Positions 1 to 64,000 of a DNA stretch of 64,000 bases are shown one piece after another. The translations under genes and the position numbers were made by a program. The notes below the pieces were generated by a model that made no database searches, had not been told where the DNA came from, and saw only the letters and a list, made by a program, of their open reading frames with translations. The stretch lies in the NCBI RefSeq assembly GCF_900101985.1, contig NZ_FNAR01000002.1, positions 62,001 through 126,000 of the forward strand, read 5' to 3'. The stretch is from Bhargavaea beijingensis. Its GTDB lineage: Bacteria; Bacillota; Bacilli; Bacillales_A; Planococcaceae. The first letter of the stretch is position 1. Every line of letters begins with the position of its first letter.

Positions 1-52
1 AAATTTTTAAGGAGTAGGGCGGAACCGATTCAACCTGGCGGATCCGCCCAAA

Positions 53-98
53 CAAAAACAGCGCACGCCCCCGAAGCAGGGGCCGTGCGCTGTTTTCT
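53..98 (-). terminator. Rho-independent terminator after the DUF2187 gene
   Basis: A GC-rich hairpin has arms ACAGCGCAC (58-66) and GTGCGCTGT (85-93), extended by C/G runs around a small loop. Read on the minus strand it is followed by a T-rich stretch (TTTTTGTTTG). It lies directly after the stop of the minus-strand gene ending at 105. Confidence 0.85.
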
Positions 99-104
99 GT
101 AAGC

Positions 105-329
105 TTACTCAAAGACGTGATAGTTCTTGTGCGACACGACGGTGCGGTCGGAAGGCACGCCGATCGCTTCGGCGTCATCTTTCGTAATCTGTACGATGAC
201 CGAGTTCTCGAGAATCTTATCAATCTTCCCGATTACCTCATGATCGTTACGGACGAAAGAAATCACCTCGCCCACTTTCCGTGCTGCAACAAACGGCGAC
301 TGATCTTTCTGCTTTGCAGGAAAAGCCAT
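105..329 (-). CDS. DUF2187 (YkvS-like) small protein
   Basis: This 74-residue protein has a compact beta-rich domain with the pattern GEVISFVRNDHEVIGKI followed by ENSVIVQIT. That matches the DUF2187/YkvS family of short Bacillales proteins, whose function is unknown. The ATG at 329 is preceded by an AAAGGGG ribosome site about nine bases upstream. The gene stands alone and ends at a strong terminator. Family membership is fairly clear; nothing in the sequence reveals a biochemical role. Confidence 0.8.
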   Translation of the reverse strand: MAFPAKQKDQSPFVAARKVGEVISFVRNDHEVIGKIDKILENSVIVQITKDDAEAIGVPSDRTVVSHKNYHVFE

Positions 330-425
330 CCTGATCCACCCCTTTGAAGTTTCTTGGCAAAAAAGAAAAAGCCCGGGTCAAATCCCAAGCATGAGTACGG
401 GAACGGCGAAATTGCCGGCCCTCCG

Positions 426-480
426 GACAGGCTGTCCGTATACGATTATATCATACTTTGTATTTTTTTGCTTGAATCAG
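426..480 (+). promoter_or_regulatory. Bipartite operator-like motif, copy 1
   Basis: GACAGGCTGTCC (426-437) lies in a perfect inverted repeat (GGACAG-G-CTGTCC), and GAATCAG follows at 474-480. The same two elements at the same spacing (48, 47, 48 bp between starts) occur ahead of the operons beginning at 3627 and 17985. A possible sigma-A -10 box (TACAAT, 527-532) lies downstream. Unlike the other two copies, no cre site is visible here. A shared regulator is an inference. Confidence 0.6.
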
Positions 481-583
481 CATGGATTTGACGAAAACAA
501 CCGTTTCCTTGGCAGTCCCGGCATTGTACAATGGGAGCAACGATGCATGGACCTTGCATAAGCCATGACAAGGGGGAAACGTG

Positions 584-862
584 ATGGTTAAAAAGGAAAC
601 GGGCGATCGCCGCTTCAGGGTGGCCCACCGAGAGGCATGGATCGGCGTCGGACTGGCGCTGTTCAACTTCATCTGGTGGTTCGGATTCGCCTATGGCCTT
701 GGTTCCAGGCCTGTTGAGGAATATACCTATATCTGGGGACTTCCGGACTGGTTTTTCTACAGTTGTGTGCTCGGTTTCGTGGTCGTAGCGGTACTCGTCG
801 CGATCGTGGTCCGATTCTTTTTCACGGAAGTGCCGTTTGAGGAAGAGGAGGATGCGCGATGA
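584..862 (+). CDS. YhdT family small membrane protein, copy 1
   Basis: This 92-residue protein has two predicted membrane helices (about residues 19-38 and 48-75) and an acidic C-terminal tail (VPFEEEEDAR). YhdT (DUF997) proteins are encoded next to PanF-type sodium symporters and are thought to be accessory subunits. The ATG at 584 is chosen over the GTG at 581 because its spacing from AGGGGG is better and it gives the same length as the paralogue at 3627. The stop overlaps the next start by four bases (ATGA), indicating coupled translation with panF. Confidence 0.85.
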   Translation: MVKKETGDRRFRVAHREAWIGVGLALFNFIWWFGFAYGLGSRPVEEYTYIWGLPDWFFYSCVLGFVVVAVLVAIVVRFFFTEVPFEEEEDAR

Positions 863-2322
863 ATTGGGCAGTGATTATTCCGCTTCTCATTTTCCTGATC
901 ATCATCTTTTTCATCGGCATCTGGTCGGGCCGCAAGGGGGCAAAGGTGGCCGATGCCGATTTTCTCCAGGATTACTTTCTCGGCGGACGCGGACTCGGAG
1001 GATTCGTCCTGGCGATGACCATGGTTGCGACATACGGCAGCGCCTCCAGCTTTCTCGGCGGTCCGGGAACCGCCTATACGATGGGGTTCGGATGGGTCCT
1101 GCTTGCGATGACTCAGGTCGTCACGGGATACTTTGTCCTGATGGTGCTCGGCAAGAAGTTCGCCATCCTCGCTCGCCGTTACGACGCACTGACGCTTGTC
1201 GACTTCCTGAAAGCGCGATACAACAGCGCGCCCGTCGTCATCTTGTCGGCCGCTGCCATCATCGTCTTTTTGTTTTCGGCAATGGCGGCACAGTGGATCG
1301 GCGGTGCCCGCCTTGTCGAATCACTGACGGGAGTCAGCTATCATACGGCACTCTTTATTTTCGCCGTTTCGGTTCTAGTCTACGTAACGGTCGGCGGATT
1401 CCGGGCCGTGGCCGTGACGGACGCCGTCCAGGGGGCTGTCATGGTGATCGGCACGCTCGTCCTGCTCGGAGGCGTCATTATTGCAGGCGGTGGAATCCCG
1501 AATATCATCTCTGACCTGATAACGGAAAACCCGAACCTGGTTACGCCGTTCGGAGCCGACGGCAACCTCGGGATGGCTTATGTGTCTTCATTCTGGATCT
1601 TGGTCGGCGTGGGGGTCGTCGGGCTGCCACAGATCGCCGTCCGGTCGATGGCCTACAAGAATTCCCGGTCGATGCACCGTGCGCTGATCATCGGGACCGT
1701 CGTCACAGGGGTGATCATGCTCAACATGCACCTGATCGGCGTATTTGCCAGGCCGATCCTGCCGGGCATCGATGTGGGCGACAAAGTCATCCCGATGATT
1801 GCGATGGACGTCCTGCCGGCCTGGCTGGCGGGCCTCGTGCTCGCCGCCCCGATGGCCGCCATCATGTCGACGGTCGATTCCCTGCTGATCCTGGTTTCAT
1901 CGACCGTTGTGAAAGACGTTTACCTGAACTACATCAAGCCGGAGGCCGGCATCAAAACAGTCAAGCGCATCAGTTTCGGCGTCACTGCGCTGCTGGGCGC
2001 CATCGTCTATATCTTGGCGCTTGACCCGCCGGATCTTCTGATTTTCCTGAACCTGTTTGCGTTCGGCGGGCTGGAAGCGGCGTTTATCTGGCCGATCGTC
2101 CTCGGCCTTTACTGGAAATACGCCAACAAATACGGTGCCATCGCTTCAATGGTTACCGGCATGACCAGCTATATCGCGATCTATCAGTGGAGCTCCTCCA
2201 ACGGGAATCTGTTCGGCTTGCACCCGGTCGTTCTTCCGGTGGTCCTGTCGCTTATCGCCTTCGTTGTCTTTAGCCTGGCGGTGAAGCGGGAGGCGTATGA
2301 TTTTGATGGTGGAAAGGTATAA
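859..2322 (+). CDS. panF: Sodium/pantothenate symporter-like SSS transporter, copy 1
   Basis: This 487-residue polytopic protein of the sodium:solute symporter family resembles PanF along its whole length. It has a conserved N-terminal FLGGRGLGGFVLAMTMVATYGSASSF region and about 13 hydrophobic segments. PanF imports pantothenate with Na+. It is translationally coupled to the YhdT-like gene and nearly duplicates the protein at 3902-5380 (most positions identical by eye). Unlike copy 2, no catabolic genes follow; the unit ends at the hairpin at 2356. PanF assignment is by family resemblance; a related substrate is possible. Confidence 0.8.
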   Translation: MNWAVIIPLLIFLIIIFFIGIWSGRKGAKVADADFLQDYFLGGRGLGGFVLAMTMVATYGSASSFLGGPGTAYTMGFGWVLLAMTQVVTGYFVLMVLGKKFAILARRYDALTLVDFLKARYNSAPVVILSAAAIIVFLFSAMAAQWIGGARLVESLTGVSYHTALFIFAVSVLVYVTVGGFRAVAVTDAVQGAVMVIGTLVLLGGVIIAGGGIPNIISDLITENPNLVTPFGADGNLGMAYVSSFWILVGVGVVGLPQIAVRSMAYKNSRSMHRALIIGTVVTGVIMLNMHLIGVFARPILPGIDVGDKVIPMIAMDVLPAWLAGLVLAAPMAAIMSTVDSLLILVSSTVVKDVYLNYIKPEAGIKTVKRISFGVTALLGAIVYILALDPPDLLIFLNLFAFGGLEAAFIWPIVLGLYWKYANKYGAIASMVTGMTSYIAIYQWSSSNGNLFGLHPVVLPVVLSLIAFVVFSLAVKREAYDFDGGKV

Positions 2323-2355
2323 GTTTTGGCGAGAAAAGATAGGGACAATTCCCAT

Positions 2356-2394
2356 TCCAAAATCCTGCTTCCGAAATGGGAGCAGGATTTTGGA
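2356..2394. terminator. Hairpin between panF copy 1 and vanY
   Basis: A perfect 14-bp stem pairs TCCAAAATCCTGCT (2356-2369) with AGCAGGATTTTGGA (2381-2394). It sits between convergent genes, so it may stop transcription from both sides. There is no long T-run on either strand, so terminator strength is uncertain. Confidence 0.6.
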
Positions 2395-2396
2395 GT

Positions 2397-3197
2397 TTAA
2401 TCATTCAAAATCGTATAGATGATACCATCGGAATTATTACCCGATACCTGATAATGAAGATTGTCTTGCGCATTCATAGTGACTTTCTTCGAACTAGAAT
2501 CATACAAGATATCATATTTTTGACCATTTACCGTCGTGGAAATTTGTTTTTCCGTTTTTAGATACTCTAAATATTCCTCTAAAGCAAAATCCTTTTCCTT
2601 CATAATCACACTATGAGGTAAACCAACATAACGGATATGCCAGGGTTCATTCATAATTCCTGTTATGTCTGTTTTGTTCTTTGGATAACGCAGAATAAAT
2701 CCGTATTTCCAAGCGTTCTCTTCAATCCACTTTCCCTCAGGGGCCACCTCCATCTTCCCGTAGATGCTTCCCACATCAAGTGATAAGCCTAAATTGTGTT
2801 CGCTATAACCTGCCGGCAAGGCACGATCGGGACCCATTTCTTCAAAAAGTGCAGCTTGCTCATCAAATTCTCGAAAACCACTCGTAATTAAAAAACCGGA
2901 AATCCCATCTTTTTCTGCATCTAAAACCATATCGGAAAATTTTCTTGCTATCTCTTCTGATAAACAGATTGAGCGATCAAATAATCTGTATCCTTTTACC
3001 AAATCTTTGCGTTCATATAAATTGACGATATCTGATTTTATGCTTTCAGCCTGAACGGGGTACAGACTGTTGACTAAAAGCAAATTCCCCTGATAAATCA
3101 TTTCATTATCTTTTTCACCTCGAAAGAAAGATCCGATATCAAAGACCGTAATACTAAGAAGTACGATAAAAATCAATAAAAATCCCCATTTTTTCAT
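2397..3197 (-). CDS. vanY: VanY-type D,D-carboxypeptidase
   Basis: This 266-residue protein has an N-terminal membrane anchor (residues 4-20) and a LAS-family zinc peptidase domain. The motif SEHNLGLSLDVG gives His134 and Asp141, and NEPWH gives Glu184 and His187. The segments around YQGNLLLVNS, ESIKSDIVNL and GKWIEENAWKYGFILRYP closely match what I recall of VanY from the VanA glycopeptide-resistance cluster, which trims terminal D-Ala from peptidoglycan precursors. The ATG at 3197 is chosen because GGAGGA lies eight bases upstream. The gene is markedly AT-rich, has no van genes beside it, and sits between duplicated panF loci, suggesting acquisition. Resistance cannot be inferred from vanY alone. 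Confidence 0.85.
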   Translation of the reverse strand: MKKWGFLLIFIVLLSITVFDIGSFFRGEKDNEMIYQGNLLLVNSLYPVQAESIKSDIVNLYERKDLVKGYRLFDRSICLSEEIARKFSDMVLDAEKDGISGFLITSGFREFDEQAALFEEMGPDRALPAGYSEHNLGLSLDVGSIYGKMEVAPEGKWIEENAWKYGFILRYPKNKTDITGIMNEPWHIRYVGLPHSVIMKEKDFALEEYLEYLKTEKQISTTVNGQKYDILYDSSSKKVTMNAQDNLHYQVSGNNSDGIIYTILND

Positions 3198-3326
3198 CTT
3201 ATGTCTCCTCCGGGTTCTCTGCACTAAACCTATGATAGGTGAAAATACTTAAGAAATAAGTAGATAAACGATGAAGTTTCTCTTAAATGATGTATTTAAA
3301 GTGAAGATGTCATTTCTTTCCCATTA

Positions 3327-3380
3327 GACAATCTGTCCATCAATTTTAAAGAAATGTAGACATTTGAACAGAGGAATCAG
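3327..3380 (+). promoter_or_regulatory. Bipartite operator-like motif, copy 2
   Basis: GACAATCTGTCC (3327-3338) is followed by GAATCAG (3374-3380), the same pair as at 426 and 17811. It lies in the 429-bp AT-rich gap between vanY and the yhdT copy 2 gene. The sequence between the two halves is not conserved, which makes shared ancestry alone a poor explanation. Confidence 0.6.
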
Positions 3381-3418
3381 AAGAGCAATTCCTAGTAATA
3401 TGATTACGATAGAATGTT

Positions 3419-3450
3419 CTGACTCTTGTTTGAAAGCGCTATCATATCGG
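3419..3450 (+). promoter_or_regulatory. cre (CcpA) site within a promoter-like block
   Basis: Positions 3429-3446 match the full cre consensus WWTGNAARCGNWWWCAWW without mismatch (core TGAAAGCGCTATCA). The block starting GACTC at 3421 recurs almost unchanged at 17915. A CTGACT/TATCAT pair with a 15-bp gap spans the cre, so bound CcpA would block the promoter. This predicts glucose repression of the downstream operon. Confidence 0.8.
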
Positions 3451-3626
3451 GCTGGCCTGTCGGTCTTGAGTAGTATCCTCATGTGATGAGGATACGGGGT
3501 CAGGGAGATTCTGAGACGCAGTTGCCGGAAAGGGTCGTTTCTGAAGGGAGAACTGGATTGTATAGAAGAATTAGATGTTTAATCAACATCTGCCTGAACA
3601 ACGGGGGATGAAAAGGGGGCATACCA

Positions 3627-3905
3627 TTGAACGAGAACGAGAATACAGACTGGCGATTTAAAGTCGCCAACCGCGAGGCGCTGATCGGCTGCGGCCTGGC
3701 GCTGATCAACTTTATCTGGTGGTTCGGTTTCGCTTACGGGATGGGCTCAAAGCCGGTGGAGGAGTATTCGTACATATTCGGGTTGCCGGACTGGTTCTTC
3801 TACAGTTGTGTGGTCGGTTTTCTGTTGATCACGGCGCTTGTCATCTTCGTAGTGACGTTCTTCTTTAAGGACGTGCCATTTGATGAAGAGGAGGAACTGC
3901 GATGA
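3627..3905 (+). CDS. YhdT family small membrane protein, copy 2
   Basis: This 92-residue paralogue of the protein at 584-862 has the same two-helix layout (FIWWFGFAYGMGSKPVEEY, LPDWFFYSC) and acidic tail. It starts at TTG 3627 after AAAAGGGGG, and its stop overlaps the panF start (ATGA). It opens the putative pantothenate operon. The family is thought to assist PanF-type symporters; no direct role is visible. Confidence 0.85.
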   Translation: MNENENTDWRFKVANREALIGCGLALINFIWWFGFAYGMGSKPVEEYSYIFGLPDWFFYSCVVGFLLITALVIFVVTFFFKDVPFDEEEELR

Positions 3906-5380
3906 ACTGGTCTGTCATTGCACCGCTGCTCGTCTTCCTCGTCATCATCTTCTTTATCGGAATCTGGTCAAGCCGCAAAGGCGCCCAGGTGTCAGACGAT
4001 AACTTTTTGAAAGACTACTTCCTTGGCGGCCGTGAACTCGGCGGTTTCGTCTTGGCCATGACAATGGTGGCGACCTACGGAAGTGCATCGAGTTTTCTTG
4101 GAGGTCCCGGCACGGCCTACACGATGGGCTTCGGCTGGGCACTGCTGGCGATGTCACAAGTCGTGACGGGCTATTTTGTCCTCATGGTATTGGGCAAGAA
4201 GTTTGCCATCATGGCACGGCGCTATGATGCGCTTACACTCGTCGACTACTTGAAGGCCCGCTACAACAGTGCACCGGTCGTCATTTTATCGGCGGGGGCG
4301 ATTATCATTTTCCTGTTCTCGGCGATGGCGGCTCAATGGATAGGCGGCGCACGGCTTGTTGAATCGTTGACCGGCCTTAGCTACAACACCGCACTCTTCA
4401 TTTTCGCTGTCTCCGTTCTTGTTTACGTCACAATCGGCGGCTTCCGTGCAGTTGCCGTCACGGATGCCGTCCAGGGGGCTGTCATGGTGGTCGGGACGCT
4501 CGTCCTGCTTGTAGGTGTCCTCATTGCGGGCGGCGGGGTGCAGGCTATCATTTCCGATCTCATCACAGAGAATCCGAACCTCGTCACACCATTTGGCGCC
4601 GACGGCAATCTTACGAAGGCGTATGTATCCTCGTTTTGGATCCTCGTAGGAGTCGGGGTCGTCGGCCTTCCGCAGATTGCGGTCCGGTCGATGTCTTATA
4701 AGAATTCGCGGTCTATGCACCGTGCACTCATCATCGGAACGGTCGTGACAGGCATCATCATGCTGAACATGCACTTGATCGGCATCTTCGCCCGGCCGAT
4801 CTTGCCCGGCATCGACGTCGGAGATAAAGTCATCCCGCTGATATCCATGGAAGTGCTGCCGGCATGGCTTGCAGGAATTGTGCTTGCCGCTCCAATGGCG
4901 GCCATCATGTCGACGGTCGATTCCCTTCTGATTCTCGTCAGCTCGACCATCGTGAAGGATGTTTATCTGAACTATATCAAGCCTAATGCGACCATCAAGG
5001 CGATCAAGCGCACCAGTTTTGGTGTGACCGCAGCCCTTGGCGTCATCGTTTATCTACTTGCGCTCAACCCGCCGGACTTGCTCATTTTCCTGAACCTGTT
5101 CGCATTTGGAGGGCTTGAGGCGGCATTTATCTGGCCGATTGTCATGGGCCTTTACTGGAAGCGGGCGAACAAATACGGGGCGATCGCTTCGATGATCGCC
5201 GGGATTGTCAGCTACGTGGCGATTTACCAATGGACCGCCGCGCAAGGCGATCCATTCGGGATGCTGCATCCTGTCGTCATTCCGGTCGTTCTGTCGTTCG
5301 TCGCATTCGTCATCTTCAGCCTGGCCATGAAGCAGGAGGCCTATGACTACAATCTCATTAAGGAAGGGGAGATTTCGTGA
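3902..5380 (+). CDS. panF: Sodium/pantothenate symporter-like SSS transporter, copy 2
   Basis: This 492-residue SSS-family symporter is very similar to the protein at 859-2322. It differs mainly at the C-terminus, which is extended (EAYDYNLIKEGEIS). It is expected to import pantothenate or a close analogue with Na+. It is coupled to the YhdT-like gene upstream and overlaps the M20 hydrolase downstream (GTGA), so transport and hydrolysis should be produced together. A catabolic operon with a cre site is unusual for a vitamin transporter and suggests use as a carbon and nitrogen source. Confidence 0.82.
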   Translation: MNWSVIAPLLVFLVIIFFIGIWSSRKGAQVSDDNFLKDYFLGGRELGGFVLAMTMVATYGSASSFLGGPGTAYTMGFGWALLAMSQVVTGYFVLMVLGKKFAIMARRYDALTLVDYLKARYNSAPVVILSAGAIIIFLFSAMAAQWIGGARLVESLTGLSYNTALFIFAVSVLVYVTIGGFRAVAVTDAVQGAVMVVGTLVLLVGVLIAGGGVQAIISDLITENPNLVTPFGADGNLTKAYVSSFWILVGVGVVGLPQIAVRSMSYKNSRSMHRALIIGTVVTGIIMLNMHLIGIFARPILPGIDVGDKVIPLISMEVLPAWLAGIVLAAPMAAIMSTVDSLLILVSSTIVKDVYLNYIKPNATIKAIKRTSFGVTAALGVIVYLLALNPPDLLIFLNLFAFGGLEAAFIWPIVMGLYWKRANKYGAIASMIAGIVSYVAIYQWTAAQGDPFGMLHPVVIPVVLSFVAFVIFSLAMKQEAYDYNLIKEGEIS

Positions 5381-6615
5381 AAGTCGATACAGGAAACGCA
5401 TCGTATACGAGAGACCGGGAGGCGGTCATCCGGCTCACCCGGGAACTCGTGCAGATCGAGAGTGTGTACCGGGGAGAAGGGGTTCCTGGAGGAAATGAGG
5501 AAAAGGTCGCCCATTATGTGGCGGATGTTCTCAGGGGCTATGGCATCGAGACGCATGTGGAGGAAGTGGTTCCGGGCAGGCCGAACGTCATCGGCATCAT
5601 CGACTCGGGCAAGCCGGGGCCGACCCTGCTGTTTGAGGGCCATACGGATGTCGTGACCGAGGGGAACCGTGACGCATGGACCTATGATCCGTTCGGAGCG
5701 GAGATCGTCGATGGACGTATGTACGGCCGTGGAACGAATGATACGAAAGGAAACCTCGCCTGCATGATCACCGCCGTGCATTCGATTCTCCAGGACGGGG
5801 AGGACTTTAGGGGCAAAATCATCCTGTGCATCCCGTGTGATGAGGAAGGCATGATGATCGGCATCAAGCACTTCATCAAGCAAGGATGGGCAGACGGCGT
5901 CGACGGGGCGATCATCTGTGAACCGGAAGAGAACCAGGTGTGCATCGCCCAGCGCGGCGCAATGCGCATCCAGGTCGATATGTACGGCAAGATGGCGCAC
6001 GGCGCGATCTCCTGGAGCGGCATCAATCCGAACTGGCACATGGCCCGCCTGATCGCGGCACTCGAAAAGCTGGAAAAGGAAGAGCAGGAGCGGCTCGGCG
6101 AAGACCCGTATCTGAAGTGGCCGTCGATCACGCCGACAATCCTGCAGGCACCGGTCAAAGGAGACGCACAGATCAACGTCATCCCCGACCATTGCCGCAT
6201 GACGCTCGACATCCGGACCGTTCCGGCACAAGACCACGGCGAGCTGCGAGAGAAGATCAAGTCCATCATTGAGGGGCTGAAGGCTGACGACCCGGACGTG
6301 AACTGCGAACTGACCGTGCTGGATGACCGTCCTGCAACGTTGACGCCAAAAGAAGACCCGGTCGTTGAGGCCATCTGCGGCGCGGTCCGCCACGTGCTGG
6401 GGAAGGAGCCGGTATACAACGGCGTCCCGGGCGCAACCGACGGCACCTTCCTCCATGTTCACGGGGTTCCGATCGTCACGATCGGGGCGGGCGACCGGGA
6501 GATTCCGCACCAGATCGATGAATATGTCGACATCGAGGAGCTGGCAGAGACGACAGCCATCTACCGGGATGCCGCGCTGCGTTTCCTGAACAGGGAGGTG
6601 CGAACAGATGGCTGA
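5377..6615 (+). CDS. M20 (ArgE/DapE-type) amidohydrolase, candidate pantothenase
   Basis: This 412-residue M20 metallohydrolase has the full set of metal-binding positions: EGHTDVV (His89, Asp91), NDTKG (Asp122), DEEG (Glu156, Glu157), CEPE (Glu182) and a C-terminal IPHQ histidine. M20 enzymes cleave amide bonds of N-acyl amino acids and dipeptides. It starts at GTG overlapping the panF stop. Placed between a pantothenate-type importer and a malate-type dehydrogenase, the simplest reading is hydrolysis of pantothenate to pantoate and beta-alanine (EC 3.5.1.22). The substrate is inferred only from context. Confidence 0.8.
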   Translation: MKVDTGNASYTRDREAVIRLTRELVQIESVYRGEGVPGGNEEKVAHYVADVLRGYGIETHVEEVVPGRPNVIGIIDSGKPGPTLLFEGHTDVVTEGNRDAWTYDPFGAEIVDGRMYGRGTNDTKGNLACMITAVHSILQDGEDFRGKIILCIPCDEEGMMIGIKHFIKQGWADGVDGAIICEPEENQVCIAQRGAMRIQVDMYGKMAHGAISWSGINPNWHMARLIAALEKLEKEEQERLGEDPYLKWPSITPTILQAPVKGDAQINVIPDHCRMTLDIRTVPAQDHGELREKIKSIIEGLKADDPDVNCELTVLDDRPATLTPKEDPVVEAICGAVRHVLGKEPVYNGVPGATDGTFLHVHGVPIVTIGAGDREIPHQIDEYVDIEELAETTAIYRDAALRFLNREVRTDG

Positions 6616-7693
6616 TTACCGGATTGCCGTCATTGCCGGAGACGGCATCGGGCCGGAAGTGATGGATGAGGCCCTGAAGGTTCTGTGCGAAGCAGAACAG
6701 GAAGAAGGCTTCTCGTTGGAGATCCAGGCCTTCCCGTGGAACTCGGAGTATTACTTGGAGCATGGCCGGATGATGCCGGAAGACGGGCTGGACACGCTGC
6801 AGACGTTCGACGCGATCTTATTCGGGGCGATCGGCGACGCCCGTGTTCCCGATGAAGTGACGATCTGGGAGCTCATCATGCCGATCCGCAAAGGCTTCCG
6901 ACAATACGTGAACTTCCGCCCGGTCAAATCGCTCCCGGGAATTCCGTCCCTGCTCGCGAACGGCGAGGACATCGACTTTGTCATCTTCCGCGAGAATGCG
7001 GAAGGCGAGTATTCCGACAGCGGCGGCCGGCTGTATGCTGGCCAAGAAGGCGAAATCGCCATCCAGAACACGATCATGACCCGCACGGGAGTGGAGCGGA
7101 TTACGCGCGCCGCCTGCCGGTACGCCGAAGAACACGGGCTTGGAAAAGTGACGAGCGCGACCAAATCGAATGCCGTCATCCATGCGAATAAATTATGGGA
7201 TGAGCACGTGCGCCGGATCGTGGAGGAAGAATTCGGCGGACTCCAATTCGAGCAGTACTACGTCGATGCGCTTGCGGCCTATTTTGTCCAGCGGCCACAG
7301 TCGTTCGATGTCGTGCTCGCCTCGAACCTGTTCGGCGACATCCTGTCCGACCTCGGCTCAGGACTCGTCGGCGGACTCGGCCTCTCTCCGTCCGGCAATA
7401 TCAACCCGGAAAAAGACTACCCGTCGATGTTCGAACCGGTCCACGGCTCGGCTCCCGATATCGCCGGCCAGGGCATCGCCAACCCGATCGCCCAGATATG
7501 GTCGGCGGCGCTCATGCTGGAGCACCTCGGAGAAAAGCGGGCAGCCGGGCGGATCGTCAAAGCGATCGAAGACGTGCTCGCAGAAGGCAAGGTGAAGACC
7601 CGTGATATCGGTGGGACAGCCACGACCCGGGAGATGGGCAGCGCGATCGGAGAAGCATTCAAGAACCAAACGACGAAGGCGACGGAAGGATGA
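6608..7693 (+). CDS. Tartrate/D-malate-type beta-decarboxylating dehydrogenase
   Basis: This 361-residue member of the isocitrate/isopropylmalate dehydrogenase family is closest in layout to tartrate dehydrogenase (TtuC) and D-malate dehydrogenase (DmlA). Visible signatures are GDGIGPEVM near the N-terminus, FRENAEGEYSDSGG, TKSNAV, the NLFGDILSDLG metal/cofactor segment, and EPVHGSAPDIAG for NAD+ binding. These enzymes oxidise (2R)-malates and release CO2. 3,3-Dimethylmalate, a pantoate degradation intermediate, has this form, so the enzyme could be dimethylmalate dehydrogenase (EC 1.1.1.84). It overlaps the upstream gene by eight bases and the SDR gene by four. Confidence 0.82.
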   Translation: MADYRIAVIAGDGIGPEVMDEALKVLCEAEQEEGFSLEIQAFPWNSEYYLEHGRMMPEDGLDTLQTFDAILFGAIGDARVPDEVTIWELIMPIRKGFRQYVNFRPVKSLPGIPSLLANGEDIDFVIFRENAEGEYSDSGGRLYAGQEGEIAIQNTIMTRTGVERITRAACRYAEEHGLGKVTSATKSNAVIHANKLWDEHVRRIVEEEFGGLQFEQYYVDALAAYFVQRPQSFDVVLASNLFGDILSDLGSGLVGGLGLSPSGNINPEKDYPSMFEPVHGSAPDIAGQGIANPIAQIWSAALMLEHLGEKRAAGRIVKAIEDVLAEGKVKTRDIGGTATTREMGSAIGEAFKNQTTKATEG

Positions 7694-8445
7694 ACGGCAT
7701 GAGGATGAAAGGGAAAACAGTGATCGTGACAGGAGCAGGCGGCGGCATGGGGCAAGCCATCAGCCGCAAGCTGCTGGAAGAAGGCGCAACGGTCGCCGGG
7801 ATCGACCTGAACGAAGACTCGATGGCGGGGCTCTTACACGACCGCTTCACGGCATTTGCCGCGGACATTTTAGATGAGGAAGCCGTGGCAGGTGTATTCC
7901 GCGACATGCACGGGAAAACCGGCCGCATCGACGGACTCGTCTGCGCGGCGGGCATCGCCCAGGCGGCCACCCCGATCACGGACGTCTCGCTCGATCAGTG
8001 GCACCGCCTCATGAACATCAACGCCACGAGCCTGTTCGTCCTGTCGAAGGAAGCCGCGGGCTATATGAAACCGGCCGGCACCGGCTCGATCGTGACGATT
8101 GCGTCGGTCTCGGCTGCACGGCCGCGTCCCGGCCTGCAATCCTATATCGCGTCTAAGGGAGCGGCAGAAAGCTTCACGCGCGGACTCGCCATCGAACTCG
8201 CCGAGCACGGTGTCCGCGCCAACACGGTCCACCCGGGCCCGGCGGATACCGGCATGCTGAGCCAGTTCACCGCAGCAGGTGCGGACTCCGACCAAACCCG
8301 CAAGGAGATCTTCGAAAGCAGCGTGCCGCTCGGCAGGCTCATCCAGCCGGATGACATTGCCGGAGGCGTCGTCTACTTGCTGTCGGACGATGCGTCGATG
8401 GTGACGGGTACGACGCTGCATATTGATGGGGGACGTGGGCTTTGA
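7690..8445 (+). CDS. SDR oxidoreductase, candidate pantoate dehydrogenase
   Basis: This 251-residue classical short-chain dehydrogenase has TGAGGGMGQ at residues 14-22 for NAD(P) binding, NINAT, catalytic Ser139 (TIASVS), Tyr152 and Lys156 (YIASK), and a C-terminal TLHIDGG. The start overlaps the previous stop (ATGA). In the proposed pathway it would oxidise the primary alcohol of pantoate to aldopantoate (EC 1.1.1.106). The SDR family is too broad for sequence alone to show substrate; the assignment depends on the operon. Confidence 0.8.
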   Translation: MNGMRMKGKTVIVTGAGGGMGQAISRKLLEEGATVAGIDLNEDSMAGLLHDRFTAFAADILDEEAVAGVFRDMHGKTGRIDGLVCAAGIAQAATPITDVSLDQWHRLMNINATSLFVLSKEAAGYMKPAGTGSIVTIASVSAARPRPGLQSYIASKGAAESFTRGLAIELAEHGVRANTVHPGPADTGMLSQFTAAGADSDQTRKEIFESSVPLGRLIQPDDIAGGVVYLLSDDASMVTGTTLHIDGGRGL

Positions 8446-8470
8446 TGAGTGGAAGCTGACATAAAAAATT

Positions 8471-8582
8471 GAAAACGGTCAGGACTCTGGTCGCTTACCG
8501 CGGGCCGGCGCCGAGCTCCACAGATGTGGGTGTCTCGACAGCCCGGTTTTTCCCGCAGGTTCTCCCGGCGTCCTGACCGTTT
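8471..8582 (+). other. Long-range hairpin upstream of the aldehyde dehydrogenase
   Basis: A perfect 13-bp outer stem pairs AAACGGTCAGGAC (8470-8482 region) with GTCCTGACCGTTT (about 8570-8582). It encloses about 86 bases with further potential stems (CCACA-GA-TGTGG; GGGTGTC-TC-GACAGCCC; GCGGG with CCCGC). There is no T-run after it, so it is not a standard terminator. It could be a leader RNA for the next gene, an RNA processing site, or a small mobile palindromic element. Confidence 0.5.
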
Positions 8583-8644
8583 GCTATATGGGAGTAAGAA
8601 CTCCATTGCAATGGATGAAAAGTAAAAGAAAGGGGACGAATGAG

Positions 8645-10093
8645 ATGAAGAAGATTCAAATGCTGATCGGCGGCCGGTGGGTTGGGGGAGAGGAAGACGA
8701 GTGGCTCCCGGTCATCAACCCGTCGGACGGAGAGCAGATTGCGGAAATTGTGAATGGAACAGCTGACCACGTCGATGAGGCGGTCCGTGCGGCGGAAGCC
8801 GCTTTTGAAAGCGAGGAGTGGCGGGCATGGAAGCCTCATGAGCGCGGCAACTTGCTCATTGAACTGGCACGGTACATAAGGGAAAACGCAGAGCACTTTG
8901 CGGAGCTGGAATGCCGCGACGTCGGCAAGCCGCTCACGCAAGCCCGGGCAGATGCGGAAGCCGCCGCCCGCTATTTTGAGTTTTACGGCGGCGCAGCCGA
9001 CAAAGTGATGGGCGACACGATCCCGATTGAAGACGGCCTGCTCAATGCGACCGTTCTGGAACCGGCCGGAGTCACCGCCCACATCATCCCGTGGAACTAC
9101 CCGCTTCAGATCATCGCACGAAGCGTCGGAGCGGCGATTGCGACAGGCAACGCCGTCGTCGTGAAAAGTGCGGAAGACACCCCGATGACCGCACACGCCC
9201 TCACCGAATGGTTCGCCGACTGCGGACTCCCGGCCGGCATCTACAACCATGTGACCGGACTCGGTTCCGGAGCGGGAGCGGCACTGTCCTCCCACACGAA
9301 GATCAACCACGTCACCTTCACCGGCTCAGTCGGCACCGGCATCTCCGTCATGCAGGCAGCCGCGAAAAACGTCGTCCCCGTCACACTCGAACTCGGCGGG
9401 AAGTCCCCGAACATCGTCTTCGCCGACGCAGACGAAGAGAAGGCACTCGACGGAGTAGTACGAGCGATCATCCAAAACGCCGGCCAGACGTGCTCGGCAG
9501 GATCCCGGCTGCTCGTGGAAGAATCATATAAAGAAGAATTCCTAGGCAAACTGAAGGCACGGTTCGAGTCGCTCGAAGTCGGCCGCGGCATGGACGACAA
9601 AGACATCGGCCCGATTCTAAATAAGCGCCAGTTCGACCAGATCATGCAACGAATCGAAGAAGCAAAAGCCCAGGGAAAATTGATCTCCGGCGGAGAAGCG
9701 GTGAAGGTCGAAGGCGGGGAAGGCGGCCACTACATCGCCCCGACCATCATCGACGGTCTAGATCCGGAATGCTCGATCGCCCAAGAAGAAATCTTCGGCC
9801 CTGTACTTTCGGTCTTCACTTTCAACACTCCACAAGAAGCCATCGAACTCGCCAACTCCACCGACTACGGCCTCGTCGCCGGTGTGTGGACGAAAGACAT
9901 CGACGTCGCCCACACCGTCGCCGCCCGCGTCAAAGCCGGCCAGGTGTTCATTAATAACTATGGAGCTGGAGGCGGTGTTCAGATGCCGTTTGGCGGATAT
10001 AAGAAGAGCGGGATTGGCAGGGAGAAAGGGTTTATTGCGCTGAGGAATTATGTGCAGGTTAAGAATATTGCGGTGAAGTTTGAATTGTCCTAG
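8645..10093 (+). CDS. Aldehyde dehydrogenase (betaine-aldehyde type)
   Basis: This 482-residue NAD(P)-dependent aldehyde dehydrogenase has Asn151 (IPWNYP), general base Glu249 (TLELGG) and nucleophile Cys283 (GQTCSAG). The ATG at 8645 is preferred over 8588 because AAAGGGGA precedes it and family N-termini begin here (MLIGGRWV). It lies on the same strand after the SDR but is separated by 200 bp holding a large hairpin. In the proposed pathway it would oxidise aldopantoate to 3,3-dimethylmalate. Betaine aldehyde or another aldehyde is an alternative. Confidence 0.85.
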   Translation: MKKIQMLIGGRWVGGEEDEWLPVINPSDGEQIAEIVNGTADHVDEAVRAAEAAFESEEWRAWKPHERGNLLIELARYIRENAEHFAELECRDVGKPLTQARADAEAAARYFEFYGGAADKVMGDTIPIEDGLLNATVLEPAGVTAHIIPWNYPLQIIARSVGAAIATGNAVVVKSAEDTPMTAHALTEWFADCGLPAGIYNHVTGLGSGAGAALSSHTKINHVTFTGSVGTGISVMQAAAKNVVPVTLELGGKSPNIVFADADEEKALDGVVRAIIQNAGQTCSAGSRLLVEESYKEEFLGKLKARFESLEVGRGMDDKDIGPILNKRQFDQIMQRIEEAKAQGKLISGGEAVKVEGGEGGHYIAPTIIDGLDPECSIAQEEIFGPVLSVFTFNTPQEAIELANSTDYGLVAGVWTKDIDVAHTVAARVKAGQVFINNYGAGGGVQMPFGGYKKSGIGREKGFIALRNYVQVKNIAVKFELS

Positions 10094-10145
10094 TCTATAT
10101 ATTTATCGCAGTATTAAAAGTGTAATGAGTGAAGAAAACAAAATA

Positions 10146-10190
10146 TAGCAACATGTCATTTGTAAAATGACATGTTGCTAGTTTACTTTC
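10146..10190. terminator. Bidirectional terminator at the left edge of the AT-rich island
   Basis: A perfect 16-bp stem, TAGCAACATGTCATTT (10146-10161) and its complement (10165-10180), has a 3-base loop. It lies between the convergent aldehyde dehydrogenase and PHP-ATPase genes. T-rich sequence follows on both strands. Confidence 0.85.
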
Positions 10191-10215
10191 TTCTTGATTG
10201 TCTTATGAATTTGAA

Positions 10216-12777
10216 CTAGATTTTATCAAGAATTGCAGAATAACTTTGAACTTTATTTTCAAAAGCATTTTCCCCTCCTTCTAAATGGACTAATATTAAT
10301 TTCATAACAGATTTATCACTCAAATAACCTTTTTTTCTAATTAATCCGTTTAGACCATTTGACTCTAAGACAATTACTTGCTCTGAATCAGCATTGGTTA
10401 CAATAGAAGAGTTGTGCGTCACTATAATGACTTGCCGATAATTTTTAATATTACGTAAACTCGCAACGAGATTATTATAAATATATTGATTGTCTAAGTT
10501 ATCTTCAGGTTGATCAATAATAAACGGTGTATTGTCTCCGCAATATTTACCATATTCAATGATTAGTGTCAATATTGCAACTACTTGTTGACCCAGCGAT
10601 AGGTGCTCAATATTATTAAAGTGAATAGGTAAGTTTTCAATTGAAGCTTTAGAGTTCACATTAAATTGGAGGGTATAATTATCCATTGATTCAACATATG
10701 TTGCAATACTTCTAATAATATTGTGTTTATACATACGAAGTATTTTTAATATCTCACTATAAAGGTCTTTTTCAGAAATACTATTGATATTTTGATATCC
10801 TGATCCGATACTCTTTATTGTTAACTCGTTGGATGTAAACTTTTTTATAGGCTCTATAGAGTTTAAATCATTGAATTTTCGGTTGAACAGTAAGCTTAAA
10901 AGAGTGAGGAAATCTATATGGTAGAGCACCCTATGTGTGTAATCAATGAAGTCACCAATTGTGAACATCGTATTTAATATTGGAGTGCTAGTATTAATAC
11001 CCTTAAATAAATCGTCTAAATAACGATAGTAGTTATCTGCTCTCGCTTCATATTTAATAGAAATGAGTTTGTTATGCATATTATTGAACGAGTCAATTTT
11101 GTCATTCGCATTTATTTTAAACCTTTCGAGTTCCTCACGTATGGCTACTAATGATGATTTTAGTGTTTTATTAAAGTCTCTGTTGGATGTGTTATAGAGA
11201 TTATTTATCTTTTCATCGAAAAAGCCCTTAGTTTCTCCTGCTTGGACTACTGACTTAATAAAATCACCAGTTTTACGGTTTTGAATCATATTCACTATGT
11301 TGTTTATTGAGTAATGCTTTTTATAGACACGGTGAAGAATATTTTCAGTTTCGTATTCTGATCCTAGCAACGTTATATTTTTGTTTTTGTCTACCTTAAA
11401 AAGATCGTACCAATTTTTGTTCAGTTTGATATTGTTCCCCTTAGGGGGTTGCCCCTTCTTGTCAAATGCAGCTTCAAGAAAAAAATCAGGATGGGATGTC
11501 GGTAATGCTTGATTTGCTTGTGGGATAAAACGAATAATAAATTCTTCATTGTTATAAGAAAAAAGAATAAAAATACTTGAGTAAAGAGAAATGAATTTCA
11601 AGGTATCTAAATCTTTTGCTTCATTAGTAAATACGGTATCCAAAATATTGAGAATAGTACTTTTTCCTGTTCCGCGGCCACCTATGATACAGTTTAAGTC
11701 CTTTGAAAAATCTACTATGAAGGATTCTTTACCGGTACCTTTTAAGAAACCTGTAGAACCAGGATTAAGTATAATTCCTTTTATATATGTATCAGTAGTC
11801 GTTGGTTTTACAGTGTAAACGCAAAACAAATGATTATTTATTGATTTTATAAGAGAATTAAAACTTATCTCGTTCATTTTTATCCAAGTATTTTGGATTC
11901 CTAATTTATTTATTGAATGAGCATCACTTTCAAAAAGATAGCAAACTTTATCATCTTTAAAATCTGGATGCGTTTTATTCTTCCAAGATTTTGAGGATAA
12001 ATTTGTGAGGCCTAATATTTTTAAATTTGTAGAAAAAAGATTTTTCTTGTATAAACCCGATCCTATTCCTTCGTATGTATTAACATGAGCAATATAACTT
12101 ATTCCGTTAAGAAGATTAATTTGGTTTATTATAGAAAAACTAGTCTCTATAGTTCCGGTCTCTTCAGTATATATATTGTCTTCGAGGAATTTTTCTACGT
12201 TCTCGTAATTTTCTTCATTAAAAATACCCACTACGTGAGTTTGATCAGAGCATGAAATCTCAACACCCAAAAAAAGATAGACAGGGATTTTCCCTTCTTT
12301 TTTTCCTTTTACATTTTTCGAGAAATAGTCTTCAAGGGCATATTTTAATTTATAATACCCTTTGATAGTATTGTGATCAGTGATAATAGCTATATTTATA
12401 TCCTCTTTGTAAAGTTTAAAAGCAATCATGCTGTAGGCCAAAAATTCTTTGAAGCTATCATATGGGGCACTTCTATCTTTTAAAATATCTTTATAAGATT
12501 CACCTGAAAACTCTCCGTTTTTAAACTTGTTTTGAATAATATTTTTTTCGTCATTATTAAACATAGAAATCTCTACGCAATAATCCAACATTTCGTACTC
12601 TGTCAACTGCTGATAACGCTTTCCTTCTATTAAATTATAATCATAAGACGCTGGGGTATGAAAATGTATTTCGGCTTTCTTTAGTTTACCGTATTTGCTT
12701 CTAGTACTCTCAATTTCTAGATAAGCGCTTAAGACGTCGCTTGTTGATGTTTTTAATTTTCTCAAAAAATAACCCAA
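10216..12777 (-). CDS. PHP-domain plus SMC-like ATPase (TrlF-like)
   Basis: This 853-residue fusion has an N-terminal PHP phosphoesterase domain: HFH at 38-40, TDHN at 133-136, GVEIS, AHVN and ESDAHS near 283-288. An ABC/SMC-type ATPase follows: Walker A GGRGTGKST 366-374, signature LSLGQQ 726-731, Walker B FIIDQPED 752-759, and H-loop THNS 787-790. The roughly 350 residues between Walker A and the signature include helical stretches. NCBI names such proteins TrlF family AAA-like ATPases; many are in accessory regions. Starts are TTG at 12777 or, with better AAAGG spacing, TTG at 12765. All catalytic motifs appear intact. It is strongly AT-rich. An antiphage role is inference. Confidence 0.85.
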   Translation of the reverse strand: MGYFLRKLKTSTSDVLSAYLEIESTRSKYGKLKKAEIHFHTPASYDYNLIEGKRYQQLTEYEMLDYCVEISMFNNDEKNIIQNKFKNGEFSGESYKDILKDRSAPYDSFKEFLAYSMIAFKLYKEDINIAIITDHNTIKGYYKLKYALEDYFSKNVKGKKEGKIPVYLFLGVEISCSDQTHVVGIFNEENYENVEKFLEDNIYTEETGTIETSFSIINQINLLNGISYIAHVNTYEGIGSGLYKKNLFSTNLKILGLTNLSSKSWKNKTHPDFKDDKVCYLFESDAHSINKLGIQNTWIKMNEISFNSLIKSINNHLFCVYTVKPTTTDTYIKGIILNPGSTGFLKGTGKESFIVDFSKDLNCIIGGRGTGKSTILNILDTVFTNEAKDLDTLKFISLYSSIFILFSYNNEEFIIRFIPQANQALPTSHPDFFLEAAFDKKGQPPKGNNIKLNKNWYDLFKVDKNKNITLLGSEYETENILHRVYKKHYSINNIVNMIQNRKTGDFIKSVVQAGETKGFFDEKINNLYNTSNRDFNKTLKSSLVAIREELERFKINANDKIDSFNNMHNKLISIKYEARADNYYRYLDDLFKGINTSTPILNTMFTIGDFIDYTHRVLYHIDFLTLLSLLFNRKFNDLNSIEPIKKFTSNELTIKSIGSGYQNINSISEKDLYSEILKILRMYKHNIIRSIATYVESMDNYTLQFNVNSKASIENLPIHFNNIEHLSLGQQVVAILTLIIEYGKYCGDNTPFIIDQPEDNLDNQYIYNNLVASLRNIKNYRQVIIVTHNSSIVTNADSEQVIVLESNGLNGLIRKKGYLSDKSVMKLILVHLEGGENAFENKVQSYSAILDKI

Positions 12778-13060
12778 CCTTTAAAAAGGATATAAACATT
12801 TATATGTAATTATACATATGTTTTCCTGTTTAATATATAGTATACATATATATAGGTATTTAATAAATCCGGTTGAGTATTTTCTTTTTATAGTCTTACA
12901 ATGGATAGTAGACTCAATTGTTCATTGGTTTTGAGATGAAGAGAGCTACAAACTTGGTCATGCTTGTTGATGAAGGTAGGGGCGTTTTCTAAACTTTAGA
13001 CTTGTTGTAGGCGTAGGTGACCTGGAGTTTCCTGAATAAAACAACAAAGGGGGGAGCTAC
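12778..13060. other. AT-rich divergent intergenic region
   Basis: This 283-bp spacer separates the divergent PHP-ATPase and GHKL genes. It is very AT-rich, with TATATA-type runs near 12830-12860 that could hold promoters for both genes. I see no RNA gene, repeat array or clear operator. Confidence 0.4.
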
Positions 13061-14083
13061 TTGATAGTTGTGAAAGAAATGAAATACGAGAATATGCTAA
13101 AAATGACTAACCATTTACGCTTGAAAGGATATTATTTAAATGATGATGAAGATTTAAAAATTACATTTGAACACTTAGAATTTATCGAACCGGCAGGCGC
13201 AATTGTGTTCTTAAATGCAATGGATAAAATAAAAGAATCTAAAACTCAGTATGAGATTGAACCTATTAATCATTTAAGGCAATCGCGTTCCGCAATTTCA
13301 TATGGTGAAACTATGGGGATTTTTCAGCTAATAGGTATTTCGGATGCTACCTCGCATACATCGGGTTCAACATATTTAGCGCCAACAAAAGTTGGAATAA
13401 GAGAAGTATATAGAGAATTAGATGAAAATGGGATTCCATTAGGGCTATACTTTGAACAAATTTCAGGGCGAATAGTTAATAAGGCTTTAGGACTCGTAGA
13501 ATATAATATAGAAGAAAAAATTAATGATTTATTTATTTTTGTTGTTAGGGAGATGGTAAGAAACATTTTTGATCATGCCCAAACACCTCACTATTACTAT
13601 GCATTACAAGCATATAAAACAACAAACTATGTAGAAGTAGTCATTGCAGATGTGGGTGTAGGATTACGAGCAACAGTACCATTTAGTGAGGAGGAGATAT
13701 GGCATGAGCAGAATACTGACGAAGAGGCAATAAAAAAGGCATTAATCCCTGGGTTATCCGCTTTTTCAAACCATTCCTACGCACCAGAAGAATATAAAAA
13801 CTCTGGTTTTGGACTAGCTTTAGTAAAAAGTATAATCCAGCGTACAGGAGGAATTTTTAGCATTGCATCTGGCACAAAGTCTATAACCTATGGCTCAGCC
13901 GAAAAAGTTGTTCAAGATTGCGATGTTAAAGGAACAATTGTTAGGATGAAAATAGGATTAGATAAACTCGGTAATGTTAACTTTGATGAAGTGCTGAAAG
14001 AGGCAGAAATTGAAGCTATAGGAGAAGGTTTCAAACAAGCACCATCAAATGCCTCAAAAACAGTTAAAAGTAAATACATATAA
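13061..14083 (+). CDS. STAS-like plus GHKL ATPase protein
   Basis: This 340-residue protein has an N-terminal part (about 1-75) resembling a STAS-like fold (LEFIEPAGAIVFLNA). A GHKL ATP-binding domain follows: N box EMVRNIFDHA (Glu164, Asn168), G1 box ADVGVGL (Asp197-Gly201), and G2 box SGFGLAL (248-254). There is no phospho-acceptor histidine domain, so it is not a typical sensor kinase. It starts at TTG 13061 after AAAGGGGGGAG. It is AT-rich like the divergent PHP-ATPase, and the two probably arrived together. Function is unknown; a sensor or effector partner in defence is one guess. Confidence 0.75.
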   Translation: MIVVKEMKYENMLKMTNHLRLKGYYLNDDEDLKITFEHLEFIEPAGAIVFLNAMDKIKESKTQYEIEPINHLRQSRSAISYGETMGIFQLIGISDATSHTSGSTYLAPTKVGIREVYRELDENGIPLGLYFEQISGRIVNKALGLVEYNIEEKINDLFIFVVREMVRNIFDHAQTPHYYYALQAYKTTNYVEVVIADVGVGLRATVPFSEEEIWHEQNTDEEAIKKALIPGLSAFSNHSYAPEEYKNSGFGLALVKSIIQRTGGIFSIASGTKSITYGSAEKVVQDCDVKGTIVRMKIGLDKLGNVNFDEVLKEAEIEAIGEGFKQAPSNASKTVKSKYI

Positions 14084-14173
14084 TCTTATTTAGAGACGAA
14101 CAGTTCCTTACTGGGAAGCCACTTGCTTAGTTTCAGGAACGCCGTTAGATCGTTGCTCTTCGGTTATACAAAT

Positions 14174-14208
14174 GGCTCCAAGCACAAAAGTGCATGGAGC
14201 CGTTTTTT
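14174..14208 (+). terminator. Rho-independent terminator after the GHKL gene
   Basis: The stem GGCTCCA-A-GCAC pairs with GTGC-A-TGGAGCC around an AAAA loop, followed by six Ts (14203-14208). It lies about 90 bp beyond the stop codon. Confidence 0.88.
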
Positions 14209-14270
14209 AATATATTTAAAACAATACGTGGAATCTAAGATACAGTCAAGTGCTTTAATGCTACCTCCAA

Positions 14271-15428
14271 TTACATCGCACTCCTAATAATCCCCATCAC
14301 CTCATCCAAATTAGGCTTACGTGGGTTCGTTGCTGCAGTTGCATCTTTCATCGCATTCGTAGCTAGCGTCTCGATATCTTCTTCTTTAGCTCCGAGTTCT
14401 GCAAAGCCGCTTGGGATGCCCAGGTCTTTGGCCATTTGTTCGATTTTCTCGATTCCTTTTTCGGCGGCTTCGCGTGTGCTTAGGCCGTCTACGTTTTCTC
14501 CCAAGGCAATCGCGATATCAGCAAAGCGTTCTTCTTTGGCGATCAGGTTGAATTTGCAGACGTGGGGGAGGAGAATTGCGTTGCATACGCCGTGCGGGTA
14601 GTTATAGAAGCCTCCGAATTGGTGGGCAATCGCATGGACGTAACCGAGGGAAGCGTTGTTGAAGGCCATGCCTGCGAGTGATTGGGCGAAGACCATCTGC
14701 TCGCGTGCTTCGATGTCTTTGCCGTTCGCCACTGCTTTCGGCAGGTACTGAGGGATAATTTGAATTGCTTGAATGGCGAGTGCATCTGTAATCGGTGTGG
14801 CTGCTGTGGATACATAGGCTTCAATGGCATGTGTCAGTGCATCCAAACCGGTGGCGGCTGTTAATGCGGGGGGCATGCCCACCATCAGGTCCGGGTCATT
14901 GATCGAAAGCGTTGGCGTGACGTGTTTGTCGACGATTGCCATCTTTACTTTGCGTGCGGAGTCTGTGATGATCGTGAATTTCGTGACTTCACTGCCTGTG
15001 CCGGCGGTTGTGTTGATCGCGATTAACGGGACCATCGGCTTTTCGGAAACGTCCACCCCTTCGTAATCGTGAATCCTACCTCCATTAGCGGCGACAATTC
15101 CAATCCCTTTGCCTGCATCGTGGGAGCTGCCGCCGCCAAGCGTTACGATGCTGTCGCAGTTTTCGGAGTGGTATGCGTCCAATCCTTCTTCCACGTTTTT
15201 ATCGGTGGGGTTTGGCTCTGCCTTCGGGAAAATCGAAACTTCTACACCAGCCGCCCGTATGATACCTGCTATGTTTTCCGAAATACCCAGATTGTGCAAT
15301 CCGGCATCCGTGACCAACAATGCTTTCTTTGCGCCGAGACCTGCTAATCGGGTGCCTGCTTCATTTACGGAACCTTGTCCGAACAAGTTGACCGACGGCA
15401 TGTAAAACGCGCTTTGTTTGTTTGTCAT
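14271..15428 (-). CDS. Fe-dependent alcohol dehydrogenase, NAD methanol dehydrogenase-like
   Basis: This 385-residue type III alcohol dehydrogenase has the NAD-binding GGGSSHDAGK, NTTAGTGSE and the metal-binding histidines of HAIEAY, HAIAHQ and PHGVCN. Segments such as SAFYMPSVNLFG, RAAGVEVSIFPKAEPNP and DKHVTPTLSINDP closely match my memory of NAD-dependent methanol dehydrogenase of Bacillus methanolicus. Family members oxidise short primary alcohols, and methanol activity varies. The ATG at 15428 follows AGGAGG and gives the family N-terminus MTNKQSAF. No other methylotrophy genes are in the window. Confidence 0.85.
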   Translation of the reverse strand: MTNKQSAFYMPSVNLFGQGSVNEAGTRLAGLGAKKALLVTDAGLHNLGISENIAGIIRAAGVEVSIFPKAEPNPTDKNVEEGLDAYHSENCDSIVTLGGGSSHDAGKGIGIVAANGGRIHDYEGVDVSEKPMVPLIAINTTAGTGSEVTKFTIITDSARKVKMAIVDKHVTPTLSINDPDLMVGMPPALTAATGLDALTHAIEAYVSTAATPITDALAIQAIQIIPQYLPKAVANGKDIEAREQMVFAQSLAGMAFNNASLGYVHAIAHQFGGFYNYPHGVCNAILLPHVCKFNLIAKEERFADIAIALGENVDGLSTREAAEKGIEKIEQMAKDLGIPSGFAELGAKEEDIETLATNAMKDATAATNPRKPNLDEVMGIIRSAM

Positions 15429-15543
15429 GTGAAAACCTCCTGTTTTTTGGATGCCACGGATTTTCAGCAGCATCGTGTGATGTCCCCCTGTATTTTTATC
15501 AATTATCCTTCTTTGTATACCGACGGTTAAGGAGATGTTTATT

Positions 15544-16014
15544 GTGGAAATCAACATACCAGGAAGAGGAAAACCCTTCATTGAAAATTTGTTGTTGGAC
15601 TATAACGGAACGATTGCTTGTGATGGTGAGGTGATCGCATCCATAAAAGAGAAAATCGGGGAGGTCAAGAAAAAAGGGATCAGCGTGCATGTCGTGACTG
15701 CAGATACCCATGGCACCGTAAGAAAACAATGTGCCGATCTGCCTGCGGACATACGGATATTTGATCACTCAAATGCTGCGGAAAATAAAAGAGAAATTGC
15801 GGAGGAACTCGGAGCGGAGCATTGTGTATGCATCGGGAATGGATGGAACGACGGGCTGATGTTTGAAGCCTGCAGCATCTCGATAATTGTCATAGGTGAT
15901 GAAGGATGTTCTGCACAATCCTTACTGAAAGCTGACATTGTATGTAAAGACATTCACGATGCTTTTGACTTGATTTTGAAACCAAACAGGCTCATTGCCA
16001 CACTGCGGGGATAA
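15544..16014 (+). CDS. Small HAD-family protein resembling the P-type ATPase P domain
   Basis: This 156-residue protein has HAD motif I-like LLDYNGTIACDG, in which the second Asp of DxD is replaced by Asn. A motif II-like VVTAD and motif IV-like GNGWND also occur. The layout resembles stand-alone soluble P domains of P-type ATPases. The GTG at 15544 is preferred because AAGGAG lies nine bases upstream, whereas the ATG at 15535 directly abuts it. A phosphatase role is possible, but the altered motif I makes activity uncertain. It is divergent from the alcohol dehydrogenase gene. Confidence 0.65.
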   Translation: MEINIPGRGKPFIENLLLDYNGTIACDGEVIASIKEKIGEVKKKGISVHVVTADTHGTVRKQCADLPADIRIFDHSNAAENKREIAEELGAEHCVCIGNGWNDGLMFEACSISIIVIGDEGCSAQSLLKADIVCKDIHDAFDLILKPNRLIATLRG

Positions 16015-16050
16015 ACATGCTTCGTTTTTTGATCGCATGGGTCCACAAAG

Positions 16051-16100
16051 AAGCTCCCCTCGAAACTGTTACCACCAGCTTCGAGGGGAGCTTTTCTTTA
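16051..16100. terminator. Bidirectional terminator between HAD gene and permease
   Basis: AAGCTCCCCTCGAA (16051-16064) pairs with TTCGAGGGGAGCTT (16080-16093), followed by TTCTTTATT. It lies between convergent genes. Confidence 0.88.
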
Positions 16101-16108
16101 TTCTCTGA

Positions 16109-17536
16109 TCACTTCGCAGATTGCTGCACACCCACCGGATTCTGGCCGTAATTGACAGCTTCTTTCTTCCGGTAGAACACGAAGTAGATGCCGACGACAC
16201 CCGCCGTGACGATGCTGGTCAGGATGACCTGGATCCGGGTCGAAGGGATGAAGAACATCGCCAGGTAGATGCCTGCAACAACGATGATCGTTGCGTAGGT
16301 CAAGTATGGGAACAGCCACATCTTGACCGGCAGGTGGCCGCGCTCCTTCTCGAGCCGCTTCCGCATGCGCAACTGAGAGAAACAGATGATCAGGTAGACG
16401 AGAAGGGCGACCGCGCCTGACGAGTTGATGAGGAACAGGAACACTTTGTCCGGCGAGATGAAATTCAGGACCACTGCTACATACGAGAACACGGTACTGA
16501 ACAGGATGGCGCGTACCGGGACGCCTCTTTTGCTGAGTTTCAGGAATGCCTTAGGTGCATCACCCTTTTGGGCCATCCCGAACAGCATCCGGGAGTTGGC
16601 ATAGAGCGCCGAGTTCAGGCAGCTGAGGACAGCGGTCAGGACGACGAAGTTCATGATCTGTGCGGCCGCAGGGATGCCGATATGGTCGAGTACGGCGACA
16701 AACGGGCTGACCAGGATGTTCGCCGAGTTCCAGGGAAGGAGCGTCACGACGACGGCAATCGAACCGATGTAGAAGATGAGGATCCGCCAGACCACGCTGT
16801 TGGTGGCGACACGGACGGAACGGACGGGGTCCTTTGACTCACCGGCCGCGATGGCAACGATTTCGGTGCCCATGAATGAGAAAATGACGACCGTAATGCC
16901 GAGCATGATCGCCCCGAAGCCGGACGGCATGAATCCGCCTTCGCCGAGGAGGTTAGCCGTGCCGGGCGCCTCAATGCCCGGGTACCAGCCGAACAGTACG
17001 GAAACGCCGAGGACGAGGAAGAGTGTGATGCTGACCACTTTGATCAGGGAAAACCAGTATTCAAACTCACCGAACGCCTTGACGGAGAACAGGTTGGTCG
17101 CTGTCAGTGCCACGGTCAGGATCAGGCTCATCAGCCAGATCGGGAAATCCGGAATCCAATACTGGATGATGGCCGCTCCGGCAAGCGCCTCGATGGCGAT
17201 GACGACGACCCAGAAAAACCAGTACAGCCATCCGATCGTGAATCCGGCCCACGGTCCGATCGCCTCATTTGCATAAGTCGAGAACGAGCCGCTTGTCGGG
17301 TACGCGGCAGACATCTCGCCGAGCATCCGCATGACCAGAACGACGATGAGCCCGGCAAATGCATAGGAAAGAATGGCGCCCGGACCGACCGAGTTGATGA
17401 CCGCACCGCTTCCGATAAAGAGGCCCGCACCGATCACTCCCGCAATCGAGATCATCGTGATGTGGCGAGTCTTCAAGTCCGACTTCATGCCTGGCTGCCC
17501 GGAAGTGGCAGGGTCCGTCTGATTCTCTAAGGTCAT
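16109..17536 (-). CDS. APC-family amino acid permease (GabP-like)
   Basis: This 475-residue permease has about 12 membrane helices and the family hallmark SIAGVIGAGLFIGSG near the N-terminus. It also carries GEMSAAYPTSGSFSTYA and GTEIVAIAAGESKDP. The overall pattern resembles GABA/amino acid permeases such as GabP and AnsP. The ATG at 17536 is accepted as the start. A near-match cre lies just upstream, suggesting carbon catabolite control. Transport of GABA or beta-alanine would suit the aminotransferase module at 25-30 kb, but the substrate is not determinable here. Confidence 0.8.
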   Translation of the reverse strand: MTLENQTDPATSGQPGMKSDLKTRHITMISIAGVIGAGLFIGSGAVINSVGPGAILSYAFAGLIVVLVMRMLGEMSAAYPTSGSFSTYANEAIGPWAGFTIGWLYWFFWVVVIAIEALAGAAIIQYWIPDFPIWLMSLILTVALTATNLFSVKAFGEFEYWFSLIKVVSITLFLVLGVSVLFGWYPGIEAPGTANLLGEGGFMPSGFGAIMLGITVVIFSFMGTEIVAIAAGESKDPVRSVRVATNSVVWRILIFYIGSIAVVVTLLPWNSANILVSPFVAVLDHIGIPAAAQIMNFVVLTAVLSCLNSALYANSRMLFGMAQKGDAPKAFLKLSKRGVPVRAILFSTVFSYVAVVLNFISPDKVFLFLINSSGAVALLVYLIICFSQLRMRKRLEKERGHLPVKMWLFPYLTYATIIVVAGIYLAMFFIPSTRIQVILTSIVTAGVVGIYFVFYRKKEAVNYGQNPVGVQQSAK

Positions 17537-17567
17537 TTGAAAAACCCCTTTCTGATTAGCTTCAATA

Positions 17568-17581
17568 AGGAAGCGCTTTCA
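17568..17581. promoter_or_regulatory. Near-consensus cre site upstream of the permease
   Basis: AGGAAGCGCTTTCA matches TGNAARCGNWWWCA at all but the first position. It sits about 30 bp before the permease start on the minus strand, compatible with CcpA repression. Confidence 0.5.
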
Positions 17582-17810
17582 CCAATTGGTAGAAGATACT
17601 GACTTCTTTCATCATAGTGAATCGAATCGGCCGAAGGAATAGACAGGACGTTAAATGCTCTTGCTGAATGCGGGACGTAATGTAAAAATCACCCGGTAAA
17701 GCTTGGTTAACGCCTGATTGCTCTTAAAATGCGGCTATTAGATTTTGAATAGGATCCCGTACGTTTGTTGATAAATTTTCCTGTATTAGTAAAGGTGTTC
17801 ACAACTATTA

Positions 17811-17865
17811 GACAAACTGTCCAGTAGATTGTAACGTTCATTATACATCTAAATAGAAGAATCAG
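17811..17865 (+). promoter_or_regulatory. Bipartite operator-like motif, copy 3
   Basis: GACAAACTGTCC (17811-17822) is followed by GAATCAG (17859-17865), as at 426 and 3327. It lies in the 448-bp gap between divergent genes at 17536 and 17985, which otherwise holds only the cre/promoter elements listed separately. ATTAGACAA precedes it, as in copy 2 (ATTAGACAAT). Confidence 0.6.
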
Positions 17866-17911
17866 AATTTTCTATACCGTAAGATGTTTAGTGAAAGATA
17901 TTGCAGTCTGA

Positions 17912-17943
17912 TTGACTCTGTTTTGAAAGCGTTATCATTACCG
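17912..17943 (+). promoter_or_regulatory. cre site within a promoter-like block, second occurrence
   Basis: Positions 17922-17939 match the full cre consensus without mismatch (core TGAAAGCGTTATCA). TTGACT (17912-17917) and TATCAT (17933-17938) flank it, 15 bp apart. The block starting GACTC is nearly identical to the one at 3421, although the operons encode different proteins. Confidence 0.8.
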
Positions 17944-17984
17944 TTGCCAAACTGTCATTGGAAAAAAACCTCGGGGGGAAATGC

Positions 17985-18203
17985 ATGAAAGCAACATTTA
18001 GAACGCCTAAGACTTACAAGGGGTGGATCGGTTTGTTCGCTATTTTGACGGTTGTATTGCTTGGGAGTTGGCCGGTCATACCACTGCTTAATCATGAAGC
18101 CATCTTGTTCGGAATGCCGATTCTCATGTTTTGGTCGGTTGTCCTGATCTTCCTGACAACAGGCGTCCTGATGGCACTTAATAAGATGGGGGTGAATGGC
18201 TGA
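17985..18203 (+). CDS. DUF3311 (YhjC-like) small membrane protein
   Basis: This 72-residue protein has two predicted helices (about 11-28 and 39-62) and a GMPILMFWS turn typical of DUF3311 proteins. These are encoded directly before SSS-family symporters such as Bacillus subtilis YhjB. The ATG at 17985 follows CGGGGGGAA. The stop overlaps the next start by one base (TGATG). By analogy with YhdT-PanF it is probably a small subunit of the symporter. It is the first gene of a catabolic operon. Confidence 0.8.
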   Translation: MKATFRTPKTYKGWIGLFAILTVVLLGSWPVIPLLNHEAILFGMPILMFWSVVLIFLTTGVLMALNKMGVNG

Positions 18204-19708
18204 TGGCACAGTGGATTCCTTTTTTGATTACGGTATCTTACATGGTAATTGCAGTCTGGCTCGGCTTCGGGGCAGGCAAAGGGCGCGATATGAACAAAGT
18301 GGAAGAATGGGGAGTTGCCGGCCGAAGTCTGGGACCCATTGTCATGTACCTCCTGGTTGGTGCGGGGGGCATCAGCGCATATACGTTCATGGGAGCACCG
18401 GGATGGGCGTATTCGAAAGGGGTACCGGTGCTGTATGTGGTTATATATCTGACATTTATGGGCATTACCGCGTGGTATCTTGGGCCAAAAGTGTGGGATC
18501 TGGGAGCGAAGTATAATCACGTGACGCAGGGAGCAGCCATCACACACCGTTATGAAAGCCCGGCACTAGGAGCACTCTCTTCTTTCGTCACCTCGATAGG
18601 TGTCCTGGCTTACGCCGTTCTCCAAACGACAGGTTCAGCTTATATTCTGAATGTCATGAGTCATGGCAAGATCCCGGTTTGGCTTGGTGTCATCTTATCT
18701 CTGGCCGTTATTTCAATCTATCTTTTCCGTAGCGGGTTGCGGGCGATAGGGATTACGAATGCGTTTCAGGGTGCTCTAATGTTCGTTGTTTCGTGGGCAT
18801 TCGGACTTTGGGTAGTCAAGCAGTTCACGGGAGGATACTCGTTCGGACCGGTATTTGAACGGGTTCGCGAGGAGGCACCGCAATTCCTGACACTGCCGGG
18901 CAACCTTGGGGACATGGGCTTTGCATTCTGGACGACATCCATCCTGATATCCATGGTATCAGTCTGGCAAACTCACTGGATTCAATGGATGGGCGCTAAT
19001 ACACGCAAATCAATCCGTACCGCAGCCACGATGCTTCCGACATACTACATCGTGTGCATCCCGATGCTGGTGGTAGGATTCATCGGCATCTTCGTATATC
19101 CCTCACTCGCCAAGGCTGACACTGTTGCCATCCAAATGGCTATGGATAATATGCCTGTGCTTCTCGCAGGCCTGTTGGGTGCGGGCACTTTGGCTGCTGC
19201 AATGTCCTCTAGTGAACCGTGCATTCATTCGACGGCTCTCAGTTACAGCAAGGATATCCTTCAGCCAATTTTCAAGCTCACTGATGATAAAGCAGGCAAA
19301 ATGACACGTTGGCTGATCTTCCCGATTATGGGCCTGATTGTGGCGCCAATCTCAATCATGCAACCTGCAAGCCTTGTCTATATTCTACTGATTGGTTACG
19401 GCTTCATTGGCCAGGCGTTCCCGGCATTGGTCGGTATGTTCTTCTGGCCGCGTGCGACAAAGCAGGGTGCATTCTGGGGCCTGGCCGCAGGCTTTGTCGT
19501 GACATTGATCTTCTCGGTCTGGTTCCCGCACCCGTTAGGCATTCACGCCGGTATATGGGGACTATTCGTCAACCTGCCGATCTTCTTTATTGTCTCTCTC
19601 ATGACGGAGCCGGTTTCCAAAAAGACGGTTGAAGACTTCTTCCCGGATATGGTGGATGAGCTTTATGAAGAAGCACCAGAAACGACAACCAAGCCTGTAT
19701 CAATCTGA
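18203..19708 (+). CDS. SSS-family sodium:solute symporter (YhjB-like)
   Basis: This 501-residue polytopic symporter has the conserved early segment EEWGVAGRSLGP and GAGGISAYTFMGAPGWAYSKG, and about 13 hydrophobic stretches. It is clearly different from the PanF paralogues at 859 and 3902 though in the same superfamily. It is translationally coupled to the DUF3311 gene and followed by three hydrolase genes, so its substrate is probably an amide, carbamoyl or N-acyl compound. That substrate class is inferred from neighbours. Confidence 0.85.
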   Translation: MAQWIPFLITVSYMVIAVWLGFGAGKGRDMNKVEEWGVAGRSLGPIVMYLLVGAGGISAYTFMGAPGWAYSKGVPVLYVVIYLTFMGITAWYLGPKVWDLGAKYNHVTQGAAITHRYESPALGALSSFVTSIGVLAYAVLQTTGSAYILNVMSHGKIPVWLGVILSLAVISIYLFRSGLRAIGITNAFQGALMFVVSWAFGLWVVKQFTGGYSFGPVFERVREEAPQFLTLPGNLGDMGFAFWTTSILISMVSVWQTHWIQWMGANTRKSIRTAATMLPTYYIVCIPMLVVGFIGIFVYPSLAKADTVAIQMAMDNMPVLLAGLLGAGTLAAAMSSSEPCIHSTALSYSKDILQPIFKLTDDKAGKMTRWLIFPIMGLIVAPISIMQPASLVYILLIGYGFIGQAFPALVGMFFWPRATKQGAFWGLAAGFVVTLIFSVWFPHPLGIHAGIWGLFVNLPIFFIVSLMTEPVSKKTVEDFFPDMVDELYEEAPETTTKPVSI

Positions 19709-19740
19709 TCTATTTTCGTTTATGAAAGGGGAATGCGATT

Positions 19741-21360
19741 ATGGCAAAGGAACTGTTCATCAACGGTGAAGTTATTACCGTCAACAGCCAAAACGAAATC
19801 ATGGAAGCTGTCGCCATAGAAGACGGAAAAATTCTTGCTGTCGGTACCACGGAAGATATTCTGAAACTGAATGACGAGGAGGGGACGGTCACTGACCTGG
19901 AAGGGCGCACGCTCATGCCCGGACTCATTGAATCGCATATTCATACGACGATGTATGGGGCAAACGTCCTTGCCATCTCCTGCAAGGACCCTGGTATCCG
20001 GACCATCCCTGACTTACTGGAAAAGTTGAAGGAGCAGGCGGCTTCAGTATCCGATGGACAATGGGTCCGTGCTTGGGGCTTTAATGAGAACGCCATCGAA
20101 GAAGGCCGGTTCCCGACTCGGGAAGAGTTGGATGGTGTCACAAATCGGCACCCGGTGATGGTGGTCCGTGCTTGCGGACATATTTCCGCGGTCAACAGCA
20201 GGGGACTGGCGATTGGGGAGATTACCCGTGATACGCCGGATCCTGAAGGCGGGACAATCGGCCGGGGGGCTGACGGCGAGCCGGACGGACGCCTCATTGA
20301 AAATGCCCACATGAACCTGTATCAGCGTGCCGCACATACCCGTGATGAAATCCGTGAAGCCCACAGGGTCGCTTCCCGGCATTTTGCGGAAAAAGGGATT
20401 ACGGCTGTCCATGATGCGACCGGTTATGGTGTCGATAATATTGAAGCGTTACGAGAGGATGCCGAGGAGGGGGTCATCGCACAGCGTGTGTATGCGATGG
20501 TCGGGGCATTGAACAATCCGGATCAGGTCGTCAGGCATTATCTCAAGAAAGACGTCCGCACCGGAGACGGAAACGACCGTTTCAGATACGGCCCGGTCAA
20601 GGTATTTCTGGATGGCTCCAGCAGCGGTCCGACCGTCTGGACCACGGAGCCGTATACGAGTGATCCTGAAAACTACGGCATTCACTATATGACACAGGAA
20701 GAGCTCGATGACCTGTTCGTTCCGGCACATGAAAAAGGTTGGCAGATCACCGCCCATGCACAGGGCGACGCGGCCATCGATCAGTTGCTGAATACGATCG
20801 ATAAGGCACACCGGCTCCATCCGCGTGAAGATGCACGCCACCGCATTGAACATGCCGGACTTGCAAGAAAAGACCAGGTGGAGCGTATGAAGGAGCTTGG
20901 CGCTGTCCCGACACCAAACCCGGCTTTCTTCCATGAATACGGGGACGGATATCTGAAGAACTACGGTGAACGCGCACTGAACATGTACCCGCTTGCCAGT
21001 TACCGGGAGGCCGGTGTTCCGGCAACGCTCACAGCGGACTGCCCGGTCACGGATTATAACCCGATGAGAGGCATCCACAGCGCCATGACCAGAAAGGCGC
21101 CGTCCGGACAGGTTGTCGGAGAGGCGGAGCGGATTGGCCTGCTCGATGCTATCCGCTGCTGCACGATCAATGCGGCGTATTCAGGATTCAGCGAGGACAG
21201 CACAGGATCCATTGAACCCGGCAAGCTTGCCGACCTAGCCATCCTGGACCGCTCCATTCTAAATGCTGATACTGACGATATTCCTGGCATCCTGGTCGAC
21301 CGGACGATCATTGGAGGAGAAACGGTCTTTGAACGGAGCGAAGAGGCGGTCCGGTCATGA
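19741..21360 (+). CDS. Amidohydrolase family 3 protein (YtcJ-like)
   Basis: This 539-residue metal-dependent amidohydrolase has an N-terminal beta-sandwich piece, LMPGLIESHIHT (HxH metal site), a central WQITAHAQGDAAID, HRIEHAGLA, and a C-terminal GSIEPGKLADLAILD segment. YtcJ-like enzymes hydrolyse imides, amides and cyclic ureas; most have unknown substrates. It follows the symporter by about 30 bp with AAAGGGG before the ATG and overlaps the next gene (ATGA). It may act first on the imported compound. Confidence 0.82.
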   Translation: MAKELFINGEVITVNSQNEIMEAVAIEDGKILAVGTTEDILKLNDEEGTVTDLEGRTLMPGLIESHIHTTMYGANVLAISCKDPGIRTIPDLLEKLKEQAASVSDGQWVRAWGFNENAIEEGRFPTREELDGVTNRHPVMVVRACGHISAVNSRGLAIGEITRDTPDPEGGTIGRGADGEPDGRLIENAHMNLYQRAAHTRDEIREAHRVASRHFAEKGITAVHDATGYGVDNIEALREDAEEGVIAQRVYAMVGALNNPDQVVRHYLKKDVRTGDGNDRFRYGPVKVFLDGSSSGPTVWTTEPYTSDPENYGIHYMTQEELDDLFVPAHEKGWQITAHAQGDAAIDQLLNTIDKAHRLHPREDARHRIEHAGLARKDQVERMKELGAVPTPNPAFFHEYGDGYLKNYGERALNMYPLASYREAGVPATLTADCPVTDYNPMRGIHSAMTRKAPSGQVVGEAERIGLLDAIRCCTINAAYSGFSEDSTGSIEPGKLADLAILDRSILNADTDDIPGILVDRTIIGGETVFERSEEAVRS

Positions 21361-22409
21361 ACGTTACCCGCGCAGTCCGGAAAATTCATCTGAGTGGTAC
21401 GCCTTATGAGATCGGCCGCGCTCACGGGGAGCAAGGGAAGAGAGAAATCGCAAATAGCCTGTCCACCTATCAGGCACTCTTCCGCGGGTACACGGGGATG
21501 TCCTGGCAAGAGGCCTGCGAGAAGGCGCTTCTGCACCATGACGCGATATCGGCATTCCGCCCCGATTATCTGGAAGAAATGCAAGGCGTCGCGGACGGTG
21601 CCGGTATCCGGTTTGAGGACATTCTCGCATTAAATGCGCGGAGTGAAATAGCGCTAACGGCTACCCCTGACGGATGCACATCATTTGCTCAGCATAAGGG
21701 AGGCAAAACCTGGCTCGGGCAAAATTGGGACTGGAAAAGCAGCCAGATTGATTCCCTCCTGGACATTGAAATCGAGCAGGAAGGGAAACCCTCTGTACGA
21801 ATGATCACGGAAGGCGGCATTATCGGGAAAGTCGGCTGCAACAGCGCCGGCGTGGGTGTGTGTCTGAACGCACTCATGACAAGGACCTGGCAGCCGAAAG
21901 TACCGATACATCTGGGGCTGCGCGCGGTTCTGGACTCCCATACGTTCGGGGAAGCTTCTGAAGCCGTAAGTGATGGGCGGATGGCCTCTCCCGCGCATTT
22001 CCTCATCGCCTCCAAAAGCGGTGAGATGGCGGGGACAGAGGTGTCTCCTGTCCATACCGCAACCATTCCGCCCAAGGACGGAGTGGTTGTCCATACCAAC
22101 CATATATGCGATCCGCAGATGCAAGAGGCCGTATCTGACTTTCCGATTCCGGACTCTGCTCCTCGCCTGGATCGAATCAAAGAGCTGATGAAAGAGTTGG
22201 ATGAAGAAGCAAGTGCTGAGCAGATGTTTGGCGTGCTGTCCGATCATGAGAACTATCCGGACTCCATTTGCAGACACATCAACCCGTCTTTCCCGGAGCA
22301 CACACAGATGGAGACTGTCTTCAGCATTGTCATGAATCTTACCACCGGCTCGTTTGACTATCGCACAGGAAGGGCATGTGAGGCAGGCGCCGGTTCAGGC
22401 AGTTTCTGA
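21357..22409 (+). CDS. C45-family autoproteolytic acyltransferase/hydrolase
   Basis: This 350-residue protein resembles the acyl-CoA:6-aminopenicillanate acyltransferase (C45) Ntn-hydrolase family. DGCTSF places the expected autoprocessing nucleophile at Cys107, followed by GQNWDW, and an upstream GRAHGEQ is typical. The enzymes self-cleave and then hydrolyse or transfer N-acyl groups. It overlaps the amidohydrolase stop (ATGA). Together with the flanking enzymes it suggests stepwise removal of acyl or carbamoyl groups. The exact substrate is unknown. The last codons form part of a terminator hairpin. Confidence 0.82.
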   Translation: MNVTRAVRKIHLSGTPYEIGRAHGEQGKREIANSLSTYQALFRGYTGMSWQEACEKALLHHDAISAFRPDYLEEMQGVADGAGIRFEDILALNARSEIALTATPDGCTSFAQHKGGKTWLGQNWDWKSSQIDSLLDIEIEQEGKPSVRMITEGGIIGKVGCNSAGVGVCLNALMTRTWQPKVPIHLGLRAVLDSHTFGEASEAVSDGRMASPAHFLIASKSGEMAGTEVSPVHTATIPPKDGVVVHTNHICDPQMQEAVSDFPIPDSAPRLDRIKELMKELDEEASAEQMFGVLSDHENYPDSICRHINPSFPEHTQMETVFSIVMNLTTGSFDYRTGRACEAGAGSGSF

Positions 22410-22424
22410 ACCGGTGCTCTTTTA
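22387..22424 (+). terminator. Terminator-like hairpin overlapping the C45 gene end
   Basis: GCGCCGGTTCAG (22387-22398) pairs with CTGAACCGGTGC (from about 22405), followed by TCTTTTAG. The 5' arm lies inside the coding sequence and the stop codon is in the 3' arm. It may lower expression of the next gene. Confidence 0.6.
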
Positions 22425-22455
22425 GTCGGATATACATGTTAAGGGGGAAGGCCAA

Positions 22456-23712
22456 GTGGAAAAGATCAATCGTCAGCGTTTGCAGAGCTTGCTGGAACAG
22501 TTCAGTGCATTTGGGGCCACAGAAGGGAATGGTGTGACCAGACTCTCCTTGTCACAAGAAGATATCAAAGCACGCCAGAAGTTCATCGAAACCAGTGAAG
22601 AAATCGGGTTGTCGGTGAAGGTGGACGATATGGGGAATCTGTATGCAACGCTGCCCGGAAAAGAAGATTTGCCGCCGATTGCGATGGGTTCCCATCTTGA
22701 TTCCGTCGTAAAAGGAGGCCGGTTCGACGGAACACTGGGTGTTGTGGCCGGATTGGAAGTTGTACGGACGATCGTTGAGCGAAACATCAAGACCAATCAC
22801 CCGATCACAGTGATTAACTTTACTAATGAAGAAGGTGCCCGCTTCGATCCGGCGATGATGTCTTCAGGGGTGCTGGCGGGCAAGTTTGCAAAAGAAGTCA
22901 TGCTTCAGTCTTCAGACACGGAAGGCGTGACATTTGGTCAAGCACTTGAGCAAAGCGGGTATGCAGGAGAAGTCGGGAACCGTCTCAAGGAAGCAGCTGC
23001 ATTTGTAGAGCTTCACATTGAACAGGGCCCAGTTCTTGAACATAACGGCGAGGAGATTGGCGTTGTCGAAGGGGTAATGGGAATGGCTTGCTACGATATT
23101 TCACTGAAAGGCGAGTCGAATCATGCCGGTACCACACCGATTCCGATGCGGAGAGATCCAATGTTTGCTTCAGCGCAAATCATTGTGGAACTTCAGCGGG
23201 AGCTCAAGAAGCTGCCGGAGGATCTCGTTTACACAATCGGCAGGATCATTGCCTATCCCAATATTCACACGGTCATTCCGAATGAGGTCACGTTCACTAT
23301 TGAGGCCCGCCACAAGAGCATGGAAGTCATCCGCCAAGTGGAAAGGATCATTGACCGTCTCCCCAAAGTGGTGGAGCGGTGCACACTGACCTCCCGGAAG
23401 TTGTGGGGAAGGGATACGGTCGAATTCAAGGAGGACATTGTTCATGCAGTCTCAGAATCGGCTGAAGAGCTTGGTTTCAAAGGCCGCAATATGTACAGCG
23501 GAGCCGGACACGATGCACAATTTATCGCCAGTTATATTCCGACAGCGATGATTTTTGTTCCCAGCGCAAAAGGCTACAGTCATCGTGAAGATGAATATAC
23601 ATCGTTTGAGGAATGTGCAAACGGTGCTGATGTTCTCTTGAATACGGTGTTAAAGCTGGATCGGAATTTCAGATCGGAAGAGAAGAAGGTGTTAGAAGAA
23701 AATAGAGCTTAA
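22456..23712 (+). CDS. M20 Zn-dependent amidase (allantoate/N-carbamoyl amino acid hydrolase type)
   Basis: This 418-residue member of the AllC/HyuC/beta-ureidopropionase branch of M20 has GSHLDSV (first metal site), GRFDGTLGVVAGLE, TNEEGARF, ELHIEQGPVLE, and a C-terminal SGAGHDAQ and GYSHREDE. These enzymes hydrolyse carbamoyl or ureido groups, releasing CO2 and ammonia. It starts at GTG 22456 after AAGGGGGAAGG. One family activity, N-carbamoyl-beta-alanine hydrolysis, would yield beta-alanine for the 25-30 kb module, but allantoate or other carbamoyl amino acids are equally compatible. Confidence 0.82.
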   Translation: MEKINRQRLQSLLEQFSAFGATEGNGVTRLSLSQEDIKARQKFIETSEEIGLSVKVDDMGNLYATLPGKEDLPPIAMGSHLDSVVKGGRFDGTLGVVAGLEVVRTIVERNIKTNHPITVINFTNEEGARFDPAMMSSGVLAGKFAKEVMLQSSDTEGVTFGQALEQSGYAGEVGNRLKEAAAFVELHIEQGPVLEHNGEEIGVVEGVMGMACYDISLKGESNHAGTTPIPMRRDPMFASAQIIVELQRELKKLPEDLVYTIGRIIAYPNIHTVIPNEVTFTIEARHKSMEVIRQVERIIDRLPKVVERCTLTSRKLWGRDTVEFKEDIVHAVSESAEELGFKGRNMYSGAGHDAQFIASYIPTAMIFVPSAKGYSHREDEYTSFEECANGADVLLNTVLKLDRNFRSEEKKVLEENRA

Positions 23713-23716
23713 CAGA

Positions 23717-23758
23717 AATACCGGGGACGTCCTTTTCAACGGGACATCTCCGGTATTT
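23717..23758 (+). terminator. Hairpin terminator after the M20 amidase operon
   Basis: AAATACCGGGGACGTCC pairs with GGGACATCTCCGGTATTT with small internal mismatches. The T-run is short (TTTGC). It lies between convergent genes and may serve both. Confidence 0.65.
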
Positions 23759-23789
23759 GCATGTTGGCCTGATAACAAAGGCTGATCAC

Positions 23790-25430
23790 TTAATGTACCG
23801 GAAGCCTCTCTCCCGCTTCGGTCTGCTCCAGCATCCGGTACGCCTGCACCGCCACTTCCAGAGCGAGCCTGTTGGCGGGTTCCATGAAGTCTGCGCCAAG
23901 CAGGCCCTCAAGCTTTCCGATCCTGTGGTAGAGCGTCTGCCGGACGATGAACAGGCGATCCGCCGCTTCTTTCTTGGCGCCGCCGCATTCCAGATAGACG
24001 ACGAGCGTCTCGAACAGGCGGCTGTCATGGCGGGCATCATGTTCAATCAGCATTCCGAGATAATCGTCGACGTAGGTCTCCAGTTCGCCGCTCCTCTTCA
24101 AAAGCAGTAACAGGCGGTGGATTCCGAGCTCTTCATAAAACACCGACTCCGTGATGGCTTCCTCCTGGAGCTGGATGACATCCTCGCTTTCGCGGTAGGC
24201 CCGCCGAATGTCGGCAAGGTCCTGGTAGGTTTTGCTGATGCCGAATCGGCTGTTTCCGAACTGCGGCATCGGCATGTTCCGGAATTCCCTGATCAGCGGT
24301 TCGAACCGGGCATTGCAACGGCTTTTTTCTTCTTCCGAGATAAAAAAGGCGAGCACGGTCATCTCATTTTCGCCCGAAGTGATGGCAGGGAAGAACCCGT
24401 GCCGCTGGAACAGGCTCCGGATGAGCAATGCCCGCTGGACAAGTTCTTCTTCCAGCAGGTCCTGTGACGGGAAAGGTGCATTCGTCCCCGGGCGGATGCT
24501 GAACGCCCGGTAATACATATTCCTGCTGCGTGCAGGAAGGACGGAGCGGACCGTTTCCGGATCCACATGGCGATCGGTAATGAGGTTGCGGACGACTTTG
24601 TCCTCAAGGTTCTGCTTGCGCTCCTCGACCGTCCGGTTGCGGAGAATCACCTGGGAAATGGCAAGACTTGCGCGATCCAGGATCAGAAAATAGAAATCCT
24701 CCTGGAGCGGCTCGTCCATGCCGAGAAAGAGCCGTCCCCATACTTGCCCGGGCCCTCGCACCGGAACGCTCGCAAAGCGTCTGTCCGCGATTTCCACATA
24801 ACGTTCAGTGTTCTCCAGCCCGCCTTCAGACCCGATGCGGGAGCGCAGGATGGCTTCGCTTTCTTTGGCCCCAGACGGATAAAAGTAGGGGGCCGGCCGG
24901 TCGGAGATGAAGATGGCCTCCCGCCGGAAATATTCATGGAGCTCCTGGAGGATTTTCAGGATGCCGTTGGACGTGAGGGACAATTCAATGAATCGGCCGG
25001 ACAGTCTGTCCAGCTCGGAGATCATCTTGTGATGGCGGTTGATCAGCGCTGTGTGGAGATCATGTGTGAGATCGACGAACCGGATCACTTCCTCGAATAC
25101 GAGAATCGGGAAGCCGAGGCTGTCCGCGAGCTCCAGCACCTCCGCGGAAATCCGTTTTGACGGGTCCGCCAGTTCGATGCACAACGCGGATGCGCCCAGT
25201 TCATCCAGCTTGCGGATATAGGCAAGCTGCGTCTCCAGGTCGAGCGCCAAGCTGATGCCGGTTGTCAGGATCAGCTCTTCCCCATTGATCAGCGACTCGA
25301 ATTCGAGGACTTCAAGAATGTGCGACCAGCGGATTTTCCGGGAAAGGCCGGATGCGCCCGCTGCCAATTTCGCTTTTTGAAAAGACTCCCGTTCCATTAC
25401 GTCCCGGACAGTCAGCTCGATATTTTTCAT
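23790..25430 (-). CDS. PucR/CdaR family transcriptional regulator
   Basis: This 546-residue regulator has an N-terminal PucR sensor domain (about 5-130; TVRDVMERESF, NGEELILTTGI). A central GGDEF-like CdaR region follows, then a C-terminal PucR-type helix-turn-helix (near 480-535; KEAADRLFIVRQTLYHRIGKLE). It is divergent from the mmsA gene across 148 bp, so it most likely controls that operon, probably as an activator responding to an amino acid. It also borders the operon ending at 23712, making it the nearest candidate for the shared bipartite motif. Confidence 0.85.
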   Translation of the reverse strand: MKNIELTVRDVMERESFQKAKLAAGASGLSRKIRWSHILEVLEFESLINGEELILTTGISLALDLETQLAYIRKLDELGASALCIELADPSKRISAEVLELADSLGFPILVFEEVIRFVDLTHDLHTALINRHHKMISELDRLSGRFIELSLTSNGILKILQELHEYFRREAIFISDRPAPYFYPSGAKESEAILRSRIGSEGGLENTERYVEIADRRFASVPVRGPGQVWGRLFLGMDEPLQEDFYFLILDRASLAISQVILRNRTVEERKQNLEDKVVRNLITDRHVDPETVRSVLPARSRNMYYRAFSIRPGTNAPFPSQDLLEEELVQRALLIRSLFQRHGFFPAITSGENEMTVLAFFISEEEKSRCNARFEPLIREFRNMPMPQFGNSRFGISKTYQDLADIRRAYRESEDVIQLQEEAITESVFYEELGIHRLLLLLKRSGELETYVDDYLGMLIEHDARHDSRLFETLVVYLECGGAKKEAADRLFIVRQTLYHRIGKLEGLLGADFMEPANRLALEVAVQAYRMLEQTEAGERLPVH

Positions 25431-25578
25431 ACTAAGCCCTTCCTTTCGTCCAATCTTCCAGCTCGTCTATTTGACACTCTGTAAAATGACAAAGATTCTG
25501 ATAGTTTGTAAAGTAGAGTATGAAGTGAACAGGGCAACCCGTCAAGATGGCATTTAGACCAATGAGGAGGAGTCAGCA

Positions 25579-27042
25579 ATGGAAACAGCTACTGTAAAAA
25601 CGCAAACGCTTTCAAATTTCATCGGTGGACAATGGGTCAAATCGACCACTGAAACATATGAGGAAGTCCCAAACCCGGCGACAGGAGAAATCATCGCGGA
25701 AGTCCCGATTTCCACCAAGGAAGATCTCGACAAAGCCGTTGCCGTCGCAAAAGAGGCATTTAAAACCTGGAAAAAGACACCTGTGCCGCAGCGTGCAAGG
25801 GTGATGTTCAAGTTTCAGCAACTGCTCGTCGAGAATTGGGATGAGCTCGCACGTCTCGTCACCACCGAGAATGGCAAAAGCTTCACGGAAGCGCACGGTG
25901 AAGTGCTCCGCGGCATCGAGTGCGTTGAGTTCGCAGCAGGCGCGCCTTCCCTCATGATGGGGCAGCAGCTGCCGGACATCTCGAAAAACATGGAATCGGG
26001 CATGTACCGATATCCGATCGGCGTCATCGGCGGCATCACGCCGTTCAACTTCCCGATGATGGTGCCGGCGTGGATGTTCCCGCTTGCCATCGTCGCAGGG
26101 AATACATTTGTGCTGAAGCCGTCCGAGCGCACACCGCTCCTGGCAAACCGCCTGGCGGATCTTCTGAAAGAGGCGGGCCTGCCTGACGGGGTGTTCAATA
26201 TCGTCCATGGGGCGCACGACGTGGTCAATGGCCTTCTCGAGCACAAGGACGTTCCGGCCATTTCCTTTGTCGGTTCCCAGCCGGTCGCGGAATACGTCTA
26301 TAAGACAGGAACGGCACACGGCAAGCGGGTCCAGGCGCTGGCCGGCGCAAAAAACCATTCCATTGTCATGCCGGATGCGGACCTCGATCATGCCGTCAAA
26401 AACATCACGGGCGCGGCGTTCGGCTCGGCCGGCGAGCGCTGCATGGCTGCGGCGGTTGTCGTCGCGGTCGGTGATGTTGCAGACGAACTCGTCGACCGTC
26501 TGAAGCAGGCCGCCGATGACATCACGATCGGCAACGGCCTGGATGAGGATGTGTTCCTCGGCCCTGTGATCCGCCCGGCCCACAAGGACCGTACGATTGG
26601 TTATATCGAAACGGGCGTTGAAGAAGGCGCCAAACTCGTCCGCGACGGCCGCAATGACAAATCGAGCTCCGAAGGCGGCTACTTTGTCGGACCGACGATC
26701 TTTGATGAGGTGACACAGGAGATGAAGATTTGGAAAGATGAAATCTTCGCACCGGTTCTCTCGGTCGTCCGAGTCGATACACTGGCGGAAGCGATCGAGT
26801 TCGCCAACGCTTCCGACTTTGCAAACGGCGCCTGCCTGTACACCGACAGCGCATCGGCAATCCGGGAGTTCCGCGACGACATCGATGCCGGAATGCTCGG
26901 CGTCAATCTCGGCGTCCCGGCACCGATGGCCTTCTTCCCGTTTTCGGGCTACAAAAAGAGCTTCTACGGTGACCTTCACGCCAACGGCAAAGACGGCATC
27001 GAGTTCTATACAAGGAAGAAGATGCTGACTCAGCGGCACTGA
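25579..27042 (+). CDS. mmsA: CoA-acylating methylmalonate-semialdehyde dehydrogenase
   Basis: This 487-residue MmsA/IolA enzyme has nucleophile Cys288 in GSAGERCMA, the MMSDH-specific form, plus ITPFNFPMM and [13 protein letters not shown]. These enzymes turn methylmalonate or malonate semialdehyde into propionyl- or acetyl-CoA with CO2 release. The ATG at 25579 follows AGGAGGAG. With the next gene, an omega-aminotransferase, it suits beta-alanine degradation through malonate semialdehyde. Valine or inositol breakdown are alternatives. A cre-like sequence lies within codons 8-12. Confidence 0.9.
25601..25614 (+). promoter_or_regulatory. Near-consensus cre inside the start of mmsA
   Basis: CGCAAACGCTTTCA matches TGNAARCGNWWWCA except at the first base. 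CcpA sites in early coding sequence can act as transcription roadblocks. Confidence 0.45.
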
Positions 27043-27059
27043 TTGACGGCGCCATTTCC

Positions 27060-27165
27060 GTGAAAGAACAATAAGGGAGCGCGAAAGATCAATAAGGGAC
27101 GGCGAAAGATCAGTAAGCCGTCCGAAAGATCAACAAGGCCCCATGGAAGATCAATCAAGCGGCCG
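27060..27165. repeat. Five degenerate 20-21 bp tandem repeats
   Basis: Units begin near 27062, 27083, 27104, 27124 and 27145 with the core GAAAGATCAATAAGG. They differ mostly in the last few bases. They fill the gap between mmsA and the aminotransferase. The 21-bp period equals about two helical turns. No function is evident. Confidence 0.75.
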
Positions 27166-27213
27166 CCCCCTGAGGCGGCTGAAAAACGAACCCATCCGAA
27201 AGGGGATAGAACG

Positions 27214-28572
27214 ATGACCGTCGTAAAAACGGAAGCCCAGTCGCTCGTCGAAAAAGACCGGCAAAACGTCTGGCACCACATTTCTCCATATGTGGAGAAA
27301 AACCCGCCAATGATCTGGGCAAAGGGGGAAGGCGCCTGGGTGACGGACCATGAGGGGAACCGTTACCTGGACGGCATGTCCGGACTGTGGTGTGTCAACG
27401 TCGGCTACGGCCGCGAAGAGCTTGCGAAGGCAGCTTATGACCAGATGAAGGAACTGTGCTACGTGCCGATGACACAAAGCCATGAGCCGGCGATCGAGCT
27501 TGCGGCAAAGCTGAACGAATGGCTGGATGACGACTACATGATCTTCTATTCCAATAGCGGTTCCGACGCGAACGAAGTCGCATTCAAGATCGCCCGCCAG
27601 TACCATCAGCAAAAGGGCGATGCGTCGCGCTACAAGTTCATCAGCCGCTACCGGGCCTACCACGGCAGCTCGATGGGCGCGCTCGCCGCGACCGGACAGT
27701 CGCTCCGCAAGTACAAGTACGAACCGCTCGCGCCGGGGTTTCTTCACGTCGCGCCGCCTGACAACTATCGGCGTCCGGAAGGCATGAGCGTCGAGGAGTA
27801 CAACCTCATGCGGGCGGAAGAACTCGAGCAGAAGATCATCTGGGAGCAGAAAGAGACGGTTGCCGGAGTGATCATGGAGCCGCTCATCACAGGAGGCGGC
27901 ATTCTGATCCCTCACCCGGTTTACCTCCAAAAAGTGGAGGAGATCTGCAAAAAACACGGCGTCCTTCTCATCATTGATGAAGTTATCTGCGGATTCGGCC
28001 GCACGGGCAAGAAGTTCGGCCACCAAAACTTCGGCCTGAAGCCGGACATCGTCACCATGGCCAAAGGCCTCACAAGCGCCTACCTGCCGCTGTCCGTCAC
28101 GGCAGTGCGCAAGGACATCTACGAGACGTTCAAGGACAGCGAGGAAAACAGCCACTTCCGCCATGTGAACACGTTCGGCGGCAACCCGGCGGCATGTGCG
28201 GTGGCTCTGAAGAACCTCGAAATCATCGAGCGGGAGGGCCTCGTCGAACGCGCGGACCGTCATGGCGAGCGTCTCCGCGCGGAACTGGCACATCTTCAGG
28301 AGCATCCGTATGTCGGTGAAGTCCGGGGAATCGGCTTCCTGCTCGGCGTCGAACTGGTGGAAGATAAACAGACCCGCGAACCGGCAAGTGCCGCGCGGAT
28401 TGGCAAAATCATCGCCGACTGCAAGGCGAATGGCCTGATCGTAGGGAAAAACGGGGACACGGTAGCCGGGTATAACAATATTCTGACCCTGTCCCCGCCG
28501 CTCTCCTGCACGGACCAGGATGTCGATTTCATTATTTCCGTGATCAAGAAGGTTTTTGAAGAAAACTGTTGA
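27214..28572 (+). CDS. Class III PLP aminotransferase (beta-alanine/omega-amino acid:pyruvate type)
   Basis: This 452-residue fold-type I aminotransferase has the YRAYHGSS segment, LLIIDEV (Asp255) and PLP lysine Lys284 in [10 protein letters not shown], with a typical WCVNVGYG near residues 59-66. The family includes beta-alanine:pyruvate, taurine:pyruvate and GABA transaminases. With mmsA before and alanine dehydrogenase after, the best reading is beta-alanine plus pyruvate to malonate semialdehyde plus L-alanine, with Ald recycling pyruvate. The ATG follows AAAGGGGA. Confidence 0.85.
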
Positions 28573-28599
28573 AATAGAAGAGTTGGGGAGTTGGAATCC

Positions 28600-28625
28600 G
28601 GGAGGCGCCTGCCTCCCTTTAATTT
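28600..28625 (+). terminator. Small attenuator-like hairpin before ald
   Basis: GGGAGGC (28600-28606) pairs with GCCTCCC (28611-28617) around GCCT, followed by TTTAATTT. It lies between the aminotransferase and ald, so it may reduce read-through. Confidence 0.6.
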
Positions 28626-28639
28626 GGAGGGAAATGGAA

Positions 28640-29773
28640 ATGAGAATCGGAGTACCTAAAGAGATCAAAAACAACGAAAACCGGGTGGCGATGACGCCTG
28701 CAGGTGTGGCGATATTGGCAACCGCCGGCCACAACGTGATCATCGAGAAGGGGGCGGGCCTCGGTTCCGGCTTCACGGATGAGGAATACGCGGCTGAAGG
28801 CGCGGCAATCGTTGAAACGGCTGCAGAAGCGTGGGCGGCCGACATGGTGATGAAGGTCAAGGAGCCGCTTCCGGAAGAGTACGGCTATTTCCGTGAAGAC
28901 CTGATCTTGTTCACATACCTGCACCTTGCTGCGGAGCCTGAGCTTGCGGAAGCGCTTGTTGAGAAGAAAGTGACGGCGATCGCTTATGAAACCGTCCAGT
29001 TGCCGAACCGCTCGCTGCCGCTCCTTTCGCCGATGAGCGAAGTCGCCGGCCGCATGGCGACGCAGATCGGTGCCCAGTTCCTCGAGCGCATCCACGGCGG
29101 CAAGGGCATCCTTTTATCAGGCGTGCCGGGCGTCCAGCGCGGCAAGGTCACCGTCATCGGCGGCGGCATGGCCGGCGCAAACGCCGCGCGTGTCGCGGTC
29201 GGAATGGGCGCGCAGGTGACGGTCATCGACCTGAGCCCGGAACGTCTCCGCCAGCTGGACGACCAGTTCGGAAATGACATCCAGACGCTCATGTCGAACC
29301 CGTTCAACATCGCGGAAGCGGTGAAGGACGCGGACCTGGTTGTCGGTGCTGTTTTAATCCCGGGTGCCAAGGCGCCAAAGCTTGTCACGGAAGAAATGGT
29401 CAAGTCGATGCAGCCGGGCTCGGTTCTCGTTGACATCGCAATCGATCAGGGCGGCATCTTTGAAACATCCGACCGCATTACGACGCATGACGCCCCGATC
29501 TATGAAAAACATGGCGTCGTCCATTATGCTGTAGCCAATATGCCGGGCGCGGTGCCGCGTACATCCACGATGGCGCTCACGAATGTCACGGTGCCATATG
29601 CACTCCAGATTGCGAACAAAGGCTGGAAGCAGGCGGCCCTCGACAACGAGCCGCTCCGCAAAGGCTTCAACACTTACGCGGGCCATGTCACTTACAAGTC
29701 GGTCGCGGAAGACCTCGGATACACTCATGCCGATCTTCTGGACCTGATTGAGCCGGTTGCGCAGCACAACTGA
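28640..29773 (+). CDS. ald: Alanine dehydrogenase
   Basis: This 377-residue protein has the diagnostic N-terminus [38 protein letters not shown], and the NAD-binding [13 protein letters not shown]. It reversibly deaminates L-alanine to pyruvate and ammonia. The ATG at 28640 is nine bases after TTTGGAGGG. The ATG at 28634 is less well spaced, and the upstream ATG at 28556 overlaps the previous gene. It would complete the transamination cycle by regenerating pyruvate. Confidence 0.95.
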
Positions 29774-29781
29774 ACATTACG

Positions 29782-29813
29782 AAGGGGGACCTGTCCGGAC
29801 AGGTCCCCCTTTA
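29782..29813. terminator. Strong terminator after ald
   Basis: A perfect palindrome, AAGGGGGACCTGTCC paired with GGACAGGTCCCCCTT, ends in TTTAG. It lies between the convergent ald and plsY-like genes. Confidence 0.88.
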
Positions 29814-29851
29814 GTATCAGTGCTAATATTAGCTGAAAAAAATAGGATTCC

Positions 29852-30502
29852 TCAGGCAGCCCTTTTCTTCCGGAACACGGCTGACACCCGCTTTTCCTCC
29901 CCCGCCCGCATCCTGCGGAAGTTCTCGATATGCTTCCAGGCCGCCATCGCAAACAATCCGACTGCGATCAGGTCAGGTCCGATCCCCGGTGCCAAGAAAA
30001 CAGCCGTCACGGTGAACGTGACGTACAGCATGAGAACACCGAAGACCAGAAAATCGGTCGCGAGGGAAACGAGGATGAGGAGGGCGAGGCCGATGAGTCC
30101 GATCCTCCAGTCAAAACCGAGAAGCACCCCGATCACCGTTGCCGTTCCTTTGCCGCCATTGAAGCGCATATGGAACGGGAAATTGTGGCCGAAAATCGTC
30201 GCGGCGGCCATCGCGAAGACAAGCGTCGCTCCCGCTGCCGGGCCTAGCCCGATTGCTTCGGCAACCCATTTGGCGAGAAGCACGGCCGCGATGCCTTTTC
30301 CGATATCAATGGCGGCAACGAGTGCCCCGTATTTTTTGCCGAGGACAATGGCGGCATTGGAAGCGCCGGCGTTTTTGACGCCTGTTTCTTTCAGGTTCAC
30401 ACCGGACATCCGTCCGGCGATCGTGGAACCATGGATGTTGCCGATCAGATAGCCGGCCCCCACGGCAATTGCAATCCATAACCAGCCCAGTTGTTCGGGC
30501 AT
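29852..30502 (-). CDS. plsY: PlsY-like acyl-phosphate:glycerol-3-phosphate acyltransferase
   Basis: This 216-residue membrane protein has the three PlsY motifs: YLIGNIHGSTIAGR near the N-terminus, VKNAGASNAAIVLGKKYG, and FGHNFPFHMRFNGGKGTA. It has five to seven predicted membrane segments. PlsY transfers acyl groups from acyl phosphate to glycerol-3-phosphate in phospholipid synthesis. The serine in motif 1 is SxxAGR instead of the usual SxxxGR form, so it may be a divergent paralogue. It is a single gene next to a terminator. Confidence 0.82.
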   Translation of the reverse strand: MPEQLGWLWIAIAVGAGYLIGNIHGSTIAGRMSGVNLKETGVKNAGASNAAIVLGKKYGALVAAIDIGKGIAAVLLAKWVAEAIGLGPAAGATLVFAMAAATIFGHNFPFHMRFNGGKGTATVIGVLLGFDWRIGLIGLALLILVSLATDFLVFGVLMLYVTFTVTAVFLAPGIGPDLIAVGLFAMAAWKHIENFRRMRAGEEKRVSAVFRKKRAA

Positions 30503-30574
30503 GTCGTCAGCCTCCTGTGATGAGATGTCTTACATTAGCCTTCATTCACCCTAATATAAGGTGGGTTCAACCTT

Positions 30575-31357
30575 TTAACTGCATTGCATGACCATCTGTG
30601 TCCGATCAAAGCGTTTTTCGGCAAGATCGTCTTTACGGATGCAGAAGTACAGCATGCCGAGGTCGCCCCAAACCGCATCCAGATCGTCGTCGCTGTCCAT
30701 CTGTAAGAGAAGGACGTAGTCTTCCGCAGCTTTCTCCGCCTCATCCCAATCCGCGACGCCGCCGCAGTAGTGGGCGACCTCCGTGAAAACAGGGTTCTGG
30801 ACGGCGAACGGATGGCCGAGCACCCGGTGATGGGGTGCGCCTTCTTCGAGCAATTCGAAGATCGTTTCTCCCGTTTCGTCATCGAAGTCCATGTCGAAAA
30901 CAGCATCTGTGTCCAGCGTTTCCTGCGCGCGGAACGAAGCGGCAAATTCCGGCAGCATCACTTCTTCCGGCACTTCACGCCGCTCAAGATCCGTCGGGTC
31001 TTCAAAATAAAGCACCTTCCATCCTGACCGGTCGCCTTCCTCTCCGCCCCACGGCTGTTCTTCCATATCATAGAAAAAGGATAGGACTCCGGAGGCGGGG
31101 AGCGGGCGGGCGTTGCCCGCTAGCGCGGCGTCCGAGAGATTCAGCTGTGCAATCAGCGTAAGCGGCTTGCCGTCTTTGGACGGGGGCTCCATGTCCGGCG
31201 GCAGGTCCGGAGCGCCCCCGAACTTTGACGCGCCGGGCGCCAGTGTACCGGCGGCGTCTTCTTTGGCCAGGGCAAACCCCGGCTTTGCCAGTCCGGAAAG
31301 GGGGGCAATGAATTCGGCAAGTCCGTTTGCCTCAAGATTTTCTCTCCAAGTTTTCAT
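30575..31357 (-). CDS. YwqG family (DUF1963) protein
   Basis: This 260-residue soluble acidic protein has the DUF1963 pattern: KFGGAPDLPPDMEPP, LIAQLNLSD, GVLSFFYD, HRVLGHPFAVQ, and a C-terminal LLLQMDSDDDLDAVWGDLGMLYFCI. The family is widespread with no established function. The gene stands alone. It is upstream of, and divergent from, the S-box controlled metY. Confidence 0.85.
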   Translation of the reverse strand: MKTWRENLEANGLAEFIAPLSGLAKPGFALAKEDAAGTLAPGASKFGGAPDLPPDMEPPSKDGKPLTLIAQLNLSDAALAGNARPLPASGVLSFFYDMEEQPWGGEEGDRSGWKVLYFEDPTDLERREVPEEVMLPEFAASFRAQETLDTDAVFDMDFDDETGETIFELLEEGAPHHRVLGHPFAVQNPVFTEVAHYCGGVADWDEAEKAAEDYVLLLQMDSDDDLDAVWGDLGMLYFCIRKDDLAEKRFDRTQMVMQCS

Positions 31358-31438
31358 CGAATTCCTCCAGATTAGCAGTCTTCTATAGATTAACGGATGA
31401 ACGCCCGAAACGTTTCATGTTTTTTCTGAAAAATACAC

Positions 31439-31468
31439 TTGACTTTGCCGGTAGTACAGACCTATACT
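31439..31468 (+). promoter_or_regulatory. Sigma-A promoter of the S-box/metY transcript
   Basis: TTGACT (31439-31444) and TATACT (31463-31468) are separated by 18 bp, and the riboswitch starts about 30 bp downstream. Confidence 0.75.
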
Positions 31469-31497
31469 GTTTACCAGATGGAAAACAAATCAGAATA

Positions 31498-31612
31498 CTC
31501 TTATCAAGAGCGGCGGAGGGAATAGGCCCTGCGAAGCCCGGCAACCGGCAGACGATGTCTGCAAAGGTGCTAAATCCTACAGATCCGGGAGCGGATCTGA
31601 CAGATAAGGGGA
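31498..31612 (+). ncRNA. SAM-I (S-box) riboswitch aptamer
   Basis: The element shows S-box hallmarks: a closing stem CTTATC/GATAAG, the AAGAGCGGCGGAGGGA segment, GCCCTGCGAAGCCCGGCAACC, and AAGGTGCTAAATCC. High SAM is expected to stabilise the aptamer and allow the downstream terminator to form, switching off metY and probably hom. Confidence 0.95.
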
Positions 31613-31635
31613 GGCATGCGGCGTGTTCGCATCGG

Positions 31636-31668
31636 CCCTCTTCCTATCAGAGAAGAGGGTTTTTCGTT
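31636..31668 (+). terminator. S-box expression-platform terminator
   Basis: CCCTCTTC (31636-31643) pairs with GAAGAGGG (31652-31659), followed by TTTTTCGTTTTT. It lies between the aptamer and the metY start. Confidence 0.9.
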
Positions 31669-31737
31669 TTTCCGAAAAGATAAAACCTCCTCTCCTATCG
31701 TGTTTCCATCGAAACCATACTTTAGGAGGCAATCACT

Positions 31738-33030
31738 ATGACAAACCCATTCAAACCAGAAACGATTCTCGTGCACGGAGGCCAGGAGCCTGACCCGACA
31801 ACAGGCGCAATCGCTGTTCCGGTCTACCGCACGACGGCTTACGCATTCCGTGATACAGAACACGCCCAGAACCTGTTCGCCCTGAAAGAGCCGGGCAACA
31901 TCTATTCCCGAATCATGAACCCGACGGTCGATGCGTTCGAGAAGCGCATCGCGGAACTGGAGGGCGGCACCGCGGCAGTGGCGCTGTCTTCGGGCATGGC
32001 GGCCATCGCGTTCTCGATCCTGAACGTCGCCCAGGCAGGAGATGAAATCGTCTCCGCTGCAAACCTGTACGGCGGAACGTACAACCTGTTCGCGGTTACA
32101 CTCCCGCGTTACGGGATCAATGTGAAGTTCGTCGACTCGACGGAGCCCGAAAGCTTCCGCGAGGCGATCACCGACAAGACAAAAGCGATCTTCGGCGAAA
32201 TCATCGGCAACCCGAGCCTGAATGTTCTCGACGTGGAAGCAGTCGCAAACATCGCACACGAAAACGGGCTGCCGCTCATCATCGACTCCACATTCGCGTC
32301 ACCATACGGCTCGAACCCGATCGAGCACGGAGCGGACGTCGTCGTCCACTCCGCGACGAAATGGATCGGCGGACACGGCCGCGGTGTCGGCGGCGTCGCG
32401 GTCGATGCGGGCAGATTCGACTGGACGCAAGGCCGCTTCCCGGGATACACGGAGCCGGATGTGACTTACCACGGCCTCCGTTACGGCATCGACACGCCGA
32501 ACGCGGCATTCGCTACGCGCCTCCGCGTGCAGTTGCTCCGTGACTTCGGTCCTACGCTCAGCCCGGACAACGCATTCCTGTTCCTCCAGGGGCTTGAGAC
32601 GCTTCATCTCCGAATCCAGCGCCACAACGAAAACGCCCTGAAGGTTGCACAGTGGCTGAAGGATCACCCGTCCGTCGAGTGGGTACAGTACAATGGCCTC
32701 GAGGAGCACCCGTCGTATGAACTCTCGAAAAAGTACCTGAAAAACGGAGCCGGCTCGGTCGTCATTTTCGGCATCAAGGGCGGCCGCGAAGCGGGCCGTA
32801 AGCTGATCGATAACGTGAAGCTGTTCTCGCATGTCGCGAACGTCGGCGATGCCCGCTCGCTCATCATCCACCCGGCTTCCACGACGCACCAGCAGCTGTC
32901 CGCGGAAGACCTGAAGAAGTCGGGCACAACAGAAGAACTCGTCCGTCTTTCCATCGGCCTCGAGAACGTCGAAGACATCATCGGCGACCTGAAGCAGGCG
33001 ATCGAGGCTGCGGCACCGGTTAACGCATGA
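31738..33030 (+). CDS. metY: O-acetylhomoserine sulfhydrylase
   Basis: This 430-residue Cys/Met-metabolism PLP enzyme has TILVHGGQEPDPTTGA near the N-terminus, YSRIMNPT, and the PLP lysine in HSATKWIGGHG. It ends with HPASTTHQQL and RLSIGLEN. Length and the GRGVGG region fit MetY, which makes homocysteine from O-acetylhomoserine and sulfide. The ATG follows TTAGGAGG. Control by the SAM riboswitch and proximity to hom and cysK support a role in methionine synthesis. Confidence 0.93.
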   Translation: MTNPFKPETILVHGGQEPDPTTGAIAVPVYRTTAYAFRDTEHAQNLFALKEPGNIYSRIMNPTVDAFEKRIAELEGGTAAVALSSGMAAIAFSILNVAQAGDEIVSAANLYGGTYNLFAVTLPRYGINVKFVDSTEPESFREAITDKTKAIFGEIIGNPSLNVLDVEAVANIAHENGLPLIIDSTFASPYGSNPIEHGADVVVHSATKWIGGHGRGVGGVAVDAGRFDWTQGRFPGYTEPDVTYHGLRYGIDTPNAAFATRLRVQLLRDFGPTLSPDNAFLFLQGLETLHLRIQRHNENALKVAQWLKDHPSVEWVQYNGLEEHPSYELSKKYLKNGAGSVVIFGIKGGREAGRKLIDNVKLFSHVANVGDARSLIIHPASTTHQQLSAEDLKKSGTTEELVRLSIGLENVEDIIGDLKQAIEAAAPVNA

Positions 33031-33128
33031 ATGTTTGAGAAATTTTAAACTTTTCCCGCCCCGGGGTTTCCTTGCGGGGCGGAACTTGTTATATTGGAAG
33101 GAATCTTTGTGTCGGAGGTGTTTCGCCC

Positions 33129-34124
33129 ATGGCTCCAGTAAAAGCGGCCATCCTTGGATTCGGTACGGTCGGCCAAGGCATTTATACAATCGTGCATGAA
33201 CGGAAACAACAACTTGAGAAAACGATCGGCACCCCGATCGAAATTGCTGCGATCCTCGTCCGCGACTTGGATAAAACCCGCCCTGAGACACCGGATGTCC
33301 TCATTACCGACCGGTTTGAGGACATCCTTGCCATTCCGGATCTGAAGGTCGTTTTCGAGGCGATCGTCGGCGAAGAGCCGGCGCGCACGTATCTGGAGCA
33401 GGCGATTGCGGCCGGCTGCCATGTCGTCACGGCGAACAAGGTCATGTACGCGAAAGCCGCCCGGGCACTTGAGCGGCAAGCCGGGGAACAGGGGACCGGC
33501 GTCGGCTGCGAAGCGACCGTCGCAGGCGGCGTCCCGGTGATCAAGACGATCCAGAACCTGAATCTTGCCAACGAAGTGACCGGCATCCAAGGCATCCTGA
33601 ACGGCACATCGAACTTTATCCTGACGAAGATGCGCAAAGAATCATGCACTTTCGAGGACGCGCTAAAGGAAGCGCAGGCACTCGGCTATGCAGAGGCAGA
33701 CCCGACCAATGACGTATCCGGGTTTGATGCCTTCTGCAAGCTGATGATCCTGAGCGGCCTGTCGTTCGGTGAACAGCCAAACTGGGAAGACGTTCCGATG
33801 GAAGGCATCGATTCGCTCTCCCTAGAAGAAGTGATTGATGCCGACCGCCAGGGCCTCCGCTACCGTCACATCGCGGATGTCCGCCGCGGGGAAGACGGCT
33901 CCATCCAGGCGTCCGTCGGCCCGGTATTGATCGGCCCCGACCATCCGCTCTACGGCATCGATGGTGTCGACAATGCGGTCGCCATCGAAACCGCCTATGC
34001 CGGGACACTCACCGTCATCGGCCCGGGCGCCGGCATGCTGCCGACCGCGAGCGTCATGGTCGAGGACGCAGCCGTGCTGCTCCGTGAGCATGCCACCTTT
34101 CGCGAACTCGTGACGCGGCCATAA
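33129..34124 (+). CDS. hom: Homoserine dehydrogenase, short form
   Basis: This 331-residue protein has GFGTVGQGI for NAD(P) binding, VVTANKVMYAK, ATVAGGVPVI and NGTSNFIL, the homoserine dehydrogenase core. It reduces aspartate semialdehyde to homoserine. It lacks the C-terminal ACT domain of the usual 420-430 residue enzyme, so threonine feedback inhibition is unlikely. The ATG at 33129 follows GGAGG. It lies about 100 bp after metY, with a GC-rich stem (CCGCCCC/GGGGCGG) between. It may be a second hom dedicated to methionine. Confidence 0.88.
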   Translation: MAPVKAAILGFGTVGQGIYTIVHERKQQLEKTIGTPIEIAAILVRDLDKTRPETPDVLITDRFEDILAIPDLKVVFEAIVGEEPARTYLEQAIAAGCHVVTANKVMYAKAARALERQAGEQGTGVGCEATVAGGVPVIKTIQNLNLANEVTGIQGILNGTSNFILTKMRKESCTFEDALKEAQALGYAEADPTNDVSGFDAFCKLMILSGLSFGEQPNWEDVPMEGIDSLSLEEVIDADRQGLRYRHIADVRRGEDGSIQASVGPVLIGPDHPLYGIDGVDNAVAIETAYAGTLTVIGPGAGMLPTASVMVEDAAVLLREHATFRELVTRP

Positions 34125-34127
34125 ATC

Positions 34128-34168
34128 AAAGCGATGCCCCGCAATCAGTTGCGGCGGCATCGCTTTTT
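34128..34168 (+). terminator. Terminator after hom
   Basis: AAAGCGATGCC pairs with GGCATCGCTTT, with a further CCGCAA/TTGCGG inner stem, and ends in TTTTTT. Confidence 0.9.
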
Positions 34169-34242
34169 TGTCATCTGGTGAGCGAGTGTTAAGAAAGGGG
34201 CCGTGAGTGTTAAGGAAGCATCCCCGCCCCGGTTGACCGGGC

Positions 34243-35166
34243 TCACTCCGGAAACAGATCGGACGACAGGTAACGCTCTCCTGTATCAGGTGCGAGGCAC
34301 AGCACGTTGGCGTCCTTCGGCAGCGACTTGGCGATCTGGACGGCGAAGTGGGCGGAGGCCGCCGCGGAGGCGCCGACGAAGATGCCTTCTTCTGAAGCGA
34401 GGCGGCGTGCCATCACCTGGGCGTCATCATCCTCGATGAGGAGAATCTCATCAAAGACCTCCCTGTTGAGGATGGCCGGGACGAATCCGGGGCCTGTTCC
34501 CGGAATTTTATGCGGGCCGGGTTCTCCGCCGGACAGAACGGGGGACCCTTTCGGCTCGACGACATAGATCTTCAGTTCCGGGATCCGCTTTTTCAGCTCT
34601 TCTCCGGTTCCGGTCACGGTGCCGCCGGTCCCCGCCGTCAGCACGAACGCATCCAGCTTGCCGTCGAAGGCATCGAAAATTTCCACGGCGGTCGTGCCGC
34701 GGTGGGCGTCGGCATTTGCCGGGTTTTCAAACTGCATCGGGATAAAAGCATCGGGAATGTCCGCCGCCAGTTCATTCGCCTTGGCGATGGCGCCGTTCAT
34801 GCGTTCGGCCGAGGGCGTCGAATACACTTCCGCGCCGTAGGCTTTCAGGATTTTGACGCGTTCGGCGGTCGCGTTGTCCGGCATCGTCATGATGCACCGG
34901 TAGCCTTTTGCCGCGCAAACCATGGCGAGGCCGATTCCCGTATTGCCGGAAGTCGGCTCGATGACCGTGCTTTTGCCGGGAATCAGTTTGCCTTGCGCTT
35001 CGGCGCGCTCAATCATATTCAGTGCGGCGCGGTCCTTTACGCTGCCGCCGGGGTTGAAGGATTCCAGCTTGATATACACATTCGCACCGGCCGAATCAGG
35101 AATCTTATTGAGCCGGACGGCGGGTGTATTTCCGATCAGATCCAGAATGGACTGGACAATTTTCAT
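34243..35166 (-). CDS. cysK: Cysteine synthase A
   Basis: This 307-residue fold-type II PLP enzyme has the lysine in NPGGSVKDRAA, the substrate loop PTSGNTGIGLA, and GTGGTVTGTG for phosphate binding. It makes L-cysteine from O-acetylserine and sulfide. The ATG at 35166 is chosen because it follows AAAGGCGG and gives the standard N-terminus (VQSILDLIGNTP). It is divergent from the sulfonate-type ABC operon, consistent with a sulfur-metabolism cluster. Confidence 0.93.
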   Translation of the reverse strand: MKIVQSILDLIGNTPAVRLNKIPDSAGANVYIKLESFNPGGSVKDRAALNMIERAEAQGKLIPGKSTVIEPTSGNTGIGLAMVCAAKGYRCIMTMPDNATAERVKILKAYGAEVYSTPSAERMNGAIAKANELAADIPDAFIPMQFENPANADAHRGTTAVEIFDAFDGKLDAFVLTAGTGGTVTGTGEELKKRIPELKIYVVEPKGSPVLSGGEPGPHKIPGTGPGFVPAILNREVFDEILLIEDDDAQVMARRLASEEGIFVGASAAASAHFAVQIAKSLPKDANVLCLAPDTGERYLSSDLFPE

Positions 35167-35269
35167 GGCAGTTTCCGCCTTTCTCACATACGATGAGGTT
35201 AATCCCTATTTATCAAGTATAGTTTAAATGGATTTCGCCGGCAACCATCCGGTTTCTTGCATCTAACCA

Positions 35270-35297
35270 TTGACAATGAAACATTTTGGGGTATGAT
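35270..35297 (+). promoter_or_regulatory. Sigma-A promoter of the sulfonate-type ABC operon
   Basis: TTGACA (35270-35275) and TATGAT (35292-35297) are 16 bp apart. An AT-rich stretch follows before the first gene and could hold a sulfur regulator site, though none is certain. Confidence 0.7.
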
Positions 35298-35354
35298 TAT
35301 CATCAAAACCTAGTATTTCGATAAGTATTATAAATTTAAAAAGGAAGTGCAAGG

Positions 35355-36137
35355 ATGTTCCTTAAAATAAATGGAGTCCAAAAAAGTTTCGGGAAGGACG
35401 ACCGGCGCGAGCAGGTGCTTAAGGATATCAGCATCGATGTCCGGGAAGGAGAATTCGTATCACTGCTTGGGCCTTCCGGCTGCGGCAAGTCGACGCTGCT
35501 GTCGATCGTCGCCGGGCTGAACCGACCGGATACCGGCATCCTGCAACTGGATGGATGCGATATCGTGAAGCCGGGCAAGGAGCGGGGCATGGTATTTCAG
35601 CAGTCGGCGCTGTTTCCTTGGCTGACCGTCGAGGAAAACGTCATGTTCCCGCTGAAGGGTATGCCGAAAGAGAAGGCGAGAGAAATCGCCAAGAAATACC
35701 TTCGGCTCGTGCAGCTGAGCCAGTATGCGGGACACCATCCGCATGAGCTGTCGGGAGGCATGCAGCAGCGCGTGTCGATTGCGCGTGCACTTGCGATGGA
35801 CCCGGCAGTTCTGCTCATGGATGAGCCGTTCGGCGCGCTGGATGAACAGACGCGGATGCGTCTCCAAAGGGTGCTTGAAGAAATCTGGATGGAAACGAAA
35901 AAGACGATCATTTTTGTCACGCACAGCATCCAGGAAGCGGTCCGTCTGTCCGACCGCATCATCGTCATGGGAACCCATCCCGGCCGCATCCTGAAAGACA
36001 TTGAAGTTTCTCTCGGCCGCCCGAGAGAAGGCCAACTGAAAGAGATGGCGGCCTATGAGGAATCGATCCTCGAGATGCTGAAGACGGAAAACGACAAAGT
36101 GGAAGAAGAGGAACGAAGCCATGCGGTTGGTTATTAA
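35355..36137 (+). CDS. ABC transporter ATP-binding protein (SsuB/TauB type)
   Basis: This 260-residue ATPase has Walker A GPSGCGKST, Q-loop FQQSALFPW, signature LSGGMQQR, Walker B LLMDEPFGALDE and H-loop THSIQEA. The layout fits the nitrate/sulfonate/taurine uptake family (SsuB, TauB, NrtD). It overlaps the permease gene by 17 bp. Position beside cysK, metY and hom supports a sulfur source such as an aliphatic sulfonate. Confidence 0.88.
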   Translation: MFLKINGVQKSFGKDDRREQVLKDISIDVREGEFVSLLGPSGCGKSTLLSIVAGLNRPDTGILQLDGCDIVKPGKERGMVFQQSALFPWLTVEENVMFPLKGMPKEKAREIAKKYLRLVQLSQYAGHHPHELSGGMQQRVSIARALAMDPAVLLMDEPFGALDEQTRMRLQRVLEEIWMETKKTIIFVTHSIQEAVRLSDRIIVMGTHPGRILKDIEVSLGRPREGQLKEMAAYEESILEMLKTENDKVEEEERSHAVGY

Positions 36138-36882
36138 GCGGCTCGTATTCTTCGCCTCTCTGTTTCTTGTATGGGAACTCGCGGTGCGGCTGTTCCAGGT
36201 TCCGGCGGTCCTCCTGCCGGCGCCGACCGATGTGTTCCGCGCACTCGGTGAAATGGTTGCCGACGGCACGCTGTTCCGTGACCTCGGAGCCAGCTTTATG
36301 CGGCTCCTCGTCGGCCTGGCGATCGCCCTCCTGATCGGGCTCCTGCTCGGCATTTTGCTCGCAAAATCCAAGACGGCCGATGAAACGCTCGGTTCGCTCA
36401 TCCTAGCCTTGCAGAGTATCCCGAGCATCGTCTGGCTGCCGCTTGCCATCATGTGGTTCGGCCTGAACGAAAAGTCGGTCATCTTCATTATTGTGCTCGG
36501 TGCGGCGATCGTTATGACGATCAATGTGCGCACCGGCATCCAGAACGTCTCGCCAATCTACGTGAAGGCCGCGCAGACGATGGGCGCATCAGGTCCGGAT
36601 CTGTTTTTCCGGGTCATGCTGCCGGCATCGGTGCCGTATTTCGTCACCGGCACACGGCTTGCCTGGGCATTCGGCTGGCGCGCCCTTATGGCCGGGGAGC
36701 TTCTCAGCACCGGTCCGGGGCTCGGCTACACGCTGAAATACGCATCCGACTTCGGCCGGATGGACATGGTGCTCGGCATCATGATTGTCATCGGTATCAT
36801 CGGGGTCACAGTCGACCTGCTCCTGTTCCAGCGCTTTGAACAGCAGGTCAGGGCAAAATGGGGGCTTGAACCGTCTTCGTGA
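36121..36882 (+). CDS. ABC transporter permease (SsuC/TauC type)
   Basis: This 253-residue inner-membrane permease has about six helices and the conserved EAA-like loop KAAQTMGASGPDLFFRVMLPASVPYF, which contacts the ATPase. It begins inside the end of the ATPase gene (overlap 17 bp). The family imports sulfonates, taurine or nitrate; context favours sulfur. Confidence 0.88.
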   Translation: MRLVIKRLVFFASLFLVWELAVRLFQVPAVLLPAPTDVFRALGEMVADGTLFRDLGASFMRLLVGLAIALLIGLLLGILLAKSKTADETLGSLILALQSIPSIVWLPLAIMWFGLNEKSVIFIIVLGAAIVMTINVRTGIQNVSPIYVKAAQTMGASGPDLFFRVMLPASVPYFVTGTRLAWAFGWRALMAGELLSTGPGLGYTLKYASDFGRMDMVLGIMIVIGIIGVTVDLLLFQRFEQQVRAKWGLEPSS

Positions 36883-36953
36883 CGGGGTTCAAGATGCATT
36901 GGATTTCACTACAATGAATAACCGGGCAAGAACCCGGAAAGGGGATGTTGGAT

Positions 36954-37949
36954 TTGAAGAAATGGTGGCTTGGAGCTTTCATGCTCGGCATCATCACGCT
37001 GCTCGCGGCATGCGGCGGAAACACGGACCATGCAGAAGGCGGGGACAAGGAAAAGATGGTCATCGGCTACTTCCCGAACATCGACCACGCGCCAGCGATG
37101 GTGGCAAGGGAAAACGGCTATTACGAAGAAAAGCTTGGTGATGACATCGAACTGGAGTACATGACGTTCCCTGACGGCGGCACATTCATGGCTGCCCTCA
37201 AGTCGGGGGAGATTGACGCAGGGCTCGTCGGACCGGGCCCTGTCCTGAACAACTTCTCGAACGGAGCGGACGTGAAAGTCCTAGCCGGCGCGTCTTCCGG
37301 CGGCACGGTCGTTGTCGCGAGCGAGAAAAGCGGCGTCGAATCGGTCGAGGACATGGCGGGCAAGACGTTTATCACGCCCGGCATCGGGTGCACACATGAT
37401 GTCCAGTTCGAAACGTACCTCCAGCAGCTCGGCAATGACGAACTGGCTTCTTCCCGGATTGGCGGCTCGCTTCATCACGTGACCGGCAATCCGGCGTCCT
37501 ACCAGGCGATGTTCGAATCCGGCAAGGTTGACCTGGCGGCTGTTCCTGAGCCGTGGGCTTCGATCCTCGTCGATAACGGCGCGAAAGTCATCATCAGCAC
37601 GGAAGAGATCGCCTACGGGGAAAGCCTTCCGAACACCGTACTCGTTGCGAACAACAAGCTGACAGAAGAAAAGCCGGAACTTGCGGCAAAACTTCTTGAA
37701 GCGCACGATGAATCGGTTGCCTTTATCAATGACAACCCTGAAAAGGCGAAGAAAATCGCCATCGACTCCATCAAAGACCTGACCAACCAGGAGATGGATG
37801 CGAAAATTGTCGCACAGGCAATGAGCCGGGTTACGTATACCACAAAAGTCAATGAAGCGGTCCTCAAGGAATTCGGCAACTCTTCCTACGAACTCGAATT
37901 CCTGAAGGAAGCCCCGGAATTCGATGGCCTTGTGGCGGATCAGGAATAA
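36954..37949 (+). CDS. Sulfonate/nitrate-type ABC substrate-binding lipoprotein
   Basis: This protein of about 331 residues has a lipoprotein signal (MKKWWLGAFMLGIITLLAAC, lipobox LAAC) and an NMT1/SsuA-like binding domain (FPNIDHAPAMVARENGYY, GEIDAGLVGPGP, VPEPWA). TTG at 36954 is the likely start, because AAAGGGG ends just before the ATG at 36945, leaving no spacing. It would capture the substrate for the two upstream proteins. Ligand class is by family. Confidence 0.85.
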   Translation: MKKWWLGAFMLGIITLLAACGGNTDHAEGGDKEKMVIGYFPNIDHAPAMVARENGYYEEKLGDDIELEYMTFPDGGTFMAALKSGEIDAGLVGPGPVLNNFSNGADVKVLAGASSGGTVVVASEKSGVESVEDMAGKTFITPGIGCTHDVQFETYLQQLGNDELASSRIGGSLHHVTGNPASYQAMFESGKVDLAAVPEPWASILVDNGAKVIISTEEIAYGESLPNTVLVANNKLTEEKPELAAKLLEAHDESVAFINDNPEKAKKIAIDSIKDLTNQEMDAKIVAQAMSRVTYTTKVNEAVLKEFGNSSYELEFLKEAPEFDGLVADQE

Positions 37950-37953
37950 CCCG

Positions 37954-37986
37954 AAAAAGCGATGCCCCCTCCGGCATCGCTTTTTT
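37954..37986. terminator. Terminator after the ABC operon
   Basis: AAAAAGCGATGCC pairs with GGCATCGCTTTTTT around CCCTCC. It lies between convergent genes. Confidence 0.9.
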
Positions 37987-37997
37987 CGTGCAATCAG

Positions 37998-38192
37998 TTA
38001 ATCCAATTGTTTGTCCGTCGGCATCACAATGGCTGCGATCAGGTAAATCAGCCAGGTGATTCCTGAAGTGAAAAATCCGGACACGACCGTCACGATGCGC
38101 AAAATGCTCACATCGATTCCAAATCGTTCACTAAGACCGCCAAGCACACCCGCCAGCTGCTTTTCCCGTGTGGATCGATAATACCTTCTCAT
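37998..38192 (-). CDS. PspC domain protein
   Basis: This 64-residue protein is almost entirely a PspC domain: YRSTREKQLAGVLGGLSERFGID, then a hydrophobic helix (about 32-56) ending IVMPTD. PspC proteins are small membrane components of envelope stress responses. The ATG at 38192 follows AAGGAG with seven-base spacing; the longer upstream frame has no support. The lia locus lies about 17 kb away, with no direct linkage. Confidence 0.88.
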   Translation of the reverse strand: MRRYYRSTREKQLAGVLGGLSERFGIDVSILRIVTVVSGFFTSGITWLIYLIAAIVMPTDKQLD

Positions 38193-38245
38193 CGGATCAC
38201 TCCTTCTGACTACTATACGGATGAGACCGCTGACAGTTCCAAGAA

Positions 38246-38277
38246 AATAAGCCCCGGCTGGCTGCCGTGGCTTTATT
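38246..38277 (-). terminator. Terminator after queT
   Basis: On the minus strand, AAATAAAGCCACGGC pairs with GCCGGGGCTTATTTT, giving a hairpin ending in a T-rich tail. It separates queT from the PspC gene. Confidence 0.75.
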
Positions 38278-38283
38278 TGTGGA

Positions 38284-38775
38284 TCAGTCTTCAATCAATC
38301 GGCTGAAGTCGATCCGTTTATTCAGGGCGTTCATGATCGGTATGCCGACAATCATCACGGCAAATTCGCTGATGGCGAGCGTTGCATAGGTCAACCAGAA
38401 CGGAAAGCCGAGTGCCAGCTTCAATTCAATCGCAATGATGAACATGGTCATCGTGAAGACTATCGTGTTCGCGACCATCCCCTTCACACGTCCCTTGACG
38501 AACTTGCACAGCACGACGGTGATGGAGAGGGAGATCAAGGAATGGGCAACGCCGAAAGTCAAATCATACCAGCCGAGCGTCGACATGAGCAGATTCGAGA
38601 CAAACACGCCGAGGACGATTCCGACCAGGTATTTTTTGTTGAACACAACGAGGTGATTAAACATCTCGGACACGCGGAACTGGATATTCATATAGCCGAA
38701 GGGCGCAATGATGGCCGTAACGGCGAGGTATAGTGCGGCAATGACGGCATTCACCGCCATCGTTTTAATCTTCAT
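38284..38775 (-). CDS. queT: QueT family queuosine-precursor transporter
   Basis: This 163-residue membrane protein with about five or six helices has the QueT pattern (FGYMNIQFRVSEMFNHLVVFN). QueT is the substrate-binding S component of an ECF transporter for queuosine precursors such as preQ1 and preQ0. The ATG at 38775 follows AAGGGAG, which lies inside a preQ1-I riboswitch, matching the substrate. No ECF ATPase genes are nearby, as expected for a shared energising module. Confidence 0.92.
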   Translation of the reverse strand: MKIKTMAVNAVIAALYLAVTAIIAPFGYMNIQFRVSEMFNHLVVFNKKYLVGIVLGVFVSNLLMSTLGWYDLTFGVAHSLISLSITVVLCKFVKGRVKGMVANTIVFTMTMFIIAIELKLALGFPFWLTYATLAISEFAVMIVGIPIMNALNKRIDFSRLIED

Positions 38776-38786
38776 GGTGTTCTCTC

Positions 38787-38826
38787 CCTTAGTTTTGTTA
38801 TCGCGGGATGGTTACGAACCGCGCGG
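38787..38826 (-). ncRNA. preQ1-I riboswitch controlling queT translation
   Basis: Read on the minus strand, the element contains GCGGTTCGTAACCATCCCGC followed by GATAACAAAACTAAGGG. This matches the preQ1-I layout: a short stem, a C-rich loop, and an A-rich tail ending in AACTAAGG. The tail runs into the ribosome binding site, so preQ1 binding should hide it. Confidence 0.88.
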
Positions 38827-39007
38827 GTGGGTAAAAAGCCCGAAGTTCAATACTATTACAGCTTGCACGTCCGGGTCAATGGGGAATGGTGGAAAGTGCG
38901 TGTTGGACTTCATCAAATTTTAACAAAAGAATGCGCGGTGATATTGTTTTGGGTGGCTTGGTGATGAATAATTAAGTATATAACTAGTAATTGTAGGAGG
39001 AGGATGT

Positions 39008-39580
39008 GTGTTGCTGCCTGTTGAAAGACAACAACAGATCTTAACATGGATTGAAGAAGAGGGGGCTTTGAAAGTCTCAGAGGCAAGCCGTCGGCTGGGG
39101 GTTTCCGAAATGACGGTGTACCGGGACATCCAGCCGCTGACCGAGCAGGGCAAGATCCTGAAAACATCAAACGGACTCGCCCGGGTATCGCTCCCGACTG
39201 TGCGCGCGGACCACTGTGTGTATTGCGGCAAAGGGACGTCCAGCCGATTTGCTGTCCAGATTATCCGAGCGGATCATGGCGTGGAACAAGCGTGCTGTGC
39301 TCATTGCGGTCTGCTTCGCTACGGGGATGCCAAGGAGGATGTGGCCCAAGTGATTTGCAGGGACTACCTGGCCGATACGACGATCGGTGCACGGAGCGCT
39401 TCGTTTCTTATCGGTGCAGATGTCCGTCTTAACTGCTGTGACCCACAGGTGCTGGTTTTCGGCTCCAGAAAAGATGCAGAACGGTTCAGGGCTGGATTCG
39501 GCGGAGAACTTTACGGATTCGATGAAGCGATTCAAGCGGTCAAAGAGGAGATGGACGGTGGCGCTTGCTGCCGGGGGTAA
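39008..39580 (+). CDS. ycnK: DeoR-type copper-sensing repressor with NosL-like domain
   Basis: This 190-residue protein has an N-terminal DeoR-type helix-turn-helix (about 8-58; KVSEASRRLGVSEMTVYRDI). A C-terminal Cys-rich NosL-like domain follows (CVYCGKG, CCAHCG, CCDPQVLVFGS). This fusion is characteristic of YcnK, the copper-responsive repressor of ycnJ in Bacillus subtilis. The start is GTG 39008 or TTG 39011 after GGAGGAGG. It is followed by copC and copD, its expected targets. Confidence 0.9.
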   Translation: MLLPVERQQQILTWIEEEGALKVSEASRRLGVSEMTVYRDIQPLTEQGKILKTSNGLARVSLPTVRADHCVYCGKGTSSRFAVQIIRADHGVEQACCAHCGLLRYGDAKEDVAQVICRDYLADTTIGARSASFLIGADVRLNCCDPQVLVFGSRKDAERFRAGFGGELYGFDEAIQAVKEEMDGGACCRG

Positions 39581-39609
39581 ACATCATGGAATGGAAAGAA
39601 GGGCGAAAC

Positions 39610-40179
39610 ATGAAAAAATGGATAGTGACGATGCTGATTTTACTAATGTGGCCGGCAACTGTGATGGCGCACTCCCATATGGAAACATCGGTGCCTGAAA
39701 ACGGTGCGACAGTGATTGAGCCGCTTGAAGAAGTGGTCCTGACATTCAGTGCAGGCATTGAAGAAGGCAGCACATTGACGTTAACTGGAGTGGAAGGGAA
39801 GGTCGAGTTCACGGAGTTCGAGATTGAAGATAGAAAAGTAAGGGGAACGCTCGCCGAACCTTTGCCGGATGGTCAATGGACGCTTGGCTGGAATGTCATC
39901 AGTGAAGACGGTCACCCCATTGAAGGGGAAATTAACTTCGAGTCCGCTGCGGGTATTTCTGCGGAGGAAGAAGTGAACGAAGGAAGTGCAGAAGAGGAAG
40001 GGACAGGAGCGGATTCGCCAGGAGGCGAGGAACCAATGACAGAAAAGGACCGTGGGGATCAAGATAACGCCCAAGACCAGCAGGAAGAAGGGAATAACAC
40101 CCTGCTAACCGTGGGGCTAATTATCGTCGTGCTCATTCTCCTTGCTCTGATCTTCATGGCGGTACGCAAGAAGAAATGA
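39610..40179 (+). CDS. copC: CopC-domain copper resistance protein
   Basis: This 189-residue protein has a signal peptide (about 1-20, ending VMAHSH), a CopC beta-sandwich (HSHMETSVPENGATV, GWNVISEDGHPIEG), an acidic low-complexity linker (about 115-155) and a C-terminal helix before RKKK. The N-terminal His of mature CopC is a copper ligand. The ATG at 39610 follows AGAAGGG. Its stop overlaps the copD start (ATGA). Confidence 0.9.
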   Translation: MKKWIVTMLILLMWPATVMAHSHMETSVPENGATVIEPLEEVVLTFSAGIEEGSTLTLTGVEGKVEFTEFEIEDRKVRGTLAEPLPDGQWTLGWNVISEDGHPIEGEINFESAAGISAEEEVNEGSAEEEGTGADSPGGEEPMTEKDRGDQDNAQDQQEEGNNTLLTVGLIIVVLILLALIFMAVRKKK

Positions 40180-41240
40180 TCACTTTCTTCACGGCGTTGG
40201 CGGATTTCTTCCTATATATTCTGATGGCTGTATTGGCAGGTGCGATTGTACTCAAGTTCGTACCGGCGGGCCGGAGGCCGGGCGTCAGGCTTGGGCGTCG
40301 TACAGAAGTCTTGCTCGCGATGATTATTCCGGTTCTGGGTGCGGCTCCCGTCATTCAGCTGACGTTCCTTCTCGCGCCGGAGGGGTATCGGGTCGAAGGC
40401 TTTCTGGATATCGCGACGGGGTTCCGCTCCGGACATAGCTTCCTTGTGCTTACGGCAGCAGCCTTCCTCCTCATGTTGGCGTTCAGGTTTGGAGCACCCC
40501 GATGGATTCAGGGGATTCTCCTTTTGTCGGCATTCGGGAGCATCGCATACGGCAGTCACTCTGCAACTATCGAAGAAACAGGCGGGCTCATTGCCCACGG
40601 AATTCACCTGACGGCACTTTCCGTTTGGGCGGGGGTGCTCCTTCATGTAACGGTGAAGCCCAGCAGCGCACCTGATTGGCGCGGCTTCCTGAGGTGGTTT
40701 ACCCCGGTAGCCGCCGGTCTGTTGGCAGTGATGATCGGAACGGGATTCTACCTGATGCTGCTCGTGATGAAAGCCGGGGATTACGCAAGCTCTTGGATTC
40801 TTCCATATGGCCAGATGCTGCTTCTTAAGCATCTAAGCCTTATCCCGCTTCTTGCAGCAGCAGCGATCAACGGATTCATCGCTAACAAGGACCGTCCCCC
40901 TGCAGGTTGGCTCAAAGTGGAGAGCCTCATGCTGCTGCTCGTGCTCTTCTTCACGGCGGTGATGAGCAAGTTGTCGCCTCCACATGAAGTCGATTCGACA
41001 TTCGGTTCGGAAGGGGCGGCACCATTTGCTGAGTGGTTATCCGGCACTCCGATTTTACCGATTGAGGCACAGTTTTCTCCGTCGCCGGAAGGGGTTCTTT
41101 TCTTGGTGATCTCGCTGCTCTTGCTCAAGATTCTATTCATCTGTAGCCGGCTGGATTTGCCGCGATGGCTACCCGCGTTATCAGGGCTCGGCTTCATTGC
41201 CACAGCTTATCTTGGACTGATGATGGTCACGTCGTTTTGA
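40176..41240 (+). CDS. copD: CopD-type copper transport membrane protein
   Basis: This 354-residue protein has about eight membrane helices, with histidines in RSGHSFLVLT, GIHLTALSVWAGVLLH and LKHLSLIPLLAAAAING typical of CopD. It works with CopC in copper handling, probably uptake. In YcnJ of Bacillus subtilis these two domains are one protein; here they are separate but translationally coupled. Confidence 0.88.
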   Translation: MITFFTALADFFLYILMAVLAGAIVLKFVPAGRRPGVRLGRRTEVLLAMIIPVLGAAPVIQLTFLLAPEGYRVEGFLDIATGFRSGHSFLVLTAAAFLLMLAFRFGAPRWIQGILLLSAFGSIAYGSHSATIEETGGLIAHGIHLTALSVWAGVLLHVTVKPSSAPDWRGFLRWFTPVAAGLLAVMIGTGFYLMLLVMKAGDYASSWILPYGQMLLLKHLSLIPLLAAAAINGFIANKDRPPAGWLKVESLMLLLVLFFTAVMSKLSPPHEVDSTFGSEGAAPFAEWLSGTPILPIEAQFSPSPEGVLFLVISLLLLKILFICSRLDLPRWLPALSGLGFIATAYLGLMMVTSF

Positions 41241-41246
41241 ACAGTA

Positions 41247-41281
41247 AACCGCCCGCTCCCAGTATTAGGGGGCGGGCGGTT
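41247..41281. terminator. Terminator between copD and BCCT copy 1
   Basis: AACCGCCCGCTCCC (41247-41260) pairs with GGGGGCGGGCGGTT (41268-41281). It lies between convergent genes. Confidence 0.85.
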
Positions 41282-41287
41282 GTGGGT

Positions 41288-42787
41288 TTATTTCCCTTGT
41301 GCGTTCCGTTCAATCCGCCAGCGCTCTTCCCTCAGCGCTTTGAGGATGCCGATCGTCATCAGGATCATCACGAAGGAGAACGGCAGTGCGGCGATGATGA
41401 TCGTGTTCTGGATGGCCTGGAGGCCGCCGACATACAAAAGCAGAATCGCAATCGCCGACTGGGCGACGCCCCAGATCAGCTTGACCTCGTTCGGAGGTGT
41501 CAGAGAGCCTTTTGTCGACTGCATGCCGAGGACAAATGTCGCCGAGTCTGCCGATGTGATGAAGAAAGAGGCGATCAGCAGAATTGCGATGACCGACAGG
41601 ACCATGGACAGCGGCAACTGGTCAAACATGTTGAACAAAACGAGCTCGGTCGGGAAGTTGCTCAGGTCCTTGCCTGAATCATGGACAAAGGCGGCCGTCG
41701 ATCCGAACGCTGCAAACCAGATCGATACGAACACCGTCGGAATGACAATCACCCCGAGCAGGAATTCACGCACCGTGCGGCCGCGCGAAATACGTGCGAT
41801 GAACATGCCGACAAACGGTGCCCAGGAAATCCACCATGCCCAATAGAAGATGGTCCAACCGTCCACAAAACTCCGATTATCTTCAACGAGCGGCGCGGTC
41901 CGGAAACTCATTTCAAGCAGGTTCACGATATACAGTCCGAACGTCTCCGTGAACAGGTTCAGGATCATCAGGGTCGGGCCGACGACGATCACGATGATCA
42001 GCAACAGGACTGCGAGCACCATATTCGTATTGGACAGGTACTTGATCCCTTTGCTGAGGCCGGACCATGCGGAGAAGATAAACAGCACGGTGACAACCGT
42101 AATGATCAGGAACTGGGACATGAATCCGATTTCCAGGCCGAACAAGTGATTCAGGCCCGCGTTAATTTGGACAGCACCGAAGCCGAGAGAAGTCGCCACA
42201 CCAAATGCAGTCGCGAAAACAGCGAGCACATCGACGACAACCCCCCAGGGACCGTTCATCTTATCACCAAAAATCGGCTTCAATGTTGACGAAATTAATC
42301 CGGGTTCGTCTTTGCGGAACTGGAAAAAGGCGAGTGACAACGCGGTAATGCCGTACATGGCCCAAATCGGCGCTCCCCAGTGCAGGTAAGAATACGTCAA
42401 GCCTTCCTTGAGGGCTGCGCCCGTACCGGGCTCTTTTGTTGCAGGATTGATTGCATAGTGAGACAGCGGTTCGGATGCGCCATAGAAGACGAGCCCGATT
42501 CCCATCCCTGCGGAAAACAGCATGGCCACCCACGTCGCCGTCGAAAAGTCGGGCCGGTCGGTGTCTTTGCCAAGACGGATTTTGCCGTATGGGCTGATGG
42601 CGATGATCAGTGAAAGAATAAGGAATGCGGCAAACAGCAGCAGATAATACCAGCCAAATGACGTAGAGACAAAAGACTGGATGTTGCTCGTGATCCGTTC
42701 GTACGTTTCCGGCGCGACGACGCCGAAGACAACGGTCAGCGCAATGATGGCGACAGTAATATAAAAGACATTTGAGACTTTCTTCAT
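41288..42787 (-). CDS. BCCT family betaine/carnitine/choline transporter, copy 1
   Basis: This 499-residue transporter has about 12 helices and the BCCT hallmarks FSAGMGIGLVFYGASEP, GAPIWAMYG and FYWAWWISWAPFVGMFIARISRGRT. It should import a quaternary ammonium compound with Na+ for osmoprotection (OpuD-like). The ATG at 42787 follows AGGGGG; the longer frame upstream lacks such a site. It is closely related to the gene at 42955. Confidence 0.9.
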   Translation of the reverse strand: MKKVSNVFYITVAIIALTVVFGVVAPETYERITSNIQSFVSTSFGWYYLLLFAAFLILSLIIAISPYGKIRLGKDTDRPDFSTATWVAMLFSAGMGIGLVFYGASEPLSHYAINPATKEPGTGAALKEGLTYSYLHWGAPIWAMYGITALSLAFFQFRKDEPGLISSTLKPIFGDKMNGPWGVVVDVLAVFATAFGVATSLGFGAVQINAGLNHLFGLEIGFMSQFLIITVVTVLFIFSAWSGLSKGIKYLSNTNMVLAVLLLIIVIVVGPTLMILNLFTETFGLYIVNLLEMSFRTAPLVEDNRSFVDGWTIFYWAWWISWAPFVGMFIARISRGRTVREFLLGVIVIPTVFVSIWFAAFGSTAAFVHDSGKDLSNFPTELVLFNMFDQLPLSMVLSVIAILLIASFFITSADSATFVLGMQSTKGSLTPPNEVKLIWGVAQSAIAILLLYVGGLQAIQNTIIIAALPFSFVMILMTIGILKALREERWRIERNAQGK

Positions 42788-42904
42788 AATTCCCCCTGTG
42801 AATAATATGGCCTGACATACAGCTTTCCACCATACCAGACTTTCAAACCAAACGCAAAGCGGATTGTTTGAATTTTTCCTCCAGGACCCGGAAAAATCGC
42901 CTGA

Positions 42905-42952
42905 AATCAAAAAGCTGCCCGCTTCCCGGAAACAGGAATGCAGGCAGTCGTC
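42905..42952 (-). terminator. Terminator between the two BCCT genes
   Basis: On the minus strand, CTGCCTGC pairs with GCGGGCAG, with an inner CCTG/CGGG part, followed by CTTTTTG. It separates the tandem paralogues into two transcripts. Confidence 0.75.
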
Positions 42953-42954
42953 TT

Positions 42955-44469
42955 TTATTTGTTACGGGTGATCTTTCCTTTTGCAAGTTCTTCCATTCGG
43001 TGGCGTTCCTGTTTCAGCGCCTTGAACGTACTGTACGTCATCAGGATCAGAATGATCGAAAACGGCAGCGCGGCGATGATGATGGTGTTCTGGATCGCCT
43101 GCAGCCCGCCGACGTACAGAAGAAGGGCGGCGATGCCGGATTGGGTAATGCCCCAGATCAGCTTGACCTGGTTCGGAGGCGTCAGGGAGCCGTTGGTCGA
43201 CTGGATGCCGAGGACAAATGTCGCCGAATCCGCGGATGTGATAAAGAACGAAGCGATCAGAAGGATGGCGATGCCGGATAAAATGATCGACAGCGGAAGA
43301 TGTTCAAACACATTAAACAGAACAAGTTCCGATGCAAGCCCGCTCAGATCCATGGCCGTATCCTGGACATGGGCAGCCGTCGTGCCGAAGGAGGCAAACC
43401 AGAAAGTGGAGAACAGCGTCGGGACGAAAATAACGACAAGCAGGAATTCGCGGATGGTGCGCCCGCGTGAGATCCGTGCGATAAACATGCCGACAAATGG
43501 CGCCCAGGAGATCCACCATGCCCAGTAGAAAATCGTCCAGCCTTCAACAAAGCTTCGGTTGTCTCCGGAAAGCGGGGCGGAGCGGAAACTCAGCTGGATC
43601 AGATTCTGGAAATGAGTGCCGAGTGTATCGGTGAAGAGGTTTAAAATCATAAGGGTCGGACCGACAATGACCACGAAAATCAGGAGAAGCACGGCAAGGA
43701 CCATATTCGTGTTCGACAGGTATTTGATGCCTTTGCTGAGGCCCGTCCAAGCAGAAATCATGAACAGCACGGTCACGACGGAGATAATCGCAAACTGCGC
43801 GGCAAAGCCGACTTCCACCCCGAACAGGTGATTCAGCCCCCCGTTAATTTGTACAGCACCGAAGCCGAGGGACGAGGCGACACCGAACGCAGTTGCAAAA
43901 ACAGCGAGGACGTCGACAGCGATTCCCAATGGGCCGTTCATCTTGTCGCCAAAGATCGGCTTCATTGTTGCAGAAATTAATCCGGGTTCATTTTTGCGGA
44001 ATTGGAAAAAGGCGAGCGCGAGTGCGGTGAGGCCATACATAGCCCAAGGCGGGACGCCCCAGTGAAGGTAGGTCGACACCAGGCTGTCTTTAAGCGCGGC
44101 TTCCGTGCCGGGTTCTTCTGTGGGCGGATTCACCACATAATGAGTCAGCGGTTCGGCTGCCCCGTAGAAAACCAGCCCGATCCCCATGCCTGCGGAAAAC
44201 AGCATCGCGACCCAAGTGACTGTCGAGAAATCAGGCCGGTCGGTATCTTTGCCGAGCCGGATCCTGCCGTACGGACTCAGCGCGATGATCAGCGAGACAA
44301 GTACGAATGCCGCCATGATCAGCAGGTAGTACCAGCCGAAATTCGTGAGGATAAAGGACTGGATGTTTTCGGTGACCGTTTCGTATTGTTCGGGCACGAT
44401 AACTCCGAACAGGACGGCCATGGTAATCAGTGCGAGTGTGATGTAAAAGACGTTTGTGACTTTTTTCAT
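42955..44469 (-). CDS. BCCT family betaine/carnitine/choline transporter, copy 2
   Basis: This 504-residue paralogue of the neighbouring transporter has the same signature segments (FSAGMGIGLVFYGAAEP, FYWAWWISWAPFVGMF). The C-terminal tail is longer and charged (QERHRMEELAKGKITRNK). C-terminal tails can sense osmotic strength in this family. The ATG at 44469 follows AAGGGGGA. The pair probably arose by tandem duplication and may differ in substrate or regulation. Confidence 0.9.
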   Translation of the reverse strand: MKKVTNVFYITLALITMAVLFGVIVPEQYETVTENIQSFILTNFGWYYLLIMAAFVLVSLIIALSPYGRIRLGKDTDRPDFSTVTWVAMLFSAGMGIGLVFYGAAEPLTHYVVNPPTEEPGTEAALKDSLVSTYLHWGVPPWAMYGLTALALAFFQFRKNEPGLISATMKPIFGDKMNGPLGIAVDVLAVFATAFGVASSLGFGAVQINGGLNHLFGVEVGFAAQFAIISVVTVLFMISAWTGLSKGIKYLSNTNMVLAVLLLIFVVIVGPTLMILNLFTDTLGTHFQNLIQLSFRSAPLSGDNRSFVEGWTIFYWAWWISWAPFVGMFIARISRGRTIREFLLVVIFVPTLFSTFWFASFGTTAAHVQDTAMDLSGLASELVLFNVFEHLPLSIILSGIAILLIASFFITSADSATFVLGIQSTNGSLTPPNQVKLIWGITQSGIAALLLYVGGLQAIQNTIIIAALPFSIILILMTYSTFKALKQERHRMEELAKGKITRNK

Positions 44470-44627
44470 GGTTCCCCCTTAAAAATTGCGTTTTGGTATG
44501 GATACAGTTACCCACCCTAACAAAACAGGAAACCGATTGCAAATAAGCTCTGGACAAAAAGAGACGCCGGGCGCTCTCCCGATTGTGTTATAGTCAAATC
44601 AAAATAATGGAACAGGGAGGAGTCAAA

Positions 44628-45539
44628 ATGAATTTACTGCCGTTTATCAGTGTGCTGATCGGCGCCATTTTGTGGGGGACGACGGGGACGGCACAATCCT
44701 ACCTTCCCGAGAGCGTCAATCCGCTGACGGTCGGCGCGCTCCGGCTTGCCGGCGGCGGATTGATCCTCCTGTTCGTTGCGGTTGTCCTGCGCCAGGTGAA
44801 TTTCGGAGAGTGGCCGTGGCGGGCGACTTTGATCGCGGCTGTCGCGATGGCGCTGTTCCAGCCGTTTTTCTTCGGATCTGTCCGACTGACGGGCGTTGCG
44901 GTCGGCACGGTCACCGGCATCGGCAGTGCGCCTGTTTTTGCCGGGCTCATCGAATGGGTGGTCCTGAAGCGCAGGCCGACCAAGAGGTGGGCGATGGCCA
45001 CGGTGCTAGCGGTTGCCGGATGTGCGCTCCTGCTTTTGACAGGCGACAGCCTCATGGTCAATCCTGCCGGTGTCCTGCTTGCGCTGGGGGCGGGGCTGAC
45101 GTTCGCCGCTTATTCCATGACCAGCAAGATCGTGCTGGAGTTTGCGAAGCCTGCCGCGTCGGTCGGGGTCATCTTCACGATTAGTGCATTGCTCCTGTCG
45201 CCGTTTTTCTTCATTTATCCGATGGATGGCTTAAAGTCCCAGGAAGGCATTTCGGTCATCGTCTACATCGCGATCGCCGCGACCGCGGTCGCCTATCTGC
45301 TTTTTTCATCCGGCCTGAAGGAGATCCCGGCGGCCACCGCCGTCACGCTGTCGCTCGCAGAGCCGCTTACCGCGGCGATTCTCGGCGTCGCCATCGTCGG
45401 AGAGGAACTGAACTTTTTCGCCTGGATGGGCGTCGGACTGCTTTTGGCGGGACTTGTGGTCCTGACTTTCGGCAGGCGCGGTGCCGATGAGACGAAAGCG
45501 CCGTACTTCCGGAAGCGGATCCGGGAAGAGAAAGAATAA
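44628..45539 (+). CDS. EamA/DMT family transporter
   Basis: This 303-residue protein has ten predicted helices in two EamA repeats (first GAILWGTTGTAQSYLP; second starting near residue 150 with GAGLTFAAYSM). DMT exporters move amino acids or other small metabolites. The ATG at 44628 follows GGGAGGAG. A single gene with its own terminator; no substrate can be named. Confidence 0.85.
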   Translation: MNLLPFISVLIGAILWGTTGTAQSYLPESVNPLTVGALRLAGGGLILLFVAVVLRQVNFGEWPWRATLIAAVAMALFQPFFFGSVRLTGVAVGTVTGIGSAPVFAGLIEWVVLKRRPTKRWAMATVLAVAGCALLLLTGDSLMVNPAGVLLALGAGLTFAAYSMTSKIVLEFAKPAASVGVIFTISALLLSPFFFIYPMDGLKSQEGISVIVYIAIAATAVAYLLFSSGLKEIPAATAVTLSLAEPLTAAILGVAIVGEELNFFAWMGVGLLLAGLVVLTFGRRGADETKAPYFRKRIREEKE

Positions 45540-45545
45540 GTCATC

Positions 45546-45582
45546 AAAACGGGCAGCCGTCATGGACGGCCGCCCGTTTTCA
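45546..45582. terminator. Terminator after the EamA gene
   Basis: AAAACGGGC-AGCCGT pairs with ACGGC-C-GCCCGTTTT. The convergent small gene ends at 45580, inside its 3' arm. Confidence 0.85.
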
Positions 45583-45741
45583 GCGTTCTTCTTTTTTGTT
45601 TCCGCGGGGCTTCTGCTTTTTCGCGGCATCATTTTGTCCGATCACCCCCATGTCATCGATGCTGAGGTCATAGCCGTAGCCGAATTCCTCGCGGTTTAAC
45701 GTGCTGCCGGGTTTGTTTTGTTGCTTCTTGTTTTTTCCCAT
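45580..45741 (-). CDS. Small basic hypothetical protein
   Basis: This 53-residue hydrophilic protein is rich in Lys, Asn and Gln at both ends (MGKNKKQQNK; KKQKPRGNKKEER), with a central EEFGYGYDLS. The ATG at 45741 follows a good GGAGG site, which supports it over the much longer frame it sits in. The character resembles small Bacillales proteins of unknown function, some spore-associated; I do not recognise a named family. Confidence 0.6.
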   Translation of the reverse strand: MGKNKKQQNKPGSTLNREEFGYGYDLSIDDMGVIGQNDAAKKQKPRGNKKEER

Positions 45742-45909
45742 GATGCACCTCCATTCCCAGAGTGCCCGAGGATAGAGCGCTTCATACACCAGGCCAGCCC
45801 GGCAATGACCGGCTCCGCTTTTCTTCCTTAAGAAAATCTTCATCTTTCCCCTTCTAATTTCTTCAGTTTTCCGCGGTACAATGAAATCAACGAGAAAGGG
45901 GCGCTCCAA

Positions 45910-46599
45910 ATGCGGTACACAGTGCTCGTCGTCGACGATGACAAAGAGATCCGGGACGGCATCGAAATCTATCTGAAAAATGAAGGCTATGGCGTGCTGA
46001 AGGCGGGAGACGGGCGGGAAGCGCTCCGCCTGCTGGAGGACAACGAGGTGCACCTGATCATCCTCGACATCATGATGCCGGAAATGGACGGCATTCAGGC
46101 CACGTTCCGCATCCGGGATTCGCGGAACATCCCGATCATCATGCTGAGCGCGAAGTCCGAGGAGACCGACAAGATCCACGGGCTGTCGGTCGGGGCCGAC
46201 GATTATGTGACGAAGCCGTTCCATCCGATGGAACTGATGGCGCGCGTGAAGTCGCAGCTCCGGAGGTACGTCCGGCTCGGCACGTATGCGGATACGGGCG
46301 GCGAAATCCGTGTGGGCGGGCTGACGCTGAATCCCGATTCCAAGGAACTGCTTGTGGACGGCGAGCCGGCAAGGCTGACGCCGACGGAATACCGGATCAC
46401 CGAGCTGCTCATGCAGAACGCGGGCCGTGTGTTTTCGATCAATGACATTTATGAGCGGGTGTGGAACGAAGAGGCCTACAATGCCGACAACATCGTTGCC
46501 GTCCACATCCGGAAAATCCGCGAGAAGATCGAGGCGGATCCGAAAAATCCAAGATACTTGAAGGTGGTGTGGGGCATTGGCTACAAAATCGAAAAGTGA
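45910..46599 (+). CDS. OmpR-family response regulator
   Basis: This 229-residue protein has a receiver domain with phospho-acceptor Asp53 (ILDIMMPEMDG), YVTKPF near residue 102, and a winged-helix DNA-binding domain (LTPTEYRITELLM, VHIRKIREKIE, VWGIGYKIEK). The overall pattern resembles VanR-like regulators. It is followed by a small membrane ORF and a large histidine kinase on the same strand. The regulated process is unknown. Confidence 0.92.
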   Translation: MRYTVLVVDDDKEIRDGIEIYLKNEGYGVLKAGDGREALRLLEDNEVHLIILDIMMPEMDGIQATFRIRDSRNIPIIMLSAKSEETDKIHGLSVGADDYVTKPFHPMELMARVKSQLRRYVRLGTYADTGGEIRVGGLTLNPDSKELLVDGEPARLTPTEYRITELLMQNAGRVFSINDIYERVWNEEAYNADNIVAVHIRKIREKIEADPKNPRYLKVVWGIGYKIEK

Positions 46600-46750
46600 T
46601 ATTTGGCTGTCGCTGATCGCGCTGGCGATCGCGGCCGCGAGTCTCATCTATTGCTCGGGCTTTATCGGGGAGTTTTTCGACAGCCGGGGCGTGGATGCGT
46701 CAAAGACGATTGCCCGGTTGCGTGATGTGCTGAAAGGAAGTGCCCTCTGA
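46577..46750 (+). CDS. Candidate 57-residue membrane peptide between regulator and kinase
   Basis: An ORF starting at TTG 46577 overlaps the end of the response regulator gene. It stops in a TGATG overlap with the kinase start at 46750. The peptide has one hydrophobic helix (about 10-28; WLSLIALAIAAASLIY), then a charged tail (RGVDASKTIARLRDVLKGSAL). Coding-like G/C third positions and tight coupling support it; the TTG start and weak ribosome site (AAGGTGG) argue for caution. It may be an accessory to the kinase. Confidence 0.5.
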   Translation: MATKSKSDIWLSLIALAIAAASLIYCSGFIGEFFDSRGVDASKTIARLRDVLKGSAL

Positions 46751-48987
46751 TGCCCAAGCATAAGTGGACTCAGGCCGTCTGGCTGTTTCTGGCCGCGTTT
46801 GTCCTGTTTTCCGTGATGGTGCTGATCGAGGCGGGACCGCGGATTATCGGGAAAACATACACCGAGTCGGAGGATTTCCGCGGCAGCATGGATTTCTTCT
46901 ACAACCAGATCGGGCCGTATATCCTGAATCCGGTGGACCCCGAAGAAGCGAAGAAAACCATCGGGGTGACGGAAGAAGAATTGGATGATCACAGGTACCG
47001 TTACGGGAACCTGGAAGATCAGTTGGCGTCGATCAGGGACCAGTATGAGGGCCGGATCGGGGCGGCGGAAGATGCCGGGGAAAAAAAGGAACTCACGGCG
47101 GAGCGTGATGAGAAACTGGAGGACATCCGCCAGAATTTCCTGGACGATGACCATGTCGCGGAAAAGGTCCGTGCCGAGAAGGGCCGGGCAATTGACGAGT
47201 ATATGAAAGCACTCGGTGAAAACCGGCCGTCATTCGAGCACCAGGTTCGTCATGTTTACTATGAGCTGACCGACACGGCAACCGGGAAAACCTATACGAA
47301 CGGCAATATCCGGGAAAAGGCGGCCTACAAGCGGGAGTTCAATGAGAAAAACGGCTATCTCCGGGCTTCACAGATAACGGGGGACCTGGACTATACAGGC
47401 GAGGCCGACAGCCTGATTCCGGATGAAGTAAAAACCTTCGAAGGGACGGTGATCGTCCCGCAGTCGGTATTAAGTGATGCCGCGGATCGGGGGATGGCAG
47501 ATGCGGTTTACCTGAATGATGACCAGCTTATCTGGGGGTACGCCGTCTTCAAAGCGGAACAGCGGGCGTACATGGGCGTCTGGCTGGCCGGCATCCTGGC
47601 ATTGGCGCTGATGCTGACAGTGTTCCGGCTTCAGCCTTCTGTCTGGACAGGGAGCACACTGTCACTGAAACTGGAGCGGTTCCCGATTGATGGGGTGACG
47701 GCTGCTGCTGCGGTGGCGTCGCTGATCGCACTTGCGTTTGCGGAATATATGAAGGAAACCTTCATGAATTTCGTCCACCATACCGGAAGTTTCCTGTACT
47801 CGGAACTGACCGTGAACGCCGCATTCTTTATGGCGGCTCTCGGGGTGGCCGTGTTCCTGATCCTCCACGTCGTCCGCCGGTTTACGGACAGCGGGCGGAT
47901 CGGGCAGGACCTGGAACGTGCTTATATCCGGAGGGCGGCGGATGATCTGCGGGCATTTTTCCTGAACAGGAAGCTCGGAACGCAGGTGCTTTTCCTGCTC
48001 ATCGTCGTGTTCCTTGCCGGGCTTGGGTTCGGGGGAGTCGTTTTATCGGTGCTTTCCGGGTTCGGCGGAGAGGCGTTGGTTCTCGGCGTCATCTGGCTGT
48101 TCCTCTTCTTCACGGTCGCCTTGCCGGTGCTGCTGTTGATGGCACGGCGGACTGGCTACTTGAACCGGATCATCGATGCCACCGGCCGGATGGCGGCGGG
48201 CCGCTTCACCGAGGAGGTTCCGGTCAGGGGGACCAGTGTGTTCGCGAAGCACGCTTCAGACCTGAACCGGCTCCGGGAAGGCGTCCGGCTTTCAATGTCC
48301 GAACAGGCCCGCAGCGAGCGGCTGAAGACGGAACTCATCACCAACGTCAGCCACGACCTGCGCACCCCGCTGACATCGATCATCACCTATACGGATTTGC
48401 TGAAGAAACCGGGTTTGACGGAAGAGGAGCGCGCAGAATACGTGGATGTCCTCGACCGCAAATCGCAGCGGCTGAAAACGCTCATCGACGACTTGTTCGA
48501 CGTCTCCAAAATGGCGACCGGCAACGTTGAGCTGAACCGGCAGCGGGTCGACCTCGGGGAACTCGTCCGGCAGGCGATCGCCGAACACGGTGAGGAAATC
48601 GCCGCGTCCCCGCTCGACTTCCGCATCAGCATCGCCGACGGCGCGCTCCCGGCCTCGGTCGACGGCCAAAAGTGGTGGCGCGTCATCGACAACCTCATCC
48701 AGAACGCACTCAAGTACGCGATGCCGGGCACACGGGTGTATGTCTCACTGGATGAGGCCGAAGAAGGCATCCGCTTCACCATCAAAAACGTCTCGAAATA
48801 CGAACTGGGTGACAATGCGGATGAGCTGTTCGAACGCTTCAAGCGCGGAGATGCCTCCCGCCATACCGAAGGCTCCGGCCTCGGCCTCGCCATCGCCCAG
48901 TCGATCGTCGACCTGCACGGCGGCCGGATGACCATTGATTTGGACGGGGATCTGTTCAAGGTGACCGTTGAGGTGCCGCGCGCGTGA
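46750..48987 (+). CDS. Large membrane sensor histidine kinase
   Basis: This 745-residue kinase has an N-terminal helix (about 8-28) and an extracellular domain of about 240 residues with a helical Glu/Lys-rich part. Several further membrane helices follow between about 275 and 465, with a HAMP-like stretch after them. The H-box VSHDLRTPLTSI has His535, then the ATP-binding boxes NLIQNALKYA and GSGLGLAIAQ. It pairs with the regulator at 45910. The large extracellular part suggests sensing of an envelope or peptide signal, but no known sensor domain is recognised. Confidence 0.9.
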   Translation: MPKHKWTQAVWLFLAAFVLFSVMVLIEAGPRIIGKTYTESEDFRGSMDFFYNQIGPYILNPVDPEEAKKTIGVTEEELDDHRYRYGNLEDQLASIRDQYEGRIGAAEDAGEKKELTAERDEKLEDIRQNFLDDDHVAEKVRAEKGRAIDEYMKALGENRPSFEHQVRHVYYELTDTATGKTYTNGNIREKAAYKREFNEKNGYLRASQITGDLDYTGEADSLIPDEVKTFEGTVIVPQSVLSDAADRGMADAVYLNDDQLIWGYAVFKAEQRAYMGVWLAGILALALMLTVFRLQPSVWTGSTLSLKLERFPIDGVTAAAAVASLIALAFAEYMKETFMNFVHHTGSFLYSELTVNAAFFMAALGVAVFLILHVVRRFTDSGRIGQDLERAYIRRAADDLRAFFLNRKLGTQVLFLLIVVFLAGLGFGGVVLSVLSGFGGEALVLGVIWLFLFFTVALPVLLLMARRTGYLNRIIDATGRMAAGRFTEEVPVRGTSVFAKHASDLNRLREGVRLSMSEQARSERLKTELITNVSHDLRTPLTSIITYTDLLKKPGLTEEERAEYVDVLDRKSQRLKTLIDDLFDVSKMATGNVELNRQRVDLGELVRQAIAEHGEEIAASPLDFRISIADGALPASVDGQKWWRVIDNLIQNALKYAMPGTRVYVSLDEAEEGIRFTIKNVSKYELGDNADELFERFKRGDASRHTEGSGLGLAIAQSIVDLHGGRMTIDLDGDLFKVTVEVPRA

Positions 48988-49004
48988 AAAAAGGATGCGT
49001 TGGA

Positions 49005-49085
49005 GGTGAGTGCTTCCAAAGGGGGCGTGAGTGCATCCAAAGTGGAGCCCGGCGCCTCGAAATCAGAAGTGAGTGCATCAGACGA
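49005..49085. repeat. Degenerate GTGAGTGC(A)TCCAAA repeats
   Basis: Three imperfect copies of GGTGAGTGCnTCCAAA or GTGAGTGCATC occur about 22-50 bp apart downstream of the kinase. The arrangement resembles the repeats at 27060 in style but not in sequence. Confidence 0.5.
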
Positions 49086-49097
49086 GCGCCCATCACT

Positions 49098-49135
49098 TAA
49101 AATGGAGCCCCCGCAAATTGCGGGGGCTCCATTTT
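49098..49135. terminator. Terminator between kinase and CPBP protease genes
   Basis: AAATGGAGCCCCCGCAA pairs perfectly with TTGCGGGGGCTCCATTTT. It lies between convergent genes. Confidence 0.9.
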
Positions 49136-49152
49136 CGGTCGGCTGACAGGCG

Positions 49153-49800
49153 TTATCCGTAGATCATCATGGCTCCGATAATGAGAATTGCGAGGTCGGC
49201 GGCCATATGGATGATCCAGGAAGGCAGGATCGTGCCGTCCCGGCCGTTCACCAGCTGGAAAATCACTCCGCCTGCCCACAGACCGGCAACGGCCAGCAGC
49301 AGGATCGGCAAATCAAACCAGGGCAGGAAGATTGCGATGTGGTAAACCGCGAACAGGAGCGGCGGAATAGTGAGGCCGAGTCGCGGGTACCCCCTGAACT
49401 GCGCGGGGAGTACGCCCCGGAAAAAGAATTCCTCGAGCAGGGAGTTTCCGAACAGGATATAAAGCGCGATAAACGGATAAACCCCGCCCGTCACGCCGAC
49501 GCGCCCGGCAAGATCTTCGGTGAGCGCTTCCGCATCGATCCAGCCGCTGAGCAGAAAATACGCGGAGAACAGAGCCGCCATCACGCCCGCTCCCGTCCAG
49601 AGGGCAATCCGGATCCGCCGGGAAACGGTTTGCCTGAAAGCCATGAACCGCCGCACTTCTCCACGGAAGACAAAGAGGGGGACGGCGAGGAAAAGAACAA
49701 TCTTCGCGAGCGTTTTCCATCCGTATGAAACCGCGAGCCCCTGCTCGACCCAGAGCAACACGGCAATACCCGTCAGCGCAATGAACAGCCCCCGCTTCAT
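49153..49800 (-). CDS. CPBP family intramembrane metalloprotease
   Basis: This 215-residue protein with about six to seven helices has the CPBP (Abi) motifs LLEEFFFRG (Glu-Glu and Arg) and a later FAVYHIAIF histidine. Family members are CAAX-protease-like membrane enzymes, some linked to bacteriocin self-immunity. The ATG at 49800 follows GAAGGAGG; the ATG at 49818 overlaps that site. No bacteriocin genes are adjacent. Confidence 0.85.
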   Translation of the reverse strand: MKRGLFIALTGIAVLLWVEQGLAVSYGWKTLAKIVLFLAVPLFVFRGEVRRFMAFRQTVSRRIRIALWTGAGVMAALFSAYFLLSGWIDAEALTEDLAGRVGVTGGVYPFIALYILFGNSLLEEFFFRGVLPAQFRGYPRLGLTIPPLLFAVYHIAIFLPWFDLPILLLAVAGLWAGGVIFQLVNGRDGTILPSWIIHMAADLAILIIGAMMIYG

Positions 49801-49865
49801 CAAGCCCGCCTCCTTCAATGTTTTCCAATAGGACGGGATGCGGCAAAAGGAGTTGCGGAAAAGAC

Positions 49866-49906
49866 GAAAAAGAGCTTCCGGAACGATTCCGGAAGCTCTT
49901 TTTCTT
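49866..49906. terminator. Terminator after the hypothetical membrane protein
   Basis: AAAAGAGCTTCCGGAA pairs with TTCCGGAAGCTCTTTTT around CGA, followed by CTT. On the minus strand it ends the two-gene unit beginning at 50806. Confidence 0.9.
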
Positions 49907-50411
49907 ACAAAGCGGACTGAAGCAGGGCGGGAAAATCACCGGGCAGCTCCTTCAGATAGACGATGAACATAAAAAAGAGCCAGACAAGAGCGGGGATGGC
50001 GAGACTCTTGAGGGCTGCCTGCCATCCGGGGGCGGGCCGTTTCCTGAGCAGCCGGTCTGCGGCGAAGCCGAGAAGTGCCGCCGGAACGCCATAAACGAGC
50101 GCGACGAGTCCGGCCGCGGCATGCAGCACGCCGGAAATCACCGGCTCAGCGGCAGGCTTCTCCAACCGGCTTGCCAGACGCTTGGCAAGAAAGTCCGCAA
50201 GCAACGAAGCCGGCACACCGAATAAAAGAATGACCGGAAAGCTGTACATCAGATAGACCGGGACGATCAGCGTAAAGGCATTCAGGAAGCCGCCGGGCGT
50301 TGTTCCGCCGAACGGGTCCGGAACGATGAGGCCGAGCAGAACGGCAAAAACAGCGCCTGCCAAGGAAGCGGCGGTGATTTTCCTGCGGAGCGGCCCGCCA
50401 ACGGCCATCAT
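49905..50411 (-). CDS. Hypothetical membrane protein
   Basis: This 168-residue protein has about four hydrophobic segments (roughly 12-30, 44-70, 93-118 and 136-152) and a basic loop between the second and third. I recognise no family motif. It begins in an ATGA overlap with the upstream lipoprotein gene, so the two are co-translated and may work together in the envelope. Confidence 0.7.
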   Translation of the reverse strand: MMAVGGPLRRKITAASLAGAVFAVLLGLIVPDPFGGTTPGGFLNAFTLIVPVYLMYSFPVILLFGVPASLLADFLAKRLASRLEKPAAEPVISGVLHAAAGLVALVYGVPAALLGFAADRLLRKRPAPGWQAALKSLAIPALVWLFFMFIVYLKELPGDFPALLQSAL

Positions 50412-50806
50412 TCCGTCTCCTTGATTGTCAGGCCATCGTCGCCGAATACGGCGTGTGCCCAGGAGGCCCCATCCTTAAGCTTCACTGGCTTGGTTTGCCG
50501 GGCGCCGACCCCGGTGCCGACTGTACTGACCGTCAGGGCGACTGCCGTCGTATCTGTCCACTGCCCGGGCTGGATATCAAACCAGATGACTTCACCGTCC
50601 TCGAATTGGCTGCCGTCCGCGTTTACTACGCTTTCATCCGGCACCTTCTCGCCATTTTCGTAACGGATCAGCTGGACATGGCGGTATTGTCCGCCCGACT
50701 GCATTTCCACCGACAGGCCGCTGCCGTGGTCCGCCGCGGTTTTTTCCGCTCCGCATCCGGAGAGCAGCACCATGGCGGCGACAGAAGCTGTAAGCAACAG
50801 GTTCTT
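50408..50806 (-). CDS. Hypothetical lipoprotein
   Basis: This protein of about 132 residues starts at GTG 50806 (site AGGAGGGA) and has a lipoprotein signal ending in lipobox LLSGC. The mature part is a small beta-rich domain (GGQYRHVQLIRYENGEK, VIWFDIQPGQW) without a recognised family. It should be anchored outside the membrane. It is coupled to the membrane protein gene at 49905. Confidence 0.75.
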   Translation of the reverse strand, partial: KNLLLTASVAAMVLLSGCGAEKTAADHGSGLSVEMQSGGQYRHVQLIRYENGEKVPDESVVNADGSQFEDGEVIWFDIQPGQWTDTTAVALTVSTVGTGVGARQTKPVKLKDGASWAHAVFGDDGLTIKETE

Positions 50807-50943
50807 CACTGGCTTTCCCTCCTTTCTGGCCGAAGAGATCGATATTTCCATTAATAGGACGCACGGTCCGCCGGTGAGTTGCGGTTACCGGCACGTCTCC
50901 CGGGGTAAGAGAAAAAGACCAGACCCGGAAAGAAGGGTGTTTT

Positions 50944-51981
50944 ATGTTCAGAAAAAAATGGCTCGACATCCCGACCGGCTACCGGCGGCTGCTGTTTCTC
51001 AGCCTGATGGTCATCCTCCTCGTCGGAATCGGGGTCGCCGGATTCATGCATTACGAAAGCCTGACCTTTTTTGATTCCCTCTGGATGACGATCATTTCGG
51101 TCATGACGATCGGGTACGGGGATATGTATCCGGTGACCGATGAAGGCCGGCGGTTTGCGCTGCTCATCGTGCCGCTCGGAGCGGGCATCGTGACGTACGG
51201 GCTCGGCACTGCGGCCTCTTATCTGATTGAAAAACAATTGTCGCAGAAAGTGTGGGATAAGCAGATGGACCATGAAATCGACAAATTGGAGGACCACATC
51301 CTCGTATGCGGATTTGGCCGGGTCGCCCGGCAGGTGTACCGGGAATTGCGGGATATGGAAGAAGAAATGAAGGTTCTGTACATACATGACAATGAAGATG
51401 AACTCCTGGAAGTGGTCGACCAGGGGACGCTCCGGCTCGTCGGCGACCCGACCGACAGGGACATCCTCGAGAAAGCCAGGGCGGACAAGGCACGCGGCCT
51501 GATCGCCGCACTCGACAACGATGCGGACAATGTGTTCATCACGCTGACGGCGAAGGGCATGAATGAGGACATCGAGATCGCCGCGCGTGCCGAGAAGGAA
51601 GGTTCCGAGGAAGTGCTGAAGCGCGCAGGAGCCACCCGGGTCATCAACCCGTCCAGCATCGGCGGCAGAGAGCTCGCGCTGTCCGTCGTCAGCCCGTCCG
51701 GCATCGATTTCATCAACGACCTGATGATGGCCGAAAAAAAGGAATTTGTCGTTGGCGAAGTGATCCTCGGGGACCGTTGCCCGCTTGTCGGCAAGTCGGT
51801 CGAGTCGTCGAAACTCCGGCGGGAATACGGGGTTACACTGCTTGCGATCAACCGGGAAAAAGGCGTGCTCAGCAACCCGGATCCCGACGAGCCATTCAAG
51901 GCCGGAGACAAGCTGATCGTCGCGGGCAATCAGGACAGCATCGCCTCGCTCGACGGGAAAGTGAACGGGACAACCGAATAA
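50944..51981 (+). CDS. Two-helix potassium channel with RCK (TrkA) domains
   Basis: This 345-residue protein has two membrane helices flanking a pore loop with the K+ selectivity filter TIGYGD (55-60). A TrkA-N Rossmann domain follows (HILVCGFGRVARQVY), then a C-terminal TrkA-C domain (about 260-340). The layout matches MthK/YugO-type ligand-gated channels. The ATG follows GGAAAGAAGGG. It should release K+ under a cytosolic signal such as Ca2+ or a nucleotide, which cannot be determined here. Confidence 0.9.
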   Translation: MFRKKWLDIPTGYRRLLFLSLMVILLVGIGVAGFMHYESLTFFDSLWMTIISVMTIGYGDMYPVTDEGRRFALLIVPLGAGIVTYGLGTAASYLIEKQLSQKVWDKQMDHEIDKLEDHILVCGFGRVARQVYRELRDMEEEMKVLYIHDNEDELLEVVDQGTLRLVGDPTDRDILEKARADKARGLIAALDNDADNVFITLTAKGMNEDIEIAARAEKEGSEEVLKRAGATRVINPSSIGGRELALSVVSPSGIDFINDLMMAEKKEFVVGEVILGDRCPLVGKSVESSKLRREYGVTLLAINREKGVLSNPDPDEPFKAGDKLIVAGNQDSIASLDGKVNGTTE

Positions 51982-51998
51982 AGCGTCCATATCATCTT

Positions 51999-52042
51999 GA
52001 CGGACCCAGCCGAAAGGCTCCGGATACCCGGGGTCTTTCGTC
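51999..52042 (+). other. Compact three-way-junction RNA-like element
   Basis: GACG-GACC (51999-52006) pairs with GGTC...CGTC (52032-52042). Inside are hairpins AGCC-GAAA-GGCT (GNRA tetraloop) and CCGG-ATAC-CCGG. It is followed by CTTTTCTG, so it may act as an unusual terminator for the channel gene, or as a leader element of the next gene. I match it to no known riboswitch class. Confidence 0.5.
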
Positions 52043-52130
52043 CTTTTCTGACGTTTCCGGGTTTATGGGTACATATGAATAGGAATAGTCATACCAGGAT
52101 AGCAATCTACCAAATCGGAGGGGACGCGAG

Positions 52131-54062
52131 TTGAACGCATTTGAATTTGAACGGTATTTCGGATGGTTGCCCGAGTTGCTTCTCGGCATCGTCGTACTGA
52201 TTGTCGGGTTGATCATTGCGAAAATACTGGAGAACATGACGGAGAAGGGTCTCCGGAAAGCCCGCGTCGATGAACGCACGGGCATGACGAAGGACAAGAC
52301 AAAATGGACGCCGGCCCTCATCCTTTCAAAGATTGTCTTCTGGGGCATCCTTCTTCTCGCATTCATGATTTTCTTCAATATGGTGAATATGGGTCCCGTC
52401 GCCCAGCCGTTCGGTGAGATTTTCACCGGATTCGCAGGGCTGGTCAAGGGCATCATTAAAGCAGGCCTCATTCTTCTCGCCGCTTGGATCATTGCGACAC
52501 TTGCAAGAAAAGGCATCCGGCTGCTTGGCGGCAAAGTCAATCTGGACAAGTGGATGCAGAAGACGGGGCAGAAAGGCACTGCCGATTCCTCCAAGTGGGT
52601 GGATACGGCGGCGAATATCATCTTCTATCTGATTCTGTTGCTGTTCCTGCCGGCAGTCCTTGACGCCCTTAACCTGAGCGGCATCGCAGGGCCGTTCACG
52701 GATCTTCTCAACGGCTTCCTCGGGTTCATCCCGAATCTTGTCGGAGCGGCGATCATCCTTGCGGTGGGCTACTTCGTTGCGAAGCTCGTCCGTGACATCC
52801 TGACGAAGTTCCTGGAAGCGGCGGGCCTGAACCGCCTGGCTGACAGGCTGCACCTCTCGGACTATGTGAAGGGCTCAAGCCTGGCGAAGGCGGCCGGCAC
52901 GGTCGCGTTCATCCTGATCATGATTCCGGTCGTGATTTCAGCCTTGGAACGGCTGAACATTGAGGGGATTTCCGGACCGGCAATCGCGATGCTGAACGAT
53001 GTCTTGGGGATGATTCCGAACATCGCGGTCGCTGTCCTCCTTGTCTTGGCGGGTGTTTTCCTTGCCAAATGGCTGAAAGGCGTCATCGTTACGCTGCTCG
53101 GCACCCTTGGACTGGATTCGCTGGCAGGGAAGATGGGCATGAAAGAGTCTGCCGGAGCAGGCATTTCGCTGTCGGCCATCATCGGGACGATTGTCCAGAT
53201 TGTCGTCATCGTGCTGTTCGCGGCAGAGGCGCTCCAGCTGGTCGGGCTGGACTTCATGACCGGTCTCGCGACAGCGATCTTCGCCTATCTGCCGATGGTT
53301 GTTGCGGCGGTCGTCATTCTCGCAGTCGGTTTCTGGCTCGCGAACCTCGCCGAGCGCTTTGTCGGCAGCATCTTGAAGGGACCTTCGGGACAGCCGCATG
53401 TGCTTCGCTATGTCGCGAAGTATGCGATTCTCGCATTCGCTTTCTTCATGGCGCTTAGCCAGCTTGGCATTGCACCGATGATCATCAACACTGCGTTCCT
53501 TCTGATTCTGGGCGGCCTTGCGCTCGCGTTCGGCCTGGCATTCGGCCTTGGCGGACGGGAGCACGCATCCCGCTACCTGTCCAAAATGGAGATGAGCCTG
53601 CAGAGTTCGGAAGTGTCCAAGCAGGATTGGGAACAGGAAAAGCAGAAGATGAAGAAGGAAAGCGAACAGGCCAAACAACGTGCAAAGACAGCCATGGGAC
53701 AAGAATCATCCGCATTCAACAAAAAACAGGGACTGTCGGGCCGGTATGATTCCGGGATTGCAGAAGCCAACTATGGCCGCCCGCTCAGTCAGGGAGAAGG
53801 AGAAGAGGATATGACAAAACACGAAGACTATCCGAACAAGCGCGACTACGATCCGCAGCGCGGCAATCGCAACGAAGGCGAACTGCCGTTGGCGGACCCG
53901 TCCGAGTCCAACTCGACAGACGTCTTCCGAGAAAACGAAGACGATAAAACCGGCAAGGGCGAACCGTCTGCATTCGAAGGTGATGAAGGCCGCGATAAAG
54001 GCTACAACGACACCGCCCCGAATGAACAATATCCGGGCGATGACCAAGACCGCCGGAAGTAA
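52131..54062 (+). CDS. Mechanosensitive-type membrane protein with repeated TM-helix units
   Basis: This 643-residue protein has several copies of a paired-helix unit of the conserved TM_helix type found with MscS-like channels (for example LLLGIVVLIVGLIIAKIL, LVGAAIILAVGYFVAKLV, MVVAAVVILAVGFWLANL). After residue about 475 comes a long hydrophilic tail, with a Lys/Glu-rich coiled region and then a disordered acidic C-terminus. No MscS beta-domain is obvious. It starts at TTG 52131 after GGAGGGG. A role in turgor or osmotic response would suit the K+ channel beside it. Confidence 0.78.
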   Translation: MNAFEFERYFGWLPELLLGIVVLIVGLIIAKILENMTEKGLRKARVDERTGMTKDKTKWTPALILSKIVFWGILLLAFMIFFNMVNMGPVAQPFGEIFTGFAGLVKGIIKAGLILLAAWIIATLARKGIRLLGGKVNLDKWMQKTGQKGTADSSKWVDTAANIIFYLILLLFLPAVLDALNLSGIAGPFTDLLNGFLGFIPNLVGAAIILAVGYFVAKLVRDILTKFLEAAGLNRLADRLHLSDYVKGSSLAKAAGTVAFILIMIPVVISALERLNIEGISGPAIAMLNDVLGMIPNIAVAVLLVLAGVFLAKWLKGVIVTLLGTLGLDSLAGKMGMKESAGAGISLSAIIGTIVQIVVIVLFAAEALQLVGLDFMTGLATAIFAYLPMVVAAVVILAVGFWLANLAERFVGSILKGPSGQPHVLRYVAKYAILAFAFFMALSQLGIAPMIINTAFLLILGGLALAFGLAFGLGGREHASRYLSKMEMSLQSSEVSKQDWEQEKQKMKKESEQAKQRAKTAMGQESSAFNKKQGLSGRYDSGIAEANYGRPLSQGEGEEDMTKHEDYPNKRDYDPQRGNRNEGELPLADPSESNSTDVFRENEDDKTGKGEPSAFEGDEGRDKGYNDTAPNEQYPGDDQDRRK

Positions 54063-54075
54063 TGGATCCCTGCAA

Positions 54076-54105
54076 GCCGCCGCCCCCTATCCGGGCGGCG
54101 GTTTT
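54076..54105 (+). terminator. Terminator after the mechanosensitive-type gene
   Basis: GCCGCCGCCCC pairs with CGGGCGGCGG around CTAT, followed by TTTT. Confidence 0.88.
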
Positions 54106-54142
54106 GGGTGTTTGGTGCGCACTGGATGAAGGAGGAATTCAG

Positions 54143-54604
54143 ATGGAAACGATTGAACAGATGAAATTCGCACGGGGTTACACGCTCGGCCGGCTGTCGA
54201 AGCTGGAAGGAGCGGACTGGGACAGAGTGCACCCCGGCTTCAGCAACAACATCCGCTGGAACGCCGGCCACATTTTCGTCTCGCTCGAGAATTTCGCGAA
54301 GATGATCGCCCCTGACTATGAAATCGAGCAACCGGAATGGGCCGGTCTCTTCAACACGGGGACCAGCCCGGTAAATTGGGACGAAGAAGGTCCTTCCAAG
54401 GAAGAGATTTTGTCCGCGCTGAAGGTTCAGACCGACCGCATCGCCGGGGCGCTCGGCGAAAAGCTTGATGCCCGGCTCGGCCGCCCGCTCGAGATTGCCG
54501 GCCACGAGATGGACACCGGAGAAAAACTCCTGCAGTTTGCCGTCTGGCACGAAGGCATCCACGCCGGCATCCTGAACGCCATGGCGCATTTGGCAAAGGC
54601 GTAA
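54143..54604 (+). CDS. DinB-like four-helix protein
   Basis: This 153-residue DinB family protein has the three expected metal-binding histidines in GHIFVSLENF, and WHEGIHAG near the C-terminus. DinB/YfiT-type proteins are metal-dependent, and some are thiol transferases; this one's activity is unknown. The ATG at 54143 follows AAGGAGGA. It is flanked by terminators and so is a single-gene unit. Confidence 0.85.
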   Translation: METIEQMKFARGYTLGRLSKLEGADWDRVHPGFSNNIRWNAGHIFVSLENFAKMIAPDYEIEQPEWAGLFNTGTSPVNWDEEGPSKEEILSALKVQTDRIAGALGEKLDARLGRPLEIAGHEMDTGEKLLQFAVWHEGIHAGILNAMAHLAKA

Positions 54605-54615
54605 GAGAAAATATC

Positions 54616-54646
54616 AAAAGCCGCTTCCGGCACGGGAGCGGCTTTT
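54616..54646 (+). terminator. Terminator after the DinB gene
   Basis: AAAAGCCGCTTCC pairs with GGAGCGGCTTTT. Confidence 0.85.
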
Positions 54647-54723
54647 ATGATGGTGCGGGGGGAATCGGGACATTCGCGCAGGGTACCGAGACACTCGCAT
54701 AAATCGCGCCTCTTTCCGCCAAC

Positions 54724-54912
54724 TCACTCCCCGCCGCCTTTCCGCCGCATCCACAACATCACGAGTGCGCCGGAGACGCCAATCACGGCGATGATGATGA
54801 CCATCATCCACCGGAAGGAAAGCGCGGGCAGGACGACGTTCAGGAACAGGACAGCGGCGATCAGCAAGATGACCGCCACGGGGATCAATTTGGAATTCTG
54901 GTTGTTGTTCAA
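54724..54912 (-). CDS. Small two-helix membrane protein downstream of liaR
   Basis: This 62-residue protein has two hydrophobic helices (about 9-31 and 34-54) and a basic GGGE-ended tail (WMRRKGGGE). It starts at TTG 54912 with a modest AGGTG site. It is on the lia strand 40 bp after liaR, across a short hairpin (54930-54948), so it may share low-level read-through from the lia operon. No family is recognised. Confidence 0.6.
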   Translation of the reverse strand: MNNNQNSKLIPVAVILLIAAVLFLNVVLPALSFRWMMVIIIAVIGVSGALVMLWMRRKGGGE

Positions 54913-54953
54913 TCACATACACCTGCTTTTCCGCGGCCTTGCCGCGGATTTTC

Positions 54954-55583
54954 TTATTCAGCGAGGCCGTTCTGGTAGGCGTACACCGCGGCCTGCGTGC
55001 GGTCGTCGACGCCAAGCTTCGAGAGGATGTTGGAGACATGCGTCTTGACGGTCTTGAGGGCGATAAACAGCTCGTCGGAAATGTCCTGGTTCGTTTTGCC
55101 TTTTGCAATCAGAAGCAATATCTCCATCTCGCGGGCGGTGAGTTCGTCATGCGGCGCGCGCGCCGTACCGCGCATGCGCTGCATCATCTTCGTCGTCACC
55201 TCGGGCTCGAGCACCGTCCGTCCGCCGAGCGTGTCGCGGATCGCGTCGGCGATGCGCGACGCTTTGGAAGTCTTCAGAATGTAGCTGGACGCCCCGGCCT
55301 CAAGCGCCGGGTACACCTTGTCGTCATCGAGGAAGCTGGTGACGACCATGATCTTCGCCTCCGGCCACTCCTTCATGATGGCGGCCGTCGCCTCCGCACC
55401 GTTCATCTCCGGCATCACCATGTCCATCAGGATGATGTCCGGCCGCAGCCGGAGCGCGAGATCGACCGCCTCGCGCCCGTTCGTAGCCTCGCCGACCACT
55501 TCCATGTCGGGCTGGACCTGAAGGTAAGCGGACACGCCGATCCGCACCATTTCATGGTCATCCGCAAGCAGTACCCGGATCAT
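54954..55583 (-). CDS. liaR: LiaR response regulator
   Basis: This 209-residue NarL/LuxR-type regulator has a receiver domain (LLADDHEMVRIG; phospho-acceptor in DMVMPEMNG) and a C-terminal LuxR helix-turn-helix (LTAREMEILLLIAKGKTNQD, TVKTHVSNIL). The ATG at 55583 overlaps the liaS stop (ATGA). Together with LiaS and LiaF it controls envelope-stress induction of liaI-liaH. Confidence 0.93.
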   Translation of the reverse strand: MIRVLLADDHEMVRIGVSAYLQVQPDMEVVGEATNGREAVDLALRLRPDIILMDMVMPEMNGAEATAAIMKEWPEAKIMVVTSFLDDDKVYPALEAGASSYILKTSKASRIADAIRDTLGGRTVLEPEVTTKMMQRMRGTARAPHDELTAREMEILLLIAKGKTNQDISDELFIALKTVKTHVSNILSKLGVDDRTQAAVYAYQNGLAE

Positions 55584-56692
55584 TTCGTTTCCTCCATTTC
55601 TTCCGGTTGTCCGTCCGCCTTTTCCTCTGTGTGGGGAAGAGGGGCGGTTTCCGCTTTTGTTTCCGGCTGGCCATCTTCTTCGGGACGCGTCACCGGGAGT
55701 TTCACTTCGACGATCGTTCCCTGCGACGGCACCGAGACAATCTTGCATGTGCCGCCGATCTCCACGGCGCGTTCGCGCACATTGCGCAGACCGTAGGATC
55801 CGCTTTTGCCGTCGCCATCCCGGAAACCGACGCCGTTGTCCTGCACACGGAAAATCGCGAGGCCGTCCCGCTCGACGAACAGCACATCGAGCTCGGTCGC
55901 CTTGGCGTGGCGGAGCGTGTTCGACAGCGTTTCCTGGGCAATCCGGAACAGATGGTCCTCGGCGCCCTTGGAAAGGGGGACGTCCTCGATTCGGCCGCGG
56001 ATCGTGAAGTGGACCTTTTCATCCAATTCGTGAAGGAGGCCGCGGAGCCCTTCCGACAGTGTCTTGTCGTTGAGCGGGGCCGGGCGGAGATGGAGGAGCA
56101 GTGCCCGCATTTCGACTTGCGCCTGCTGGACGGTTTTCTCGACCTGTCCGAGCGTCCGTGATGCCGAACCGGTCTCGGCGCGTTCCTTTTCCGCCATCGC
56201 GGACAACAGCATCGAGGCGGCGAACAATTGCTGGGAGACGGAGTCGTGCAGCTCGCGGGCAAGCCGCTGGCGTTCCTGCACGAGCCGCTCCTGGACCATC
56301 TGCTCCTGGTTTTCCGCCCGCGTGTCGGAAATCTCCTTGAGCCGATCGCGCTGGGTGGTGAGGAGGCTTTCCACTTCACCGACCGCGCGCTCGGTGGGGC
56401 GGGGGAGCTTTCGCGGCTTTTTGGCGGGCACCGTCTCAAGCAGGCCGTACAGACGCTGTTCGACCGCGCGGATGTTCGAACGGACAAGCCCCGACGCCCA
56501 GAAAGCGATCAGCCAGCCGGCGGCAAACGAACCGGCCGCAATCCAAACGGCAGCCGGCAGGCCGTAACGTTCTTCTTTGATCAGGAACCACCAGTCTTTG
56601 TCGGGCACGCCGAGCAGAAGGAAGAGGATGCCCGCTGACACGGCAAGAAACAGGAGGGACAGGGCGGCACCACGTGTGAGCACATGCCTCAT
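55580..56692 (-). CDS. liaS: LiaS sensor kinase
   Basis: This 370-residue HisKA_3 kinase has two N-terminal membrane helices with a very short external loop, typical of intramembrane-sensing kinases. The H motif is RELHDSVSQQLFAAS, and the ATPase motif includes DNGVGF. An unusual acidic, Pro-rich tail of about 35 residues follows (EEDGQPETKAETAP). It overlaps liaF upstream and liaR downstream by four bases each. It responds to cell-wall antibiotics through LiaF. Confidence 0.92.
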   Translation of the reverse strand: MRHVLTRGAALSLLFLAVSAGILFLLLGVPDKDWWFLIKEERYGLPAAVWIAAGSFAAGWLIAFWASGLVRSNIRAVEQRLYGLLETVPAKKPRKLPRPTERAVGEVESLLTTQRDRLKEISDTRAENQEQMVQERLVQERQRLARELHDSVSQQLFAASMLLSAMAEKERAETGSASRTLGQVEKTVQQAQVEMRALLLHLRPAPLNDKTLSEGLRGLLHELDEKVHFTIRGRIEDVPLSKGAEDHLFRIAQETLSNTLRHAKATELDVLFVERDGLAIFRVQDNGVGFRDGDGKSGSYGLRNVRERAVEIGGTCKIVSVPSQGTIVEVKLPVTRPEEDGQPETKAETAPLPHTEEKADGQPEEMEETK

Positions 56693-57387
56693 TTCCGCAT
56701 CACCTCCACGTCCCCGAACCAGGTAGCGACCGTGATGATCAATTCGGACGCCGGGCGTTCTTCCGTACCGTAGCCATCCTTCATATGAAGCTGTTCATTG
56801 AACAGGCGGTTCTGGTGACGGCCGAACAGCCGGGAGTCGCCGAGAAGCGTCGTGTAATGCACGCGGACCGGAATCTCATAAGGCACGTCGACGCGGACCT
56901 TGCCGATGCCCTGCCGGATGGAGATGAGCGATGTCCCCTTGGGAAGAACCGTCTCCGTCACGTCGACGTGAAGATCGCCGAACAGCCCCTGGATGTGGAC
57001 GTCTTCCCACTCATAGGCGCTGAACGGGGTAGACTGGACGGAAAACAGCCGGTTTTTCAGGATGCCGTTTGGTGTCTCGGTGCGCGTTTCGCGGAGCGGC
57101 CGGGTGATTTCCTCTGCCGGCACGCCTTTCCAGAGGCTCAGGAAAATGTAGACGAGCACGCCGAATACGAGCAGCCGCAGGCTCCAGAGGGACAGCACCG
57201 CGATTCCGAGAAAGAATACGCCCGTCCAGAGAAGCCATTTGTTGCGGTGCCGGAAACCGAAATAGGCCAGCGCGCCGCCGATGAGGACAAAGATGATGCT
57301 GCCGTCCTGGAAAAACGCAGCTTCGACAAACACAAGCAGCACAAACGCAACGAGGGTAAAACGGATCTGATCGGACGAAACATGCAT
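56689..57387 (-). CDS. liaF: LiaF inhibitor protein
   Basis: This 232-residue protein has about four N-terminal membrane helices and a C-terminal cell-wall-active-antibiotic-response domain (about 120-232; WEDVHIQGLFGDLHVDVTETVLPKGTS). LiaF keeps LiaS inactive in the absence of stress. The ATG at 57387 follows GGAAGGAGG. A terminator lies between liaH and this gene, matching separate liaIH and liaFSR levels. Confidence 0.92.
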   Translation of the reverse strand: MHVSSDQIRFTLVAFVLLVFVEAAFFQDGSIIFVLIGGALAYFGFRHRNKWLLWTGVFFLGIAVLSLWSLRLLVFGVLVYIFLSLWKGVPAEEITRPLRETRTETPNGILKNRLFSVQSTPFSAYEWEDVHIQGLFGDLHVDVTETVLPKGTSLISIRQGIGKVRVDVPYEIPVRVHYTTLLGDSRLFGRHQNRLFNEQLHMKDGYGTEERPASELIITVATWFGDVEVMRK

Positions 57388-57466
57388 GGCGCGGACCTCC
57401 TTCCGGGCGAATTAAGGACCAAGCGGAGCGGGCAGCCGCCCGTCCCGCTAATCTTAGACTAATGTT

Positions 57467-57492
57467 AAGGGAAGGGGGATCTCCCCCTTCCC
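57467..57492 (-). terminator. Terminator between liaH and liaF
   Basis: A perfect palindrome, GGGAAGGGGGA paired with TCCCCCTTCCC (minus strand), is followed by TTAACATT. It should limit read-through from the stress-induced liaIH transcript. Confidence 0.8.
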
Positions 57493-57523
57493 ATCTTACA
57501 AAATCTTGGCGCCGATGTCCCCG

Positions 57524-58174
57524 TCAAACGGTCTCCTGATCGGCTTCTTTGGTGTTTTCGGCCTGTTCGATGATGGCAAGCGCATCCAGCCGTCGCTCCA
57601 TCGTGTCATGGCCGTGTTCTTTCTCGATCTTTCCTCCGAGCTGTTCGACGTATGCCTTCATTTCGGAGTAAGGGGCAATCCCGCTGCTTTCGTCCTGAAT
57701 GACTTGGTCCATGCGGCGGTGGGCACGCGTGACATTTTCCTTGCTCATCAGCTGGAGCTGGCGCACTTTCATGTCCTTGATTTTATGCTTCATCTCTTCG
57801 TACTTGCGCTCAAGACCGATCAGTTCGGCATCTGTTTCGGCAAGCGTGCGGTCAAGTTCATTGACGCGGTTGCCGTAGGCACGGATTTCGTCACGGGCAA
57901 AGCCGACCAGATCTTCCACGCCCGATTTCTCGGCAAGTTCCAGCTGGCCGCGGCGCTTTTTCAGCATGGCTGCCGCTTCATTCCGTTCCTTTTCCAGTTC
58001 TTCTTTCAGCTTCGCCTGCCGGTCCAGCAGGCGGCCTGTCGCTTCTGTCTGCTTTTCAGCCTGGCGCAGGTATTCATTCAGAAGGGAGACGGGGTTCTTT
58101 TCTTCCTTTTTGTCCAGCAGCTCATGAAGGTCGGCCTGGACGGTGTACTTGATGCGGTTGAACAGTGAGTTCAT
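57524..58174 (-). CDS. liaH: LiaH, PspA/IM30-type protein
   Basis: This 216-residue, almost fully alpha-helical coiled-coil protein begins MNSLFNRIKYTVQADLHELL, the PspA/LiaH N-terminus. The long heptad region runs about 30-190. LiaH assembles into large rings that protect a stressed membrane. The ATG at 58174 follows AAGGAGGA, so the longer upstream frame is not used. It is co-transcribed with liaI. Confidence 0.92.
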   Translation of the reverse strand: MNSLFNRIKYTVQADLHELLDKKEEKNPVSLLNEYLRQAEKQTEATGRLLDRQAKLKEELEKERNEAAAMLKKRRGQLELAEKSGVEDLVGFARDEIRAYGNRVNELDRTLAETDAELIGLERKYEEMKHKIKDMKVRQLQLMSKENVTRAHRRMDQVIQDESSGIAPYSEMKAYVEQLGGKIEKEHGHDTMERRLDALAIIEQAENTKEADQETV

Positions 58175-58197
58175 AGCGATTCCTCCTTGTGGGGGTC

Positions 58198-58542
58198 TTA
58201 TTTCGTGATGTTGTTCCACTCGCGTTCGAAGTTGGCGAACGGGTCGCTGTCGGTTCCGGACAGCACCGCTGCACGGGCATTCCACTTTTGGTACACATAC
58301 CAGAGCACCGCAACCGCAAGCAGACCGATAAATGCCGGGATATTGCCGATGGCAGTCAAGAGGCCGATGATGCCGACCGCTGCCCAGCAAAAGCGCGCGA
58401 AGCCGGATGCGCTCCGCTTGTAGTAGTGGTAGCCGGCATACATGATGGCGGCCGAGATGGCGAGACCGATGATCGCGCCGAGATTGGCAAGGACGGTGAT
58501 CCCTGCGACGATTCCGATGGTGATCAGCAGAAATTTCTTCAA
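58198..58542 (-). CDS. liaI: LiaI-like membrane anchor
   Basis: This 114-residue protein has hydrophobic segments at about 5-40 and 48-85 and a polar tail (DPFANFEREWNNITK). It starts at TTG 58542 after AAAGGAGG. Gene order directly before liaH identifies it as LiaI, the membrane anchor that recruits LiaH. A LiaR binding site was not confidently recognised upstream. Confidence 0.82.
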   Translation of the reverse strand: MKKFLLITIGIVAGITVLANLGAIIGLAISAAIMYAGYHYYKRSASGFARFCWAAVGIIGLLTAIGNIPAFIGLLAVAVLWYVYQKWNARAAVLSGTDSDPFANFEREWNNITK

Positions 58543-58756
58543 GTTTTCCGCCTCCTTTCGTTGTTAACCTTATTGTAGGCAGAGACACGTTTTTTCCGAA
58601 CGGGCTGCGTGTTGATTTCCACCTAGGTCCAGAGGCTGATTTCCGCCGGGACCGGATTGTACATCCGGCCGTCGAATGATATGGACGTTGAGAGCGTTTT
58701 CATGATACGATTCTTTCAAGAATAGTCTTTCTATTTCGATAAAAGGGGGAGAGAGA

Positions 58757-59902
58757 ATGAGAGAAGTTGTGATCGTGGAAGGGGTCCGCACGGCGGTCGG
58801 CCGCCGCAAGGGGGCGCTTTCCGGCATCCGTGCGGATGAACTGGCGGCGGCCGTATTGGATGAACTCGTGAAGCGCGCGGGTGTCGGAAAGGAACAAGTG
58901 GAAGATGTCATCCTCGGCTGCGTGACGCAATCGGGGGAACAGGGCGGCAACATCGCCAGGACGTCAGCACTAATTGCCGGATTCCCGATCGAGGTGCCGG
59001 GCGTTACAATCGACCGCCAGTGCGGATCGAGCCAGCAGGCCGTCCACTTCGGCGCGCAGGCGATTGCCGCGGGAGACATGGACATCGTCATCGCGGGCGG
59101 CGTGGAAAGCATGACGCGCGAGCCGATGTTCTCGAACGTCGGGGACGCGGAGCCGAGCGAAAAACTCACGTCGCATTACGAAATCATCAACCAGGGCCTG
59201 TCCGCTGAACGCATCGCCGAAAAATGGGGCATGAGCCGGCGGGAGCTGGATGAATACAGCGCAAAAAGCCATGAGCTCGCGTTTGAGGCGATCAGGGAAG
59301 GCCGGTTCAGGGACGAGATCGTTCCTGTGGAAACGGCGGACGGAAACCTATTTGACACGGATGAGGGCCCGCGTGAAGGGTCGACGCCGGACGTGCTCGG
59401 CGGCCTCAAGACGGTATTCAAGGAAGATGGCGTCATCACGGCCGGCAACGCCAGCCAGATGAGCGACGGCGCATCAGCGGTGCTGCTGATGTCCCGCGAA
59501 AAGGCGGACCGGCTCGGACTCAAGCCGAAGGCCCGCATCATCGCGCGTTCCGTTGTCGGCTCGGATCCGACATTGATGCTGACGGGGCCGATCGCCGCAA
59601 CGGAGAAAGTGTTGGAGAAAGCCGGCCTCTCGATCGGTGAGGTGGACACCTATGAAGTGAATGAAGCATTCGCGCCGGTTCCGCTTGCATGGCTCAAAGA
59701 AACCGGAGCGGACCCGGAGAAGCTGAACGTGGACGGAGGCGCCATCGCGCTCGGCCACCCGCTTGGAGCGACGGGAACGAAACTGCTCGTCACACTCATG
59801 AACCGTCTCGAGCGGACCGGCGGACGATACGGGCTGCTCGCGATCTGCGAAGGCATGGGCATGGCCAACGCCACGGTGATTGAACGATTGGATGAAGAAT
59901 GA
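58757..59902 (+). CDS. Acetyl-CoA acyltransferase (thiolase)
   Basis: This 381-residue thiolase has the acyl-enzyme Cys near residue 88 (DRQCGSSQQA), NEAFA, GGAIALGHPLGATG, and a second Cys in CEGMGMANA. It either cleaves 3-ketoacyl-CoA or condenses acetyl-CoA. It opens a run of acyl-CoA genes on the same strand, favouring the degradative direction. The ATG follows AAGGGGGAGAG. Confidence 0.9.
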   Translation: MREVVIVEGVRTAVGRRKGALSGIRADELAAAVLDELVKRAGVGKEQVEDVILGCVTQSGEQGGNIARTSALIAGFPIEVPGVTIDRQCGSSQQAVHFGAQAIAAGDMDIVIAGGVESMTREPMFSNVGDAEPSEKLTSHYEIINQGLSAERIAEKWGMSRRELDEYSAKSHELAFEAIREGRFRDEIVPVETADGNLFDTDEGPREGSTPDVLGGLKTVFKEDGVITAGNASQMSDGASAVLLMSREKADRLGLKPKARIIARSVVGSDPTLMLTGPIAATEKVLEKAGLSIGEVDTYEVNEAFAPVPLAWLKETGADPEKLNVDGGAIALGHPLGATGTKLLVTLMNRLERTGGRYGLLAICEGMGMANATVIERLDEE

Positions 59903-59947
59903 CGGAATGCTTTGAATGAGCGTTCAGTCAGAATAGGGGGATTCAGG

Positions 59948-60718
59948 ATGGACATGAACAACGTAAAGGCGATCATCACCGGCGGGGCATCAGGCCTCGG
60001 TGGCGCGACCGCGAAACGAATCATTGAAGCCGGCGGCAAAGTCGCCATCTTCGATGTGAATGAAGAAAAAGGCGCGGCATACGCGGCCGAGCTTGGGGAA
60101 GGCAGTGCCTTCTTTTATCAGACGGACGTCGCCGACGGGGAAGTCGTGGCCGCAAACGTGGCAGCCGCAAAACAGGCAATGGGCGGACTCAACACGGTCG
60201 TCAACTGTGCCGGCATCGGCACGCCCGGCAAACTGATCGGCAGGAAAGGCGTCCACCCGCTTGAGCAGTTCGAGCAGGTGATCCGCGTCAACCTGACCGG
60301 AACATTCAACGTCATCCGCCTCGCCGCGGACGCCATGACGGACAACGAGCCCGGACAAGACGGGGAACGGGGTGTCATCATCAACACTGCCTCCGTCGCC
60401 GCATTCGAAGGCCAGATCGGCCAGGTCGCCTACAGTGCATCCAAAGGCGGCGTCGCCGGCATGACACTCCCGATCGCCCGCGAACTTGCTGCATACGGCA
60501 TCCGCGTCATGACGATCGCCCCTGGCCTCATCAATACGCCGATGTTCGACGGCCTGCCGGACAACGCCCGCACCGCTCTCGAACAGATGGTGCCGTTCCC
60601 GAAACGCCTCGGCCAGCCGGAAGAATACGCCCGGCTCGTCGAATCGATCGTCACAAACCGCATGCTGAACGGCACCGTCATCCGCCTGGACGGCGCCATC
60701 CGGATGCAGCCGAAGTAA
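59948..60718 (+). CDS. SDR 3-hydroxyacyl-CoA dehydrogenase-like (HSD10 type)
   Basis: This 256-residue SDR has ITGGASGLGGAT for cofactor binding, NCAGIG, NTASVAAFEGQIGQVAYSASKGG (catalytic Ser, Tyr, Lys), and TIAPGLINTPM. The layout resembles type 10 hydroxyacyl-CoA dehydrogenases. The ATG at 59948 follows AGGGGG. It would supply the 3-hydroxyacyl-CoA oxidation step before the thiolase. Confidence 0.85.
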   Translation: MDMNNVKAIITGGASGLGGATAKRIIEAGGKVAIFDVNEEKGAAYAAELGEGSAFFYQTDVADGEVVAANVAAAKQAMGGLNTVVNCAGIGTPGKLIGRKGVHPLEQFEQVIRVNLTGTFNVIRLAADAMTDNEPGQDGERGVIINTASVAAFEGQIGQVAYSASKGGVAGMTLPIARELAAYGIRVMTIAPGLINTPMFDGLPDNARTALEQMVPFPKRLGQPEEYARLVESIVTNRMLNGTVIRLDGAIRMQPK

Positions 60719-60822
60719 GAGGAGTGGAGGGAGCGGACGCTAACTGCGGGGATTCGAACGCGAAATGGTGAGTTGCGGCCGCGAATCCAATCCAACTGAA
60801 ATGAACGAAGGGAGTGGTCGCC

Positions 60823-61989
60823 ATGCCGCGTTATCGATGGGAGACGGAAGAACATGACCTGTTCCGGGAGTCACTCCGGAAGTTTCTCGAAAAAGAAGCT
60901 GTGCCGCATTATGAACAATGGGAACAGGACCGCCTGATTCCGAAGTCGTTCTGGAAAAAACTTGGGGAGCTCGGGTTCCTCTGCCCGCAAGTGGATGAAA
61001 AGTACGGAGGGCTCGGCCTGGATTTCAGTTTCGGTGTCGTGATTGAAGAGGAGATGGAGCGTGTCGGAGCCGGGCTCACCGGTGTCGGGCTGCACAATGA
61101 TATCGTCGTGCCGTACATCGAAGCGTACGGGACCGATGAACAGAAAAAACGCTACTTGCCGGGCTGTGTGACTGGAGACTCCATCACCTCGATCGCCATG
61201 ACCGAACCCGGGACCGGTTCGGACCTTGCCAACATCATGACGACCGCCATCAAAGACGGGGACCATTACGTCGTGAACGGCCAGAAGACGTTCATCACGA
61301 ATGGGATCAATACGAACCTGGCACTGGTCGCGGTGAAGACCGACCCGAAGGCGGAGCCGAAACATCGCGGCGTGAGCTTGCTCCTCATCGAAGAAGGGAC
61401 TCCGGGCTTCACGAAAGGCCGGAAGCTCGACAAGGTCGGCATGTATTCACAGGACACGGCGGAGCTTTATTTTGAGGACTGCCGAGTTCCGGTTTCGAAC
61501 CTGCTCGGTGAGGAAGGCAAGGGATTCCGTTACATGATGGAAAAGCTGCAGCAGGAGCGGCTCACCGTGGCGATCGGCGCACAGACCGCGATGGAAGACA
61601 TGCTCGAAAGTACGATCGGCTATGTCAAATCCCGCGAGGCGTTCGGCCGGCCGGTCGCCGCGTTCCAGAACACACAGTTCAAGCTGGCGGAGCTCGCGAC
61701 GGAAGCCGAACTCGGAAAGGCGTTCCTCGAGTCGCTGATCGCCGACCATCTCGACGGCAAAGACATCGTGACGAAGGTGTCGATGGCGAAATACTGGATC
61801 ACCGAAACCGCGCGCAAGGCCGCTGCCGAATGCATGCAGCTCCACGGGGGCTACGGCTATATGGAAGAATACAAGATCGCCCGCTGGTACCGCGACATCC
61901 CGGTCATGTCGATCTACGCCGGCACAAACGAAATCATGAAAATGATCATCGCGAAAAACATGGGGCTGTCGGGAGGAAAAAAGACATGA
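60823..61989 (+). CDS. Acyl-CoA dehydrogenase
   Basis: This 388-residue flavoenzyme has the signature MTEPGTGSDLANI, YVVNGQKTFITNG, a central KVGMYSQDTAELYFEDCRVP, and a C-terminal LHGGYGYMEEYKIARWYRDIPV and YAGTNEIMK. It introduces the alpha-beta double bond into acyl-CoA. The ATG at 60823 follows AAGGGAG. It overlaps the next gene by four bases. Confidence 0.92.
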   Translation: MPRYRWETEEHDLFRESLRKFLEKEAVPHYEQWEQDRLIPKSFWKKLGELGFLCPQVDEKYGGLGLDFSFGVVIEEEMERVGAGLTGVGLHNDIVVPYIEAYGTDEQKKRYLPGCVTGDSITSIAMTEPGTGSDLANIMTTAIKDGDHYVVNGQKTFITNGINTNLALVAVKTDPKAEPKHRGVSLLLIEEGTPGFTKGRKLDKVGMYSQDTAELYFEDCRVPVSNLLGEEGKGFRYMMEKLQQERLTVAIGAQTAMEDMLESTIGYVKSREAFGRPVAAFQNTQFKLAELATEAELGKAFLESLIADHLDGKDIVTKVSMAKYWITETARKAAAECMQLHGGYGYMEEYKIARWYRDIPVMSIYAGTNEIMKMIIAKNMGLSGGKKT

Positions 61990-62969
61990 CCGGCAAGAGC
62001 GAAATCTGCGATCACACTGCTGTCCGCCCTCCAGGAGGCGGATTCCTCGAAGGCATAAAGGTGCTGGACGTCACATATTATCTGCCGGGACCCTATTCGA
62101 GTTACCGCCTCGCCGAGATGGGCGCCGACGTCACGAAGGTCGAGCCGCCCGGAGGGGAACCTGCCCGCCGCTTTGCCGGAGGGCTGATTCATGACAAAAA
62201 GAACGCCGGAAAGACCATCGTCGAGCTGGATCTGAAGTCGGAAGGGGGCCGCACGCGGATGAACGCATTGGTCAGGGAGACGGATGTCCTGATTGAATCG
62301 TTCCGTCCCGGCACATTGGAGCGCCTCGGCTTCGGCGCGGACAAGCTGTCCGCGCTTAATCCGGGACTCATCTATTGCTCAATGACCGGCTACGGCCTGG
62401 AAGGCCCATACGCCAAGGCCGGCAGCCACGACCTGAATTACCTGGCGCTGTCCGGCGTGCTGTCACAGCTCACGGATGAAAACGGCCGGCCGGTCCAGCC
62501 GAAAAACACGCTGGCCGACTTTGCCGGCGGGCACTTCGTCGCCGAAGCCGTCCTCGCCGCACTTGTCCGGAAGATGAAAACCGGGGAAGGCGCCCGCCTC
62601 GACGTCTCGATCACCGATGGGCTCACCCATTGGCAAAGTGTCCATCAGGCATTTGAACAAGCCGGCCTGTCCGACCGCGGAGTGCCGGACCTCGACGGCT
62701 CACGCGCCCGCTATGCCATCTACCCGACCGCCGACGGCCGATACGTCGCGCTCGGCGCGCTCGAAGACAAGTTCTGGCACGCCTTCTGCGACTTTGCCGG
62801 CCATCCGGATTGGAAGGACCGGGACGATCACCACGAAGAAGTCGCCCGCTACTTCCAGGCGGAACCTCTCAGCCACTGGCTCGACGTCTCCCTCCGGACC
62901 GACTTCTGCCTGACGCCGGTTCTCCGTCCGGGCGAACTGGACAATCATCCGCACTGGAAAAAAAGCTGA
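61986..62969 (+). CDS. CaiB/BaiF CoA-transferase family, alpha-methylacyl-CoA racemase-like
   Basis: This 327-residue class III CoA-transferase-type protein has ADVTKVEPPGGEPAR, YCSMTGYGLEGPYA, and GSHDLNYLALSG, whose His-Asp pair is characteristic of alpha-methylacyl-CoA racemase. It begins in an ATGA overlap with the acyl-CoA dehydrogenase. Racemase activity would allow degradation of branched acyl chains. It is somewhat shorter than many CaiB proteins. Confidence 0.85.
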   Translation: MTGKSEICDHTAVRPPGGGFLEGIKVLDVTYYLPGPYSSYRLAEMGADVTKVEPPGGEPARRFAGGLIHDKKNAGKTIVELDLKSEGGRTRMNALVRETDVLIESFRPGTLERLGFGADKLSALNPGLIYCSMTGYGLEGPYAKAGSHDLNYLALSGVLSQLTDENGRPVQPKNTLADFAGGHFVAEAVLAALVRKMKTGEGARLDVSITDGLTHWQSVHQAFEQAGLSDRGVPDLDGSRARYAIYPTADGRYVALGALEDKFWHAFCDFAGHPDWKDRDDHHEEVARYFQAEPLSHWLDVSLRTDFCLTPVLRPGELDNHPHWKKS

Positions 62970-63082
62970 CCCGGCGTCGGTAACACTTACAGCCGGCCAG
63001 CCGCCATACATGCCATGCCGCCTCATCCGCAACCAGACCATCACCATCGCCAAACTACCATACAAGAGGAGATGGATGTTAA

Positions 63083-64000
63083 ATGATGAAAACGCCGCTG
63101 ATCCTAAAGACGTTCGTAGATCGCGCGGAGCGCTATTTCCCGGACAAGGAGATCATCTCGAAGACCGCCACACAGACGCACCGTATCCCGTACCGCGAAT
63201 TCGCGAAACGCACCCGGAAGCTCGCATCACTCCTCACCGCACTCGGCATGGAGCGGGGGACGAAGGTCGGCTCGTTCGCATGGAACACGCACCGGCACCT
63301 GGAAGCCTACTTCGGCGTGCCTTGCGCCGGCGCAATCTTGCACATGATCAACATCCGCCTGTCGCCTGAGCATATCGTCTATGTCATCAACCATGCGGAA
63401 GACGAGATTCTGCTTGTCGACGACGACTTGTTCCCGCTGATTGAAAAGCTCGCGCCGCAGCTGAAAACGGTCAGGCACATCGTCGTCATGTCGGATTCGG
63501 ACAAGCTTGCGGACACCGCTCCGGAAAACGTCCATTCCTATGAAGCACTCATGGCAAAAGCGGCGGACGACTTCGAGTTCCCGGATGACCTCGACGAAAA
63601 CACGCCTGCCGGGATGTGCTATACAAGCGCGACGACCGGCAATCCGAAGGGCGTCGTCTACACGCACCGAGGACTCGTCCTGCACAGCTATGCGCTCGGG
63701 CTGGTTGACGGCATGGGGATTTCGGAGCGGGACATCGCGCTGTCGGTCGTCCCGATGTTCCACGCGAATGCTTGGGGCATGCCGTTCGCCGGTGTTTTCT
63801 TCGGCACCACACAGGTGCTTCCGGGACCGGGCGGATTCAACCCCGATGTCCTCCTTGACCTGATTGAACAGGAAAAAGTGACCCTCACCGCGGGCGTGCC
63901 GACCATCTGGCTTGGGGTTCTAAAGGCGCTCGAGAAGAAACCGCGCGACATCAGCTCACTTCGCGCCATTGTCTGCGGCGGCTCCGCTTCTCCGAAAGGG
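63083..64000 (+). CDS. Long-chain acyl-CoA ligase, N-terminal part (runs off window)
   Basis: An open frame from ATG 63083 (or 63086) reaches the window end without a stop. The first 306 residues show an AMP-forming acyl-CoA ligase: YREFAKRTRKLA, GAILHMINIRLSPEHI, and the phosphate loop YTSATTGNPKGV, with Ala replacing the common Gly. It also has VPMFHANAWGMPF and AGVPTIW. The site AGAGGAGAT precedes it. It would activate the fatty acid for the four upstream enzymes. Confidence 0.9.
   Translation, partial: MMKTPLILKTFVDRAERYFPDKEIISKTATQTHRIPYREFAKRTRKLASLLTALGMERGTKVGSFAWNTHRHLEAYFGVPCAGAILHMINIRLSPEHIVYVINHAEDEILLVDDDLFPLIEKLAPQLKTVRHIVVMSDSDKLADTAPENVHSYEALMAKAADDFEFPDDLDENTPAGMCYTSATTGNPKGVVYTHRGLVLHSYALGLVDGMGISERDIALSVVPMFHANAWGMPFAGVFFGTTQVLPGPGGFNPDVLLDLIEQEKVTLTAGVPTIWLGVLKALEKKPRDISSLRAIVCGGSASPKG

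Follow-up and report, generated by a model that had tools for sequence, protein, structure and literature searches.

A conserved symporter, YtcJ-type and C45 hydrolase gene set in Bhargavaea beijingensis with a predicted role in the scavenging of beta-alanine-type amides

Gene content of the locus

The stretch of DNA analysed here, referred to as the window, comprises 64,000 nucleotides of Bhargavaea beijingensis (contig NZ_FNAR01000002.1, positions 62,001 to 126,000). Open reading frame calls and family scans place five genes between positions 17985 and 23712 in the order DUF3311-like, SSS symporter, YtcJ-type, C45 and M20 HyuC-type, with a predicted beta-alanine hub alongside and an operon headed by a PanF symporter further upstream:

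3902–10093, plus strand: PanF operon with the same promoter signals, encoding in addition an M20 deacylase (5377–6615), a decarboxylating dehydrogenase of the TTC type (6608–7693), an SDR and an aldehyde dehydrogenase
16109–17536, minus strand: GABA-permease-like transporter, candidate beta-alanine permease (TIGR01773, 673.8 bits, slightly below the cut-off of 678.1)
17985–18203, plus strand: DUF3311-like small membrane protein, symporter partner (19.7 bits, where Pfam requires 30)
18203–19708, plus strand: SSS-family sodium:solute symporter (SSF; PF00474, 96.8 bits)
19741–21360, plus strand: YtcJ-type Amidohydro_3 metallohydrolase (PF07969, 339.8 bits, cut-off 29.7)
21357–22409, plus strand: C45 Ntn-hydrolase, predicted N-acyl omega-amino acid hydrolase (NF040521, 289.5 bits, cut-off 85)
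22387–22417, plus strand: terminator-like hairpin at the C45/HyuC boundary (-24.9 kcal/mol, z -4.15, T-rich tail)
22456–23712, plus strand: HyuC-type M20 hydrolase, predicted N-carbamoyl-beta-alanine amidohydrolase (TIGR01879, 431 bits, cut-off 204)
23716–23758, plus strand: strong hairpin in the gap between the convergent HyuC and PucR genes, probable terminator (-25.2 kcal/mol, z -4.48)
23790–25430, minus strand: PucR-type protein, candidate for control of the regulon (PF07905, 108.7; PF13556 (HTH_30), 63.3)
25579–27042, plus strand: CoA-acylating (methyl)malonate semialdehyde dehydrogenase, MMSDH (TIGR01722, 630.5 bits, cut-off 448.5)
27214–28572, plus strand: class III omega-aminotransferase, probable beta-alanine aminotransferase (family scans)
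28637–29773, plus strand: alanine dehydrogenase (TIGR00518, 598.5 bits, cut-off 391.85)

The original prediction of a YtcJ-like, a C45 and a carbamoyl-type hydrolase following a symporter is borne out, with the family models above their cut-offs and the catalytic residues kept in all three enzymes; the stretch it assigned to the operon begins, however, at the DUF3311-like gene, which it did not mention. The YtcJ and C45 reading frames overlap by 4 bp. The hairpin between C45 and HyuC, which is also present in a relative (locus L024), has a T-rich tail, so that HyuC may be only partly co-transcribed with the upstream genes. Overall, the terminator pattern scan returned 8 sites against 8.2 in shuffles and the sigma-70 promoter scan 5 against 6.4, with no excess in either case. 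Rfam at gathering cut-offs gave no riboswitch for the operon, the only elements being SAM and PreQ1 elsewhere in the window. The symporter at 18203–19708 scored 119.6 bits against the panF model TIGR02119, far under the cut-off of 328.05, and is therefore not PanF itself; those at 859 and 3902, by contrast, score above that cut-off (696.9 and 694.6 bits). Its match to solved structures is weak, whereas C45, YtcJ and HyuC all have homologues of solved structure.

Conservation and active sites of the hydrolases

In a genome-neighbourhood survey the set recurs: wherever a relative's locus has an unbroken C45 gene of the same clade (15 loci), the symporter, YtcJ and C45 genes are found together, and their order is preserved across several genera, which argues against a chance arrangement. 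In relatives the third hydrolase may belong to either of two M20 clades, be replaced by an AS amidase or be missing altogether, so that of the three-hydrolase set first described the symporter–YtcJ–C45 part holds and the third enzyme is not a fixed member. Loci L021–L024 have an extra PaiB-like gene between C45 and HyuC (FMN_bind_2 in L021, the one scanned) that the window lacks. A more distant YtcJ-C45-SSS set (46%, 37% and 24%, respectively) in locus L115 lies outside the counted clade. Distant C45 relatives (Proteobacterial, Thermaceae and others; 26–37%), many of them on short contigs, had no YtcJ neighbour at 1e-8 and were left out of the functional inference. Among the CC-licensed PMC papers listed, none matched the gene set as judged from titles and the openings of abstracts, and the symporter–YtcJ–C45 set appears to be both conserved and undescribed.

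The C45 residues Cys107, Asp125 and Asn248 are conserved in 32 of 32 alignment rows and align with the catalytic Cys103, Asp121 and Asn246 of AAT (2x1d). A Gly-Cys site is present at the nucleophile (Gly106-Cys107), and autoproteolysis may take place there. The enzyme is fairly likely to be an N-acyl omega-amino acid hydrolase. In YtcJ, all 21 rows have the metal-site residues His68, Lys287, His339, His371 and Asp433, and 20 have His66, the remaining row having a gap there; presumed ligand roles were assigned with the help of an alignment to 3icj.

In the C45 tree, most members of the sister clade come from operons of polyamine type that include dehydrogenases of the betaine/aminoaldehyde type (counted on 20-kb loci for 12 of the 13 rows of the clade, G299 excluded), and two of these operons then carry hub homologues downstream. 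Amides of GABA are possible substrates there and the class III omega-aminotransferase family is a broad one, both of which would suit an operon that degrades some other amide (peptide-like, of GABA or another omega-amino acid, or xenobiotic), with the hub linkage then explained by an aminotransferase that accepts many omega-amino acids. We regard this as improbable, since the hub dehydrogenase is of the MMSDH type and falls below the cut-off of the succinate semialdehyde model (317.8 against 646), and the hub promoter bears a palindrome related to that of the operon.

The HyuC residues Glu125, Gln190, Arg285 and His376 align with the ligand residues Glu131, Gln196, Arg291 and His385 of RrCbetaAA, a characterised N-carbamoyl-beta-alanine amidohydrolase. 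All four are found in 18 of 18 rows; these include the second M20 clade, and the ligand residues alone therefore do not separate substrates. In the tree, a 100/100 split, to be read with a long-branch warning, places HyuC on the same side as the enzymes of L119, L121 (7233), L122 and L123, whereas the second M20 enzyme of L121 (18144), about 4 kb from PreT, falls on the opposite side. HyuC thus clusters with enzymes of complete PreT-PreA-dihydropyrimidinase operons in relatives. Removal of the carbamoyl group from N-carbamoyl-beta-alanine is its probable activity, judging by alignment and tree.

Neither PreA nor a true dihydropyrimidinase was detected in the window's own genome at 1e-40, so that these two queries gave no complete pyrimidine pathway. 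The dihydropyrimidinase model, whose cut-off is 393, had one match of 200.5 bits, which is probably PyrC. This was also the only cyclic amidohydrolase match bearing on allantoinase, and it came through the related dihydropyrimidinase model, not an allantoinase model; HyuC itself scored 306.5 bits against the AllC model TIGR03176, below the cut-off of 597.75. To the extent covered by these models, the allantoin pathway, to which orthology had been raised as the competing assignment, was not found in the genome. A remnant pyrimidine or hydantoin pathway, in which YtcJ replaces dihydropyrimidinase, HyuC acts on the carbamoyl product and C45 is accessory, would agree with the clustering of HyuC and with the location of the set near PreT-PreA in two Oceanobacillus loci (L025 and L026). 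It is nonetheless very improbable, given the missing PreA and dihydropyrimidinase, the coexistence of YtcJ with a true dihydropyrimidinase in four Oceanobacillus genomes, the constancy of YtcJ-C45 while the third hydrolase varies, and the lack of the promoter motif described below in the upstream regions of PreT (0 of 8).

Promoter signals, the candidate regulator and the PanF operon

The upstream regions of the operon, the PanF operon and the hub contain the following sites:

3324–3339, plus strand: the other exact copy of the operator-like sequence, ahead of the PanF operon
3430–3445: cre-like box in the PanF operon promoter
17808–17823, plus strand: operator-like TTAGACAAACTGTCCA with palindromic GACA-N3-TGTC core, exact form found twice in the genome
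17858–17872, plus strand: second conserved promoter block, AGAATCAGAATTTTC
17923–17938, plus strand: CcpA cre-like box TTGAAAGCGTTATCAT, 0 mismatches to the consensus
25470–25485, plus strand: TTTGACACTCTGTAAA, a degenerate operator-like sequence in the promoter region between the divergent PucR and MMSDH genes

The operon promoter palindrome reads TTAGACA-N3-TGTCCA. Exact TTAGACANNNTGTCCA occurs twice in the 2.99 Mb genome, before the window operon and before the PanF operon, against a chance expectation of about 0.09 at equal base frequencies, and GAATCAGAA of the second block recurs at 3374, upstream of the PanF operon. One-mismatch matches at three other places in the genome (L145–L147) lie inside unrelated reading frames and were taken as chance. 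Boxes were called with the CcpA cre consensus; a box with at most one mismatch is found at a similar position in five of six relatives (absent in L071), and the operon is probably under carbon catabolite control. The regulation in common with pantothenate-type operons that had been suggested is supported by the palindrome and the second block.

In other genera, too, the palindrome core is found in front of operons of both types. Across 93 loci (1.70 Mb) [AG]GACANNNTGTC[CT] occurs 16 times: six times before DUF3311, four before the M20 deacylase, four before PanF, once before an aldehyde dehydrogenase of the PanF-operon type and once at an unrelated position. A relaxed motif had no match in 5 of 12 DUF3311 upstream regions (L025, L026, L027, L029 and L102), in 13 of 24 for the M20 deacylase, in 9 of 19 for PucR and in 14 of 20 for MMSDH, counts for the hub being partly circular because this motif was widened after the hub promoters had been seen. 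The PucR/MMSDH promoter of L022–L024 has the palindromic TTTGACACATTGTCAAA.

Of the 15 loci of relatives in which both C45 and YtcJ are intact, 10 have PucR and the aminotransferase hub within 10.5 kb and five do not (L028, L029, L070, L071 and L074). A PucR match at 1e-70 was obtained in 17 of 18 genomes; the exception, G265, carries the set and has only a 31% PucR-type gene beside its hub genes. On this genomic evidence the PucR-type protein is a reasonably good candidate for the regulator that binds the palindrome. In the flanks of operator-bearing operons at seven loci, the only other transcription factor gene, named by eye, was TetR-like and upstream of M20 (L136 and L137). According to PMC7652997, the gene for the PucR-type GabR of C. 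glutamicum is transcribed divergently from gabT and the protein binds to inverted repeats, and the site of B. subtilis PucR itself is non-palindromic.

The PanF operon is probably one of pantothenate catabolism. Of 261 genomes in the order, 52 have its M20 deacylase (1e-120), among them 12 of the 18 with a C45 match (Fisher 9e-6) and 12 of the 13 with C45 of at least 53% identity, three of these broken or partial (Fisher 1.4e-8); outside the genus it is found in six of seven such genomes (Fisher 1.4e-4), all three tests ignoring relatedness. The full M20-dehydrogenase-SDR-ALDH set lies within roughly 10 kb of C45 in 5 of 15 loci (L023, L024, L070, L073 and L074). Pantothenate (vitamin B5) is N-pantoyl-beta-alanine, and thus itself an N-acyl-beta-alanine. 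Together with the common promoter signals and genomic proximity, this co-occurrence would fit an operon dedicated to the uptake and cleavage of pantothenate or of compounds derived from it (pantetheine, panthenol, pantothenamides), C45 being a second pantothenase or a pantetheinase-like enzyme that feeds the PanF-operon pathway. Such a role is unlikely, as the symporter scores far under the PanF cut-off and the deacylase is absent at 1e-60 from four of the five Oceanobacillus/Bacillus genomes tested (all four Oceanobacillus) and from G183, all of which have the C45 set.

Proposed function and comparison with known systems

We somewhat favour, from gene content and context, an amide-scavenging operon for amides of the N-acyl- or N-carbamoyl-beta-alanine type within one beta-alanine regulon. 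The symporter and its DUF3311-like partner would take up a small amide acid, YtcJ and C45 would strip the acyl part or parts from N-acyl-beta-alanine-type amides, and HyuC would take the carbamoyl group off N-carbamoyl-beta-alanine. Free beta-alanine, quite likely the product of the operon, would be transaminated with pyruvate to the semialdehyde, which the MMSDH-type enzyme would convert to acetyl-CoA, and alanine dehydrogenase would regenerate pyruvate with release of ammonia. The PucR-type regulator probably binds the palindrome common to the PanF operon and, in more degenerate form, the hub. A carbamoyl or acyl derivative of beta-alanine, as first suggested, is thus a sensible substrate class, with beta-alanine a likely product given the adjoining hub; the exact substrate stays a prediction. 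Counting against the scavenging reading are the five loci whose hub is not within 10.5 kb, the genomes that have the C45 set but not the PanF-operon deacylase at 1e-60, G265 with its lack of a PucR match at 1e-70, the upstream regions in which the relaxed motif had no match, the non-palindromic site of B. subtilis PucR, and the position of HyuC, which lies behind a hairpin and lacks PreA and dihydropyrimidinase partners. More tentatively, and with the balance against it, the regulon may have two undescribed amide-cleaving inputs, symporter-YtcJ-C45 for N-acyl-beta-alanines and PanF-M20-TTC-SDR-ALDH, the latter supplying the missing pantothenase and pantoate-branch genes. N-acetyl-beta-alanine is an example substrate under the two-input reading, and could plausibly also be an intermediate in the polyamine-type operons of the sister C45 clade.

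If correct, the proposal would assign a function in the cell to C45 and YtcJ-type enzymes of bacteria, for which few substrates are known, and would provide a DNA signal for tracing the regulon in other genomes. It would also provide candidate genes for bacterial pantothenate breakdown, where a 2023 paper states that the protein identity of pantothenase, the first enzyme, was unknown (PMC10393543).

Several known systems resemble parts of the locus. Pantothenate catabolism has promoter signals in common with the window operon, genes close by and an expected beta-alanine product, whereas the window operon has different hydrolases and a different symporter and no pantoate-oxidising genes. Reductive pyrimidine catabolism (PreT/PreA, dihydropyrimidinase, beta-ureidopropionase/HyuC) shares the HyuC clade and, in Oceanobacillus, adjoins a hub of the same kind, with aminotransferase, MMSDH and PucR, but the window genome lacks PreA and dihydropyrimidinase and has YtcJ and C45 in addition. 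Taurine, the sulfonate analogue of beta-alanine, is the amine part of the substrates of a YtcJ-like metallo-bile-salt hydrolase. This Bilophila enzyme, which according to a preprint (PMC13081902) cleaves taurine-conjugated bile salts, belongs to the same Pfam family, PF07969, but is secreted and of 101 kDa, whereas the window YtcJ protein has 539 aa. The window C45 is homologous over nearly its full length to fungal acyl-CoA:6-APA acyltransferase (2x1d; E 3.6e-46), with aligned nucleophile Cys and Asp/Asn, and an insect C45, Tan, acts on a beta-alanine amide, degrading N-beta-alanyldopamine (PMC10194958); it differs from both in its bacterial, catabolic context. The C. glutamicum gabR-gabTDP locus, as described in PMC7652997, likewise pairs a PucR-type regulator with a divergent aminotransferase/semialdehyde dehydrogenase set and inverted-repeat sites. 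It concerns GABA, however, whereas the window set is predicted to concern beta-alanine and has additional amide hydrolases; gabT is the gene divergent from gabR, whereas in the window it is the dehydrogenase gene that is divergent from PucR, and the window PucR has a GGDEF-like domain that GabR lacks.

Composition and conservation of the operon

The genome around the window comprises 2.99 Mb in 43 contigs, and among named organisms the C45 gene of the window is closest to those of Bhargavaea. Open reading frames, family scans and the loci of relatives confirm that the predicted operon of three amide-type hydrolases and an SSS importer is real and conserved. It holds five genes, in this order:

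17985-23712, plus strand: whole operon
first gene, plus strand: DUF3311-like membrane protein (Pfam match under the cut-off)
18203-19708, plus strand: SSS symporter
19741-21360, plus strand: YtcJ-type Amidohydro_3 enzyme
21357-22409, plus strand: C45 Ntn-hydrolase
22456-23712, plus strand: HyuC-type M20 hydrolase

The YtcJ and C45 genes overlap by 4 bases. In alignments, Cys107, Asp125 and Asn248 of C45 are kept in all 32 rows, the metal-site residues of YtcJ in 21/21 (His66 in 20, with one gap) and the metal and ligand residues of HyuC in 18/18. The gap between C45 and HyuC contains a hairpin (-24.9 kcal/mol) with a T-rich tail, very similar in sequence in the one relative looked at (L024), so that HyuC may in part form a unit of its own; another strong hairpin lies 3' of HyuC. 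The loci L021-L024 of relatives carry an extra gene between C45 and HyuC (FMN_bind_2 in L021, 77-89% relatives in L022-L024), which is PaiB-like and absent from the window.

Of 261 genomes from the order, 18 have a C45 homologue with an E-value no worse than 1e-10; in the order to which Oceanobacillus polygoni (G261) belongs, 18 of 397 sampled genomes have one at 1e-40. Of the 31 loci whose neighbourhood was examined, L021-L029, L070-L074 and L102 (15 in all) carry an intact C45 that belongs to the same clade as that of the window. The predicted four-gene set is preserved in part: YtcJ adjoins C45 in 15/15 and a symporter orthologue (at least 70% identity) is present in 12/15, but the third hydrolase varies. 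It is of the window HyuC type in L021-L024, L071 and L074, and in L027 and L028 on the opposite strand; it belongs to a second M20 clade in L029, L072, L073 and L102, is an AS amidase in L025 and L026, and is missing from L070. L072-L074 have a different SSS protein (26-29% identity), for which the best NCBIfam match in L072 is MctP, under its cut-off. In L075 and L078 the C45 gene is broken and YtcJ absent.

The PanF operon and shared promoter elements

Another operon, at 3902-10093, lies upstream. It encodes a PanF symporter (TIGR02119, 694.6 bits against a cut-off of 328), then an ArgE/DapE-type M20 deacylase, a TTC-type decarboxylating dehydrogenase (489.9 against 470.4), an SDR and an aldehyde dehydrogenase, and a second PanF copy lies further upstream. 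The pantothenate route proceeds through pantothenase, pantoate and aldopantoate dehydrogenases and dimethylmalate dehydrogenase, and we infer that the PanF operon matches it step by step. The interval 859-10093, with two PanF-equivalog symporters, is a candidate locus for pantothenase and for pantothenate catabolism as a whole. The four-gene core from M20 to aldehyde dehydrogenase recurs in 15/16 further loci (L140 being the exception), often followed by about five more same-strand genes; in L021, L022 and L072 the deacylase occurs without the other three core genes nearby. Other features of the window are:

10216-12777, minus strand: SMC/AAA-type ATPase (PADLOC anti-phage model Ppl, E 1.3e-39, part of the model covered)
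13061-14083, plus strand: HATPase-domain protein; this pair sits between the PanF operon and a GABA-permease-like gene, and the spacing in L021-L024 leaves no space for it
31498-31610: SAM riboswitch (downstream gene at 31738, by eye a Cys/Met-metabolism PLP enzyme)
38783-38828, minus strand: PreQ1 riboswitch

At 1e-120 the PanF-operon deacylase is found in 52/261 genomes of the order, in 12/18 with any C45 match (Fisher 9e-6), in 12/13 with a C45 at least 53% identical (1.4e-8) and, outside the genus, in 6/7 such genomes (1.4e-4), kinship being ignored in all three tests. The 13-genome set includes G073, G131 and G222, which hold broken or partial C45 only, and drops G160, G192, G207, G231 and G239, all without the deacylase at 1e-120. 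At 1e-60 it is missing in four Oceanobacillus genomes, G183, G192 and G231, and present in G265. It lies within 10.5 kb in 8/15 intact-C45 loci (L021-L024, L070, L072-L074).

An alignment of seven sequences upstream of the DUF3311-like gene revealed three conserved elements, the last of which is not in L071:

17808: GACA-N3-TGTC palindrome
17858: AGAATCAGAAT block
17923: cre-like box

The same elements precede the window PanF operon in the same order, at 3324, 3374 and 3430, which supports the original prediction of regulation shared with a pantothenate-type operon. Cre-like sites with at most one mismatch number 7 in the window (4 places) against 1.0 expected, and only those at 3430 and 17923 have zero mismatches. 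The genome has just two exact copies of TTAGACANNNTGTCCA, at 3324 and 17808, where equal base frequencies would predict about 0.09. One-mismatch matches occur at three more places and carry no weight, since up to one mismatch there are 5 matches against 4 for the reversed control, which was not split by mismatch.

The pattern [AG]GACANNNTGTC[CT] occurs 16 times in 93 fetched loci (1.70 Mb): six times before DUF3311 (L021-L024, L070, L071), four before the M20 deacylase (L132, L136, L137, L140), four before PanF (487-579 bp upstream; L021, L022 and, twice, L139), once in L132 inside the SDR gene that precedes the aldehyde dehydrogenase gene, and once in an unrelated place (L076). Compared with 300 shuffled motifs, a relaxed motif exceeds all shuffles upstream of DUF3311 (7/12), the M20 deacylase (11/24) and the PucR-type regulator (10/19); its 6/20 upstream of the MMSDH-type dehydrogenase is matched by 1/300, and the 2/22 for AT3 and 2/25 for aldehyde dehydrogenase are not clearly above shuffles (28/300 and 27/300 reach them). 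It is absent (0/101) upstream of IPMDH, SSS, YtcJ, C45, HyuC and PreT. On one strand and within 300 bp, counts are 0/6 for PanF, 2/6 for GABA permease and 2/4 for the Oceanobacillus AS amidase query. PanF operon promoters of L021, L022, L130 and L131 have weaker variants of the full site only, and in that of L070 no variant was seen. The hub counts are the less secure ones, because the relaxed motif was broadened following the hub alignment, and because related strains among the loci are not independent and some loci come from one genome. The palindrome is present both in L139 (genome G006, no C45 at 1e-10) and in L071 (G183, no PanF-operon deacylase), and thus belongs to both operons separately. 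PucR is its predicted binder; PMC7652997 reports inverted-repeat sites for the PucR-type regulators GabR, PutR and AdeR, but a non-palindromic one for B. subtilis PucR.

Relatives of HyuC and C45

In a midpoint-rooted M20 tree of 18 rows, for which the tool warned of long branches, a 100/100 split groups the window HyuC with enzymes that Oceanobacillus and G200 encode within PreT-PreA-dihydropyrimidinase operons. The other side holds the second M20 clade and one long-branch row from L121, where this additional M20 gene is some 4 kb away from PreT. Residues of the window HyuC align to Glu131, Gln196, Arg291 and His385 of RrCbetaAA, a characterised N-carbamoyl-beta-alanine amidohydrolase. The window's genome has no PreA or dihydropyrimidinase at 1e-40, one weak dihydropyrimidinase-model match being probably PyrC, and HyuC would therefore act on N-carbamoyl-beta-alanine from elsewhere, or on a related substrate.

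The C45 tree (64 rows, again with long-branch warnings) assigns the window C45 to a clade of 17 rows (support 100/99) joined at 97/76 to a neighbouring 13-row clade (100/99). For the second C45 clade, 20 kb was examined at 12 loci (L103-L114). An aldehyde dehydrogenase, a class III aminotransferase and a relative of a GNAT/carbon-nitrogen hydrolase fusion protein are each present in 11/12, a PuuB-like oxidase in 9/12, relatives of PotA, B, C and D in 8/12 and a YtcJ relative in 5/12; L113 has zero polyamine genes. The names PuuB and PotA-C were given by eye; in NCBIfam the oxidase matches L-pipecolate oxidase best (216.8 against a cut-off of 600), AguA is above its cut-off, and AguB and PotD are under theirs. 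L103-L112 and L114 resemble polyamine-catabolism operons in which C45 is accompanied by Pot-type transporters, a PuuB-like oxidase, relatives of GNAT/carbon-nitrogen hydrolase and, at some loci, YtcJ; the full set is not present at every one of them. Their content suggests an N-acylated polyamine route. As we read it, C45 would release the acyl group of an N-acyl omega-amino acid that arises in polyamine breakdown.

A putative input branch of beta-alanine catabolism

The PucR-type regulator gene is convergent to HyuC and divergent from three genes, which encode a CoA-acylating MMSDH-type dehydrogenase, an aminotransferase of class III and an alanine dehydrogenase; we take this set to be a beta-alanine catabolic hub. 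In such catabolism beta-alanine and pyruvate give malonate semialdehyde and alanine, the semialdehyde is converted to acetyl-CoA and the alanine to pyruvate. PucR and the aminotransferase lie within 10.5 kb in 10/15 intact-C45 loci (L021-L027, L072, L073, L102). The MMSDH-aminotransferase-alanine dehydrogenase hub, at 63-69% identity, is present in 2/12 second-clade loci (L111, L112). Its absence nearby in L028, L029, L070, L071 and L074 counts against the beta-alanine reading. A PucR match at 1e-70 is found elsewhere in 4/5 genomes of these loci; G265 has no such match, and in its locus L138 a 31% PucR-type gene adjoins MMSDH and aminotransferase genes.

The reading that fits best is that the operon adds a new input to beta-alanine catabolism, using enzymes of known families. 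The SSS and DUF3311-like proteins would carry out import; YtcJ and C45 would deacylate the substrate, in sequence or each on different acyl groups; HyuC would decarbamoylate it; and the hub would convert the product to acetyl-CoA and ammonia. Among the papers that the literature searches listed, none describes this gene set, in agreement with the earlier remark that no described pathway is known to have it. In one cited paper, no gut-microbial origin of N-acetyl-beta-alanine in mice was found. Chemical precedents come from other proteins. A PF07969 enzyme cuts taurine-conjugated bile salts (PMC13081902, a preprint), a precedent for the chemistry of the operon, and Tan, a C45 protein, breaks down N-beta-alanyldopamine (PMC10194958), a precedent for cleavage of a beta-alanine amide by this family.
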